Below, in pieces: positions 1 through 64,000 of a stretch of 64,000 nt of DNA (the first letter of the stretch is position 1; every line of letters starts with the position of its first letter). Where the stretch lies: the NCBI GenBank assembly GCA_022539475.1, contig VCMS01000185.1, forward strand, positions 21,281 through 85,280. The letters are read 5' to 3'. A model generated the notes under the pieces. The model made no database searches and had not been told where the DNA came from. It was given only the letters and a program-made list of their open reading frames with translations. The position numbers were made by a program, and so were the translations under genes. The DNA is from Gracilaria domingensis. Lineage: Eukaryota > Rhodophyta > Florideophyceae > Gracilariales > Gracilariaceae.

Positions 1-1425
1 TCCGTTAGAACGGAAAGAAGGATACGGGGGCGCGCTGGGTTAAACAGCAAGGGTCAAGGCGTCTTTCGTCTTCAATTGCAAGCCCAGCGGTTTCATCAAG
101 TGTCGTTTAGACACTGCAGCGAAGCTCCGATGAGATCCGTCGTTGTGCCTCTTCGCCGCGTCAGTGTCTTAAAATATTTCTTCGCCTCCCGAGTTGGGTA
201 ATCGCAAGCCCTTCGATAGCTGAAGAGCTGGGCGGAAAGACATTTTGGATGCGTTGGGAGGGACATCCCGAACGGCCTTGATTGCGGGAAGCAATCTCTC
301 GACGAAGAGGGCTTAAGCGACCTCTCGGAAGATGTTTCGTATCGGAGGTTCTTTTGCCACCATTGGTCAGCAAATTCGCGGTTCAGGACAGCGCTGAGCT
401 CTAGCGTGTGTGATGAGTCGTGGTTAGGCCTTTGTAGGATATTTCCGTTAGCGTAACGTCAGAAGGGTAGGTTGGAGCAGCTCGCGGTAGGACGAGGGGG
501 GGAGAGCGTGTGGAGAACTCTGCTTCGGGAACACTGCGAGGAGCGCAGTGATCTTGGCGTTACTGGTGTCCTTAGGGGTTTGCTTGCCAGAAAGAAGCAA
601 AACAGCAGGGTGCCTGCTCGGTAACCATTGCTGGTCACAGCGTATAAGCATTCCGGAGATCGCGGCTAAGACTCGTAAGACCAAAATTGGATCTTTCCCC
701 GAGAACTTCTTTGGCATTTGAATTGCGTGCGTTTCGCATGCTTCGCAACTGCGCGAGCGACCGAAGCGTTGTAACGCTCACTCCCGTCGTTTAGACGATA
801 GTGCTTGAACCTAAGCACTTTTGAAAAGTCCCCATTGTTTGGTCGAATGCGGCGCAAATGCGAAACGTCCACTTCGCGGTCGAAGTCGTCCGAATCGACT
901 GCGTCTGAGCGGTCTGAGTCAGACTGCGAGTCATCCGAGTGGGAAAAGTCACGACCCTTGCGGGATGACTTCTCCTGTTCCGACGTCAGCTTGGGACTTC
1001 CGGGTCCTCTCTTTATCACGACCCACGGGAAATCGCGACCGGTACTCTTCTGCTCCACTGGGACGGGACTGCCCAAGTCGGGTCTATCATTGGGGTGCCT
1101 GCAGGTTCTCGAAAATCTGCTTCATTGGTTTGCGGGTAGTGGATAAGTGTTCGTTTGCCATATGCCAAAACGGCCGGTTTGAGGTTGAAGGTTGCTATAT
1201 CGATGGGAGCGAGCTGGAGGACGGCGTCTGTATTCTAGCGTGCACACTGTGCAATACGCGCGTCCAGAATCCGGGTGAGGGTCATCTTAGAAGCGACCCG
1301 TGGACTAAGGTTATCCAGCAGGCCTTACTTCACAGTAGACCTGGTGGGGATACGGAGCTCGACATTGAGTGTCACCATAGCTGCAGCGACTGGCCTCAGG
1401 GCTATGAGGTAGCTCTCGCGTAAGG
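1..1425 (-). mobile_element. Ty3/gypsy element D, internal part downstream of the element B insertion
   Basis: This is the 3'-ward continuation of element D, whose 5' LTR and gag start lie at 13127-14149 on the far side of element B. The recognisable part is a gag remnant on the minus strand at about 448-1076. It shows a Ser/Asp-rich acidic run, then a segment matching the gag core of elements B and C (FSKVL.FKHYRL, then a FSGKDP motif). The element is broken, with several breaks, and runs off the left edge of the window. Linking this piece to the 13127-14149 piece is inference from the nesting order. Confidence 0.65.
448..1076 (-). pseudogene. gag remnant of element D
   Basis: This minus-strand remnant of a Ty3/gypsy gag aligns by eye with the gag of elements B (about 11300-11460) and C (about 14650-14800). 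Shared landmarks are a Ser/Asp acidic tract, a K-Y-R-L segment with basic residues, and FSG-x-DP. It is a broken fossil fragment with no zinc knuckle visible. Confidence 0.6.
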
Positions 1426-1993
1426 TGTGGTATAGCCGGATGGTGCGAGCTGCTTAGTGGTGAGTCTGCGTGCTCGACCCGGCGGGAGGAAGTGAAACCC
1501 GTGACAGCTTAATGGTCGCAACACCCACCGTTTGCCTATAGTCACGGTGACCAAGTTGGTAAATACGCCTAGCACTGGTGTGTCGGCAGCACGTATAACC
1601 CTCGAGGTCAGCAAAACTTTAGAGGACTGACTAGACTTACCAATTGGTGACTGTAGAACCGAATGGTGTCAAATTAGCTCTAGTTGCTGCTTGACTTTAC
1701 TATTTGGTGTGGGAGGTTGGGCTAGGGGGTTTAAGTACGCCGAGCGCCTCGGCTCTCAGGCCTCGTGCCTACTGGGCCACCGGTGGTGCAGTGTTGTTGG
1801 TGCAACACACGCCGGCCACAATATTACACTACCTAGTAGTTATTATTCTAAATTATCGGAGAATAGACTATTAGTCCCCGTGTCAAGGCCTGCGTTGCGC
1901 GTTCCCACGTGGTACGTAGGGCACACGTGCCGGGAGCCGTGACGTCACATGTGGTCTTGTGGAGCACCCGTTGACGGGCGGAGCTATATGCTA
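1426..1993 (-). repeat. 3' LTR of element B
   Basis: Matches 12555-13126 along its whole length. It starts TGTGGTATAGCC and ends near a GAGCTATA block. It differs from its partner by substitutions and many one-base length differences. A pyrimidine-rich stretch just to its right would be the polypurine tract on the element's sense strand. ACCAATTGGT at 1637 is shared with the other LTR. Confidence 0.85.
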
Positions 1994-2189
1994 AGACCCT
2001 CTACCGCAGGCACGCCCCGTGGCTGGCGAAGGTCCCACGGGCGTTTGCAGCCTTTCACGCAAGACGGACGTCGGGCGCGCTACAGCCTGCGCAGCGCGCT
2101 TCTCGGGATGCGGCGAAGCTGGCGCGGTGCACGGCCGCGGCTCGCACAGGACTGCAGCGCCTATACCACTGCGGCCGTACGCCCTGGTG

Positions 2190-5100
2190 GTTAGGTGCGA
2201 TCGTACCTTACGTCCCTCGTGGTATTGGAACGCGAAACCGCGAACCGCGACCATTTCAGGTTGATCTTGTCGCGCGCCTGGTACCACGTGGTTGTCTTCG
2301 CCTCTTTGGTCCCTCCCGGAGGAGTCCGTCACTCCATCTTCCCTGTCCGTCCTCCCCCTGGGCGGGTTAGTCCGCGGCTTACCAGTTGGTTTCGAGCCTC
2401 CTTTCGGTGGGGTTCGCAGTTGTCAACCGATCGGCACACCGCCCCCTCGTGGTGTCGCTCCTATTCTCTGTTGGCCACTTGGTCTTGTGCCGTACTGAGG
2501 TGATACCTCGTTGGTTCCGACACGTACTGTCTCTCCGCTTGAGTGAGGGCGCCACTGGGGTGTCGTTGCCTTGGGCGGCCGCGTCGAGGGTGAGAGACTC
2601 CTGCCCGTGGCTCTTCAGACTTCGTGACCGTACCGTGCTGACGCGCTTCTACCTAGTGGTCTGCTCATCGGGGTGTTCAGGCTTGATTCAGGTCCAGCCG
2701 AGGGGTTTACCCGACTGCGTGGCGTTCAGCGCCCCTCCACCTGGTTCCTCGCGGTCTCCTTCCGTCTTTAGGTTCCCTCTGGGGTGGTTGTAACCTCCCT
2801 GGTTCACGGAACCCGTCCAGCCGGCGCACAACCCTGGTCATTTTGACGGTGTGTCAGCTCGCTCGAGCGGCGTGCCCGTTCTCTGTGACCCCTCAGGTTT
2901 CATCTAGTCATCCAATTGGTGGTGTTCCCCCTCTCGGTTGGTATCCTCCGTGGCACGCTCTCGCTCCAACTCGCGCCTTTTATACCTCATGGATGATCAA
3001 CCCGCTTCCCCCAACGGGGTGGTCGATGACGTTCGAACGCCGTGAAGCGGTGCCGAGGAGGGCATCACGCGCGCCCTTCCCGTTGTGGTGGACCCCGGGG
3101 GTGAGACGGCGCCGTTTCAATCGAATTACCACGTGGTTGACTCTTCGCAGCCCTGTCTGCCGTCCCAGACCGGTACACTTGTGTCCTTTCCATCGGGCGC
3201 CGAGGCTCCCGTGGAGGCCAACCACTTGGTATTGGAGGAGCCGCACTTCGACCCTATAAAGGGATATTCGGCTTCTGAAGTCTCCCCCTCGGCGGAGGTC
3301 AACCGTTCGGTCCGCGAAACTGTTGCTCCCGGTCGAGGATGTCTGGCAAGACCCCTGGGGTGGCGCGCGGCCGCGGAGGTGGCATCTTCAAGCCTAACAC
3401 GCGGTCGAGTACGCGTTCTCGTCAAGACCCTTACGGTCGCGGTGGGTATGATCCCTACGCAGCCGCCGCGGGCCCGAGCAACGTTAACCCTCTTGCGGTG
3501 GCCGGTACGGTGGAGGCTCACAGCTGAATCCTCATGACCTTAATAGGACGCACGGGCAGCCGCATGCCCACTATGGTGCACGCTTTGCCGATATCTCCGC
3601 CGAATTGGTCGCTCTGGGGAACTGGCCTTTCCACATCAGTTCCTCACTCTGTCCCTTGCGGTTCCGCCACATGGGTCTCACGCAGTATACCGCAATTGCC
3701 CGTTGGGATTGTCGCCGGTTGGAGGCGGTGCCTATTGCACCTCCTCCACCACGCAAGGGCGAGAAGCAGAGCCAGTTCGGTCGACAACAGTGTTTCCATG
3801 CGCGGCAGCGACACACGAAGTTTCTATACTACATCCCCGTGGCCGTACCGTCGGATCTCCCTTCATCCGCTGCGATGGGGAGGTCCACTACTTCCGCCGT
3901 TTGGTAGATATCCTTCACCGCTTGGACGAACCTGCTACGCACATCGAGGTCGATCTGGAGTACGTCGCGTTTGAGCGCCCTTTAGATACCAATTATTGGA
4001 CTGACCGTGGGAGGTGGGCGACCGATGCGATGGCTGAGAGCCGTGTTCGTCACCGTAACAACCGTACGCGACCATGTTCCTGTTCCACAACGTTGAGTAT
4101 TGGTCGCAGAGCGACCACAACCGCCGGACATGGTATGTCAATCGACCCTCTTGGTGGGACCACTATGAAGTATGTCAGTGGCTGGAAGTGCCGACCCCGC
4201 CGGTCCTTGCGTACTTTGGTAGTAGCATCTCCTCGAGAGGAATAACGCATATGCCGTTTGGTCGGTCGCGCGCAGCGAGTGGCCGTCATGGTGGCTATCC
4301 TCGCCCTTCAGGCTTCCGTGGAAGGTGTGACTTGGGACACGCGCTGCCCTGACAAGTCTGTCGGGATCAGCGGAACTCAACCAGTTGGTCGTATCTTCAA
4401 TATTCCCAACGATGTGGTCGGCGACATTCGTGCCATGGGGCTCTCCAACATCGTGGAGGGCACCAAATATACTGCGCAGCAGTTGGATGGCTACCTCACT
4501 GCGGTAAGTAACCACAATTGGGGGCCTGAACAGGGTTGGGATGTCTACGACCCGGAGGTTCATAGCATCGTGCTTCTCCAACAGCAGCACATGGCTGGCG
4601 AAGACCATTTGGTAATGACGATACCGTGATGGTGGCTGCCGAGAAACTATGAGTCCCCGCATTGCCTCCGTCGGCACCTGTACAGGCTACTCCTCCGACC
4701 AGCGTGGCTGCGCCTGTTCCAAGTGGTCCGGCGAACCTCAGGCGGCTGCTCACCCTCCCGGACGGGCTGCCCAGGGGCCTCTTCGGGTTGGTTTCCAGTC
4801 GCTTCCGGTGAATCCGGTGCCCCCTGGTGGTGATAGTGGCGCGATACGGAGCGCTCTGGCTCGTCTCAACCACGCCTCGATGGTGCACTTCAACCGTCCT
4901 GGTCCCAATGACATCCTCACCGCTGTGGATACTCTTACCAACTTGCTCCCCGTAGTTGCTCACCACGAGCGGCGCACTTCTGAGCTGCGACAGTTCCGCG
5001 ACTACTTCCAGCGCAATCTCTACCGTGAGGTGACAGCCTATGTTGGTCAGTTGAGCAACCTTGTGGAAGGCCACGCGCCGTTACATCGACCCCCTGTGGA

Positions 5101-5760
5101 AAGTTTCAACCCGTACGCTCCTGCGTCACAGCAACCTGCGACCCCAATGGTAGGCTTTGGTGGCCTTGGTACGTATCAACTCCCTGGTGGACCTCCTGGT
5201 GGTGATCCTGCGGCACCTTTCCATACTCCGCTTGGTCCTCACAACGTTCCTCTTCCTCCAGCAAGTACTGGGACAGGAGCACCAAGTGGTTTCTCAACTG
5301 GTTTCCGTTCGGCTCCGCTTCCGCCGACGTCCGGTGCTCCTAGGCCGCCTACTGGTCTGACCCCCGGTGCAGGGCCGTCTAGTGGTCTTGCTCCTCCGAC
5401 CTCTGGTGGCATCCTCCGTCTAGCTTACCGCCTTCCTTCCATCCACCCACTGGTCCTGCGAATACCATGCCGGTAGTCAGCAGCGGTACCCTGCGGGACC
5501 TGCTGGTACTTCTGCTCCCTTACCAAGTGGTGGTGCGCCACCGAGCGCGGCTAGCGGCGGGGGCGGAAGCTCCGCCGGACCTATGTCGGTGTCCTCTGGT
5601 CGTGGAGGTTCCGCATCATCTCGCGGGACCTCCCGTGGACGTGGTCGCGGTCGTGGAACCAGTCGTGGACGCGGACGTGGCCGTGGGTCCTCCAAGGCCT
5701 CCTAAGTCACCTCGTGGTTCCTCTCGTGGATTCTTCTCGACTAATAAAGTGTCTTGCATT
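2190..5760 (+). mobile_element. Opposite-strand extra coding region of element B, broken
   Basis: Between the chromodomain and the 3' LTR lie about 3.5 kb whose best open frames run on the + strand, against gag-pol. Conceptual segments include a likely start near 2989 (MDDQPASP) just after a TTTTATACC box, an RG-rich patch near 3340-3460, an unrecognised globular part near 3560-4630, a Pro/Gly-rich part at 4650-5440, and a C-terminal RGG-like tail (RGRGRGRG) ending at 5705. AATAAA follows 38 bases after the last stop. No known domain was recognised. It is a broken fossil with several breaks. Antisense extra ORFs are known in some plant gypsy elements. What the product did cannot be told from the sequence; nucleic-acid binding is a guess from the RGG tail. 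Confidence 0.6.
5743..5748 (+). promoter_or_regulatory. Polyadenylation signal AATAAA of the opposite-strand gene
   Basis: AATAAA lies 38 bases after the stop of the RGG-tailed + strand frame. It is followed by a T/G-rich stretch (TTTTGTTTTCC near 5777), the usual layout of a cleavage and polyadenylation site. It supports a separate + strand transcript that converges on gag-pol. Confidence 0.5.
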
Positions 5761-5854
5761 GTGATCTCTGATCTTCTTTTGTTTTCCTGTTAGGTTAGTT
5801 AGTTAGCTTTTCGTGTAGCGTGGCGTTCAACGGCTTCGATAACCCCCCCCTTCC

Positions 5855-6091
5855 TTAGCGACGCGTACCACGCGAAGCAATACCAGTTGGTGGGGGCGTT
5901 CGCCCTTGTTTGCGCCAGTATCGGATGATGAAGTTGTTAGGGATATGACCAGGTGGTTCCATAGAGTCGTGCTCGGGCGACCATCCATACCATCTTACCC
6001 GGTAGCGCATACCCTTTGTGGTGTGTTCGTGACCTACAATGGTGTCAATAGCGCACTCCTGAGTGTCTACTTGAGGGTGTGACTCTTCCAT
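5855..6091 (-). CDS. Chromodomain of element B
   Basis: The 78-residue frame contains a chromodomain-like segment: VDTQ..IDTIVGHEHTTKG, then RVRWYGW near residues 30-36, then a helix with NNFIIRYW. The aromatic and W residues of the fold are visible. In chromoviruses this domain sits at the integrase C-terminus and steers integration to marked chromatin. It overlaps the end of the integrase frame. It is part of a broken element. Confidence 0.75.
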   Translation of the reverse strand: MEESHPQVDTQECAIDTIVGHEHTTKGMRYRVRWYGWSPEHDSMEPPGHIPNNFIIRYWRKQGRTPPPTGIASRGTRR

Positions 6092-8439
6092 TTGGTCATG
6101 GGGTGCGTGGCTCCCGTGGGTGGTGTGACCCGTTGGTCTTGCCGAGGCTCGATCTCCTGTGCCGCTTGGGTCGTGGGGTCAGCCGTTACGGCTCTGGTGG
6201 AAGGTTGACCGCTCGGCTGACTCATCATAGGAGGGGGTATGGGAGACGTTTGCTCCCTCTCCGCTTCCTGCTGCGTTGGCTCACCTATTGGTTGTGCATT
6301 CGCTGTCGTCGGTTGTGCGGCCTTGACAATCCTGTCGATGGAGACCGTGTTCTCCAAACCTTCCATTATGACCGTAGCGGTATGCTCGTCGGAGCGAATC
6401 ACCTTGTATGGTCCCGTGGACTTGGGTAGTAGTTTAGAATTGATATCCTCCTCAAGGCGGATGTCCTCTTCCATCTCCGCTGGGGTTGGTCGCTTACCTT
6501 TTGGTGGCACGTCAAGGAAGACCATGTCTCCTGCTACCACTTTGGTCACTTTGCTCACCGTTCGGTCATAGTCCGCTTTATACCGTTCTTGGGCTGCTGT
6601 CATCTTAACTTTGGCAGCAGCCAAAGCGGCGCGTAACTTCTGGAGTATGTCTCTCTTGACCTTCGCCGGTGTGAGTGTCCCGGCCGCTTCCGAGCGGTCA
6701 GGTCCGGGCTGGACGATAATACCATGTGGTGTTCGCGAAAGTACCAGGTCGAATGGGGTTGTTTGAGTGACCCTGTGGACCTGGAGGTTGTACGCATATG
6801 TCAATGGTTGGACATACTCCGACCATGTGGTTTGGTGCTCTTCGACATAGTGCCGTAGGCGTGCCACTAGGGTCTTATTGAAGCGTTCCACTTGGCCGTT
6901 TGTTTGCGGATGATAGGCCGTGGTAAAGTAGTGCTTGACCCCTAGCATTGTACAAACCGCCTCGAAGAACTTAGAAGCTAGGTTCGAACCGTTATCGGTC
7001 AGTAGGTACATGGGAGCACCGTACGGGTAGACCCAATTCTCCAGGAAGGCTGTCGCTAGTGTCGTTGCCGTTTGGTTCTTCAGAGGTATGGCTCTGGTGA
7101 GCTTTGTGAACCTGTCGGTTATGACTACTACAAAGCGGTAACCCTCTGAGGTCTTGGGCAGGGGCCCCAGTATGTCGATTGCTACGAATTCCAGGGGCCC
7201 CGCCGCCGGGAATAGCTTTAGGTACTTCCTGTGCTTCGCCACACCACCTCGGGTCTTAATGCACGAATTGCATTGCGCCACATAGGTATATACATCGTTA
7301 GCCATATGCGGCCAGTAGAATTGCCTCCGAAGGGTATAGTACAACCGCGTGGCTCCAGGGTGTCCCGAAAGCCGTGGATTGTGTGACAGATATAACACCC
7401 TTTGTCTTAATGACTCAGGTACGACCTTCTGGAGAGCTCCGTCTAAAGGCGAGCGTCTGATGAGGTACCCATTGTGGTCGACGTCGAAATGAGAATCCTT
7501 CCTTCCAAGTACGTCAGCGAGCGTTTTGCACAACCTATCGGTCGATTGTTCGCGTAAGAATTCCTCCCGGGTGATTGGAGCGTGTTCCCCTTCCTCCACA
7601 GGAAGGAGGGTCTCCACTACCACTTGGTACGTACTGTCATCATGCCAGTATCCCTTCAGAACTTCATTGACCTCGTGGTTAGCTGGTTCTATAGTAAAGC
7701 ATGGGATGTCGTCGTCCACTGGGTCAGTGTCCAATCCTTCGGTATTCAACCGGGACAATGCATCCGCCACTCGGTGCTTGACCCCGGGGCGGTACTGCAC
7801 ATCGTACTCAAACTCCGAGAGTCTCAGACGCCATCGGGCCAGACGACCCGATGCGTCCGCCAAGCCTAATATCCACCTCAAGGAGTCGTGATCCGTTCGG
7901 AGCGTGAAGCGCACACCATATAGGTAAGGACGTAGCATGAGCATGCTCCAAACAACCGCTAGGCATTCCTTCTCCGTTACGCTGTAGTTCTGCTCCGCTT
8001 GGTTAAGAGCTCTACTCCAATACCCAATTGGTGCGAGCTTGCCGTCCTCCTGTTCCTGCATTAGGCAGCAACCTATTTGGGCGTCCGACGCATCCGTGTC
8101 CAGTGTATACGGGAGTCCCGTTTTGGGCAATGCCAGTACCGGTGGGGAGAGAAGCACTGCTTTCAATGTATAGAACGCCTCTACCTCGTCCTCTTCCAGG
8201 TGGTCAAATTGTGTGGGCTGCCCCTTCTGCAACCTCCGGTTCAGGGGTGCGGCTATCTTTGCAAAACCCTTGATGAACCGCCGGTAGACGTTGCATAGAC
8301 CTATAAAGGATCGTATGTCCGTCTGCGACGTAGGGAGCTTCGCTTCCTGTACCGCTCGGATATTCCGTTTGGTCACTTCGAGTTTCCCGGGCTTATTGTA
8401 TGCCCTAGGTACTCTACCTCTTGGTTGAAGAACATACAC
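6067..8439 (-). CDS. pol: RNase H and integrase part of element B pol
   Basis: This 790-residue frame begins in the RT connection (NVYRRFIKGFAKI), then RNase H with TLDTDASD near residue 112, a later TEKECLAVVW helix and RTDHDSLRW. Next comes the integrase HHCC zinc domain (HNPRLSGHPG ... CNSCIKTRG), then the catalytic core with VAIDILGPLP, TDNGSN and HPQTNGQVERFNKT, giving the D,D,E set of Ty3/gypsy integrases. The GPY/F-like C-terminal part follows. It copies and integrates the element's cDNA. It belongs to a broken element. Confidence 0.9.
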   Translation of the reverse strand: MYVLQPRGRVPRAYNKPGKLEVTKRNIRAVQEAKLPTSQTDIRSFIGLCNVYRRFIKGFAKIAAPLNRRLQKGQPTQFDHLEEDEVEAFYTLKAVLLSPPVLALPKTGLPYTLDTDASDAQIGCCLMQEQEDGKLAPIGYWSRALNQAEQNYSVTEKECLAVVWSMLMLRPYLYGVRFTLRTDHDSLRWILGLADASGRLARWRLRLSEFEYDVQYRPGVKHRVADALSRLNTEGLDTDPVDDDIPCFTIEPANHEVNEVLKGYWHDDSTYQVVVETLLPVEEGEHAPITREEFLREQSTDRLCKTLADVLGRKDSHFDVDHNGYLIRRSPLDGALQKVVPESLRQRVLYLSHNPRLSGHPGATRLYYTLRRQFYWPHMANDVYTYVAQCNSCIKTRGGVAKHRKYLKLFPAAGPLEFVAIDILGPLPKTSEGYRFVVVITDRFTKLTRAIPLKNQTATTLATAFLENWVYPYGAPMYLLTDNGSNLASKFFEAVCTMLGVKHYFTTAYHPQTNGQVERFNKTLVARLRHYVEEHQTTWSEYVQPLTYAYNLQVHRVTQTTPFDLVLSRTPHGIIVQPGPDRSEAAGTLTPAKVKRDILQKLRAALAAAKVKMTAAQERYKADYDRTVSKVTKVVAGDMVFLDVPPKGKRPTPAEMEEDIRLEEDINSKLLPKSTGPYKVIRSDEHTATVIMEGLENTVSIDRIVKAAQPTTANAQPIGEPTQQEAEREQTSPIPPPMMSQPSGQPSTRAVTADPTTQAAQEIEPRQDQRVTPPTGATHPMTKWKSHTLK

Positions 8440-9467
8440 TTTCGTAGTTTGAGGGTCACGCCTGCCTCTTGTAGCAACTGCAGTACCACTTGGACGTGTG
8501 AGAAGTGCTCCTCTATGGACCTCGAGTAGATGACTACGTCATCTATGTATACCAATGCGGTTGTCCACTTCACTTTAGACAGTATAATGTCTAACGCCCT
8601 TTGGAATGTAGCGGGGGCGTTTCTTAAACCAAACGGCATGCGTAAGAAGCGATACAGGCCTGCGTGGCATGTAAACGCAGTCTTATCACGGTCACCCTCT
8701 GGTATTTCGATCTGCCAATACCCGCAGTTGGCGTCCAGTGTGGTAAAGATGTTCGCATCTCCTAGGGAGTCGATGCATTCATCCATCCTCGGGATGGGGT
8801 ACGAGTCCCTTACCGTTACGGCATTGAGTTTTCTGTAGTCAATACAGAACCTCATACGGGTCTCTCCTCGTTTTTGGACTAGCACTACAGGGCTAGCCCA
8901 TTCCGAGTTTGCCGGTTCTGTAACCCCCTCGCGGAGCATCCGCTCTACCTCCTCCAGCTCTACCTCACGGGCCTTATGTCCCGCGCGGTATGGCTGTTGG
9001 TGGATGGGACGGGAGTCCGGTTTGAGGTCAATCCTGTGCTGGGTGGCCTTAATGGCTCCCAGCTTACCCGACCACATGGTACTGAATGGCTCCAGGAGTC
9101 CAAGGATCCGAGCTCTGAGCTCTTCCCCTTCAAGTCCTATATTCACCTCCGTCTTCCAATTGGTCAGTGGGTCGAGCTCCAGTTTCTGGTCTTCTCGCTC
9201 AGCTAATCGCTGCACCATATGGTCTGTTCGCGACGAATTCAACGAATTGACACTGCCCCCCCCTTCCTTAGCATCCACGACCTCGTGGGACCATTGTGGT
9301 ATAATCGTAAAGATCGTACGGGGAGCCGGTAAGGCAAGACCAATTACGGTGTGTTTTGGCAACTTGACCGGGAGGTTGCTGAAGTTACTGAGGTAGACCT
9401 GAAACGGTTTTGTCGGTATGTTGTCGACTATACCATTCGCCATTAAGGTCATGTGTCGTTCGGCCAA
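8373..9467 (-). CDS. pol: Reverse transcriptase part of element B pol
   Basis: This 364-residue frame carries RT motifs in order: FCIDYRKLNAVT, SYPIPRMDE, FTTLDANCGYWQI, FLRMPFGLRNAPATFQ, and the catalytic VYIDDVVIYS, then the LRKCMFFNQEVEYLGH thumb segment. The order and spacing are those of Ty3/gypsy RT. It lies between protease and RNase H as expected. It is part of a broken element. Confidence 0.9.
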   Translation of the reverse strand: MAERHMTLMANGIVDNIPTKPFQVYLSNFSNLPVKLPKHTVIGLALPAPRTIFTIIPQWSHEVVDAKEGGGSVNSLNSSRTDHMVQRLAEREDQKLELDPLTNWKTEVNIGLEGEELRARILGLLEPFSTMWSGKLGAIKATQHRIDLKPDSRPIHQQPYRAGHKAREVELEEVERMLREGVTEPANSEWASPVVLVQKRGETRMRFCIDYRKLNAVTVRDSYPIPRMDECIDSLGDANIFTTLDANCGYWQIEIPEGDRDKTAFTCHAGLYRFLRMPFGLRNAPATFQRALDIILSKVKWTTALVYIDDVVIYSRSIEEHFSHVQVVLQLLQEAGVTLKLRKCMFFNQEVEYLGHTISPGNSK

Positions 9468-9503
9468 CCGTGAATGGTTCTGAATGGATAACAGGCCAGG
9501 TTG

Positions 9504-10403
9504 TTAGCATGTGACCTTCACTACCAAGTGGTTCATAGGCGGTATTGTTACCGCCTTTGCCAATCGCACCTTGTTGGAGAGTGTGTTTTCCGGGACCGGT
9601 TGGTGTTGAGTGCGGTTCTCTTTCGTAGAGGCACCCTTGTGGTTACCAATAATGGCGATCCGGGGGCCATTATGGAACAGAACTGTCTTAAAACGTGGAA
9701 AAATTGCCCTGACATACTGGTCTATAAAAGTTGTGCCGAGGATACAGTCTGTTGCCAGTTGGTTAACGACTATGAAGCGAACTCGGACCCTCATGGTGTC
9801 AATCAATACCATTATGGTAAGCGCTCCCATGACGGTTAGTGGTCTGTTGTTGGCGTCAACCAGTGGGTTAGTTAATGTACATGGCTGAAGCTTATTAAGT
9901 TGTCTGTTAGTTAATAGTTTGGCATTCACCAGATTAGGTCCTGCCCCGGTGTCCAGGACAGTGACGCATGGTACCAAGTGGTTAGAAGTAAACCCGAGGG
10001 TGACGTTTACCTTATAGTTACTATGCTTGAGAAAGCATATCGGTTCGGTGCCGTCCATAAGGCTCTCCTCCCCTGTAACCAATGGGTAATTGTCCATACT
10101 TGCACCACTTGGTTCTGGAAGGCCTTCCGTCTTCGGACAGTTGGGGAAGGCCTCTATCCCAACTGTTCGGCGTTTTCCGCCTGCGGGGCGGGATCCGTTT
10201 GGTCCTGCTCCGTAACGAGGTGTACCTGATGAGGTGTGGCTGCATTGGGTCGCGCATTTGCGTGTCCCGTGCCTGCGCTCCGTGCCGGGGGCCCAAATAT
10301 ATCCTGGTGGTTTTGCTGGCGAGCAGTCAGGAGAGCGTTCCTGTTCTGCGGAGCCACACTTGGGCACGCTGTGGCCAAGTGGTGGGGCGCCAAACAGAAC
10401 CAA
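9504..10403 (-). CDS. pol: Aspartic protease part of element B pol
   Basis: This 299-residue frame contains VTVLDTGAGPNLV, the D-T-G active-site loop of retropepsins, and later a DCILGTTFI hydrophobic-G block. It overlaps the gag frame end by about 250 bases in another frame, as expected if gag-pol uses frameshifting, which the family is known to do. It cleaves the gag-pol polyprotein. It is part of a broken element. Confidence 0.8.
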   Translation of the reverse strand: MVLFGAPPLGHSVPKCGSAEQERSPDCSPAKPPGYIWAPGTERRHGTRKCATQCSHTSSGTPRYGAGPNGSRPAGGKRRTVGIEAFPNCPKTEGLPEPSGASMDNYPLVTGEESLMDGTEPICFLKHSNYKVNVTLGFTSNHLVPCVTVLDTGAGPNLVNAKLLTNRQLNKLQPCTLTNPLVDANNRPLTVMGALTIMVLIDTMRVRVRFIVVNQLATDCILGTTFIDQYVRAIFPRFKTVLFHNGPRIAIIGNHKGASTKENRTQHQPVPENTLSNKVRLAKAVTIPPMNHLVVKVTC

Positions 10404-12421
10404 CAGAGGAGATTGCCGGTTGTGGGGTCCTTCATCGCGAGCGACGACGCGCGCGATGGGGGACGGCCTCCAATAGGTACTGCACTCCGTTGCTGCGGGG
10501 ATGGTCCTCGTTCACCATATTGCTTGAATGGTACCGCTAGGACCTGGCTGACCGGTACGGATACCTGTGATTGTGGAGCTGAGGTTTGTCTTGAGGGTGG
10601 CTCGCTGGATAGCGAGCTGGACCAAGAGGTATTACCGTGCGATCGAGTTGTCGGTTGCGCATGCACCAAGTGGACTGGGTGACCCTGGGAGGCGTATTGT
10701 GTGGACACCTCCTCCGTAGTGGTCTCCTCTTCCTCTACGTCAAACACTGACCGCCTGGTCTTTCCTTTCTCCTTCGATGGTTTGCCGAGTGGTGCGGAGT
10801 CTTTCCTGGCCCCTGACCGAACGGTGTCGCCTAGTCCCTGTGCATGGCGGGCTAGTGCGTTGTAGTCGACCGTGCTGTTGGTAGCTAGGTAGTTACGAAC
10901 CTGTGATCGGATAGACTTCGCCACGTTGTCGGCGTACATCGATTTCAACCTTTTGGTAGTAAAGACGCTTCCACAGCGGGAGGCTAATGCCCATAAGGAG
11001 CGAGCGAATTCCAATTCGGTTTGTCCCGCGCGCTGGCGGTACGCAAGCACCTCTGCGTACGCCTCCTGGATTACCTCATCGGTCGCGTAGGTTTCCAGTA
11101 GGAAGTTAACCACCTGTGGGTATGTCGTCAACATTTCCGTTTGGTCTTCGTCCACCGCCATGGTGTTTCCTTGGAGGCGGCTGTGGAGCAACGCTCCAGC
11201 CTGACCAGTTAGGTAGAATTGAAACAGCCACATGGCTGCTGCCTCTGAAAACCCATTTTGATCACAAGCGATCTTGAACCTTTGAAGGAAATCAATGATC
11301 GCAATAGGGTCATCCCCGCTAAAGCGAGTTTCACCCAGTTGGAAACGAAGCTTCCTATGATGCTTCGTTATCTTCTGAGCTACCTCTTTGGTATACTCAG
11401 CCTGTCTGTTCTCTAACCTATAGGTACGATAGTCAACCGCTTTGGTGAATAAATCATTGAGCGGCGTAAGCACCTCTAGGTCAGTCTCCTCGTCGGAAGT
11501 TGAGTCCGAATCGTTATACCTTTTGGTCTTACCCTTAAGGGGATTCTTTCCTTTCTTCTTGCGAGAGTCCTTCCTCTTGCGTCGTGAACCTGTACGGTCG
11601 TCGTCTCCTGACGAATCCGAATCGGTGTCTGAGGACGAAGAGTCCGAGTCCGACCGGCGACTCTTTCTCTTTCCCCTTTTGGTTTTCTTCTTCTTACCAT
11701 TTGGTTTACGTCGACGCTCGTCTCCTGAGCTCGACGAATCTCCATCAGGGTCTCCACCACTGGGTCCTGACGGAGCTACACCAGTAGGTTGGGGGAGGTA
11801 AACGTACCTCGGGCCCTCCATCCCTGGAGGCTCTGCCCCTTTCCCCATACGGTCGATAAATCCTTCACCAGTCGGTTGTGTAGGAAGGTTAGGGTGGAGA
11901 ATACCAAGTGGTTTGGTGGCGTCTACTGCAGGCGGGGGAGCTTGCTTCATGAGCGCGGCCTGGGCCACCATCTCAGGTTGAAGCTTAGCCCCCTGCTGCT
12001 GCAGAGCCAGCATAACCAATCGGTCGATGTGTCCTCGCACCTCGTTTTCGAGGTACTGTAACACCACCACAGGTACCTTGTCGAGGACCTCCTGGGAGGC
12101 TCGATCAACTACCACTCGGGTGACCTCGTCCAAGTCCAGTCGCGGTCCGACTGGCACCTCCATTTGGTCTACCACTGGGGTTGTTACAGGAGCGGGCTCC
12201 GCCCTTGCGGAGCCTGCTCCTCCGTTCACTTGGTCAGGCCGGGGAAGGGTCGAGGGGCCCCCAGCCTCTCGGTCTACCTTCTTCCCCCTCGGTGGGCGTT
12301 CCCTCCGAATCAGGTCCTCCGGGTTATCCAACACCGGATAGGACACTGAACCCCGTATGGGGTGACCACTTGGTGGAGCGCTCGGCGCCCTATTTGGGTA
12401 GCGCGCGCCCCGTTTCTCCAT
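10154..12421 (-). CDS. gag: Gag of element B
   Basis: A 755-residue frame. The N-terminus is basic and Pro-rich. A Ser/Asp-rich acidic run mixed with Lys/Arg tracts lies near residues 225-320. The conserved gag core (RFSGDDPIAIIDFLQRF near residues 360-380) follows. A single CCHC zinc knuckle (CWFCLAPHHLATAC, spacing C-x2-C-x4-H-x4-C) is near residue 675. The order matches Ty3/gypsy gag, although 755 residues is long for the family. The same core is seen in elements C and D. Confidence 0.85.
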   Translation of the reverse strand: MEKRGARYPNRAPSAPPSGHPIRGSVSYPVLDNPEDLIRRERPPRGKKVDREAGGPSTLPRPDQVNGGAGSARAEPAPVTTPVVDQMEVPVGPRLDLDEVTRVVVDRASQEVLDKVPVVVLQYLENEVRGHIDRLVMLALQQQGAKLQPEMVAQAALMKQAPPPAVDATKPLGILHPNLPTQPTGEGFIDRMGKGAEPPGMEGPRYVYLPQPTGVAPSGPSGGDPDGDSSSSGDERRRKPNGKKKKTKRGKRKSRRSDSDSSSSDTDSDSSGDDDRTGSRRKRKDSRKKKGKNPLKGKTKRYNDSDSTSDEETDLEVLTPLNDLFTKAVDYRTYRLENRQAEYTKEVAQKITKHHRKLRFQLGETRFSGDDPIAIIDFLQRFKIACDQNGFSEAAAMWLFQFYLTGQAGALLHSRLQGNTMAVDEDQTEMLTTYPQVVNFLLETYATDEVIQEAYAEVLAYRQRAGQTELEFARSLWALASRCGSVFTTKRLKSMYADNVAKSIRSQVRNYLATNSTVDYNALARHAQGLGDTVRSGARKDSAPLGKPSKEKGKTRRSVFDVEEEETTTEEVSTQYASQGHPVHLVHAQPTTRSHGNTSWSSSLSSEPPSRQTSAPQSQVSVPVSQVLAVPFKQYGERGPSPQQRSAVPIGGRPPSRASSLAMKDPTTGNLLCWFCLAPHHLATACPSVAPQNRNALLTARQQNHQDIFGPPARSAGTGHANARPNAATPHQVHLVTEQDQTDPAPQAENAEQLG

Positions 12422-12537
12422 TTAGGTAACTGGCGTCGGAGCCAATTGCTTCGGCAACGGGAACCAAACCACTCGGGTATCTCGTGACTTCCAAATCCTC
12501 CCTCCCCAAAACCACTTGGTAATCCACAGATTTCTAG

Positions 12538-12549
12538 GTCGGGAGACCA
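12538..12549 (-). other. Primer binding site of element B
   Basis: GTCGGGAGACCA on the + strand reads like a tRNA 3' end, with discriminator A and CCA. Its complement, TGGTCTCCCGAC, is therefore a primer site on the element's sense strand, a few bases inside the 5' LTR. The same 12-mer sits at the matching place in elements D (13671-13682) and C (15829-15840). Confidence 0.7.
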
Positions 12550-12554
12550 AAATA

Positions 12555-13126
12555 TGTGGTATAGCCGATCGGTGCGAGCTGCTAGTGGGGAGCCCTGCGT
12601 GGGCTCGACCCGGCGGAGGAGTGAAACACGTGACACCTAATAGGTCGGCAGCACCCACCGTTGCCTATAGTGCACGGTGACCAAGTGGTAAATACGCCTG
12701 CACTGGTGTGCGGCAGGCACGTATAACCCTCGAGGTCAGCAAAACTATTAGAGGACTACTAGACTTACCAATTGGTGACTGTAGAACCGAACTGGTGTCA
12801 AATTAGCCTAGTTGGTGCTTGACTTTACCATTTGGTGTGGGAGGTTGGCGGCTCGGGGGTTTAGTACACCCGAGCGCCCCTCCGGCTCTCACGGGCCTAG
12901 TGCCACGTGGGCCACCGGGAGGTGCATTTGTGGTGCACCACCCCGGCCACATATCTACACTACCTAGTAATTATTAATTCTAAATTATCGAGAATAGACT
13001 AATTAGTCCTGTCCAAGCCTGCGCTTGCGCGTCCCACGTGGTACAGTAGACACACGTGCCCGGGAGCCCGTGACGTCACCACTTGGTCTTGTAGAGCCCC
13101 CGTTGATCTGGCCGAGCTATACTACA
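12555..13126 (-). repeat. 5' LTR of element B
   Basis: 572 bp, from TGTGGTATAGCC to CTATACTACA on the + strand (TG...CA ends). It holds four exact ACCANNTGGT sites (near 12680, 12767, 12827 and 13079) and a CACGTG-type box (CCACGTGGTAC near 13035). An AT-rich stretch near 12960-13005 could hold the core promoter for the minus-strand transcript. Confidence 0.85.
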
Positions 13127-14149
13127 AACGGGTTGAACCTCACTCCCTGCGGGTCGTTGCGGAGTCCCAACGAGGGTCTCGGGTGCTGTTACCCTGGGGG
13201 TCTGCGGCTGCGGAGTCGCTTCTCGAAAGGCATGCTGGCGCATGGCCTCGAGACGGTTCCGAAAGTCGGTCGGGGAGGACTGACGGAATATGCGCTCCGG
13301 GTCCTCCACAAGTGGTAGAATCACTCCATGGGTACTTCGGGTGCTCGGAGCCCCTGAACCGGGAGCAGGCGGCACTTTGTCAGTGCTGTTATCGCGATGG
13401 GGTGGAGCAGGACCGGCGTGTCCACGGGAAGATCCCGGTGGGGTGGCCATAACGGTAGGCGGAAAGGAATTTAGGTCCGGCTTGCGCCAAAATGAACCCA
13501 AATGCGGGCAGCTTCGAGAAAACCCTAGAGTGAAAATGAAACGGCGCGGTGAAACTAAATGATCCGCGACCGGTCGGAAAGGCCCCAGAGGGAAGAAATG
13601 GTTCGAAAGCGACGAAGCGAATCCCATGAGGGTCGAATTAACCAGAAAAGACCCGAGAGGGTAATTCTAAGTCGGGAGACCAGTTGTAGTACAGCCACAG
13701 GCCGTGACAACGTACTATGCCCTGATAACGGAACAAATTGCGCAGCATCCGAGCAGAGACGAAGGAGCACTCAACGATCCCTAACAACGGACACGAGATA
13801 GGCGCGCAGCAACGGACGCTAACAACGGGGCGCGAGATAGGCACGCAGCACTGGTACTGAGGGTAGGATGACCCTTGTGGGAAACTAGACGATGGAAGAA
13901 TCGGCTAGGGGGTGCTTGAGGTTTACCACGGTGAGCTCGGCCCGGCGGGAGATGCTTAAGGGCACATCCCACGGGCAGTAGCCACGTGTCGAAAATAATA
14001 AACTATCTACCTATAAGGGGGGGTCCCGAAGGGCGACACGACAACTGTCACAACTGTACACGTGTGGGACCCGAGGTGCACCGTGTGCACACTAACTAAA
14101 TAAACTAATACTATGCACCCGTGTGGACGGTGCCTCTCACTGCACTACA
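13127..14149 (-). mobile_element. Element D, 5' LTR and gag start
   Basis: In minus-strand order: LTR 14149-13685 (ends TG...CACTACA on the + strand), primer site 13682-13671, then a gag N-terminal frame at about 13452-13140. That frame has STRSTHGV and an EDPERIFRQ stretch, like STRSTATA/EEPERIVRE of element C gag. The frame is cut at 13126 by the 5' LTR of element B. D lies in gag of element C. The element is broken. Confidence 0.7.
13685..14149 (-). repeat. 5' LTR of element D
   Basis: Begins TGTAGTACAGCC right after the shared primer 12-mer, and ends CTGCACTACA where element C gag sequence resumes. It contains a roughly 36-bp direct repeat in two copies (CTAACAACGG...CGAGATAGGC) near 13778-13850. 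Confidence 0.65.
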
Positions 14150-15767
14150 GTGAGGCTCGATGAGTGTCACCGTACGATTCCGCGTAACGGGCGAGTGCAT
14201 CGTATCCGATACTGGGATGGGTGGTGAGGTGGTTACGTACCTTCAACCGTATGGCGGGCAAAAGTCCTTCGACGAATAAGCCCTTTAAGTCCCGATCGGT
14301 ATAGACGTTGCCACAGCGTAGAGCTTTCGTCCAGAGTTTCTGGGCGAATTCCGTTTTGGACATCCCTGACGACTGGGTGTAAAACGTAACCTCTGCGGAC
14401 GCCGTGGCAATGGCTTCATCCGTAGCGTGCGTGGTAAGCAGAAAGTTCACCACTTCTTCGTACGTGTGGAGCGCTTCGTCGCGGGGCCTGTCGACAGCCC
14501 CGACTCGCCGATGAGACGGGACTGGAACAGAGCGTGTGCAGGCTCGGTCATGTAGAACTGGAAGCACCACAGTGCCGCTCCTTCTGTCAGTCCGTTATGG
14601 TTGCAAGCGGTCTTGAACCGCTGCAGGAAATTGGGAACTGAGATGGGGTCCGTTCCGGAAAATGAATGTCCCTTCATCTGGACATTCACTTTCTTTTGGT
14701 AGCGCGCAATCTTGCGCGCCACCTTTGAGTCGTACTTTTGGCTACGTCGAATCAGCCTGTAGGTACGGTAGTCCACAACTTTGGTGAACTTGACGTTCAA
14801 GGGGCGTACGCGCTTTAGCGCGGGCCTGTCCGATCGGGAACGTCGCCGGTCGGACCTACCCTTTCTTCGGGGGCTTCGTGAGTCCCCTGAATCGTCCGAG
14901 TCGGTGTGCTCATTCTACGATGATGAACGTGAGGACACGGAGTCAGTGTCTGAGTGTCGTCGCCCTCTGTGGCGGCGACGGTTCTTCCGTCTACGTAGGG
15001 AGTCGTCCGAATCGGAACGCTCGTTCGATTTAACGCCTCGTTTGCGGTGATTCCTCCCGTCTTCGGAGGAATCGCTGGAACTTCCGTCCAGATCGCCCTG
15101 TTGGGGAACTGATGGAAGATAGACACCGGTCGGATCCCTCTGCGGATCCTTCTCCAATTCCGGTCTCTGTCCCCCACCGCGATGAGGTGCGTTGCCCACT
15201 TGGTCAGTGTCGAACTTTGGGGGTTGGGGTGGCAGCTTAGCTACCAGAGCGGCCAGTGTACTGCTCAGATTCTCTTGCACTCCGTTATCGGTACGGTTGG
15301 ATCCTCCAACGTGGTTAACAATGCGACGTACGATCGGCGTGACGTTACGGCGCATCAACTCCGGGATACGGTCCCTGCGGTATGATTCGACCGCCATCGG
15401 GACATGGACCTCAATCTCCGTGTGGAGTCTCTCCAGGGCGTACGGGGCTATCTCGTCCCATAGCTCGTGGGGTGGTCTCGTTCCTTTCTGAGGTGCAGGC
15501 GGGGTAACCGCTGTCTCTGGTGGTACGAACTCGGTTCTTGTTTCTTCTTTCCTTCCTTCCGCCCAATTTGGATTGCGCGTTACCTTCACGGACAATCCGT
15601 TCGGGTTCCTCTGAGGGGGTGACATAAGCCGTCGCGGTACTTCGGGTGCTCCAGCGGTCTACCGAGGCATGGTCCGAATTGGCGCGGGGGGCGGCCAAAG
15701 TGGGCTCAGCGTGATCTTTTGCGACCTGCCGTTCTGCCTGCTCTCTGTGTGGGACTTGCGAACTCAT
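14150..15767 (-). pseudogene. gag: Gag of element C, broken
   Basis: Minus-strand gag related to that of element B. It has an N-terminal STRSTATA/EEPERIV segment, a Ser/Asp/Arg-rich middle (15.0-14.9 kb), and a core with KVVDYRTYRL and FSGTDPISVPNFLQRFK. It then runs on to a segment near 14150 with YDALARYAESYGD, matching YNALARHAQGLGD of element B. The 3' part is lost to the D insertion. It is a fossil with a few breaks. Confidence 0.7.
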
Positions 15768-15841
15768 CTCGAGTGTTGTTTCCGAATCGGTTCTGCAAGC
15801 GCCGTACGGTCTCGAATTCCACTTCTATGTCGGGAGACCAG

Positions 15842-16381
15842 TGTGATATAGTACATATCGGGAGAAAACCCGAAGCGGTCTTGAGACGACGGAACAGGCT
15901 GTTGCTGGAGAGAGCGACTGTAATGTGTCCGTACGGGGAGTAAGGAGGAAGCACCGGGCGGTCGGCGGGGAGAGTGGGCGGTTGGTATCGCCAAGCACGT
16001 TCAGGGGCGTGCAAAAGGGTACGAACGGCCTTATGAACCTTGTAGTACTTAGCCTTTCGGTCTGTCGGTAGCGCTACTTGGTGAGCAAGACGTACGGCAG
16101 AGGGTGCTTGGTGTTTACAACATGGGGTCACCGCGAGGTTGGAGTGCGCCTAAATATCGGGTGCACCTACCCCTCTACGGCTACGGAACGGTGACTTACA
16201 GTACTAACGCTATGGACATCAACGTCCAACTCGGACACGTGGTCTACGCCGCCTAAGAAGAGGCTCGCCCCCGTATGTCACGAGCGCATACGCGGCGCGC
16301 CTGACTAGCTTTACACGTACGCCACGGCACTACCTGCCGTCCAACCTCCACCTTGGATCAACCACTGCGTACTATACTACA
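15842..16381 (-). repeat. 5' LTR of element C
   Basis: Starts TGTGATATAG one base after the primer 12-mer and ends CTATACTACA, the same terminal block as the LTR of element B. The body is otherwise only weakly similar to the B LTR, so the two are distant relatives. Confidence 0.6.
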
Positions 16382-16458
16382 CACAACAGTGGCTTACAAT
16401 GATTGATTCTGCAGTGACGGGAAACATCAGGAAAGGACAAAAACAGCTCAGTGCACTG

Positions 16459-16873
16459 TTAGCAGCATGCATATTGGGTCTTCAGTACATTGTAGATCTT
16501 CGCAGCCAAGCCGTTAGAACAACAAGCTTTGAGAGACGTTTCTCGGTAAAGGTTGACACCATTAACCAGAACGCGCATATACTTATATGGCAGGTGGGGC
16601 ACCGTGGCATGCACTTCGAGCAAACCGATGTCCTCTGTAACAAAATCCGACAAAAGCTTTTCGAAGTTCTCAATGCGTGACTCCAGCGAAGGCGGTGTGG
16701 GAGAGACATATCCGTCATTCTTGTTCTCGTCTATTTAACTTTCTGTATCGGTGCCCGAACCATCCTCCGGCTCATAATCGATTACGGTAAAGCGCAGAGA
16801 AAATACATCCCACTTATCAGTCTCGTCATCCGTAAGGACGCAAATGTATTTTGTTGCGTCGCCAATCGCCAAT
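16459..16873 (-). pseudogene. Unrecognised coding remnant
   Basis: On the minus strand one frame stays coding-like for about 138 codons, with a single in-frame stop in the middle. Before the stop it reads TKYICVLTDDETDKWDVFSL, acidic towards its end (YEPEDGSG). After the stop it has VSPTPPSLESRIENFEKL and HLPYKYMRVLVNG. An AG acceptor-like site (CTACAG) precedes the first segment at 16874-16879, so it could be a last exon. No family was recognised. It could be a host gene relic or part of an unknown element. Confidence 0.4.
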
Positions 16874-16881
16874 CTGTAGAG

Positions 16882-17650
16882 TTATCGATGCGCAAGACGC
16901 CCAGAGAACAGACGAACAAAAAAGCGACAGATATTTATAGAAAGTGGATACCCCAAAACTACAATCTAGCTACGGAGTAATTTGTGCGCTGCTGGAAACA
17001 AACGCGATGGGCTTATCCTATGGTGAGCCAGGATGAAGCCCAAGGGTTATTGACTCAAATACATAGGTTTAAATGCAACAAATGTGGAAGCTTCCCATGT
17101 ATATATAGACTCTCTAGTTCAAGCGTTTGTTGCCAGTCCATCTTAAGCATACTACTTTGCCCTCACGAAACTCTCCGATCTTCTCTCGTACCTTTTGTTT
17201 TGTGCTGATCACGCTCGTTTTTGGCATCCCCACTTCTTTTTGGCTGGATCTGTGTTTCTTTGCCATCAAAGTTTTTCTCTGCCTTTTCTTTCTCTTCAAA
17301 AGGACGGAGGTATTTCGTTCTTTGTTTTTGAAATTGTAGCGTGTGGCCATGTGCTCCGCTCGTGTGCAGACTACAATAATTTTCAATATATTGACGGTTT
17401 TTGTTATTGTGGACGCGGGAAGTGCGGTCAATCTTCTAGTTATTGCGCTTTCGTCTTTGATGTTCTATTTTGTTGTTTTTGCTTTGAAAAGTGAGGCAGG
17501 CCGTTTGGTTTAAGTTCTGTTGTGCGACTGTTTCGTTATTTTTTAAGCTACCAAATTATTTTTTGCCTTTTAGTCTGATTCTGTCGGGATTAGTTGTGTT
17601 GCTCTTTTTGGGTTTGTCACCATCCACGCTGTTTCGTCTGATTACGAAAA
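16882..17650. other. Intergenic stretch without a clear gene
   Basis: No convincing gene. There is a TATA-like GTATATATAG at about 17098 and long T-rich runs on the + strand (17200-17600). The minus strand reads as Lys/Arg-rich frames across the T-rich part, but composition alone explains this. Confidence 0.4.
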
Positions 17651-17866
17651 ATGTCGTCCACAATATCCTTTTTGGTTAGCAAATTTGATATGGGACAGTG
17701 GACCCATTCTGCCAGCAAGGCGCAAAACAATGTTTATTTTTGTTTATATTTATGTACGTTGGACAAGGAAGAGGTAATTCAGGACAAGCAAGAGCTTATC
17801 CATCTCCCTATTCCAGGAGAATCCCTACATGGACTACAACTCTTCCATGTGTCTGACAAGGGGTAA
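17651..17866 (+). CDS. Possible small gene or first exon
   Basis: A 71-codon frame from an ATG (MSSTISFLVSKFDMGQW) ending at GACAAGGGGTAAGTC. The stop lies within a good splice donor (G|GTAAGT), so this may be a first exon. Nothing after the donor could be joined with confidence; a following + frame near 17829-18065 is Cys-containing but unrecognised. Weak support. Confidence 0.2.
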   Translation: MSSTISFLVSKFDMGQWTHSASKAQNNVYFCLYLCTLDKEEVIQDKQELIHLPIPGESLHGLQLFHVSDKG

Positions 17867-18064
17867 GTCAACTGGTACTGTATGCAAACCCTGCGTGTGC
17901 GAGGGGACAAAATATGATTTTATCCAATCTCTATTCCATGGTAAACGTCTTGTCCAGGATGCGAACTTTCAGCAAACTACGAGCCTTGTTGTGAAAATCT
18001 ATTCTCTTTTATATCTTGGGTTACGCTTCTATCTACTATTCGTTCCAGCCAAGAAAGGATGGTG

Positions 18065-18438
18065 AGGAACTCTGTTCCTGTTGTGTCATTCGAAAGCCAA
18101 CATCATGTACTTTAGTAGATGCGATAGTTGTTTCTCTGCATAACAACCTGATTATGGGAGTTTCCCGATAGAAATTAATTCTACGTGTGCGTCCGAAGTA
18201 GTCCAAGCGTCAGCATGAAGTCATCATTTAATTCACATGGAAACCAAGGAACTTTGTTCCTGTTGTGGCGTTGGCTTTCGAATGAAAGCCAACGCATCAT
18301 CATGTACTTTAGTGGACGCGAAGGGTGTTTCTCTGCCTAACAACTTGGTTATGGGAGTTTCCCGATAGAACTTATCCTAAGCGTGCATCCGAAGTAGTCG
18401 TAGCGTCAGCATGATGTCATCATTTTTAAGTCACATTG
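18065..18438 (+). repeat. Two-copy tandem repeat upstream of a predicted secreted protein gene
   Basis: Copy 1 is 18065-18239 and copy 2 is 18247-18438, separated by a few bases. Shared blocks include TGTTCCTGTTGTG, CATCATGTACTTTAGT, GGGAGTTTCCCGATAGAA and AGCGTCAGCATGA. Copy 2 has an extra half that completes a palindrome (TTGGCTTTC...GAAAGCCAA, 18272-18293); copy 1 carries only one arm. The repeat ends 168 bases before the next start codon, so it may be a duplicated promoter segment. Confidence 0.75.
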
Positions 18439-18606
18439 TTTCCACTCTAGAGCCCTTGACTGGCCACTATCACCCTCATCCCATGTCTTGCATTATCGTC
18501 CATAAAAGCGCAACTGCACCACTCGTGATCGCACAGCTTGTTTCGTCCACTCCCAGCTCAACTCCAGGCGTTGAAACATTGATCTCTTCTGCTCATATTT
18601 GACGCC

Positions 18607-19113
18607 ATGAAGTCCATCAGTTTCGTCTTTCTCATCGCTCTTTCATGCCATAGAATGGTTGTCAATGCCATTCTGCCCTTCATTCATCAACCTCGTTTAA
18701 CGTCTTTTACCTCTCCACGATTCGTCCGACCAAGGATAACAAACACAACGGCTCTCATAACATGTGTCGCTGGTGGATGTCGCCTCCCGGGAGGATTTGC
18801 AGACTGTGTTAATACCAAGTTCGAGCCACTCCCTCTTCCAGAAAACAACCGCACAGCTCTTCTTCTTCTAGTCGAGAACGAGGGTTTGGACTCTGTCATC
18901 AAGTATCGTGCTTCAGTCTCTGTCAGAAAGCTCAGCTTTGGATTCTTGTTCCCTACGCCCTGGATATCGACTGAAAATGACCCCGAACAGTTTTTTTGCT
19001 TAACAGCGTTTACTCTCGGGCGGCCGCTTAATTGTTGTCAAGCTTGTTCATTTATCAACCGTGATAGAAGAACATCGTCGTTGTCATGTTGTCCTGGCTG
19101 CTCTTTTGTATAG
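18607..19113 (+). CDS. Predicted small secreted protein
   Basis: An uninterrupted 168-codon frame. The N-terminus (MKSISFVFLIALSCHRMVVN) looks like a signal peptide: one Lys, then a hydrophobic core, with possible cleavage near residue 22. Two N-glycosylation sequons (NTT near residue 38, NRT near 80) and several Cys fit an exported protein. The last third has paired cysteines (LNCCQACSF, SCCPGCSF). No family was recognised. A CATAAAAG box lies about 110 bases upstream and the tandem repeat sits before that. No intron was seen. Base use differs from the retrotransposons around it, so a host gene is likely, but expression is unproven. Confidence 0.5.
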   Translation: MKSISFVFLIALSCHRMVVNAILPFIHQPRLTSFTSPRFVRPRITNTTALITCVAGGCRLPGGFADCVNTKFEPLPLPENNRTALLLLVENEGLDSVIKYRASVSVRKLSFGFLFPTPWISTENDPEQFFCLTAFTLGRPLNCCQACSFINRDRRTSSLSCCPGCSFV

Positions 19114-20263
19114 CCGAAAGCAATGCACTATATAACAGAAAGGGACACATGAAAGGTACAAATCTCCATGTCCAATGAAGGAAAAAACATGGAGGTAAAA
19201 ACTCTTAAGGCACGGTAAAAGTATTGCTGCTACTTTGGCGGACTCAAGCGGGCAGCTGGGCCACTCTCTCTATTTCTCATCACATCAGAAAGGAGCAGCA
19301 ACCAAGGTGTATTCTCCCACAATATCTGCGATGAGGTCGTTAGTTGTAGCAGTAGGTGGAAATGAAATGGCTACACGTAGTCAATTCAAATCAGACGAAA
19401 GTACATTGGCCCATTTGTGCCTCAAATCTTTTAGCTCCACAACGCAAAACTCATTTTAACTTGAATTTAAACAAACGTGGTCGCTATTAAATTTGAAATA
19501 TTAAGCTTTGAAAAGAGCGAAATAATTGCTCCCGCGGACTCGAAACCCTTGATCACAACGCTTCTCTGTTATTCCGCAATCGAGACAAACAGGTATGTCG
19601 ATGATAGCTTGCTAGCTTCTCCATAGTACAAGGGTGTTTGTATTGAAAACCACCCTCAAAAATACGAATCTCCCGAATTCAATAGAGCTGAAGATATGAA
19701 TTCAAAGCATCAACCAGAGACAAAGCAGCTGTAGGGGATTCCAAACAATGAGCTGCTGGCATACATATGTGTTTTTCTAGAAGACAAATATTCCCGTGCG
19801 AACCGAATGAATGTGCGCCTGCCGAGGACCAACCTGCCCTCGTGAGTCACAACTGCGAGGCAATCAGAAGAAACTCGGTTTAGTTCCTTCTGATCGTGCT
19901 TTCTCCGACTGTGTCTGCGCAGTACGGCCCCAACCTCAAAGTGTGGTGGGCAGTTCAACTTTGTGCGGAAAACGTAGAAGCTGGCAATCGCTTGCGAGAT
20001 TTCTTCGGAGGCAGACAGCGGTGTTTGAATTGACAAATAGTAATGTCAATTGCCTTTGGGTTCGCGCGAGGGAGATATTTCCATGACAAGTACCGCTCTT
20101 CGTTCCATATAGATGACATATACGTGTACCAGTCGCGAGATTGTGGTTGGGTGATCCAGCGCGTTTGCACCTGGCAGCAGCCAATAGCAAATCTTGATGA
20201 CGATGCATCGCTGTTGCCTCTCCTGTAGTTGTCCAATTGCCTGCAGCTTCTTAAACCGCGAGA
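19114..20263. other. Intergenic stretch
   Basis: No gene is firmly supported. A minus-strand 108-codon frame at 19710-20036 (MSIQTPLSASEEISQAIASF) looks partly protein-like and would be divergent from the Sel1 gene. A GCGGACTCGAAACCC block near 19533 recalls a tRNA T-arm, but no cloverleaf could be drawn around it. Confidence 0.3.
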
Positions 20264-22198
20264 GTGCTTCTCAATTGCGCCAGTCCCGTTTCACGCAACC
20301 GCAACCCATCTCCACGCTCCGTCTCATCCGCGCTTTTTTCAGCACAAACACCCTATCGACCCATCGTCCAGCATCCTCTTCGCGTCATGCCATCCCCTGC
20401 TAAAAGCACCGAGAAAATGGTCCGGATGTATGAGAAGGCAATCAAGCGCCACAACGATTCCGAGGCCATGATACGACTTTCAAGTATATTATGTTTCCAC
20501 GATAACGTTCCGAGAGATGTTTCTCGCGGTGTGCAGCTTCTGGAACGCGCCATAAAGCAAAGAAATAATCGTCACGCCATGCAATGTCTTGCATATTACT
20601 TTACTGAAAACGGAGACGAGAAACAGCGTCGGAGAGTCATTCCTCTGCTGGAGCGAGCAATGCGAATTGAGGAAGATCATTGGACTCTTTCTTTTCTTTC
20701 TGACGTCCTATTCGAAGGAAAATGCGGTGAAAGCGACGCCATCACCGCCGTTCAGCTGCATGAACGTGCTTTGAGATTCGAGAACACTCCTAAAAGCATG
20801 GAGAGACTAGCTCGGAAGCTGCTCATTAGCCCCACGTTGTCAGCCCAAAAGAACCGAGGACTGCGATTGTATAAGAAGGCTATCCGTCTTTCGAACGACG
20901 GGAAGATGATGAATGAACTTGGCTTCCTGTACTACGAAGGCACTCCGAATCTGCCAAAATGTGACAAACGCGCATTCAAATGGTTTGAGCGAGGCGCCAA
21001 GCGTGGGAACGAAGCCGCTGCGTGGAACATGGCGGACATGCTCACAGACCGCGATGTTCAACTGGAAAAGGATCCCTCTCGCGCCCTTAAAATTCTACAG
21101 GAGGTACATCAACGGGAGCCGAATGTGGACTACCTCATCAGGCAGGGCGATATCCACTGCGAGTTTCAAGAGGTACTCGATTATTCCCAAGCTAAAAAGC
21201 TTTACGAGGAAGCCATACTGAAGTTTGATAGCACTGAAGCACGCAAGCATTTGTTGAATTTGCTTCTTGGCCACAGAGGTTTGAAGGTGGACTTTCCTGG
21301 CGTGGTCGAGTTTACATTGCGTGATTATAAACGAACAAAGAACGCGTACTCGCTGCATCACGCTTGTAGTGTGCTGTGGAATGGCGCGGAGGACGTGCAG
21401 GCAGATCCAGAAAGAGCTCTGAAGCTAATGGAAGACCATGGTCATGATTTGTATGGACTTCAAGCGCTGATGCTGCGATATGACAATGGAAAGTACAAAA
21501 GAAATATCAAGCTCGCACAACGTCTGGCTCAGAAGGTATCAGATGTGGACGGGCAGCTGATTAGAGCGATTATTCTGAGCGAGAAGAATAGAGAAGAGGA
21601 TATTCAGGCCGCGGAAGAGATGTTTCGGCAAGTGATAGCCGATGGATCGTCCAAAGACGATGTCTCTTGGACAGCCATATCACTCCGTAATTGTGCGATT
21701 GATTTACCGTTTCATGGTGATCGAGTGTGTCTGACGCGCACCACCAAGAGTTTTGAACTGATCTACGATCTTGGAGTACTGAATCTTGCAAACTTACTAC
21801 TTGAAAGAAGCAGGAAGGGAAGAGAGACCGGGAAGGAGGTGGTTGAGCTACTCGAAGGGTTACTAAAGAGTGACGTGAAGATCATGGCAGCTTTGAATCT
21901 TGTTTATGTGCTTTGGGCCGGGATTGGGGGTGTTCAAAGAGAAAGAGCGCGAGCCATGCAACTGCTGGAAGAACTTGTGGCTGACACTAACGATTTGTCT
22001 GCTCGAGCTATGCTGGCAAATGCCTTGGCGGAACAGGACGAGGCAAGAAGTGAGGAGATCGAAAGGAGCTTGGACTTGTGGAAGGAAGTGAAGAAGGAGA
22101 TTGCATGCGAACAGGAAGTGCACTTCAGGATGAAGAGATATGTATCAGATAGAACTTGGAAGGTTTGGGACGAGATTGAAGAAATGAATAAGAAATAG
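20264..22198 (+). CDS. Sel1/TPR-like repeat protein
   Basis: An intact single-exon frame of 644 residues. Sel1-like helical repeats of about 36 residues run from about residue 45 onward. Clear units are near 80-115 (RGVQLLERAIKQRNNRHAMQ), 215-255 (LGFLYYEG, KWFERGAKRGNEAAAW), 355-400 and 545-600 (ALNLVYVLWAGIGG). Such proteins are scaffolds for complexes, often in ER-associated degradation or signalling; the partner is unknown here. The first Met gives a Ser/Pro/Arg-rich 41-residue leader that could be a transit peptide. Met-42 (MPSPAKSTEK) would make a soluble protein starting just before the repeats. It is flanked by mobile DNA on the right, but the frame is whole, so it is probably a functional host gene. 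Confidence 0.85.
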   Translation: MLLNCASPVSRNRNPSPRSVSSALFSAQTPYRPIVQHPLRVMPSPAKSTEKMVRMYEKAIKRHNDSEAMIRLSSILCFHDNVPRDVSRGVQLLERAIKQRNNRHAMQCLAYYFTENGDEKQRRRVIPLLERAMRIEEDHWTLSFLSDVLFEGKCGESDAITAVQLHERALRFENTPKSMERLARKLLISPTLSAQKNRGLRLYKKAIRLSNDGKMMNELGFLYYEGTPNLPKCDKRAFKWFERGAKRGNEAAAWNMADMLTDRDVQLEKDPSRALKILQEVHQREPNVDYLIRQGDIHCEFQEVLDYSQAKKLYEEAILKFDSTEARKHLLNLLLGHRGLKVDFPGVVEFTLRDYKRTKNAYSLHHACSVLWNGAEDVQADPERALKLMEDHGHDLYGLQALMLRYDNGKYKRNIKLAQRLAQKVSDVDGQLIRAIILSEKNREEDIQAAEEMFRQVIADGSSKDDVSWTAISLRNCAIDLPFHGDRVCLTRTTKSFELIYDLGVLNLANLLLERSRKGRETGKEVVELLEGLLKSDVKIMAALNLVYVLWAGIGGVQRERARAMQLLEELVADTNDLSARAMLANALAEQDEARSEEIERSLDLWKEVKKEIACEQEVHFRMKRYVSDRTWKVWDEIEEMNKK

Positions 22199-23236
22199 CA
22201 TTACTTTTCCCAAAATTATGTGTTAATCGTTGGACACGCGTTTCCTAAACGTGACCACGTGTAGACCCTTGTGGAGCAATCGGTGTTATGGTAGCTACTG
22301 TACTTTAATGAAATGGTTGAAAATTAAGACTAAAGTTTGAACTGTAATGCTAACTACTTACTGTTGTGTTTGGACTTTAGCTTTTGTTTGAATGCAATGT
22401 GTTTTTATTAAGTTTTATCTACACTATCATTCTACTAGGCACATTAGATTCTAGAAGTAGAGGTTGTGAGGTGCCCAGTACAGGTGAAGTTAGAAGCAGT
22501 TCCCGAAAGGAGAAACCGCTTATATCGACTTTTGAACACTCAAAAACAGCTCAGAAAAGCATATTCAATCTCTACGAACCGATTAGATCCTCTTTTAATA
22601 GTCATTTTTCTGTTAAACCGCATCAATAGCTTTTTTAGTATTTTATTTGAGTTTTCATTCTCTTTTTTTAGTACTTTTCTTACTCCCATGGTTACAAAAC
22701 TTTTCCATACCAAAACAATTATGGTTCTTGACAACTCAACTTTGTAAAAGTCAAAAACGTACGAAAAAATGTCATATTTAGAATCTAAAATTAAAATAAG
22801 CTCAATCTTTGTCCATTCTTCTTAGTTTATAAAATATTCCTCATTTTTGCTCTCTTCTGCTCACCTAGTTTAGTGATATTTCAAAATCTCCGAAGAAAAA
22901 GATAACAAACATATACAAAAAATGATTTAAAAGGTAAGGAAACTGGCACTTAATAAGTGAGAGTATACTTTTCAAAAAAACAAGAGAGTTTACAAACGTT
23001 CCATTTATTTTATAACACGCCACTATTATATATAAGATATATTTCAAGCAATTTACAGTGAAAATAAAATGCCTATTTTAACATTTCTGATTGATTAATG
23101 TAATTTAATTCCAGCACGAACATCTTTCATGACTTTCAAACAACTTGTTGATGATTCGCATCGAATATTACCATATTCGAAATTTTTGGTTTGCTCTAAA
23201 GCGATGTTACTTTCAGTAGAGAAGAGTTGCTCACTA
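22199..23236. other. AT-rich stretch between the Sel1 gene and a gypsy fossil
   Basis: Very AT-rich with no gene. By position it should hold the 3' LTR of the minus-strand gypsy element to the right, but no second LTR copy was found to confirm this. Confidence 0.35.
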
Positions 23237-26200
23237 TTATTCTGGAAAGCTTTTGAAGAGTTGGTGCTTCGATATTGAACACGTTACAGCCCTTGTAATT
23301 GGCGTGTACGTTGATCTAATATTTGTTTCAATTTTTAAGCACTTCTCATGAAATTCATATAATTTCAGATTGCTTTCCTGAATATTTACTGTTTTTGCTT
23401 TGTACGGTTTTAATAAAGAGACATAAAAAATATTATTTTTTTTCGACATTTTCGATGGGAGCTTTACTTTGTATGACTTTCGTTTTGCTAATTTATTTAG
23501 TACTCTTAAAGCTCCCATAAATTTTGGGGCAAATTTCGTTATTCGACAGGGCTTTTAATTTCAAGTTTTTCGTAGAAAGCAAACATGATCCCGTGGTTCG
23601 GAAGTTTTATCCCTACGCTTAGGGTCTAAGCGAAGTTTTGCATATTGATTTCCAGCATTTATTGAATGGCGAGCAATATCTGTTGCATGTTTTATATTTA
23701 TTATAAAATATTCCGTAACATCAGTGGTTATTACAGATTCATCTGACAAAAGAATATCTGCAATATTTAAGGGGTGTTTTCTATATTCGAGATAAAAAAG
23801 GGTTTGGGATGTAGCCTCATTGATGTGATTATTATAAGCGAATTCCAGTTAGGGTAAATATTCAATCCAATTCTTTTGTGCATAGCTTACGAAGCAACGA
23901 AACAATTCGTCCAATGTCTGAAATGCTCTTCCTGATTGTCCATCTGTTTGTGGCTGATATGCAGTTGATATACTCAACTTTACTTTTAAAATCTTCATAG
24001 GTTCCGTCCAAAAGTTCCCAGTGACTCTAAAATCTCGTTCAAATATTATCTTTCTTCGTATTCCATGATATTTATATATTTCTCTATGAAGTACCTCAGA
24101 GGTTGCTTTAGCGTTCACATTGTTCTTTAGTGCAACAAAATATGTTGTTTTTCAAAACTTATCCACAACAGCTAGTATGCCTGAGTATCTTTCGGCTGTC
24201 TTTGGTAGTTTAAATATAAAATCCATTGATATTATTTCCCATTTCTTAGTTGGTGTAGATATGGACGAAGTAATCCTGATAGTTTTTGATTAGAGCTCTT
24301 ACCTTTTGCCATTCGTGGCACTTTCCAACGAACATTTCAATTTCCTTATTGATCTTTGGCTAAAAGAAATATCGCGTAATTAACTGCTTTGTCCTTTGAA
24401 TTCCGAGATGGGCCCCTAGTAGCGACTGGTTATTATCTTGAATAAACTGATTCCCTATGCTTCCGTTCAATATACATAGTTTCCCGTTAAGATATAGTCT
24501 CATTCCTCTTTTTTCGAATGGCATTATTGGCTCTTGATAATTACTTTTAAAGAATTCATCTTTATTGTACTCGTCTCCTAACTTCTTCAAAGATTTTTAT
24601 TGTACGTGAATTGTTGTTATATTCATTAATGATTTAATTGTACTAGTTGATACATGATGGGCTTCTTTTTCTTTTCTTGAAAGAGAATTGGAGACTGTAT
24701 TAAGCTTTCTCTTAATTTCATAATCAAATTCTTGCATGAATTCAACCAATCGTACTTGGTTTCTTGATAGTAATTTTTGACTTTATAAGTATTAAAGCTG
24801 ATGATGATCTGTGTAAATTACGAACTTTGAGCCATGTAAATATGGTCTCCATATTTCTAGCCAATATATTATTGCTAGTAGTTCTCTTTCATGTGTTGAA
24901 TATTTTTGTTTAGCAGGATTTGATTTTCTAGATGCATAAGCAACAGGACAACTGCCTGTTTCGTCTGTTTGTGTTAAAACGGCGCCTATGCTCGTTCCTA
25001 AAGCATCACATGTTACATCATATGGGATTGAAGCATCAGCACTTCTAAGTATAGGTGTGTTGCTTAACTCTTTCTTTAATCTTTCAAATGCTTTTTGTTC
25101 ATTTTCTTCCCGTTGAAATTGTTTACTTTTCTTCGTTAACTCCATTAATGGTGCAGGAATCTTCGCGAAATCTTTAACAAACCTTCTATAATAGTTACAT
25201 ATTCCTAGGAAGCTTTGTACGTCCGTAACATTAGTCGGTTTTCCCAATTTTGAATAGCTATTGTTTTCTTTGGATCAACTCTTATGCTATTAGCTGTCAT
25301 TACATGTCCTAAATAATCTATTGATTATTTTGAAAATTTACACTTTGAAACCTTTCCATACAATTGATTTTCTGTTAATATTTGGAAACCTTTTCCCAAT
25401 TGTTTCATATGTTCTTCCTTTGTTTTATTATATATTAGTATATCATCCAGGTATACTAATATAAAAATATCTAGATATTACGTAATATAATGTTCATTAA
25501 TGCTTGGAAACATCCTGGGGCACCTGTTTACCCAAATGCTGTTACCATGTACTCGAACTGGCCATAGCGAGTTCGGAACGTAGTCTTTTCTATATCACAT
25601 TCCCTTTTTCTTACTTGATAGTATCTCTGTCTTAAATCTATTGCTGAGAAGTACTTTGCTCCTTGTACTTGATCCCGGACTTTTCATCAATTTGAGGTAG
25701 TGGCAATTGATTTTTTATTGTCTGTTTATTCAGTGCTCTGTAGTTTACACACATTAGTAGATTGCCATCTTTCTTTTACGAATAGTACAGGGCTAACCCA
25801 TGGACTTATACCAGGTTTTATAAATCCATTTTTTATGAGCTCATTCACCTCATTCTTCATTTCCTCTAACCCAGGTTTTGATAATTTATACATGGGTCCT
25901 ATCTTTGGCTTTGCATCTGGTACTAAGTCTATTTTCATCTCCACCTCTCTCTGAGGGGGTAACTCTTTCGGTAGTTCTTCAGGGAATACATCTTGGAAAT
26001 TTTCCAAGAGTGACTTCAAATTTGGATCCAAAATCTCCTTATCATGGTTTTCTTTCTTTTCACCGGTACCGGGTAACTTAAATACTTAGTTGTTATACCT
26101 TACACTTCTTCTTTCTCACAAGCCGTGAAAGTTGATTACTAGATAATCTAAAAGGTAAACACGAACTATGTCTATACCTACCTATTCTTTCCTCTGCCTC

Positions 26201-26711
26201 CAGAGTAACTAATTCTTTCTGGCGTGTTGTTATACTTCTACTTTTCCGACCCATCATGGGATTTTCCTTTATTAACCATGATATTCCTTGCATTATATCG
26301 TAGGTGATCAAGTCTACAATAAATGGTCTAATTTCAAAAGAAGCATATCCAATACTAAGTGGGAGGCTATTAATACTCTCACACATAGGGACAACGGTTT
26401 TATCCCATAACTCGGCTTGGTACTGGATTTTCCGATATTTAACCCTAACCGATCGGCAAAGCTCTTAGACATCACTATGTCTTCACAGCCACTGTCTATT
26501 AATATCTTACTGGGAACTGCGGAAAGCAATTGAGTATGGTGAATTATATCATAGATTTTCATAATGACACATACTTTGACCCTATTCCCAAGCTGTGCAT
26601 GTAAAGCTCAGCAGATATTACTGCATCCTGTTATACAATATAAGTGCTTCATGTCAAAATTGTCCTAAAAAGAGACACGCTAAATGACAAACATAAAGTA
26701 TTCAATACTCG

Positions 26712-27623
26712 TTACTTTATTGCAAACAAATTTGTACCGTTTTGTAAGGAAAGTTCAACAACATTAGAGACGGCCAAGAAGCAATGTGAGTGTGTTGTTC
26801 TATTGTGACTATATTTTTTACTTAACACATTGAACTTTTTCAACAACCTGTTAAGCGCATCATGACGCCCACGAATCCGTCGATGCGTTCTTCGTAATTG
26901 AGTAGAAACATTGAACTGCTTCAAACATTTTTCATCATTGTATCCATTATCAGTCAACACCATTTCATGCGTGCCAAGCTTTCTCTTTAACTTAAGACGA
27001 AATATCATGACATCTGATTTTGATCCGCAGGGAAACCCACCATGCATCCAAACGATTTGACCACTGTCAATGCGTAATCCAACTTCATAGCGCAATCCGG
27101 CCGCATGTAGTTTGTGAGAATACCAGTCCGAAGAAAATGGAGATGGTTCATTTATAGGACAGTCTGTTCCATCTACAGAGGCGTAACAAGAATGAAGCAT
27201 TAAAGACGATAAGCGATTATTCCATTTAATCTGCACATTATATGTCAGTGTTAATCTTATAAACGGTTTTCGTTATATTAGGTAACTTACGATTTCTAGT
27301 GATGTAATTAACCGAATAAAACACCAACTCCATTTCCTAAACGTTTTCTCATCTGCACCTGTAACAACATGGTTTACAGATTCGGTATTATATTGCTTGA
27401 GGAACAATAGCGCCCACAATAGATGCTTAGGACAAGATCGAAGAGGAAGACGAGAGCGAAGTCTGTTCCAGAGCTGCGAGCATACATAGTAGTTTATGCC
27501 AAAGAGAGAGGTAAAACGACGGCTTATGTTAATACTCCTCTGTCGTTTTTGGTTTGTTGGAAAACTAAGGAATGCTGTGCGAAAAGTATGAACGGTAGCC
27601 GGTAGGCCAGCCATAGTTAACAA
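26712..27623 (-). CDS. PIF/Harbinger-like transposase, two exons
   Basis: Exon 1 is 27623-27291 and exon 2 is 27230-26712, separated by a 60-bp intron with GTAAGT donor and TGCAG acceptor, which keeps the frame. Together about 284 codons. Exon 2 holds the DDE_Tnp_4-type catalytic region: ASVDGTDCPINEP (first D), LHAAGLRYEVGLRI, FPCGSKSDVMIFR (second acidic site) and VLTDNGYNDEKCL. It ends with a basic RIRGRHDALNRLLKKF helix that may include the third acidic residue. Exon 1 has the helical N-terminal part. No stop interrupts it, so the protein looks nearly whole. Cut-and-paste transposition is the family role. Confidence 0.8.
27231..27290 (-). other. 60-bp intron in the Harbinger transposase
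   Basis: On the minus strand it starts GTAAGTTACC and ends ATGTGCAG. Removing it joins two frames in phase 0 within a continuous transposase alignment. Confidence 0.75.
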
Positions 27624-27649
27624 AAGTATTCTGCTGATACTCTAGCGTT

Positions 27650-28755
27650 GCTTGCCGACATCTTTACAGCGAAACATACATGGCAACAACAAAGCTAAAG
27701 GAAGCAAAACAATCCATAAATTTCAACAATAAAGATCTGTATGTATACAGATGTACCAAATTTGTTCATTGCTGCATCACAGATTCAACTTCGAAATTCA
27801 CACAAGGCGGATTCTTTACAAAGACATGTCCTACACTCTAATTTTTTAGCACCACAAACCTTTACGTTGATGAAATGCGTCTTTAAGTAATGACGTGCCC
27901 TTAGAAGCGGGGGCTTTATAAGATCTATTTCTACATCACCCGCATGATATCATGAAAAGCAGTGATAACTCTGTTGAAAGAGTCAAATTAGGCACTTTAC
28001 AGCTTCAAAGAGAGACCAATGACTCGGAAGAGACACAGATCTCATACATGTACTAGCAATTTTACTTAAATGAAAACGAAAACTTTCACGGAGCCTCAAG
28101 GGTAAAAGGAGCTATTGGTGTTTGAATAGTGATGATATTTTTAGTCTTCATTAAAAGTATCACACTTTCTAGGGGTAGAGATCAGATTTCACTCAGAACT
28201 GAAATCAATTGTTTCTTTTTTCATCATGCGAAACCTATGTACTGTAGTGAGAACGGTTGTGTATACATATGAAACATTGTTTACAATTTCTATGGCCGGA
28301 CCGAAAATGCATCACAACCCATCTACGGGAATCGTGATGGTGATGATGTAATTACAACATGATGCTAAGCGCAGATGAAAGTACAGAAGCGTCAGTCCTA
28401 GTAAGTTTCTTTTTATCGTGAGACATAAACGACTTTAGATGCCAAAAGAGACATAACCTTTTTGTGTCCTACGGGTTCACCCCAAACTTATTATGGGCTG
28501 TATCTGAAAGATACGAGATTCTAGGGTTTCGTTCTGTTCATAGCCAAAGATAACTGTATTTGAGATATAGGTAGTATGAAGACAACAAAAGGAGATATCA
28601 CCCTATCATCTTCAAGCTGAAATTGGTATGAACTGCACGGGGCGTTATACGTATTAAAAGAACTTCGTTCAAGATTCGAACGTTCTTTGGACGTCACTCA
28701 AGTGTCGCAGCTCTTTCAATTCAAGAGTATCTAGTTTGTATCACACTGTGAAGTC
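27650..28755. promoter_or_regulatory. Divergent intergenic region of the Harbinger transposon
   Basis: About 1.1 kb between the divergent transposase and accessory genes, with no coding signal. It would hold both promoters. No repeated operator-like motif was found by eye. Confidence 0.4.
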
Positions 28756-29584
28756 ATGCCGTCAAAGAGAAATAACGTCCACCTCACTGAGAACTCAGAG
28801 ACTGTTAAGCGGTTGAGGCAAATGTTCAGAAATGGAGAGCTAACTGGACATGAGAACGCTACTAAAGTTCATCGAATGGATCCTTTGTTTAAAACGTTTA
28901 AGCTTGCAACATTTAGACTTCGTTACGGAAGAATTCGAAATGAAATGGCCAACCTTCGTGGTATGTTTCCATTGTCCATTCGCCTCTGCAATACTCTTTT
29001 AACCCATTTAATCTCTGTTAGCACCTTCTTCGTCACAAGCGCTGCAGAGGACTGCTGAAGACGACGACGATGTTCAGGCTCCAGGATTTATTGCAGATGA
29101 TGTTCGTGAGCCCAGCAATCAAACCGAATCTATCATAGCTGAAGAAGAAAGCCATGTCAAGGAATTTACTCCAATTTATCTTACGTCCCAGTGGGAACAT
29201 TCTGAAACTACGGTCCAGCATTTTACAGTTGCGATGCTATTCCCATCTAGAGTTCAGGAGAAGGATATTGTTCCAAGCGTGGTTGAAGAAGGAACCGTCC
29301 TTAGCATTGTTGTTGAATGGCCTAAGCCGATGATTGAAATGCAGATGCTTCATTAAAAATGGCTTAACAAGCAATTTGGAGCTATGTTACCCTATCACCC
29401 CATGATTGCTGGCTTTAAGAAAATTCTGAAAGAGTTGAGAACCTCTGTTTCTAGTCCTTTCTATTCGGTTTGCAGAATATCTTTACCAGTCGTCGTCGAA
29501 ACACACATTCCCAAACAAGAGTTACTTGATTTTGCCGATGGTTCTAGTGTTTTCCACATCGATTTGAAGGCACCGAATGGCTGA
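28756..29584 (+). pseudogene. Second gene of the Harbinger transposon, accessory protein
   Basis: Exon 1 is 28756-28960 (MPSKRNNVHLTENSETVKRL...), followed by a 61-bp intron 28961-29021 (GTATGT...TTAG) in phase 1, then exon 2 to 29584. Exon 2 starts Ser/Asp-rich (TAEDDDDVQAPGF), then a conserved block with VVEEGTVLSIVVEWP and MQMLH, one in-frame stop (TAA at 29354-29356), then PYHPMIAGFKKILKELR and SVCRISLPVVVE. The second copy at 59943-60535 reads Lys where this one has the stop, so the stop is probably a decay mutation. No Myb/SANT signature (spaced tryptophans) was recognised. Role unknown; by position, a helper of transposition. Confidence 0.65.
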
Positions 29585-29646
29585 GAAAACTAATACTGTT
29601 CGTACCCAAGTGCAATAATTTGTTCATGTGGACCAATTCTGAGCCT

Positions 29647-30715
29647 TTAATATGTATTCTTTTTTGTGAAATCAATTCTTTGGCTCTTACGTATTAAACT
29701 TTTCTGTTGCTTTGTCAAAGTTTTGTTTCTTCGTCTTACAAAATGCAAGCAAACGTTCTTGTAATAGCTTCCCTCAGCTCCCAGTGCTGGTACTCTTTCT
29801 GACTTAGTACCTTTCCTTGTAGCTGTAATAAAAGCAACTCTGGCTTTCCTGCTCTTCTTGAGCATATTCTTCTCCATATTCTTATTCTTTGCTTTCTTAT
29901 TTCATAATTTTTACGTCGTGTTTTCTTTCTAAAGGGAATTTTAAATTCAATTTTCTTATCATCCTCCTGAGAATGCCATAATGTCGATCCGGGCACTAGC
30001 GCTATGTTCATTTTTTTGTTCCGCTATTAAAGTTGTTACCAACTCTTCGTTGATTATGGTTCCTTACGATACATTTCTTTCTCTTACATACAAAACACAA
30101 TTGCTCTCTAATGCATCTTCTTCTCTCAGGTTGACTAAAATAGTTTTGATTTCTAAAATTAATATTTCCTATCTGCATTTGGGTTCGTCCTTGTCGGGGA
30201 CTATTATGACTATAAGTTCTTTGTCGAAACTGGTTTCCGCTTTAACTCTGTTCATTTCTAAAAAGCATCAAATTTATCAGCTATTTTCATTGCTTCTTGA
30301 ACCGAAACTGGTTCAACTCTTTCTACTTCAATTCTGGTCCTAATTTTTAAACCTTGGCTATAATGGTATATTTGTTCTGCTTCCGTCATTCTCTGTACTT
30401 GTAGCAACCATTTTGTAAATTCCTGTTTATACGACCGTACAGTGTTTAACTTGCCAGTTTTTCTTAAAGTACTCAGCATTTTTCGATCTATTAATTCTCT
30501 TTTAACTGGGGCAAAGTAATCTAAACATTGTCTAGAAAACTCATCACAGCTTTGTATCAAATTTTTATCAAGTGAAACTAATTCCCACCATTGGAAAGCA
30601 TCTCCACTCATATAACTGACTGCATATTTTATTTGACTTTGTTCATCTAGAAGACGGTTCTCTAAACTCTTGACCCAACTTCGAACAAATTTCCCAGAAA
30701 ATCTTTCAGGTTTCC
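29647..30715 (-). pseudogene. gag: Gag of gypsy-2, broken
   Basis: Contains KPERFSGK, then SYMSGDAFQWWE, then a KRELIDRKML...LNTVRSYKQEF stretch and an EAMKIADKFDAF helix, the retrotransposon gag core of Ty3/gypsy elements. A Lys/Arg-rich C-terminal region follows. The N-terminal part is missing where piggyBac-like sequence begins. It is broken. Confidence 0.75.
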
Positions 30716-32133
30716 CAGTCTTTAAGTACCTGAACTAGGCACCAGTCTCCTCTCATTGCGCACTTCATATTTGTAATGGCCTCCTTCAGATTTGATCGAT
30801 TCAGTCCATCAACGTTATTCAGGTGAACTGTGCCAAGTACTTTGCATTCTCCATCGCTCAATATATGTAATTGGCCATCAAGAACATGGCGCGTATAGAA
30901 ATTTTCCATCTTTATCAGCCTGGCATTCGTCGGTGTAGCATGGAGCTTCGTCTGGTTCGCAACCTGTGTGCACCACCGTGCGGAAAACGATGATTTTGCA
31001 ACGAGGCTACCGTCTATCTTACGTTCAACTGCTCCTCGGAGTTCGCTAAAAACATTGGTTTACCGCTGGGCTAGACATTGGCCAGAACTATTCCCAGAAC
31101 CGTTATCCTGCAAAATATGCAGGTACGCGTGGGACCATCCCACTACAGCGTAAAACCTAATGCTAAACTTCACTGGCTTCGACTTCATGTCCGTCCGAGC
31201 GCGAGTGTGGCCTTTGCAACGCACGACATTCTCATCCAGTATAATGACATCTACTGTGACGGCCAGCGTAGGGGCCTTCCTTGCGTAGCGTTCAAGACAT
31301 TGGCGGCTGTGACATAGCGATTGGGATAAGGATACATCATGTTCGTAGGGAGTATACATACGAAGAGAAGCTCGGCTGGCCAAGAAAGTATCTCGTGCTA
31401 TAAACTTCTTGAAAAATGGTATACCCAATAGGTCGGAAGAGAACCAGTACTTCTTCAATCTCTTCAAGCAGTGACGAGTTTAAGGCAAAGGTATGCCATA
31501 AGCTCATCCATTCGAACTGGCTTTCTCCTCCGTCGGCGTGTTTCCATCTCCCTTGTAGTCCACACCCGCAAACAATTTAGAAATGTACCGTTGATAAACA
31601 ATATAAATAGGCTCAGCTCCCTTTTATGCGCATACCATCTCCTGATCAATGCATCCTTCGTCAAATGCAAGCCACTACGTTTGCGCCATTCGGCGCAATA
31701 TGAAACCTTTTCGTATATGTCCCGTTCTTCACTAGCTCATAATGCGGTCACTACAAATTCGTCAGGATCAAGTTTGTCCCAGAAGAGTTGTTTCATTATT
31801 TCCAGATTGCACTTGTGTTCTTCCGAAACAGAAATTACTTCCTCAGACGCGCTTAATATAGTCTGTGGGGGTTCCGTTCTTTTTATGATGAAACTGTTCC
31901 TCAAATTTAGTGTGAAATTGTCGCAAGCGAGAAGGGTACGTTTTCGAGTTCACGGAGAACAACGCAGACTTAAGCTGTGCCTTTCGGACAGTTTGTGGCA
32001 CAATTAGATTCCAAGCGTGGCGAAGAAGATGTAGAAGATTTTGGAACATGGTAGTTACTTGATTTGGCCGTTTAGTGGCCTTTGGGAATAATGTTTCTCT
32101 AGAGTTTGCTCTCAAATCTTCGCCGTGCGGCAA
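30706..32133 (-). pseudogene. piggyBac-like transposase relic
   Basis: Minus-strand pieces in order: HTKFEEQFHHKK region (32133-31843), LSLFILFINGTFLN segment (31670-31464), TVDVIILDENVVRCKGH with KSKPVKFSIRFYAVV (31467-31060), then MENFYTRHVLDGQLHI ... LSDGECKVLGTVHLNNVDG ... MRGDWCLV (30909-30706). The DE...KGR..K-KP-K-G-K block and the D-N-FYTR plus GT...N.D segments are the DDE_Tnp_1_7 (piggyBac) signature. There are several stops and frame changes. Its 3' end abuts gypsy-2 gag at a CTTTAAG block near 30720, fitting the TTAA target of the family. Confidence 0.7.
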
Positions 32134-32159
32134 ATTCAGTAGCGCAGATTGAGATCAAA

Positions 32160-32620
32160 ACCTTATGCAACTCGTGCCGTGGAAGCAAGATGTGCATATT
32201 AGATGAGAAGGTAAGAAGTTTGAATGAAGAGTTTCTATTGGAGGGAGGACCGCTCCATAACCACGGTCGTATTTGGATGTATTGAGAAGGGATGGAACTC
32301 GCACCAGATGACCAAGGTTTATCTTAAAGCTAGTGAGATAAATATAAGAAAGCAGAACAAATGAGGCTGTAGTATCCAACAGATTTCATCTTTGCCCAAT
32401 AGTAATGCACGTCTTAAGCTATCTTACTAGATTTAAGCACTCAGTGGCGAGTCACACCCTGAGATATCCAGAAAAAACATGCACCAGACCATACTGATGC
32501 TATTAAGGGCATAGACATTTGAAGCTTAGTGAAGAGAAGAGAGAAATATATTTTCAGTCTATATTTGTTTAATAGTAAACCATTTATCACGTTTTATATA
32601 GCAAATTCATCCTGTAGTGT
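32160..32620. other. Stretch without a gene
   Basis: Nothing recognised. It may be the 5' non-coding part of the piggyBac relic. Confidence 0.3.
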
Positions 32621-32623
32621 GTT

Positions 32624-33200
32624 TCAGATTTCCATTCTGGCGAACAGAGTTCCTACAACACTGGGAAAAAAATTTTTCCCGTTTTTAAAAGAAGGCTGTA
32701 CTACGTTTGCCACTGCGAAGAAGCATACTGAATGTAGGGAACGATTGTTACGAAAGTTTTGTCGGAGAACGTTAAACTTCTTCAAGAGATGATTCACAGC
32801 TTCATGCCGAGCTCTAATTCGAGATTGAGTTGTTTGGAGACTTGAGGGTACATTTTTAGAACGTAAGCATCTTCCTTCATTATAACCATCATCCGTCAAA
32901 ATCTTTTCGTAAGACAAAAGTTTTGACTTCAACTTCACCTGAATTATCTTAATATCATGATGTGATCTACAAGGATAGCCTCAATTCTCCAATACCAAAA
33001 ACCCGTTATCCAATCGTAGTGCAATCTCATATCGCAGTTCTGCTCCTCTAAATTTATGCGAAAACCAAACTGATGAAAAAGGACTGGGTTCATTAATAGG
33101 CCAGTCAGTGCAGTCCAGAGACATGTAACAAGACCTGAATTTAGTCGAGAGAAAACGGTCAGACAGTTTTAGCTTTACAGGTTTGGCATTCTACTGTTTA
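32624..33200 (-). pseudogene. Second Harbinger-type transposase relic
   Basis: The minus strand matches the transposase at 26712-27230: INEPSPFSS.W.SHKFRGAELRYEIALR, a degraded middle with a stop, then KILTDDGYNEGRCL, RIRARHEAVNHLLKKFNVL and a C-terminal FFAVANVV. It is a separate, more decayed copy lacking exon 1. Confidence 0.75.
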
Positions 33201-33204
33201 GGAA

Positions 33205-34861
33205 ATGAGAGTGACCAGAGCATATGTCTGGACGTCATTTTGGTGGCAAACGACGCGGGTGTTTACAGACCCTTACACTTGCCTCTCGTAGCAGAAAGAA
33301 AGTCAGGGTAGAACAACCAGCCACTCAAAAGAGACCAACGTGGGTCCAGAATCCACCAAAGAAATAAACGTAGTATGCCAAGGGGAAGATCCCAGCGCAA
33401 AGAAAGGAAAGGGACAAACTAGTGGTTGGACAACCACCAGTCAAGAGAAAACGAACAACGGACAACAACAAACTGCACGCGAATTCTGCAGCCAAACTCA
33501 TCTCTACGCGTCCAGAGACAAGCGTATAGACTTCCTACGAGACGTCCCAAGGAGAGTTACTAACTGAAGATAAGTCTTCACTCTATGCCCAAGCTAGTCT
33601 CTCGCAGAAGACGTGACGCGGCGCTCAACTAAAATCCCAACGGACAGCTTCCCGTCCAGCAACTAGGTCCGTGTAGCACCAGGTCTCTCGACCGACACCG
33701 TTATCCGAGCCGAAGCTCCGGTGGGGCTCACTGACGACAGAGAAGCCTTTGGTACACACCACCCGATTCCCGTCCACGCCTAAGGCGCTTTGACCGGTAC
33801 TGGGATTTAGATGAGAAGAGCAGTGCTCGCACGAAACGCGTAAACACAGAAGATGTTAGAAAGGCACAGAGGCCTAGACGCAGTAATAACTTACTTAGCT
33901 GCACTGCCCCAAGGTATTGGGTAAGGTTGATAGAATAATAAAGTTGATGAACGCAATGTTGTGTTGGGTCGAGACACCGCTAGGCGTCTCTCTGACCCTT
34001 TATATAGAGTTCTGAACCCTTCTAGTGGGCTCAGAAATGCATACTAACATAATAGTTACTATATTAACACAGTGCTATTCCTACATGTAGAATAGTAGGC
34101 ACCACCTGAGTGCAGAGAGCGCCCATTGGCTGATTTAGCACACGTGGAGTTGCGTCGAAGCAATCCACGTGTGCGAAGTCACGTTGGGCATTCTGCTGTA
34201 CGAACAGGTATGCAAAGCCAATGCATAATTACAATGTAGAATAACGCATAAAGCGACATCAATGCAGATCACAGCAGTCCCACTTCACAATATGCTTTGT
34301 TTGTGCTCGTCCCGGTAACCTAGATCTTAACTGATTCTATATCCTCGAGCATACAATAAAACATGTTCCAAATAAACTAATGAATCTTCGACTGACATTT
34401 TCGCTTCTCCGGTATGAAAAAAGGACGATGAAATGAAAGAAATTCTCTCTTAAATGTTCGAACGTTAGCCAGTTTACTAGCCATCTCCAGTAACCGGCGA
34501 TGAAGCAATTTAGCTTGACTACTTTTCCGCACCAATTTATAGTAGAGTATCAATAGAACTCTAGCTCAATACTGTAGTAATACGTAAATAGAAAAATAAA
34601 GTCCAGCAAAGATGCGTAATCTACAGCAATGCTTGTATATGCCCGAAATATCCATTTTTGCTTTGCGCATTGTTTTCCCACTCTGTATATAAATGTCTGT
34701 GCGAAAGACGCTGCCCATTCATTCCAAGCATCTCTACACACAAATACAAACGAGCCCCTACTGAAACATAGTAATTGCAATAAAATTAGGTCCTTCCGCA
34801 ACAACGTACTTTTCCGAGATATAGACACACCAATACAACTCTCTTGTACCACTTACCCGAA
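33205..34861. other. Unassigned, LTR- or promoter-like region
   Basis: No gene supported. A short + frame at 33340-33567 is Lys/Gln/Thr-rich and probably incidental. Near 33935 is AATAAAG and near 34000 a TATA box (CCCTTTATATAGAG). A hairpin at 34138-34174 has arms GCACACGTGGA / TCCACGTGTGC, each with CACGTG. The mix of TATA box, AATAAA and CACGTG suggests LTR-like or promoter DNA, but no partner repeat was found. Confidence 0.3.
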
Positions 34862-35267
34862 ATGGACAATATCACTCCAGAACAAGCGGCCGTTTCAGTA
34901 GATCTTTTGCAGGAACATATATTGGAACGAGATTGAAACTTTCATCCTACTCTTCAGTAAAATTGGACGACGATTCCGACGAGGATAACGATTCAGACTG
35001 ACGAATCTACGATTCATTCTATTTCCAGAATCAGTCTGGGACTATTATGAAAACGACTAATTTCTCGTCCAAAGAATTTGATGTGGTTTACAATATTGCG
35101 TCTAAAATTTTTTCTGAGAGCTGAAATCAGGGTAGAGGAAGAAAATATTCTTTTTTTGAGAAAGATACATTTTTCATGACGTTTACTACTTTGAAGTACG
35201 GCGGGAAAGCGGATTTTCTGGGACAGATTTTTAACATAAACGGTAGAACATTTGAGAGATTAATTAC
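34862..35267 (+). pseudogene. DDE transposon relic, 5' half
   Basis: The + strand frame has an acidic KLDDDSDEDNDSD run, then FSSKEFDVVYNIASKIF, then FTTLKYGGKADFLGQIFNI and NGRTFERLIT, with three or more in-frame stops. The copia-1 LTR begins immediately after. The continuation is at 49376-50251 on the other side of copia-1. Confidence 0.6.
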
Positions 35268-35482
35268 TGACACTACAGTTGAAATTCACAGAAGAGCTGG
35301 GGTGAAACAAAGTAAGAAGACTTTGTTTAACCCGCTATTTACAGACATTGAGAAAGTCTCGCAAGCATAGTAGTGAACTTAGAGACTGGTAGGTCACGAC
35401 AATAAATTCAAATGCAACCTCAAATACAAATACAAATGCAAGTAGGAATTCAAATACGAATGGATGTGCTGTCATGCTCACA
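35268..35482 (-). repeat. 3' LTR of copia-1
   Basis: Matches 49150-49370 and the LTRs at 60824-60984, 62342-62555 and 63501-63715. It contains runs of CAAATACAAATACAAATGC-type short repeats near its U3 end. Confidence 0.9.
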
Positions 35483-35599
35483 TCCCCCCTCAACTTTGAA
35501 CAGGAGATTTGCACGGAGCATCGCGCTGACTGACAAAAAGTACGCAAGTCAGAGACTTTGTGAAGATGTCGGCCCTGTTCTGAGCAGATGGTATGTACT

Positions 35600-37407
35600 G
35601 TACCTTCACAAAGCGGTTTTCACCGCATCAAGAACGTAGTGATAGCGTAGATCGATGTGCTTCACTCGAATTAAACCCAAGTACTGCTTGGACCAGCAGA
35701 AAGCTCCCAAATTGTCTTGATGGACCCTGATCTCATATGTCACTGGTGCACAAATTCCTTGGAGTACGTTGCGCACCCAGCCCATTAGCGAATACATTCA
35801 GTCAAAGCAAAGAACTCTGCTTCGGATGTTGAGAGTGCTGTAGACTTCTGGAGTTTAGAGCTCCAAATGATTGGAACAGTGTCCATACAGAGTACATATC
35901 CCCCCTTGGGTCGGTGCTTGTCAAGATCCCTCTCTCAATCAGCATCAGTCTAAGCAACGACATTAGAGCCAACCTCTGGCGGTATGAATATGCCATACGA
36001 TCGTGTTCTTTTCAAATAACAAACAAGATGCTTCATAGCCTGCCACTGTTCCTGTCGCGGTTGTGATGCAAATTTTGCTAGCATAGACACAGCGGTGGCG
36101 ATGTCCGGACGCGTACGAGTACTCAAGACTAGCAAGAAACCAAGCGTTTGCCGCTACGGAATGGTGACCATGATAGACTCTTCATCTGCGCTTGGTACGA
36201 CTTGGGCGTCATCAAGCGGATTTCCATCGGGTAGAGGAGCGGCAGCTGCATAACCATCACTCATGTTGGTATGTTGAATGATATTCTCGATGATTGGCTG
36301 CTGGTGCAGACGAATTCCAGAAGCACTGTCTTCAATCCATGCTCCGAAATACAAGTCAGCCTTCTGCAGATCAATAACTTCATAGTTCGCCGAGCGCTGC
36401 TGTTTCATTGACGCCGTTAGTTTAGCAGGGCCAAGAATACAAATTTCAGAGACATAAGCCAACAGGATCAGCATGCCACCAGAGCACGTTTACGTGAACA
36501 GGCATGGATGTCAGTTAGCCTGAGTGAGTCCAATAGACAGTAGGTATGCAGAGATGTTCTCAAACCACAGACGGGGGGCCTCTCGTGTGCCATTGAGGGA
36601 CTTGACCAACTGTACAACACGACCATCAGCTTCCGGAATGCCAGGTATAGTTGGGGGTCGAATCCAGATAGGATTGTCAGCCGGTATTGTGGCGCGCGGA
36701 AAGGTACCCTTGATTTCGACATTTTGACGGCCCCAGCCTTGCGACTGTGCGTAGGCCAGAAGGAGACAAAACAGCTCGAAATTGAGGCCAGGGGTGTAGA
36801 GGCTGATTTTGTCGCAGGTCGTTTGGAAGTTACCACGTGCAACGAGGCGTGCTTCAAATCGAGACTGCTTACCCATGTGGTCTCTCTTCAAACGCAGAAT
36901 GACTCCAGATGGGATAGGCTTGTCGTGATCAGGTGTAGCCCCCTTGTAGGTACCCAGGGTGGTAATGGTGTTGAATTCCTCATTGATTGCTGCAATCCAT
37001 AAATGAGCTTCCGGAGAACGAAGTGCGGTTCTCAACCTTGATTCATCCCTAGTGCTGATAGTGGGTGGTAGAGCAACCTTCGCCTGCGGTGATAGAGGCA
37101 GGTTGCCATCAGAGGCATACTTTCCATTTTCATTAGTTGAAGGCTTGTCGGGGTAATGCGTCAGGGTAGACAGAACTGAGGGAGTATAGTCGTTGCCACT
37201 GTCTTTATTGCTTGCGACAGGTACTTCATTCACCGTGGCAGGGTCTGAGGATTCAGAATCAGATTCGATGTATACAGCAGCCGGTTCAGTGCGTGGTGGA
37301 ACTGCGCCGGTCAGAGGTGTTTCAGAAGAGATGCCAGGGAATTCGGATTCGAGAAACCTGACATGCTTGGTGCGGACAATGCCTTCAGAGGTCTTAATGA
37401 TATACAT
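35600..37407 (-). pseudogene. pol: RT and RNase H of copia-1, broken
   Basis: Contains KIS.YTPGLNFELF, VEIKGTFPRATIPADNPIW, VQLVKSLNGTREAPRLWFEN and ILLAYV.EICILG, the copia RT block. TRTRPDIATAVSMLAKFASQP and the RNase H end (VHQDNLGAFCWSKQ) follow. It matches the intact + strand copy at 61000-62346 almost throughout. It is broken. Confidence 0.85.
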
Positions 37408-37540
37408 TCAGCCATGCGTATGACCAAGTTTGATACCTTCAGTGAGACGAGGGTCGAGCTTAGATTTAGTCTTCACACTGTGAAGAACGAGAGCTCGACA
37501 ACCAATTGCTTTGAGATGCTTAGCATATCGAGAATATTCG

Positions 37541-38512
37541 TCAAAGAGAGCCACGAAGGGAATGTGGTGCGTACTGCGTGCAAGAGAAGGTTTCTGGCTT
37601 CAACTGCTTGTTGCAGTGCGTACGGCCAGTGGGATTTTGATAGATTAGCATGAGCAGTGCTGCTCCAATGGATTCAAGAGGAATAACTATGTGGCACTCT
37701 GCCAGTCTGTTGGAAGACGGAGTGTTGGTAGATGTCTCAGTAACCGTTATGTCCAATTCCAAGAACTTCTTCTTAGCACGTAGAAAGTCCTTACCACCAT
37801 TGGTGTGCAGAGAACGAACTGGAGAACCAGTTTGGCGTTCTAACCAGAAAAGAAAGATGAGTATCTGCCTCGATGCTTTACCCTTTGTCCGGAGTGGTGC
37901 GGCGGTCATGAATCGAGTGCACACATACATCCACAATAACACTGTAGTACCGATGAACTTCGTCGGAGAGGTCACCAGCATCTGTGATATCTGCCTGAAG
38001 ATGTGCGGGTTTGAGTTTTGAGGTTAGAATACCAGAACAAGGTTTACGGAACTTACCTTTAGTACAAACGATACATTTACTGTCAAACGCTGGGTTCGGC
38101 GGAAGACGGTTGCGACGAAGCATGCAAGCGATTGCATTATGAGAGCGTGCATGAGCGAGCCGAAGATGTCATAGGTTGACAATTTGCTCGTCGACTGAGG
38201 TTACATCAACTGCATTGTCAACAGGGTTAAAGAGATCGTTGATTGTGTCTGCATTCTGGTGTTCGGTATTGCTGATGTCCGATTCCTCGTCCACTTTGGA
38301 GCTGATGTCAGAAAGAGGTGCGTCATCTTCTGCACTCGTTTCAGAATTGACAGAAGACTTACAGTCATCCTCTCAGCAGGAAATCACAGCGAAGGGGTTT
38401 TTGTGCTGGGACACCATAGAAATGGTAGCCATCATCAGGCTGTGGACTGAGCTGCTCACTTGCGTCTGTGTTCTGCGAAGTGGAATATAGTCTGTTCGCT
38501 TTGGAAACTAAG
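37541..38512 (-). pseudogene. pol: Integrase of copia-1, broken
   Basis: The zinc region (LAHARSHNAIACMLRRN ... DSKCIVCTKGKF) and core (VDVCVHSIHDR, LHTNGGKDF, RLAECHIVIPLESI) follow the copia integrase order. The upstream part is cut by the 9.2-kb insertion at 38517. It is broken. Confidence 0.75.
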
Positions 38513-38516
38513 CTAG

Positions 38517-39770
<1,254 letters not shown>

Positions 39771-39779
39771 CGGATCGCA

Positions 39780-41640
39780 TGACGCGACGCCGGCAGCAAA
39801 GCCCCGTGCCGCCGCAGAGCGCTCAAACGGGGCACCGTGCGCGCGCGCGGCGCCGCCCGGCGCGCACCGCCAACGGGCATGCTATGCGTCTCACTCCGCT
39901 GCTGCCGCCGCCATGGCCAACTCACGTGCCATGAGCGCGCCGTACCGCGTTCCCTCTCCGGGTCCTTGCCCTCCCTGTAGCGCTGCTGCTGTACTGCAAA
40001 CGCGCGTGAGCCCAGCCGGCCACGCCCGACTCGCTGCCAGAAGCCTCGGCGCCGCCGGCCGTGGCCGGCGGTGGTGCCGGTAAACGCCACGCTGCTGGGG
40101 CTGCCAGAGGCGCCGATTTTGGCTGCACGCGCGCTGGCGCGCTCGGTAGTGGCGTTGCTGGCCCAGCTGCCGCCTCTGGAGGCGCGGCTGCGATCGGCGC
40201 TGCTGGTAGACGAGCGCGCTGCCATGCCCACGTGTGATCAGCGCGCCGCCAACCCCCTGGCCTTGGCACGGCGTGCAGCGGCGCTACGTTGCGGTGCGCG
40301 TCTGGGCTGTGCCCGACCCTAGTTTAGTCTCCGACGCGCTAGCGGCTTCAGCCGCGCGCCAGCTGCACGCGGGCGCGTGGTGTGGCAGCGTCGCCGACTT
40401 CTCCGCCGCGCTGGCTCGCGCCGTGCCGCGCTTCGTCAGGCCAAGCGCGGCGACGTTGCCGCCGCCGCTGGCCGTGCTGTCGGCACTGCCACGCCACCGC
40501 GCCGGGCGTCTCTTTCTCGCGGCGGCCGCGCTGGGCGGGCAGCACTGCGTGCGCGACTCGGCGTTGTTCGCCAAGCGCGGCGGCGCGTGGTACGTGGCGA
40601 CTGCCGCCACCAATGCCAACCCGGGCCTCGGCATGCCGCCACGCGTGCGCACGTTCGTGAGCGCCTAACTGGACCCGTGGCTGCGCGCGCCGCCTATGAT
40701 GCTGCGACGCTGGTGGCGACGACGGTGGCGGAGCGCCGCAACTGGACAGCACCCAGCTACGTTCCAGCGCGGGCGTTCGTGGCACTGCCAGGCAGTGCGG
40801 CGCTCGGCAGTGAGCTGCTGTCGCCGTCGGCGCGCGATTATACGCCAATGCGGCTGGCCCTGCTGCTGTGCGCGCGCGCGCTGCAGCGCGACAACGACGC
40901 GCCCACAGTGAGCAGCGTGGCCATCTACAAGCTGCCGTTGCTGTTCAACCTCATGCCGGTGGAACTCATCGCAGACGTTGACACGCTAAGCATGTTGCTG
41001 TACAAGATGCTCACTGACGTGCACTCTGCCTTGACGCTTCTGATCAAGGGCTTCGAGGTGCTGCTGGTGGGCGCGCAGCCTTTGTAGGCCGCCATCACGC
41101 GCGTCATCGGCGCCGACGTGCACACCCACACTGCGCGCGCCGACAAGGCCGCCATGATGCTTGTGGCGATGTGCGAGCGGCAGCGCTCGTTTCCCATCGC
41201 CGCCGTTTGCCGTCGCGCTCGCGTTCGTGGCCGGCGGCGTGCTCGCCGAGTTTGGCTCCATGCGCTGACGAGCGCGAAACAGCGGCCGCGCAACGCGCAG
41301 CGCTGCCTGATGCGTATCGCGGCGAGGGGCGCGCACTTCGCAGCCGGGCGTGCGTGCGCCAAGGGCGAGCGATGCGCGTGCAGCTGTTGCATGAGTTAAT
41401 ACACCATATTGAGCGCGTAAACGAGCTTCGCCGTTTTCGCCGCAGTTGTTGCTTGAGTCTGATCTCACTTTGTCACCTTCTACTACGGGCCACGTCCGCG
41501 CAATTTCTGCGCGCGCCTCGCTCTCAGGCGCCACGAGGCGCGCGGTGGCTCAGCCTCGTCACCAAAAGGCGCGCCTTCGTCACTACTTCGCGCCTCCAAA
41601 GCGAACCAGCTCCGCTACCGCGCCTTTGAGCGCGGTAATA
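39780..41640 (+). pseudogene. GC-rich coding relic, unrecognised
   Basis: Very GC-rich with coding-like frames on the + strand that shift several times: 40077-40240 (NATLLGLPEAPILAARALAR), 40234-40668 (RYVAVRVWAVPDPSL ... GGAWYVATAATNANPGLG) and 40670-41087 (AAYDAATLVATTVAERRNW ... YKLPLLFNLMPVELIADVD), then a hydrophobic stretch near 41210-41260. The third part contains likely membrane or buried helices (MRLALLLCARAL, ALTLLIKGFEVLLVG). Composition is far from that of neighbouring copia DNA. No family was recognised. It looks like a host gene relic carried by the insertion. Confidence 0.45.
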
Positions 41641-42039
41641 TAACGCATCGCCGCCGCGCGGAATGAGCTCGTCGCCATGACGCGCGCGCTGCACACAAGC
41701 GCGGTCGCCGCCGCGCTACTCCTCGCACTGTGCGCGGCGCCCGAATCGTGAGGTTTCCGGTCTCCACTCCATGATAGCGAAGGGCGCTTGGTCACGCGCG
41801 GTGCACATAAACTGGTGCTGATTCATGTAGCATGATGACGCGCTCACAGCAGCCAAGTCTCGCACGCATGGGCCATCCAGGATGAGCTGGCACGGAAACG
41901 TCGTTGAACGACGCACCGCCTGCAGGAATGGCGCCGCGCGCTCCGTGGGCGGCGCGGAGGTTTGCTGGCGATGGGTTGTTGCAGACGAGTGTCATCAGAC
42001 ATGTCGTAATGTCATTCTGTCGTAATGGCAGCGCGCGAG

Positions 42040-42740
42040 ATCAAGTTGTGTTAGGGTCGTTACCCTAACACAACTCAACCACCCTGCCCGCGGGCACGTT
42101 ACGTTTTGGCTGGATATGCGTGCGGTGTGTGTTTTGGGAGGTCTGTGGACGCTACCAGAATGAGGCGAAAACGAGCCCGCGGGCGCGGGGGGGGTCGGTC
42201 GTGTTAGGGTAGGTACCCTAACACGACCGGACCCCCCCGCCCGCGGGCATGAAATCGCACATTTTTGAAAAAATCGGCCAAAACGTGCCCGCGGGCGGGG
42301 GGGTCCGTTCGTGTTAGGGTAGGTACCCTAACACGAACGGACCCCCCCGCCCGAGGGCATAAAAAAGCACATTTTTTAAAAAACCGGCCAAAACGTGCCC
42401 GCGGGCGGGGGGGTCCGTTCGTGTTAGGGTAGGTACCCTAACACGAACGGACCCCCCCGCCCGAGGGCATAAAAAAGCACATTTTTTAAAAAACCGGCCA
42501 AAACGTGCCCGCGGGCGGGGGGGTCCGTTCGTGTTAGGGTAGGTACCCTAACACGAACGGACCCCCCCGCCCGAGGGCATAAAAAAGCACATTTTTTAAA
42601 AAACCGGCCAAAACGTGCCCGCGGACGGGGGGGTGCGGTTGTGTTAGGGTAGCCACCCTAACACAACCGATCCCCCCCACGCCGGTGGGCACGTTCCGGT
42701 CACATTTTAGAACCATGCCGAGACCTCCCAAAACCCCTTC
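42040..42740. repeat. Array of near-perfect 70-bp palindromes
   Basis: Six palindromic units. U1 is near 42045-42074 (core only). U2 is 42175-42248, U3 42287-42358, U4 42397-42468, U5 42507-42578 and U6 42617-42690. U3-U6 are spaced exactly 110 bp apart. Each has GCCCGCGGGCGG and a G-run, then GTGTTAGGGTA meeting its mirror image at GGTACC. Spacers are A/T-rich (AAAAAAGCACATTTTTTAAA). The array is flanked by inverted GTTTTGGGAGGTCT (42131-42144) and AGACCTCCCAAAAC (42721-42734), like a foldback element. Confidence 0.9.
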
Positions 42741-44786
42741 CTCAACACTTCTTGCACTCATTACCATGCACCCGCCCGCGAACACGTTGGCACCGCTGTC
42801 TACGTGGATTGGCGGGATGGCAAAAAGCTGTACATTAATTAGAGTATATCTTGAGTATAAGGAGCGCTTCAAAACGCATGAATGGAGAGCGCTACCATTG
42901 TTCGCATAAATCTACGTCCACCAAAACCCTTCGCTAGAAGGAACTTTTTGAGGCCATTCTGTAGCGTTTTGATACCTCCCAAAACACAATCGGTTGCATT
43001 CCTTGCAACGATTTTGTTGCGAGCTCAGTACAGATCTTTTAGAGATAAATCAACTAGTTTTTTCATCCAATTGATGCTCAACCAGTAACATAATACGCGA
43101 CCTTGTTACAATTTGTGTAGTGTCTGACACACTACACTATTTAAACTGATCAAAGTGGCGAAGAGACGTACCACCGAAGCGCGCCAACACCCTCACGCAC
43201 AAAAGTGGTAATGCGCAGGGATGAGATGCATAAAAAAACAGACTGACGACAGTATGTAGCTACTTAAATACTCGCCACCACTTTTTCCCGTGAAGATACA
43301 AATTCTACCGAGGATGAAGATAAGGTATTATCTAATAGCATGAGCGCTTCCGCTCTAGCGTTCAATTTATATATTTGAATCTAATTTGTTCGTTGTGACG
43401 GTCTGACAAACAGCGATGAAGGCCTCCAACGACCATATAATACCGGATTTATAGGGGTAATAGAGCGAGCTCTCTGCGAAACACCATAAATAACTAAATG
43501 GAGTCCTGATAGGCTAACTACTACATGATTTTCAGAGGTTTAGAGAACGGGGTTTGTAGCAGCTCTTATATGCTAAATTCATTCAGTATAAAACTCTATG
43601 AAACAGAATGGCGACGAGAGTCGTCGCAGAAAGCAAAACAGATGGTAGGCATGAAAACCGTTCAGCCCTGTGTGCTTGAGCTGGTAGCACATGATTATCG
43701 TTCCAATTTTGAAATCGTATCGCTTCACCTTCCGTTAACAAAGCCTGTCACCAACAATACAAGAGAAGACATTAATCGACGTGTTGCGGAGATGCCGTAA
43801 AAGGCTGCCAATGGTGTTAGTTTTTCTTCTGTTGAGAGTCGAGATAGAACCTCAGACTCCCAGGTCTAGAGCTATGAATTCCTGCCCACGACTTTGTCGA
43901 GGAGCGTTATAGGCTTCAATCTGCCACCGAAGGGACGAAATAGAGTTTTCATTACATCATGCGCCACGATTGCACCTATAACTAGTCCAAGCGACGCCCG
44001 AGTACTGAGAGAAAACTGTTTTGATTGAGGCCCTGTCCTGCGCTCCCTATCAGATTTCAAAGAACTCCTTTACGAAAGGAAAACCATGTCAAGGTTTTTG
44101 TATGCTTTGGCCTCCATCATTCAAAGGAGATCTGCCTTTGTGAAGGTTCCATTCAGTGACTTGCCTTTCTTCGACGTGGACAAATCTATATGTAAACCTT
44201 TGGCAAAAAAGTTGCATTGCATTGGGGATAGATTTGTGTTTGTAAAGTTGCTGATTTGAGTACGTATCGTTCGAAATAAACGTGACGTGGATGATTCTAT
44301 TGCAGTGAGTAGCGTCTCTGACTAGAGGTTTTCGATTTCTGGAGTATTAATCAGCTTCAATTTGTCTGGATGCAAGTTGCGTAACTGTTCGAAGAGAGCT
44401 CTCCTTGTTCCCAACAGACTGCATAGAAACAAACTCTGGATCAATCCTACCGTCAAGGGGGTTTCGATGAACGACGGAATAAGAGATATGTAATCAGAAC
44501 GCTTGAGAGTACCGCCTGAGATATACTCTCCCTCGCAAGACATATACATCTTCCTGCCTCGTCTTTCTTTGCATATTCTAGAATAACTGAGTATGTCTCT
44601 CTAACGCTTTTGGTTTGGTCTTGAGAGGGTCCAGTGATTGAAGTAAGAATACTACTTCATAAAGATGAGGGAGGGGCCTCGAATCTATGACAGGAGCTCC
44701 CCGTTTTGGTCCCGTGAAGAGTTAACAGAATGTCTTTAGCCTCAAAAGTATCCGCACGACAACTTGCAGAGGATGGCACACTCGAC
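42741..44786. other. Region between the palindrome array and the Plavaka-like gene
   Basis: No gene firmly supported. ACCTCCCAAAAC recurs at about 42974, a third copy of the array's flanking motif. Minus-strand frames at 44322-44549 (SCEGEYISGGTLKRSDYISL) and 43872-44060 could be downstream pieces of the Plavaka-like gene, but no splice path was clear. Confidence 0.35.
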
Positions 44787-46055
44787 TTAGTTTGTCTCCG
44801 TTGATGAACTGAAAACTTTCTGCGTGAGATTTAGAATGGGCTCCAGGACTTGACGAAGAGATTCTTGAAGGATTTGCATCCTGGACTCGCGTAGAGACTT
44901 GCTAGAAACGAATGGCATTGCGTCTGCTTCAGATACGGAAACCTCGATCAGTGTGGTAGGGAAGTATGCCACTACTGTGAGGTCATCACGGATGCACTTA
45001 CGGCGTAGCTCGTCGGAGAAGTTGGGAAATATGAGCTGAAGAGGGTAGGCGGTAAATGATGTTTGCTTTAGAGTTGTTGAAGACTTATCGGTGTATACCT
45101 GCAGAAGACCTACGAAAGATTCACTGTAACTTATTTCTTGGGAGTACCACACTATTCTACTATCCAAAGAGCCCATGACCATTTCCTTAAGTTTTGAGGT
45201 GGCGTCTCTTGCGAGAGAGCCGGACATGGGGTGAGATATTTTCGTGGAGTGGGTCTGAGGTATAGGGTGGAAGAATAAGTTTTCGTTGTTAGCCAACTGG
45301 AGCTGTTTCAAAAGTGTCTGAACGGGGTCTCTCGTGTAGAGGGTGGCGCGGAACGTACATCCTTCTGGAGAGACAGTTCTTCGATTGAAACCGTCCTTTG
45401 AGGCGTATCGTTCGAAAATGGCGTTCTTCAGTTCTGTACAGCGCTTGGAACTTGTTATGGTCTCGTTGAATCGCTTTTGCGAGAATCGCGGGTCCCGAAG
45501 TAGCCCAATTAGCTCGTCTGCCTCACGATGACCAAGGTTGGAAGCTACTGAAGCCAGACAAACCGTGAGATAATCCATATGCAAATCACCGAGGGCCTCC
45601 TCAGAAGGCACTGGGCGGGAACTGCTTCCGTGTTCTCGCTCTAATGACGCGGGACCCGGGGAAGGAGAAACACAATGCGAAGTGTCCGGAATGGGAGGGG
45701 CGCACGGAGTGTGGTCAACGATGTCCTCGGACACCGGAGGCTCGGGAAGGCGACAAGGGGCAGTGACCGTTTCGGAAGATGCGGCCGCGTGCGCGGAAAG
45801 CTTGAGACGTTTGCTTCTCCGAATGGGCCGCCTATTTTCGTCTTCCAGCGCTGCTTTCAGACGAAACGGGCAATGGTTGACATGCTGTTGAAGAGATAGG
45901 ACTTCTCGGCGAGTAACGAAGGGGCACCCACGCTTCTTATGTGTACAGTAGTAGACCATGGGAAGAAGAAATGAACGAAAAACGACGACAAAGACTTCAA
46001 GGGAAGGTCGTCCGAAGGGAGAAGGAGATCGAGCGACAGTCAAGATCGACGTCAT
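44787..46055 (-). CDS. Plavaka/KDZ-like transposase protein, N-terminal part
   Basis: An intact 422-codon frame. Near residues 36-62 a C2H2-like finger (CTHKKRGCPFVTRREVL...HVNHCPF) resembles the N-terminal finger of Plavaka-type proteins. A Pro/Ser-rich linker follows (about 95-155). Residues 230-410 show the family pattern: DPVQTLLKQLQL, YSQEISYSESF, VYTDKSSTTLKQTSFTAYPL, NFSDELRRKCIRDDLTVVAYFP, then RMQILQESLRQVLEPI. In Plavaka proteins a Gly-rich catalytic and HxxE-like region should follow; it is missing or lies in later exons not found. The call is from pattern memory, so the family is tentative. Confidence 0.6.
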   Translation of the reverse strand: MTSILTVARSPSPFGRPSLEVFVVVFRSFLLPMVYYCTHKKRGCPFVTRREVLSLQQHVNHCPFRLKAALEDENRRPIRRSKRLKLSAHAAASSETVTAPCRLPEPPVSEDIVDHTPCAPPIPDTSHCVSPSPGPASLEREHGSSSRPVPSEEALGDLHMDYLTVCLASVASNLGHREADELIGLLRDPRFSQKRFNETITSSKRCTELKNAIFERYASKDGFNRRTVSPEGCTFRATLYTRDPVQTLLKQLQLANNENLFFHPIPQTHSTKISHPMSGSLARDATSKLKEMVMGSLDSRIVWYSQEISYSESFVGLLQVYTDKSSTTLKQTSFTAYPLQLIFPNFSDELRRKCIRDDLTVVAYFPTTLIEVSVSEADAMPFVSSKSLRESRMQILQESLRQVLEPILNLTQKVFSSSTETN

Positions 46056-46328
46056 GCTGAGAACGGAGAATATATTTTGAGTTTAAACCGCGTGCTTTCG
46101 TTCAAAAACGAACGTAGGTACACGTCGACCTCAACACAAGGGTGTACTTCTCGTATTATCTACCACTGGTTATAAACCTGTGGTTCTCCAACGTTGTAAG
46201 CTGTACACCTGTCCAATCTCGCACAGAAAAATAAATCTCTTCCCTCCGCCGCCGCCGCTGCGCCCCCGACGTCCGACCTTCCGTTACCGTCGTGATCCGT
46301 GCCATCCACATCCTCGCGTTATACTCCG

Positions 46329-46402
46329 CTCCGTCCCTCTTTTTCCTCCCTCTACTTTATGGAGGCTCCTTAAAGTAGAGGGCGGAAAAAAGTAGGACGG
46401 AG
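46329..46402. repeat. Hairpin 1 of the insertion
   Basis: Inverted repeat with arms of about 31 bases around an 11-base loop. The inner arms CCCTCTACTTTA / TAAAGTAGAGGG are perfect and the outer parts near-perfect (CTCCGTCC / GGACGGAG). Confidence 0.85.
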
Positions 46403-46655
46403 TCATCCGTATCTAACGGATGTATTCCGTGCAGTCTATTCGTACGTTCTTCCATATCCTTCCACGTATCTTTGCTCTAAACTAACCAATCCTCACCACG
46501 TTTCTTCGCGCTCTGCGACATGCAAACGGCAGGAAATAAGCTAATCACCCCCAACTTCTTCTATTTGCTCAAGATATAGAACGAGTTGAAGGGTGAAAAC
46601 GGAAACCTGGTAACCCAAAGCGACGACTGTAAGTACGCGACGAATGGTTCATTTC

Positions 46656-46740
46656 GTTGCGCCATAGGCTCTAGTTTCGCCTCTTGCGCTACTTTTCAAA
46701 AGTAGCGCAAGACGCGAGAAGCTAGAGCCTAAAGCGCAAC
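46656..46740. repeat. Hairpin 2 of the insertion
   Basis: Arms of about 41 bases, with perfect inner CTTGCGCTACTTTT / AAAAGTAGCGCAAG, then GGCTCTAG / CTAGAGCC and GTTGCGC / GCGCAAC, and a tiny loop. Confidence 0.85.
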
Positions 46741-47153
46741 AAAACAAGTTGGTTCCTTGGCGATCTTGGATCTCTGACTGTTCGGGATAGACGATTCTGG
46801 TACTTGGTTGGGACATAGGCTGCTCTTTCGTTTATCGCATCTTGCGGTATGTTTGCTGCATGGGCATTCTTGGTGCCCTTGCTTGTGAGTTCTCGCTTCG
46901 ACACCTTTTGCGCTTTACGATGATGGTGGGCTGGTAATCTAACCGATCCCTTTCCTTCTTCTTCTTCCTTTTGCGAGTTACTAGGTCCCTCGACTTTTCT
47001 AGCGCAATGTTTCTGTTTTGTTTTATCAATGGTACGTTCCATCGCATTTCAAATGTATCCAACGGATCTTTGACTAACTTATGGATACTTTCTGCTTGCG
47101 TATAGAGGTAAACGAATTTTGATGCGGACGTAGCTCACGAGTTTCAGGTGCAG

Positions 47154-47241
47154 GTTCCTCAAGTAGGGAACCATGCATCTGGGCATGGTTCCCTACATGA
47201 GGAACGGAGAGGATGAGGCGCTTCGCGCCACATCCTCTCGG
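47154..47241. repeat. Hairpins 3 and 4 of the insertion
   Basis: Hairpin 3 (47154-47205) has arms GTTCCTCAAGTAGGGAACCATGC and its near-perfect mirror. Hairpin 4 (about 47207-47241) directly follows, with arms CGGAGAGGATGAGGCGC / GCGCCACATCCTCTCGG. Confidence 0.8.
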
Positions 47242-47718
47242 AGTGCGTATGTGTTCTACCGATACTGCACTTCGGTGGAGGTGCCCTCTGCGGCATCTGC
47301 CGCAGATTGCGCCTACATCCACTTCATCATGGGGAAATGGTATATGTAATATAGCAAAGTAGTGGTTAGCAAAAACGGTCGATAGAAGAATAGATACGAA
47401 TAAAACGGTATGATTTCATAATGGACATCATCTGTACTAGCAACAGTATTCCATGCGTTGCAGGGTATTATTCCGCAGAAGGTATCGTGTAATGTGCACC
47501 TTAATGGAAACTGAACCTAGACTTCGCGAAATACCGTTCAGGTAGCCCTCGACTAAAGAACTAGCACGAGTGGAAAACCCACCAGTATTTACTGCACAGC
47601 GATTCTGGACGACCCAAGCAATTATCTTCAAATTTTGAAATAATTGATCTCGATATTTTTTCAAAAAATTTACTGGACGACCCTTGCCACTTTCTGGACG
47701 ACCCTCGCCAAAAACTAG

Positions 47719-49008
47719 CATCTGCAAGAGACAGACGTGACGGGAATCTGACGGAACATTTGGAGACGTAGGTATGTAGTAGAGCCCATTCGTATGTTTT
47801 GGTGCTGCACCAATGATGTCTTGTCTTGCAAAACAATAAAGTCTTGCGTCAAGTCAGTTAGAAAAGCAGCATCTGGCATAAACAGAACGGCAATCTGTTT
47901 CGACGTGAGTGCCGGGATTGACATTAAACTCATGGCCATGTCAGACGACAGTGGAGTTTCGATCAGATCTACCGATGTAGTCATGTTATCATACTGCCAT
48001 TGGACTGTTCATGTCCCTTGTTCTGTAGCGACAATCTGTGACTCGTCTCCAAGTGCAATGGGAACCGAGCATGATTTGATTCCGTGGAAATCCTTATGGT
48101 CAGGGTTGAGATGGGTCGTTGTACCCGAGTCATGCATGACGAGCTCATCCGAACTTGGGCGCGCCAGCATTGCATGGGCGACAGAAGCTCTAGTTCGATG
48201 GTTGCTTCCAGAATTTGCAGATTTGTTGGACTTCTGCCTGCTATTGGGTGTCTGGTAGCGAGATCCACAACTGTTACTGCTATCATTTCTTGTATCCTTC
48301 TCCGAATCGCTCAGGTTGAGACGATTCTTGGGATTCTTCGGATTTAGAAAACAGTTGGAAGTGGTATGGTTTCGTCTCTTACAGACACCACACTTCAATT
48401 TGCTGCATGGGCTTGTTCGGTTCTGCTAGTGGGCAGATCACGATGCTCATCGAGTAGGCGCGATGCAACCAAATCCCAAGTAAGATTCTCAGATATTACA
48501 GTCATAATGGCAGCACACACTGCATATAGCTGTGGTGCTTTCACGGTTCCCACAAGAAGTGCAACAGACAGTTTTTCAGGTAGCTTCGTGTCCATGCTGT
48601 TGATTTGTTCAACTAAGCTGGCCATCTTGTCAACATGTTTACCAAGATTTTTGAAGACGTCAGTGTATCGTAGTATCACAAGCTCACAAATCTTGGATAC
48701 ACGAGAAGCGGTTGAGGAAGAGGTATATTGATTGTCTAGCCGTATCAGGATTTTTTGGAGCTACCAATTTCCGTTTGGACCACTCTTAATGCTTCATTCG
48801 ACAGTGCAGACAAGATCATACCACTTGCCTTCTTCTGGGCCTGAATGAACTCTTCACGCTTTTCATCATCAGCACTGAAAGGATTACGCGAAATCAGAAG
48901 AGCGTTTCCGACTCCTTCGGCGTCACATGTAGCTTCGATACGAATGCGCCGAAGCTTGTAGTCATCCTTCTCTTCGAAGGGTTTGATGCGAATTTTGTTA
49001 CTTTCCAT
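47719..49008 (-). pseudogene. gag: Gag and protease of copia-1, broken
   Basis: Gag starts MESNKIRIKPFEEKDDYKLR, almost identical to the + strand copy at 62694. A zinc knuckle (CGVCKRRNHTTSNC) is near 48390 and the protease motif MHDSGTTTHL near 48140. The frame meets the 9.2-kb insertion at 47718. It is broken. Confidence 0.8.
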
Positions 49009-49136
49009 TGTGAAAAGAGAATTTTGTCAAACGGAAGGGATAACGGAAAGAAAGGAAAAGGATTAAAGGGAGAGTGAAGGAAAGAAGGAATGCGAAGAAA
49101 CTGAGATGTAAGTAATTAGCGATGCGTAAAGGCGAG

Positions 49137-49149
49137 CGGGATCATAACG
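49137..49149 (-). other. Primer binding site of copia-1
   Basis: On the sense strand, CGTTATGATCCCG follows the LTR directly. It resembles the half-initiator-tRNA-Met primer site of copia elements (GGTTATGGGCCC type). The matching site in the copy at 62556 is GGTTATGGTCCCG. Confidence 0.65.
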
Positions 49150-49370
49150 TGTCAGTACAGTTGAACTTCAGAGAAGAGCTCGGGTGAAACAAGGTAAGAA
49201 GAATTTGTTTCATCCGGTCTTTATAGACATTGAGAAAGTCTCGTAAGCATAGTAGTGAACTCAGAGACTGGTAGGTTACGACAATAATTTCAAATTCAAA
49301 CTCAAATACAAATACAAATACAAATGCGAGTAGGAATTCAAATACGAATACATGTGATCTAGTGCTCACA
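49150..49370 (-). repeat. 5' LTR of copia-1
   Basis: About 221 bp, paired with 35268-35482 and ending AGTGCTCACA just before the ATCAC flank. Confidence 0.9.
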
Positions 49371-49375
49371 ATCAC

Positions 49376-50251
49376 GATGTTTATCTCTTCTAGATCACTA
49401 CAACTGTACAACCGGTATGTTGACACTGTAGACGGTCGATGGCCGATGAAGAAGGTTTTGCACCATAACTTGGAGTTTACGAATTATAAGCACTGCCGAT
49501 ATGTCATTGACGTCATTTTTCAACAATCAAATCTCCCAAGTGAAACTTTATCAGAGGCAAAGAAATATTTTAGCGGCAAACAGAAGCTATATGGGCTAAA
49601 AACCGAAGTTTCCGTTTTACCCCATGGGTTTGCGATTAACGTTTCTTATCACGCTTTTGGGTCAACCTCAGATTTGAATATATTCTACTCAAATATTCAA
49701 ACTCACAAAGTAGCCTTGGAGAACGGGGCGATGAAGGTAGTAATTTTATTATTGATGCTGGAAATATGCACGATAAATATCCTGAACAGTGGAAATTATT
49801 GATGAACAAGGTCTATCAGGGTGTGGCAGAGCACGTAAGAGCAGTTATGTCCAAAAAGAAGCCGATAAGAGGACATTAACACAGGAAGAACAGCGCACAA
49901 ATCGAAAAATTAGTTTTGACCGTATTATTGTAGAGAACTATTTTGGGCGACTGACAAAACTATGGAACGTAATTGGCTCAAAATATCGCTAGGGTGAAAA
50001 CTTTTATGATGATATTTTTCTTTTTGTCTGTCGATGACGAATGCCCATGTTGGATGGCATCCATTTAGAACAGCGGATGGGGAATTTTATAATATGGTTA
50101 AGAATCGCCTGAACGCTATTGGGGAGGATATGGTTAGAAAGCGAAAGCTGACACAGAAGAAATACAGGGAGAAGCGCAGGCGCCGAGTGGAAGCGCAGTA
50201 CAAACAAATTTGGTCCAATGAAGATACCGTTGAACCAAGCAATATTGCTTG
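49376..50251 (+). pseudogene. DDE transposon relic, 3' half
   Basis: Continues the frame cut at 35267. It reads SLQLYNRYVDTVDGRWPM, EAKKYFSGKQKLYGLKTEVS, LPHGFAINVSYHAFGSTSDLN, a frame change, then NRKISFDRIIVENYFGRL.KLWNVIGSKYRWGE, and ends KRKLTQKKYREKRRRRVEA with stop at 50251. SGK.KLYG.K.EVSVLP.G.A and SDL.I are typical of DDE superfamily (DDE_Tnp_4-like) transposases common in oomycetes and algae. A frame shift near 49730-49790 and a stop near 49990 mark decay. AATAAAAG at 50299 may be its poly(A) signal. Confidence 0.7.
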
Positions 50252-50515
50252 ATATACGTTAACTAGTGATCTATGTGCAAGAACTCCGTCTTTTGCAATA
50301 AAAGTTTATTCTTCCTTTGCATTCTTCTTTACGACTAAAATTTTGTTTTGATACAAGTGGCCTATATTCCTACAACTAGATGATTTAAAAGGATAACGAT
50401 AACCTTTCAGGATGTACTTAGTATTTGAAAGAGAGATATAATGCCATTGAAACCATCGCGGATCTAAGTTGAGAATCTTTTTTTAGATCACTGCTTCACA
50501 AATTCATTGCATATC

Positions 50516-50784
50516 TGAAGTGGTCTGCATGCTTTGCGCAGAGCTCGGGGCGTCGCATGGGAGGAGAGGATCGTGGGAAGAGGGCAACGGTCACAAGCGA
50601 GAGATGACAGAGGCCTGTCTCTCTGCTTGTTCCTCGGGGCTGCTATCTGGTTAGCCCGTTGTTTACTGAGTCCGACGTCCAGTCGCAAGCGCTCGGATTG
50701 AGCTCGCGCTGAGCAGCGCGAGCTGCTCGAGCTCGAGGCGACAGCGCAGAAAGGGGCGCTTTTATGACCAGAGTAGTCCTTACA
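50516..50784 (-). repeat. 3' LTR of copia-2
   Basis: Pairs with 58610-58878. Shared blocks include GTGGTCTGCATGCTTTGCGC, GATGACAGAGGCCTGTCTC and CCAGAGTAGTCCTTACA. It contains an AGCAGCGCGAGCTGCTCGAGCTCG near-palindrome region near 50715. Confidence 0.9.
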
Positions 50785-50859
50785 ACCCCCCGTTTGTTGT
50801 GAAGGGGCTCTCAAAGCAGGCGGATCGAGTAGCTAAGAGACCGGAAGAAAAAAAGGAAA

Positions 50860-52174
50860 GATGGTGCGGAAGCGATGTGGTAACAGCGTCGTTATGGAGC
50901 GTCGTTTAAAGCGGCCGCAGGTCGCAACGGGTAGAACTGGCAGGCACTGACTCTGCTTCTGTGCACGGCCAAATCATCGCGTTTCGAGGAGTGCACAGCG
51001 GCGCCGACTTCGTCGACCGACACAACCGTGGCTCTGCCAGCGACAACACTAAGCGCCTAAGGCCTGCAAGAGGCTGTAGTCTTTGCTTCTCGGCTTCAGA
51101 GCTCGCTGATCTGAAGATCACGCAGGGCCCTGTCCGAAAAGAACCCGAGTGAAAGGTTCACTTGTTACGGGCCTGATCTACGAGCGGACATCCAGAGGCA
51201 ACGCCAACATGCAGCGCTGGCTGGTTAGGCGTGTTTCACAGCGTAGTGTGGGACTTTGGCGGGAGTGTGCGTTCGAGCGTGATAGCAATGGCCCCAAGTG
51301 CAACGAGGCTACTGCGCGCAGCGAACGGAGGGTCCGGTGGCGCCGCGATCTATATGATCCAAAGCGTAGGAGCCGAAACAGAGACAGTGGTCAAAAGGAA
51401 GGTGTTTGTGAGACGATTATGAAGGGGTGGAAGAAGGAGAGGACTCGTCGGCTGAATGTAACGGCGCGACGCGTATTGAATGAATCTGCTGCATAAAGCG
51501 AGGGCTGGCACATAGATGCAGTTAGAACAATCTCGTGGGCAGATGAGAATAGACGTGAACGGTACCGCGTTGAGCACTTTTGTTGCGGGGAGCATCGCGT
51601 GATGCGACGAGAAGAGCTGCAGGTTTTTGCCACTAAGCCATTGGCAAAATGGTGCCGTGCGCGGCCACGCCGGGCGTTGCGTTTGGATGTAGCCGAGCGA
51701 TTGGGGTTGTTAGAAGAAGACTGTCAGAGCAAAGAGTGTGCTGTAGATGCTGTCATGTTTGTGGAAAAAGAGAGTGTACTGTGCACTCAAAATGGTGTGA
51801 AATCTTACAGAGGGCCAGCATACTATGCGCTTAATCATAGAGAGCCGGTGTGGGGGTGGCATCCGGTTCAATTGCATACGCTTGAGGGTGCTGGGCTGTG
51901 AAATGCGCTGATACAGCAGGGTGTATGGCACAGAATAACCGGCGTCGGGCTGCGATATGATTCGCTGATCGACTCGCAGCGTATTGTGCCAGACGTTGCT
52001 CTCGGTGCTGTAGAAGCATTAGAAAGTTATTGTACGCGCTTTCCCTTGGTTCCTGTGCGCGTGTTCACCCCAGGCACTCGAGAGGCAAATGAACTTCTGC
52101 GTAAATTCAAACTTCGCAAGGAGCGGATGCTCGTCTGTAAAAAAAGTGATTTGTGCTTGAAGACTGGCAAATGA
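50860..52174 (+). mobile_element. Opposite-strand open region of copia-2, broken
   Basis: Between the 3' LTR and RNase H the best coding-like frame runs on the + strand, against pol. Segments stay in one frame from about 51149 to 52174 with a couple of interruptions. Visible parts are a basic Arg-rich first third (KGWKKERTRR), then LRLDVAERLGLLEED, PVWGWHPVQLHTLEG and TPGTREANELLRKFKLRKE. No family was recognised. It may be a captured host sequence or an accessory gene. It is a broken fossil. Confidence 0.4.
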
Positions 52175-52655
52175 GATTTCCGTCCTTGTAGATGAAAAGT
52201 ATGCTTCTGATCTGTTATTGAAGTCGGCGCTTCCGGAAATGCTGTCCTTTACTGACGCTGCGAGATGGTGTATTTTTCATGCAAAGCGTGTTGTTCTGCG
52301 GAAGGTGACGCTGGGAAGCGACTATATGCACAAAACTTTGCCCTAGATTATGACCCAAAAGGGTAGTACTTATATTGTTGGGCTGCGAGGTCGAAATTTC
52401 GATCACGTCGTATGCATTGACATGCAGCGGTGACAAATTCTTAACCGCGTCAAACAGTATCCGCTGAGAATGTGCGAGCTCTCTTTGAAAGCGTGCGTTG
52501 GAGATGTCAAATTGTTTGGGAAGATTACCGAAATTCGAGAGGTGAGGGAGATGTAGCCCAGTTGTAAAAAAGGGAAGAATGGGTCTTTGAAGAGGGCGAA
52601 AAGATCGGCCAGAAGGAGATAAAACATTAGCATGACAAGGAAAGACTTGTAGCTT

Positions 52656-53243
52656 TTATAGTGTTCTAGTTAAAGGAATGAAATCGCTAGGTAACACTCC
52701 ACTTCGCAGCATAGAGTTCAGGCGCTTGAAAGCATGAGGATTAATCTTTGTTAAAGCGTCCGCCGGGTTCTTGGGGTTGGGTATCCAATCCAAAGAGTTT
52801 ATCTTGCCCGCCTCAAAAGAATCGCGCAAGCGCGCAACTGTGGGGGGCATGCAGGAATCCTTCTCTTCACGAAGCGTCGATATTGTAGTGTATAAGCCGT
52901 AAGAGTCGACGTACATATTGAAGGTTGCTCGAGGTAGCAGCCCAGATAGAAAAAGTGTTGGGAGCGTTTCTGCCAGGTGGATGGAGCGATCAGCGGTGTT
53001 CGCAGCGGCAAGCATCTCGGCTTCAGCGGAGGAGAACGAGACTCGGGCTTGCTTAGAGCTGTGCCAATCCACAAAGTGGCAGAATAGCTCTTCTCCTTCT
53101 TTGAACGACAGTGCGCAGATAAATCCGGTCTGTCCGTAGGAGGTGGTGCCAGATGCGGCGTCACTGAATGCCAAGACGCGAACGTTGAACTTGTTGGCAG
53201 TCATTGGACTCCTGGGAGCTTGGTAGTGAAGTTCGGGCTTCAA
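52656..53243 (-). pseudogene. pol: RNase H region of copia-2
   Basis: Contains VLAFSDAASG, HFVDWHSSKQARVSFSSAEAEML, the D-at-YVDSYGLY site and DWIPNPKNPADALTK, the copia RNase H signature. Part of a broken element. Confidence 0.85.
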
Positions 53244-53429
53244 GGACCGGATATCGGCAAATGCCTGATTAAGCTAGCGGAGGTGCGCGACTTCCAGTCG
53301 CGGAACAGACTGCTGCATTTTGCTGGCCACCAGAGATGCTTGGTGGAGGATGCCGTGACCAAGGAAGTTTAGTTTGCCGGTTAGGCTCTGGTATTCTCGA
53401 AGTTGCTTTGGTGTGCATGGCTCGTTATC

Positions 53430-54838
53430 CTACTTCCTCCTCATTTTGCTGATTTCTAGTGGGGGTATAGAGTTGAGAAACTCTTTCATGGAGAGGGAGA
53501 TGCTGAAATCTTCGTGTTTTCGGATGAAAAGACGATTGAAGGCTATTTCCTTAGCTTCCGAGAATCTTCCGACTTCGAATTTTGCGGACAGCTTGTCACG
53601 AAAAGCTTTCATTTCCTCTCGTGGGCCCGCGAGGAGCATGTCGTATACAACCTTCGCAAGTAGCAGCGCTTTTTTTCCTGACTTCCAGAGGACAGATAGT
53701 TGTGGGACTCCTGGGACTGTTACGAACCCTTGGTCAAGCGGCCATTTCTCTACGCAGAGCTGCCACAAGCTGCCCTATTCTAATAACCCGTACGATGAGG
53801 TAGCACTTTTCACACTTCATCGACATATTGCGTCCAGCCACGCGCGGCTCGGACATAGATGTCCCTCTGGAGTTCACCAGCTTGGAGATATGCTGATTTT
53901 ACATTGAGTGCCCCTATCGGTAGGTAGAAGAGGGCCGCGAGGAAGAGCAGGAGTCGTATGGTCGGGAATTGCGCAGTAGATGAGTCCGAGCGGAGGTCAT
54001 CCTTGTCCTGATCCTTGTTGCTTTGTGAGACAAGGCGGCATTTCAGCTTCAAGTTGTTGCTCTCTCCATCCTGCTTGATGACAAAGAAGGGGTGGGAGGA
54101 AATGAGGTTAGCCCTTCTTGGAAGGTTGCGCGTCGAAACAGGAATTAACGCTCCTCGCTCCTTAGAGCAACGCTTTTTCTTTGCGATTGACTCGTCAAGC
54201 AGCCAGCTTGGTGCGCACTGAAGCTTGTGTTCCGAGAGAGGCTCGTTTCCGAGGCGTTTGTGGAGGTCCTTTAGAATCTCTTGATTTGTGGACTTCAAGC
54301 AGGCTGCATGCGGTGGAGAGGTCGTGTCAGAAGCGTATTCCCCAATGTCCTTAGAGGGCATGTTGACGGGGCGCATCACATCGGTTTTGGCAAGATAGAA
54401 AACACTAAACGGGTGCTGGTCCCATTCTGCGAAAGCCTCTTGCAGTTCCGTCTGTTCGTCCGGTGGCGGCTTCTCCGTGACATGAACGAGAGGATTCGAC
54501 GACGATGGAGGAGCTTCTGCCTCTTCTGTTGCCTCGGGTGGAAGGACGTCTTGATGTTCTCCAGGAAGTCGAAACCATCCAAGTTCCATTAGCTTCACTT
54601 CAGCAAGCAATGGGGAGTGGGGCTGAAGCCTCAGGTCTTCATGAGCTACGTTGTACGAGAACCCTTTGAGATTTGCCGTGCTCGAGACGATCGCGTAGTG
54701 GTCATAAAATTCCTTGACGAAACCTGGATACCACTGTCCCCTCTTTGCAGCTTTGATGAAGTAATACACTGGCGTGCCGGGCTTAAGCAGCGTGCTTTCA
54801 AGTGGTTTCCCATCCTTTGTGCAGAGGAAGACGTGCAA
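53430..54838 (-). pseudogene. pol: RT region of copia-2, broken
   Basis: Contains LKCRLVSQSNKDQD, TIRLLLFLAALFYLPIGALN, VKSAYLQAGELQRDIYVR, and after a break VYDMLLAGPREEMKAFRDKL and KFEVGRFSEAKE.AFN, all copia RT landmarks. It is broken. Confidence 0.8.
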
Positions 54839-54885
54839 GGCTTGCCTGGCAGTCTTTTTGTGGTAGGCTTTGATACGTTCTTGGG

Positions 54886-56472
54886 TTACTTCGGCCTTGG
54901 AAAGGCCAGATATCGCCGGTCTGTAGCCTCGTGCCAGTTCAAAGCTCGAAAAAACCGAGATCCATGGAGTATGTTATTGAGAAAGCCCGCCCTGGAGATT
55001 ACTTCCTGGTCAGAGAGAGCCTCGTCCCACCTGTGTTTGGTATATTTGCGGTCTTTGAGGAGGCGCTGGATCAATTAACGTTGGGCTTCATTGGAAGACT
55101 CGATGACGCCGATCTTACTGTGGCGTCTTGCAGACCTTGGCGAGAATAATATGTTATGAGAAGCGCACATCGGTCGAACTTGTTCACAGTCGAATTCGGG
55201 ATCCCTCGAGAGTTCTGCGGGAGGACCATGTGCTGAAATCCAATACGTGACAAAGTTTGCTGTAGCCTCCTCCATGCCACGTGAAAAAAAGAACCGGGCG
55301 ACAGAGTATCCTGTTGCAGCATCTTTCATGTGCGGTATGGGAAAATTACCGAGTTCTGCAACGGACATGAAGGGGAGCTGAAGGTGCTCGTTGAACTCTT
55401 TAACCAATTTTTGAGAACGATACTTTGCGCGAGATGAGAGGGGGCCCCGTACTGCTACATGAGGTGCAGGACTTAAAGGCCCTTTGGAGTAAGGACTCAA
55501 GTGTCGTTGTCAGGAGGCCTGCTCTTGAATATATCTTTCGCATGTCTCTTGGCTGAAAGTGAGTGTAGAGGTGGAACCCCTTCGCGAACAACTCCTCGTT
55601 CCGGATTAGGCTACCTTGCTCCTTATTGCCTCTCGAAGTTGCAAGGAGCGATTTCACGGAATCAGTGCAGGAGGGCACCAGAAGTAGCCGAGTGCGCTTC
55701 GTGAGGTCCGATCCGGTGTGATAGGTGCGAAGGAAAACCACCTTTTCGTGGTTCCCGGCCACGCCTGGAGCGATGTAGAGATTGTTAGACCTGTTGATCA
55801 GGTCGCAGCGCGAGAGAATATCGTTTCCCATGAGAATGGGGCCGCTCTCCTCTACAACGTAAAATGGGAGCATAAAATTGGTTCCATCCCCGTCCTGGAT
55901 GTGAAATTTCCAAGCGTCAAAAGTCAGTTTGGCATCTGCACACTCTTCCCAGAATCCGTGTAGGAAAGGCGGGATTTTCAGCTCGTCCAATACGAGTTCG
56001 TCCCCCATGGACGTGCAGAGATGTACTATTTTGCACAAGCCTTCGACGGCTTTTGGACAGCCAGGGTCGACAATAGGGTTAGGATCAGGGATGGAAGGGA
56101 AAAGGTCTGCGTATGCTCCTTCCCCAGCAGTTAGGGATGACTGCGTCGGGAGTGGTTGGAGCCTTTCCGGAAACCCTTATCATCCTTGTCGCTTCCTTTG
56201 TTCTTGTGTGCTGAGTCCTTCTCAGCTTTCAGACGCTTCGTCTCATGGGAATGTTTCTGGCAGTCTAGGCTTCCTCTGAAGTGCGTTGTGGAGCCACAAT
56301 CGTAGCAATATCCTAGATTGAGATCAGACTTGCGTTTGTTGAACTTTCGGCCTCTGGAGGAGCTTCCGGACTGGTTACGCTTGTTCCCATTGTTCGGCGG
56401 CGAAGCTTCCGCCTGCGAATCTGTGCGCTTTTGGAACGCGGCCACTGCTTGGTTGACTTTCTGGCTGACCAT
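54886..56472 (-). pseudogene. pol: Zinc knuckle, protease and integrase region of copia-2, broken
   Basis: The zinc knuckle-like YCYDCGSTTHFRGSLDC is near 56310. A long protease-type region follows (MCKIVHLCTSMGDELVLDEL, FYVVEESGPILMGNDIL). Integrase has TYWISAHGPPAELSRDPEFD and LFSPRSARRHSKIGVIESSN. It is broken. Confidence 0.7.
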
Positions 56473-56512
56473 ACCCAGAGAAGTATACAGATGCTCGAAT
56501 GATACCCCGTAG

Positions 56513-56930
56513 ATTTGAAATCCGGATGTCTTTCAGATATCATCTGGATATCTTACGTATATCCATGACATCCCTGTGACATCCAGTAGACATTACAGAT
56601 GATGTACGAAATGATACACTTTTGATGCCTTTGAGACATGCGTCAACTACTTTGAAAGATATAATAGTAGATATGACGAATGATTTCGAAAACCTAAGTT
56701 GCTTCTCTTAGAATTGCTCGCACATCATTCGGATATCCAGAAATCAGACGAATATCATTAGTGTGGATATTGTCAGCATTGTCGTGTATCCTATGTACAT
56801 CGGCCGTATATCCAACTTCGAAAATCAGATGAATATCCGAGAAATCACTCGGATTTCCAAAGCGTATCTAAGAAATATCAAGCGGATATCAAAGTGTTTC
56901 TCTGGGCAAATTATCGATATAAGCCTTAGT
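56513..56930. repeat. GGATATC-rich AT stretch inside copia-2
   Basis: Many imperfect copies of GGATATC/GAATATC/AGATATC and their mirror forms in about 420 bases, for example near 56550, 56730, 56763, 56800, 56830 and 56890. No coding signal. It interrupts the gag part of copia-2, between the start at 57836 and the zinc knuckle at 56472, so it may be an inserted short element. Confidence 0.5.
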
Positions 56931-57835
56931 GTACGATTTTTGTCGGTCCTCTTGGGAGATTCAGGTTGCGGATCACCGTCACAGCGTCGTCAAGGTTCAG
57001 CTTGCACCTGGGACCTGCTGAGAACATGTCCCGCACTTCGTTTACTTCAACGGAGCCATCATTGATTTATTCGAATGTTGATGTGTACTCTTCGAGAAGC
57101 GCGTTGTGTAGCAATCCCAGAAAGGGAAAAGCCACCGAGGGAGTTCGTATCCCCGCTCTCAAGAGAGGTCCGCACAGCGACAGCGCACTCCGTGTTCTCC
57201 GTTGTGGGTGTAAATCCACGAGTACTTCAGGCTATACCACAGCGTTGAGAAAGAACGCCCGACCGGGAAAAGGGCCAGGAAAGGCCGACACAGTAGTGTA
57301 GATCGTGGTGACCAATGACGGTATTTGTAGCCAAATGTAAACATCTAAAGGTGGAACGACCAAATAGAAATAGGCGGTAATGAACCAAAGCAATGGCAAA
57401 AAACAAAAGAAAAAACAGAAACAAACCCAAGTACTGGTGCGGAGAGAAAATACCGGTCGGTAAACAAATATGTGTGCACTCCACGAGTCTTAAGAAAAAC
57501 AAAAGAAAAGCGACGCCAATGATGGTATGCACTGCGTGCACTCTCCTGGTTGGAGCCAGGGGATAACTACACCGTGCTGCGGTCACTCGCTGCGCGAGGA
57601 GTTGGAGTCGTCGCGCAGGCGAAATAGTTAGAGCCGCACACCGGGTTACCTTTACTAGGTTGGTGATGGCGGTGAGCCATCACCTAAGTAGTATAATTAG
57701 CGGCCCTGTAGGGGGTTATTAAAAATATCTAAATAATAGATTAATCTGAGCACCTCATGTGCACCTCCCGTCCCGGGCGGTCCTGACAGTGACGGACCAA
57801 AACACACGGGGTATTTCTAAAAATTATGAAAAGAT
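56931..57835. other. Unassigned part of the copia-2 gag region
   Basis: No convincing gag sequence. A hairpin GGTGATGGC...GCCATCACC at about 57662-57683 and an AT stretch near 57715-57745 suggest another short insertion. Confidence 0.3.
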
Positions 57836-58279
57836 TCAAGCCTCCCTGACAACCGAATAGTGGTACACCTGTACACCTTCCCATACGGGATCCGCATCAT
57901 CCGTGCATCTCATAACTTCACTTTCCAATGTTCCAGGATCACCATAGTGGTTATCATAACCATCCCACGGGATTCTACCGATTTGTCGGTTTGCTCTACA
58001 CGCGTGTGTGCCTTCGATCACATCTGTAGCCTTCCGACGAACAGTGCCATCGTTGTCGGTGGACTGCGGTAGAGCATCATCAGCGCTGTAGTGTGCCGTA
58101 TGCTTGTCCAGGAATTTGAGCATAGCTTCATGGGACTCTTTGGTGATTGTGACTTCTTGCTTGAATTCTTTCTTCTGCCTTGCCTCAGCTAAGACGACGA
58201 GTTGAAGTTTAGCGTTAGTCAACGTCTCCCCGCTATTGTTCAGGAGCTTAATGGCTAACAATTCACTCACCTGAGACAA
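57836..58279 (-). pseudogene. gag: Gag N-terminal part of copia-2
   Basis: A 147-codon frame starting MSQVSELLAIKLLNNSGETL, just inside the 5' LTR and primer site, so gag by position. Sequence similarity to known gag was not recognised. Part of a broken element. Confidence 0.5.
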
Positions 58280-58609
58280 AGTTGAAAGGCCAGCACACTG
58301 CGATAAGTTTCACGATTTCTTTTACTGCTTCGATCTTGTCCTCCTGCTTCACGTCAATGAGTTTTTTTGCTTGCGCTTATTCAACTATGGATTTCTGCTC
58401 GCGAGGAAGACCGAGATCGTACAAGTTCCTAGCTAGAGTACCGTAGACAGTTTGTACGGTTTAACCGAACTTTTTTCCGGGGCTGTTTGTACAGTTTCAA
58501 CCCAACGAGAAACATCTCTACGGTACTACTGCAGATTCCCTTAGGGATTGAACATAGGAGGATCCGTAGGTGCGCATAATTTCACAGAACCTTGAGCTGA
58601 GCCCATAAC

Positions 58610-58878
58610 TGGAAGTGGTCTGCATGCTTTGCGCAGCGCTCGGGGTGTTGCAAGGGCGGAGAGGAATGCGGAAAGAGGGGAACGGTCACAAGCAAAAGAT
58701 GACAGAGGCCTGTCTCTCTGCTTGTCCCTCGGGGCTGCTGTCTGGTCCGCCTCTTGTTTATTGAGTCAGTCGTTCTGTCGCTAGCCCTCAGATTGCGTTC
58801 GCGCGGGGCAGCGCGAGCTTCTCGAGCTCGAGCGAAAAGCCTGGAACTGGCGCTTTAATAACCAGAGTAGTCCTTACA
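58610..58878 (-). repeat. 5' LTR of copia-2
   Basis: 269 bp, paired with 50516-50784. Its outer flank ATATC repeats the sequence before the other LTR. Confidence 0.9.
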
Positions 58879-58883
58879 ATATC

Positions 58884-59942
58884 TTCATTGACCTGCTACA
58901 CACTGCAAATTCGGAATAACCCTAGTTTGAGGAAGTAGATCTTTGAACATGCACCTGTATGTCGCAAGAAACATACGGAAATATTGCTCGGCTCAGATTA
59001 CCAGGAATGTTTCTAGAGAAAGGTTAAATCGCAAAGAAAAAGGCTACTTATGTAAATCACTGTTTGTATTATTATCTGACATCATTATCGAAAGCCCGTG
59101 AAAAGAAAGAGTGAAAATGCTGCTTCCTTATGTCTTCAGTTTTCCGATTTGTACAATAACATCCTTCTTTTCGTGTGTGATTCTTTGACATGACAAAGAT
59201 TTGCAGCTTCCAAGCTTAGTCTCATGAATATATTGCGTAAAGCAGATTTGTCAATGCAAAGCTTTTACAGATCTGGTAAGCAGTTATGAAGGTTTTAGGT
59301 TTTCAAATCGGTTGTTTTTCACGTTTCAGGTGTTAAATTGCAGCTTTGCGTTACTATAAACTTGTAAATGGGAATTCTTATTTAAATTTTATTCTGCGGG
59401 CGTATTAAAAATTGTACTTCTCTTTCTCGTATATCAAGTCTCAAAAGACCGTCATGTACTGTTTTGCCTATAATGGATATTTATTGCTCTTTCTAGAACT
59501 TGTTTACAGAAAGTAACAGCTACTATGCGTTACGTTCGGCCTCTACGAAGAGTTCGTAGTCAGCTGATATATTTTAAGTTAAGGTTACAATCCAATTCTA
59601 TCTCAACGTGTCTTTTAAGATGTAGATTGATGCGCAATGAAAACCACTGGTGCGTCATGTATGTTGAGATTGATTCTAGATCCTCACCAGACACAAGTTA
59701 TTGACCTCGGATGTGTCCCATTTTTTGGAAATTGATATTTTTTCAACAGTATGAACACGTATGTGAAATCTGGTGTTTAGGAACGTTCTCTTCGTCGTAA
59801 TGTGCGATGTACCGAATTAAAATCATTTTCTCTATATATATGTGAGAGTCACACCGAAGCAAGAGATTGTTCAGATCGCCGCTCAGCCTCTATTCAGTTC
59901 TCGGAGTTGCAATCTTATTTTCGTCCTCCTCTGAAGACTAAT
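58884..59942. other. Stretch without a gene
   Basis: AT-rich with scattered short frames only. It may be the 5' non-coding part of the Harbinger relic that follows. Confidence 0.35.
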
Positions 59943-60535
59943 CATGCCTTTCAAGCGACCAGTACCACGCCTTACCGAAAACTCAGAAGCGGTAAACGTC
60001 TTCGAACAATGTTCCAAAATAGTGAGTTGAAGGGCGAAGTGTACCATATCAATATTTTTTAACCATTTAAGCTCCCAACATTTCACTTACGGTTTCAAAG
60101 AATTCGTGATGAAATGATGAGCTTCTTTTGTACGTACTCCAACAGTTTTTGAGTGACAAAATCGTTTTGTAGCCGACCTTTCTACACAGAATAATGCTTC
60201 CCAGGTTTTACGAAGAACAACGGAAGACATTGATACTGTTGCAGCTGTTACTGGTAGTAGTAGAGAAATACAGGGGAAGCAGATCAAGCAGTGGCTGTCA
60301 ATGAAGGAATGGAGAACAATATTGTAGAAGACCCGAAGAAATTTAAACCCATTATACGAACGTCTCTACGGCAACACGAGAAAACTACGGTCCATTATCT
60401 TTCACTTTCCGTTTTATGTCCCCCCTGTATCCAACAGGAACATCTCGTTTCTCGGGTTCTCGAAGATGGGACTGTGTTTGAACTCACTTTGGAATGGCCG
60501 GATCTAATTGTCGATATGTGCATGTTGCACAAGAA
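59943..60535 (+). pseudogene. Second copy of the Harbinger accessory gene, decayed
   Basis: Starts MPFKRPVPRLTENSEAV, like MPSKRNNVHLTENSETV at 28756. After frame changes and stops in the exon 1 and intron region it regains the conserved block: HEKTTVHYLSLSVL, VLEDGTVFELTLEWP, MCMLHKKG, matching SETTVQHFTVAML, VVEEGTVLSIVVEWP and MQMLH of the first copy. It stops matching just after MLHKK, where LINE sequence begins. No transposase partner is nearby. Confidence 0.7.
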
Positions 60536-60539
60536 GGGC

Positions 60540-60823
60540 ACGTGCTACTCGCCTCCCCGCGGTGTGCCTGGGTATAAACGCTTCGGCGATCGAGGCAAAA
60601 TGAGTCGGGAGACGGGTATCTAACGGAGGCCAACAGTCAATGCGGAATTGACAAAATCAAGAAAGGCGACGAAGATACGCATAATGCAGCTAAATTCGAT
60701 AGATAATCTCGGCGTCGCAAAGAGGACGGAACTTTATCACATTGCTAATCCGGACAACGTTGATCTCATCTGCCTGCAAGAGACGTTCTTAAAGAAAGAG
60801 GATCGTACTCCCACCATCGAAGG
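60540..60823 (+). mobile_element. LINE (non-LTR retrotransposon) endonuclease region, first part
   Basis: The + strand reads KIRIMQLNSIDNLGVAKRTE, ANPDNVDLICLQETFLKK and TPTIEG. This is the N-terminal part of an APE-type endonuclease, with N near the start and the catalytic Q-E-T. The frame before it (RETGI, stop) may be the LINE's upstream part. It is cut by copia DNA at 60824 and resumes at 63716. Confidence 0.7.
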
Positions 60824-60999
60824 TGACATTACAGTTGAACTTCACAGAAGAGCTCGGGTGAAACTAAGTAAAAAGACTTTGTTTCAGCCGGTCTTTATAG
60901 ACGTTAAGAAAGTCTCGTAAGCATAGTAGTGAACTTAGAGACTGGTAGGTCACGACAATAAATTCAAATGCAAACTCAAATACATGTGGTAACTTCCAA

Positions 61000-62346
61000 A
61001 CGACCTGCGACAAAATCAGCCTCTACACCCCTGTCCTCAATTTCGAGCTGTTTCGTCTCCTTCTGTTCTACGCACAGTCGCAAGGGTGGGACCGTCAACA
61101 AGTGGACATCACGGGTGCCTTTCTTCACGCCACAATACCGACTGACAACCCCATCTGGATTCGCCTACCAACTATACCTGGCATTCCGGAAGCTGATGGT
61201 CGTGTTGTACAGTTGGTCAAGTCACTCTATGGCACACGAGAGGCTCCCCGTCTGTGGTTTGAGAACCTCTCTGCATACCTACTGTCTATTGGACTCACTC
61301 AGGCTACGTCGCATCCATACCTGTTCACGTACACGTGCTCTGATGGCACGCTGATCCTGTTGGCCTATGTCGATGACATTTGTATTCTTGGCCGGGCTAA
61401 ACTAACAGCGTGGATGAAACGTCAGCTCTCGGCGAATTATGAAGTTAGTGACCTTCAGAATGCTGACTTGTATCTCGGAGTCTCGATTGAAGACACAGTG
61501 TCTGGAATTCGTCTGCACCAGCAGCCACTCATCGAGAATATAATTCAACAGACCAACATGAGTGATGCTAATGCAGCCGCCGCCCCTCTACCCGATGGAC
61601 ATCCACTCTATGAAGCCCGAGTCGTACCAAGCCCAGATGAAGAGTCTATCATGGCCACCGTTCCATACCGGCAAACGCTTGGTTCCTTGCTATTCTTGAG
61701 CACTCGCACGCGTCCTGACATCGCCACTGCTGTGTCTATGCTAGGAAATTTTGCATCACAACCGCGACCGGAACACTGGCAGGCTATGAAGCATCTTGTT
61801 CGTTATTTGAAGGGAACGCGCTCCCATGGCATATTCATACCGCCGGATGTTGGCTCTAATGTCGTTGCTTGGACTGATGCTGATTGGGCGAGCGATCTTG
61901 ACAAGCGCCGATCCAAGGGGGGATATGTACTCTGTATGGACACTGTTCCAATAATTTGGAGCTCTAAACTCCAGAAGTTTACAGCACTCTCAACATCCGA
62001 AGCAGAGTTCTTTGCTATGTCTGAATGTATTCGCGAACTGAGTTGGGTGCGCAACGTACTCCAAGAAATTGGTGCACCAGTAGCGTATGAGATCTCCGTC
62101 CATCAAGACAATCTGGGAGCTATCTGCTGGTCCAAGGAGTACTTGGGTTTGCGTCGGGTGAAGCACATCGATCTACGCTATCACTACGTTCTTGATGCCT
62201 TGAAAAACCATTTTGTGAAGGTACAGCACATACCATCTCCTCAGAACAGGGCCGACGTCTTCACAAAGTCTCTGACTGGCTTACTTCTTGTCAGTCACCG
62301 CGATGCTCTGTGCAAATCTCCTATTCAAGGTCGAGGGGGGGTGTGA
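61000..62346 (+). CDS. pol: RT and RNase H of copia-3
   Basis: A long open frame (414 codons from 61102, open earlier). RT: VDITGAFLHATIP, VQLVKSLYGTREAPRLWF, ILLAYVDDICILG (catalytic YVDD), SDLQNADLYLGVSIE. Then TRTRPDIATAVSML, YLKGTRSHGIFI and RNase H: AWTDADWASD, TALSTSEAEFFAMSEC, VHQDNLGAICWSKE, VKHIDLRYHY, NRADVFTKSL. The frame ends right at the LTR. It shows what the decayed copia-1 pol should look like by family. Confidence 0.9.
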   Translation, partial: TTCDKISLYTPVLNFELFRLLLFYAQSQGWDRQQVDITGAFLHATIPTDNPIWIRLPTIPGIPEADGRVVQLVKSLYGTREAPRLWFENLSAYLLSIGLTQATSHPYLFTYTCSDGTLILLAYVDDICILGRAKLTAWMKRQLSANYEVSDLQNADLYLGVSIEDTVSGIRLHQQPLIENIIQQTNMSDANAAAAPLPDGHPLYEARVVPSPDEESIMATVPYRQTLGSLLFLSTRTRPDIATAVSMLGNFASQPRPEHWQAMKHLVRYLKGTRSHGIFIPPDVGSNVVAWTDADWASDLDKRRSKGGYVLCMDTVPIIWSSKLQKFTALSTSEAEFFAMSECIRELSWVRNVLQEIGAPVAYEISVHQDNLGAICWSKEYLGLRRVKHIDLRYHYVLDALKNHFVKVQHIPSPQNRADVFTKSLTGLLLVSHRDALCKSPIQGRGGV

Positions 62347-62555
62347 GCACGAGAGCACATCCATTCGTATTTGAATTTCTACTTGAATTTGTATTTGTAT
62401 TTGAGTTTGCATTTGAATTTATTGTCGTGACCTACCAGTCTCTAAGTTCACTACTATGCTTACGAGACTTTCTTAATGTCTGTAAAGACCGGCTGAAACA
62501 GAGTCTTTTTACTTAGTTTCACCCGAGCTCTTCTGTGAAGTTCAACTGTACTGTC
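62342..62555 (+). repeat. Internal LTR of copia-3, shared by pol and gag sides
   Basis: 214 bp, TGTGAGCACG...ACTGTCA. A G-rich purine tract (GAGGGGGGG) precedes it, as before a 3' LTR. GGTTATGGTCCCG (62556-62568) follows it, as after a 5' LTR. Confidence 0.9.
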
Positions 62556-62693
62556 AGGTTATGGTCCCGCTCGCTTTTGCGCATCGTTAATTACTTCTAT
62601 CTCAGTTTCTTCGCATTCCTTCCTTTATTCTCCCTTTAATTCTTTCTCTTTCTTTCCTTAATCCCTTTCGTTTGACGAAACTCTCTTTTCACA

Positions 62694-63451
62694 ATGGAAA
62701 CTGAAATAATTCGCATCAAACCCTTCGAAGAGAAGGATGACTACAAGCTTCGGCGCATTCGTATCGAAGCTACATGTGACGCCGAAGGAGTCGGAAACGC
62801 TCTTCTAATTTCGCGTAATCCTTTCAGCGCTGATGATGAATATCGTGAAGAGTTTATTCGAGCACAGAAGAAGGCAAGTAGCATAATTGTGTCTGCACTG
62901 TCGAATGAAGCATTAAGAGTGGTCCGAACAGAAATTAGTAACCCCAACAAAATGCTAAAAGGGCTAGACAACCGATATGCCTCGACCTCAACTGCTTCTT
63001 GTATATCCAAGATTTGTGAGCTTGCGACACTACGATACTCTGATGTCTCCAAAATTCTTGGTAAGAATGCTGACAAGATGGCCAGCTTAGTTGAACAACT
63101 CAACAGCATGGACATGAAGCTACCTGAAGAACTCTCTGTTGCACTTCTTATGGCATCTGTAAAAGCACCACAGCTACATGCAGTGTGTGCTGCTATTAAG
63201 ATTGTACCATCCGAGAATCTTACTTGGGATTTGATTACATCGCGTCTACTCGATGATCTGCGCACTAGCAGAACCGAAAAAGCCCATGCAGCAAATCGAA
63301 GTGTGGTATCTGTAAGAGACGAAACCATACCACTTCCAACTGTTTTCTAAATCCGAAGAACCCCAAGAATCGTCTCAACCTGAGCGATTGGGAGAAGGAT
63401 ACCAAAAAAGATAGCAGTAACCGTTCTGAATCTCGCGACCAGACACCCAAT
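62694..63451 (+). pseudogene. gag: Gag of copia-3, cut
   Basis: Starts METEIIRIKPFEEKDDYKLR and continues with EEFIRAQKKASSI, KMLKGLDNRYAS, KMASLVEQLNSMDMKLP and ENLTWDLITSRLLDDL. The Asn-rich knuckle region follows. It is cut by LTR sequence at 63452. Close match to gag of copia-1. Confidence 0.85.
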
Positions 63452-63452
63452 A

Positions 63453-63530
63453 GCTCTTCTGTGAAGTTCAACTGTACTGTCAGGTTATGGGCCCTTAACC
63501 TGACACTACAGTTGAACTTCACAGAAGAGC
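63453..63530. repeat. Head-to-head LTR/primer-site palindrome
   Basis: A 78-bp inverted repeat. A + oriented LTR end and GGTTATGGGCCC meet TTAACC and a minus-oriented LTR start, with a small centre. Two 5'-LTR/primer-site junctions therefore face each other. Confidence 0.85.
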
Positions 63531-63715
63531 TCAGGTGAAACTAAGTAAGAAGACGTTGTTACAACCGGTCTTTATAGACATTAAGAAAGTCTCGTAAGCA
63601 TAGTAGTGAACTTAGAGACTGGTAGGTCACGACAATAAATTCAAATGCAAACTCAAATACAAATACAAATGCAAGTAGAAATTCAAATACGAATGGATGT
63701 GCTCTCGTGCTCACA
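63501..63715 (-). repeat. Right outer LTR of copia-3
   Basis: 215 bp, TGACACTACAG ... TGCTCACA, almost identical to 35268-35482 in layout. Confidence 0.9.
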
Positions 63716-64000
63716 GAAGATTACTGAATGCTGGGGCGTTGCGATCGAGCAGCTGGATTCACGGAAGCAGGAGGTTGGGGTGGCGGAATGGCCGTATATC
63801 AAAAAGTAGGGTTCAACGCTGATCTCGTCCAGGACGAAAGCGTTGCGCCTGGCATTGACACGGTTACCATTTCAGTTCGAACAGGAAAAGACCGATCACA
63901 GTCTCGAACATATACTTTCCCCCCCATTGCGACACTCAAATCGGTACAAACGGGTGCCAAAGGAACACATCATCGTAGCAGAATGTAACGTCTGCCGGTC
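63716..64000 (+). mobile_element. LINE endonuclease region, second part
   Basis: Resumes the LINE after copia-3: MLGRCDRAAGFTEAGGWGGG, AVYQKVGFNADLVQDES, DTVTISVRTG, then in a shifted frame PKEHIIVAECNV. G-G-W-G-G-G-x-A-x-Y and the later IIVA block are typical of APE-type LINE endonucleases. There is one stop after the EDY residues and a frame change after VRTG, so this copy is decayed. It runs off the right edge. Confidence 0.7.

Follow-up and report, generated by a model that had tools for sequence, protein, structure and literature searches.

Why should one retrotransposon of a red alga carry the same short palindrome, ACCANNTGGT, from end to end? The window (the whole 64-kb stretch of DNA analyzed) holds 28 exact copies, 27 in 1426-13126 and one at 39353, and the initial annotation had given the same numbers, at positions within 3 bases of ours. 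The 27 copies lie in element B, in which RT, RNase H, and integrase stand between LTRs in Gypsy order. Its parts are as follows.

1426..13126, minus strand (the strand of gag and pol): element B, a Ty3/Gypsy chromovirus (LTR pair; Pfam RVT_1, RNaseH, H2C2, and rve)
12555..13121, minus strand: 5' LTR of B, with four exact ACCANNTGGT sites (LTR comparison, motif count)
10154..12421, minus strand: gag ORF, 755 aa (ORF; homologous gags by tblastn)
9504..10511, minus strand: protease-region ORF (gag-asp_proteas match weak, under the Pfam cutoff)
8373..9503, minus strand: reverse transcriptase ORF (RVT_1, E 2.5e-34)
6067..8538, minus strand: RNase H and integrase ORF (Pfam)
2908..5705, plus strand: antisense gene region, from pol to the 3' LTR, frame-interrupted in the window copy
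1426..1988, minus strand: 3' LTR, indel-rich in the window copy (LTR comparison)
1426..13126, no strand: dyad field, with 212 CC-4-GG, 150 CC-5-GG, and 120 CC-6-GG (∼82 of each expected)
1639..1648, 2283..2292, 2381..2390, 3128..3137, 3221..3230, no strand: exact sites (this and the following lines by motif count)
4380..4389, 5281..5290, 5522..5531, 5882..5891, 5948..5957, no strand: exact sites
4604..4613, no strand: exact site, unmappable in all ten other B copies
6721..6730, 6822..6831, 7619..7628, 9071..9080, 9214..9223, no strand: exact sites
9523..9532, 9973..9982, 10104..10113, 11696..11705, 11903..11912, no strand: exact sites
12365..12374, 12511..12520, no strand: exact sites
12680..12689, 12767..12776, 12827..12836, 13078..13087, no strand: exact sites in the LTR

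A chromodomain was matched in the pol of another B copy (Chromo, 27.1 bits) and in that of the sister C16 (29.5 bits; Pfam cutoff, 25.1), and the window copy's own integrase ORF ends upstream of it. B is a recently active retrotransposon, with 40 scored genomic matches at 98 to 100% identity (window copy included) and 5-bp target duplications readable in two of the three copies with both flanks seen. An Rfam search of the 64-kb window gave no match. An oomycete host, suggested by the appearance of pol, was considered and rejected: elicitin had no match, although its control genomes yielded none either; chlorophyll-binding proteins had 11 matches at nine loci; and phycobilisome proteins had 12, of which 10 lie on the plastid-like contig C680. 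The host is accordingly read as a red alga. The right LTR of the window copy matches the left-hand LTRs of six further copies at 97.7 to 99.1% identity (91.5% for a seventh, over a 189-bp piece beside Ns) and is 86 to 87% identical, with dozens of indels, to its own left LTR, which has one exact site; LTRs of most other B copies have four and some have three. Between 1426 and about 4700, the window copy is an unreliable guide.

The palindrome is far above chance, as had been claimed: dinucleotide shuffles of the whole window gave a mean of 0.92 and a maximum of 4, with 0 of 100 reaching 28. B's own 4-mer content predicts 1.09 copies, and the next best of 256 NN-gapped 4-mer palindromes in B has 3. 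AG and CT are the commonest centers (6/28 each), in agreement with the annotation. Its proposal to count other genomic copies was borne out, with 15 to 30 exact sites in each of ten (stretches of 11.5 to 15.5 kb, some truncated or incompletely covered) versus 1 to 3 of the reversed control TGGTNNACCA; genome-wide totals are 4164 versus 1620.

ACCANNTGGT is nevertheless the tip of a larger pattern. The annotated palindrome is real, but what actually recurs is a wider dyad, CC-n-GG, whose spacer and flanks are family-specific; in B, n = 4 leads, followed by 5 and 6. CC-4-GG occurs 212 times versus 82 expected (z 15.6) and ACC-4-GGT 64 times versus 8.4, while CC-4/5-GG starts at 331 places over 11.7 kb, roughly twice the chance number. 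Dyads were found in the LTRs, gag, pol, and the antisense region, the four settings named in the annotation. Of 12 single core changes tried at gap 4, none was enriched (ratios, 0 to 0.92). At gap 5, AAC-5-GGT (25 versus 5.3) and ACC-5-GTT (16 versus 4.0) were raised, which we read as gap-4 sites viewed one base off, and the other ten near misses had ratios of 0 to 1.4. The flanks prefer A outside and A/T inside. Spacing between dyads has no clear phase, and two other stretches of the window, of 18 and 21 kb, gave no dyad peak (z at most 2.2).

Three candidate sources of the dyads were rejected. E-box (CANNTG) bHLH sites do not fit, as the core is CC/GG, CCANNTGG accounts for 47 of the 212 CC-4-GG, and the sister group E uses CCG...CGG. 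Tandem duplication does not fit, as Tandem Repeats Finder reported no tandem repeats in B, nor does integrase target preference, the two readable 5-bp duplications containing no dyad.

Could the field have arisen by mutation or composition, without selection? Composition or a biased polymerase could produce such fields, and B is rich in both ACCA and TGGT (1.09 exact sites expected). Dinucleotide and codon shuffles, however, fail to reproduce this one. Codon-preserving shuffles of the sense ORFs of B reached the exact ACCANNTGGT count in 0 of 1000 trials with gag, in 2 with RNase H/IN, in 5 with PR, and in 246 with RT (the RT ORF by itself is not significant), and reached the ACC-4-GGT count in 0, 0, 0, and 1 of 1000, respectively; for CC-4-GG in pol (71 versus 38.4), 0 of 1000 did so. 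Except for the exact motif in RT, shuffles giving similar counts, which the annotation named as a possible refutation, were not obtained, and its placing of the constraint on the DNA rather than the protein stands. Mutation likewise supplies no bias: 727 singleton changes created 10 dyads (expected, 13 to 14.5) and destroyed 50 (expected, 47 to 49), at chance level, and singletons in 30 B sequences longer than 4 kb affected 42/244 gap-4 dyads versus 132/850 other CC/GG. New mutations neither create nor spare dyads. With no tandem repeats in B either, a mutational or compositional origin is extremely improbable, and we are confident that the dyad is selected at the DNA level.

Selection could also act on RNA, if the genomic RNA formed short CC/GG hairpins that served as dispersed packaging or recognition signals. 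The spacers, of 3 to 6 bases, are of hairpin-loop size, and there is a mild strand asymmetry, the second spacer base on the sense strand preferring A (88/212) and the third having no matching preference for T (41/212). The opposite orientation, GG-4-CC, is not enriched, however (95 versus 82 expected); wobble near misses (ACT-4-GGT, 2 versus 3.7; ATC-4-GGT, 2 versus 2.3) do no better than mismatch ones (ACC-4-GAT, 1 versus 3.7; ACC-4-AGT, 3 versus 4.4); and stems do not extend, the bases flanking ACC-4-GGT being complementary in 6/64 versus 15.6 expected. Moreover, the outer and innermost base preferences are mirror images, the pattern of duplex DNA. Orientation, wobble, and the missing stem extension make RNA hairpins very unlikely.

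The form of the dyad is specific to the family. Beside B, four groups were read at the DNA level, all partly and two of them close relatives (C16 and C132), and these carry their own versions: CC-3/4-GG in the two close relatives, CCG-N4-CGG in E, and CC-5-GG in A, a fragment of which adjoins B.

13127..16200, minus strand: fragment of sister element A, with gag about 50% identical in amino acids and CC-5-GG 44 versus 19

Spacers are 4/5/6 in B, 3/4 in the C16 group, 6/5 in E, and 5/4 in A. CC-3-GG occurs 109 times in C16 versus 36 expected, and CCG-4-CGG 21 times in E versus 2.6, with G/C inside. None of 1000 codon-preserving shuffles reached the pol counts of CC-3-GG in C16 (73 versus 34.1), CC-4-GG in C132 (37 versus 12.3), or CC-6-GG in E (37 versus 20.8). 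In the C16 antisense ORF, CC-3-GG is weakly enriched (32 versus 22.3, reached by 11 of 1000 such shuffles) and CC-4-GG is not (20 versus 21.2). The related elements C and D had been said to lack the motif. The exact form is indeed family-specific, with one copy in 7.0 kb of the sister C16, but close relatives carry another CC-n-GG version of the dyad.

The annotation had proposed a test of conservation at synonymous positions. C16 and C132 are 90.3% identical over 2293 bp, and at third positions dyad bases differ in 9/95 cases and other CC/GG in 25/106 (p 0.008; with C132 as the starting point, 13/100 versus 26/107, p 0.05), but other third-position comparisons gave p 0.07 to 0.35 and all-position comparisons p 0.07 to 0.86. 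Conservation of dyads within the B family is weak. Variants in four or more B sequences affected 0/244 gap-4 dyads versus 12/850 (p 0.08, not significant), gaps 4 to 6 gave no depletion of shared variants, and in the antisense region two B variants had no excess dyad conservation (p 0.13 to 0.86).

The opposite-strand gene that the annotation proposed is real. It is open for 935 to 946 aa in several other B copies and has 123 genomic matches; B and all four related groups each have some. Of the 150 scored gag loci, 53 are followed within 12 kb by an antisense match on the opposite strand; one locus has a same-strand match, and none has one upstream. The gene is under purifying selection in B, with a dN/dS of 0.24 between two variants (0.08 to 0.12 for codons 151 to 750, 0.42 for the first 150, and 0.62, from five changes, for codons 751 to 900). 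Two antisense proteins matched no Pfam family above the cutoff, gave no TRP28 (PF04195) match up to E 1, and yielded nothing convincing in a solved-structure search; a viral contig scan with the C16 protein found no relative. The fold predicted for a 130-residue antisense C-terminal piece had a pLDDT of 51 and was set aside.

We suggest the following reading. The inverted CC...GG half-site pairs would be sites for a dimeric, sequence-specific DNA-binding protein, and the family-specific spacer and neighboring bases would allow each family's DNA to be told apart. The binder is probably encoded by the element; the antisense gene lying between pol and the 3' LTR is the foremost candidate, with even odds that its product is the protein in question. 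Because sites recur at intervals of a few tens of bases along the entire element, such a protein could coat the DNA of its own family and leave that of the host uncovered. Coating might keep family DNA from silencing or switch on both transcription units, in the manner of VANC on VANDAL transposons, a role that is plausible by analogy but somewhat short of even odds. The explanation as a whole, i.e., family-specific sites for a dimeric element-encoded binder, probably the antisense product, acting in a VANC-like manner, has a probability of about 45%.

Two other binders must be weighed. The first would act on reverse-transcribed cDNA, with Gag, integrase, or the antisense protein coating or compacting it, marking it for nuclear entry, or shielding it from self-integration. 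Element-wide sites that include the LTRs are no less suited to packaging or shielding than to a promoter role, and the constraint resembles one on duplex DNA. Gag and integrase, however, also occur in dyad-less elements (the stretch holding a distant Gypsy at 23.7-26 kb has no dyad peak), and the dedicated antisense gene that these groups carry suggests an additional function; we consider cDNA binding unlikely. The second, slightly less likely still, is a host transcription factor or chromatin protein, each family having adapted to a different host paralogue. The dyads appear to be kept by selection, and dimeric factors with spacer-dependent CC/GG half-sites are common, e.g., AP-2 (GCC-N3/4-GGC) and Leu3 (CCG-N4-CGG), whose site geometry is identical to that found here. 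But each family would need a different factor or binding mode, coverage of coding DNA exceeds promoter needs, and the conserved antisense gene would be left without explanation. In difference from AP-2 and Leu3, the two tested antisense proteins have no Pfam family above the cutoff.

Element-encoded binding has its nearest parallel in the VANDALs of Arabidopsis, which are Mutator-like DNA transposons, and the annotation's VANC analogy is a reasonable one. As there, a short motif is dense in one family (and rare elsewhere, genome-wide as totals) and differs in related families; VANC is described as a transposon-encoded protein of changing specificity (PMC5735166, PMC10398659), while the binder here is putative. 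The VANC21 motif, YAGTATTAY, is described as mainly noncoding, associated with tandem repeats, and oriented one way (PMC5735166, PMC10398659). B, in contrast, is an LTR retrotransposon whose palindromic sites form a dyad with a spacer code, lie in coding DNA, and lack tandem repeats, and a Pfam search of two of its group's antisense proteins, with no family above the cutoff, revealed no VANC homologue. Its Gag, protease region, RT, RNase H, integrase, and chromodomain are those of a chromovirus; the usual description of that group includes, to our knowledge, neither an antisense gene nor a dyad field. Retand, described as a nonchromovirus lineage, has antisense ORFs at the same place, between pol and the 3' LTR, for which DNA binding was suggested, with a TRP28 domain in those of 97% of clusters (PMC11963269). 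TRP28 was unmatched in our antisense proteins, and tandem arrays are reported for Retand rather than a dispersed dyad field (PMC11963269). Among the titles and abstract openings listed by literature searches, there was no report of a dispersed dyad in LTR retrotransposons or of this antisense gene in red algae, which is no proof of absence.

More tentatively, we postulate a chromovirus lineage in a red alga with a self-recognition code: a private half-site-and-spacer dyad throughout each family's DNA, coding parts included, would be read by the family's own fast-evolving antisense-encoded protein, so that its copies may be activated or protected without touching relatives or host. If binding is confirmed, this would be sequence-specific self-recognition in LTR retrotransposons, distinct from the VANDAL case and differently built, its dyads and their spacer code being written into coding DNA. 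It would offer a candidate function for the antisense genes found in Ty3 elements, and, since several families with different spacers share one genome, it would make testable the joint change in specificity of an element and its own regulator. Whether or not a binder is proven, a selected DNA-level code across an 11.7-kb element is unusual. At the distance between C16 and C132, spacer does not track antisense divergence, because their antisense cores are 69% identical and their spacers similar (gap 3/4 counts of 31/34 and 29/37 in the shared stretch).

Exact ACCANNTGGT is concentrated in element B, the Ty3/Gypsy chromovirus on the minus strand at window positions 1426 to 13126, at the density claimed in the initial annotation, with 27 sites in the element and 1 elsewhere in the window. 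Every other one of the 256 4-mer palindromes with an NN gap has ≤3 copies in the element. The density is shared by the family: ten further B copies, several of them incomplete or partly covered stretches, all proved rich in exact sites (15 to 30 per copy versus 1 to 3 for a reversed control). In the genome searched (77.9 Mb, 680 contigs, window included), exact sites number 4164 versus 1620 for the control, and the wider ACCNNNNGGT numbers 21,944 versus 18,689. CCGNNNNCGG is also commoner genome-wide than its reversed pattern (34,674 versus 21,304), an excess that may be transposon derived or a mere composition effect of the control. The host is identified as a red alga by ten phycobilisome matches, all on contig C680, and by matches to chlorophyll-binding proteins at nine loci.

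The minus-strand layout of B (LTRs, gag, protease region, RT, RNase H, and integrase) is that of Ty3/Gypsy elements, with LTRs as follows.

12555-13121, LTR of minus-strand element B
1426-1988, LTR of minus-strand element B

The window's own ORF stops before the chromodomain; Pfam Chromo matches pol of another B copy (27.1 bits) and also the related group C16 (29.5 bits). A genome search with 1 kb of pol gave 655 candidates, and the 40 scored, including the window's own, were all 98 to 100% identical. The family is young, as LTR pairs in three other copies are 100, 100, and 98.95% identical. Compared with the rest of the family, the window copy is rich in indels from 1426 to about 4700, and this looks less like decay than like unpolished sequence; interruptions of opposite-strand frames there are thus partly peculiar to this copy. 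The antisense frame, between pol and the 3′ LTR, is open for 935 to 946 amino acids in several other copies and broken in others.

Behind the palindrome lies a broader dyad, CC and GG half-sites separated by a spacer. When CC-n-GG was counted in B for spacers of 0 to 15 bases, the peak was at 4 (212 versus 82 expected), followed by 5 (150) and 6 (120), with z values against dinucleotide shuffles of 15.6, 7.9, and 4.2 and of 2.3 for a spacer of 7; GG-n-CC gave no comparable peak over the same range. With the preferred outer bases, ACC-4-GGT occurs 64 times versus 8.4 expected and ACC-5-GGT 36 times. The gap-4 excess was lost on any change to a core C or G (12 tested; ratios of 0 to 0.92) and the gap-5 excess for 10 of 12 changes, the other two overlapping gap-4 sites. 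Preferences for outer A and for inner A/T beside the core are symmetric after correction for the A-rich sense strand, and the second spacer base favors A without a mirror-image preference. In the 11.7 kb of B there are 331 starts of CC-4-GG or CC-5-GG (median spacing, 27.5 bases), of which chance alone would give roughly half.

The claim that constraint is on the DNA rather than on the protein was borne out in two ORFs of B: CC-4-GG occurs 71 times in pol (1,552 amino acids) versus 38.4 expected and 53 times in the antisense ORF versus 34.3, each count being reached in 0 of 1000 codon-preserving shuffles. Codon shuffles also upheld the peaks of the related groups tested (C16 gag plus pol, C132, and E). 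RNA hairpins were rejected, since near-misses that preserve pairing by wobble are no commoner than pair-breaking ones and the two bases immediately flanking ACC-4-GGT complement each other in 6 of 64 cases versus 15.6 expected. Among 30 B sequences over 4 kb, singleton changes fall alike in gap-4 dyads (42/244) and in other CC/GG (132/850), create 10 dyads (13.0 to 14.5 expected), and destroy 50 (46.8 to 48.9 expected); mutation is therefore neither the source nor the sparer of dyads. Tandem Repeats Finder found no tandem repeats in B.

A gag search of the genome gave 1117 candidates, and the 150 scored include several groups; DNA of four groups besides B was examined, each in part. One of them, A, adjoins B.

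13127-16200, partial copy of sister element A, immediately next to B, with gag split over two overlapping frames

Relatives had been said to lack the motif, and this largely holds for exact ACCANNTGGT in C16 (one site in 7.0 kb; pol about 52% identical to that of B at the amino acid level), but relatives carry other dyad forms. C16 has 109 CC-3-GG and 90 CC-4-GG (36 expected for each); C132, 90.3% identical to C16 in DNA across 2293 bp, has 37 CC-4-GG and 29 CC-3-GG versus 10; E, 64% (RT) and 51% (integrase) identical to B in amino acids, has 21 CCG-4-CGG and 14 CCG-3-CGG versus 2.6; and A has 44 CC-5-GG and 35 CC-4-GG versus 19. CCANNTGG occurs twice each in the C132 and E stretches and once in that of A. 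No dyad peak was found in two other window stretches of 18 and 21 kb (z at most 2.2), the former including a distant Gypsy element at about 24 to 26 kb.

C16 and C132 differ at 222 positions across the 2293 bp, 173 of them in the third position of a codon. Among third-position bases, differences are less frequent in CC-3/4-GG than in other CC/GG (9/95 versus 25/106; P = 0.008), and likewise when counted from C132 (13/100 versus 26/107; P = 0.05); P values were 0.07 to 0.35 in the four remaining third-position comparisons and 0.07 to 0.86 in all-position comparisons. Within B the conservation signal is weak: variants present in four or more sequences affect 0/244 gap-4 positions versus 12/850 others (P = 0.08), any variant at gaps 4 and 5 affects 69/364 versus 182/730 (P = 0.03), gaps 4 to 6 show no variant depletion, and the diverged B antisense region gave no dyad conservation signal.

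This dyad pattern is the trace that a family-specific dimeric DNA-binding protein would be expected to leave, provided that selection on the element maintained the putative binding sites along its whole length. The dyads may act on chromosomal copies (antisilencing or activation) or on cDNA. The nearest precedent, by analogy, is VANDAL/VANC (PMC5735166), which resembles B and its relatives in motif density and family-specific motif change but differs in layout, the VANDAL motif being tandem, mainly noncoding, and in one orientation.

The antisense product, proposed initially as the binder, is still the obvious candidate, although it is linked to the dyads by association alone. Antisense matches occur in all of B, C16, C132, E, and A. 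The C16 ORF (755 amino acids) is 27% identical to that of B, and its 341-amino-acid core has at least 123 genome matches (118 of 309 candidates scored), with identities from 100% down to about 30% over long matches. At least 53 of the 150 scored gag loci are followed within 12 kb by an opposite-strand match (5.9 to 10.2 kb downstream); among the matches listed, one locus has a same-strand match and none has an upstream opposite-strand match. Between two B variants, dN/dS is 0.24 overall, 0.08 to 0.12 across codons 151 to 750, 0.42 in the first 150, and 0.62 in codons 751 to 900 (five changes). The core evolves faster than pol, as amino acid identities between C16 and C132 are 69% and 94.6%, respectively. 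No Pfam family above the cutoff and no convincing solved-structure match was found for the antisense proteins. Antisense genes at this position exist elsewhere, since Retand elements have them, with another domain (PMC11963269). Elements on four contigs (C204, C48, C198, and C37) resemble one another in gag, with about 60% identity to the gag query, yet carry two kinds of antisense gene (688 amino acids at 44% and 628 at 39%), as though evolution or exchange were faster in their 3′ part.

Elsewhere in the window, three pieces were judged by eye from their translations.

36511-37407, Copia-like polyprotein piece
53810-54838, Copia-like polyprotein piece
61102-62346, Copia-like polyprotein piece

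A tandem array at 42164 to 42678 comprises 4.7 copies of a 110-bp unit (94% matches), and its consensus unit, by eye, holds a long palindrome.
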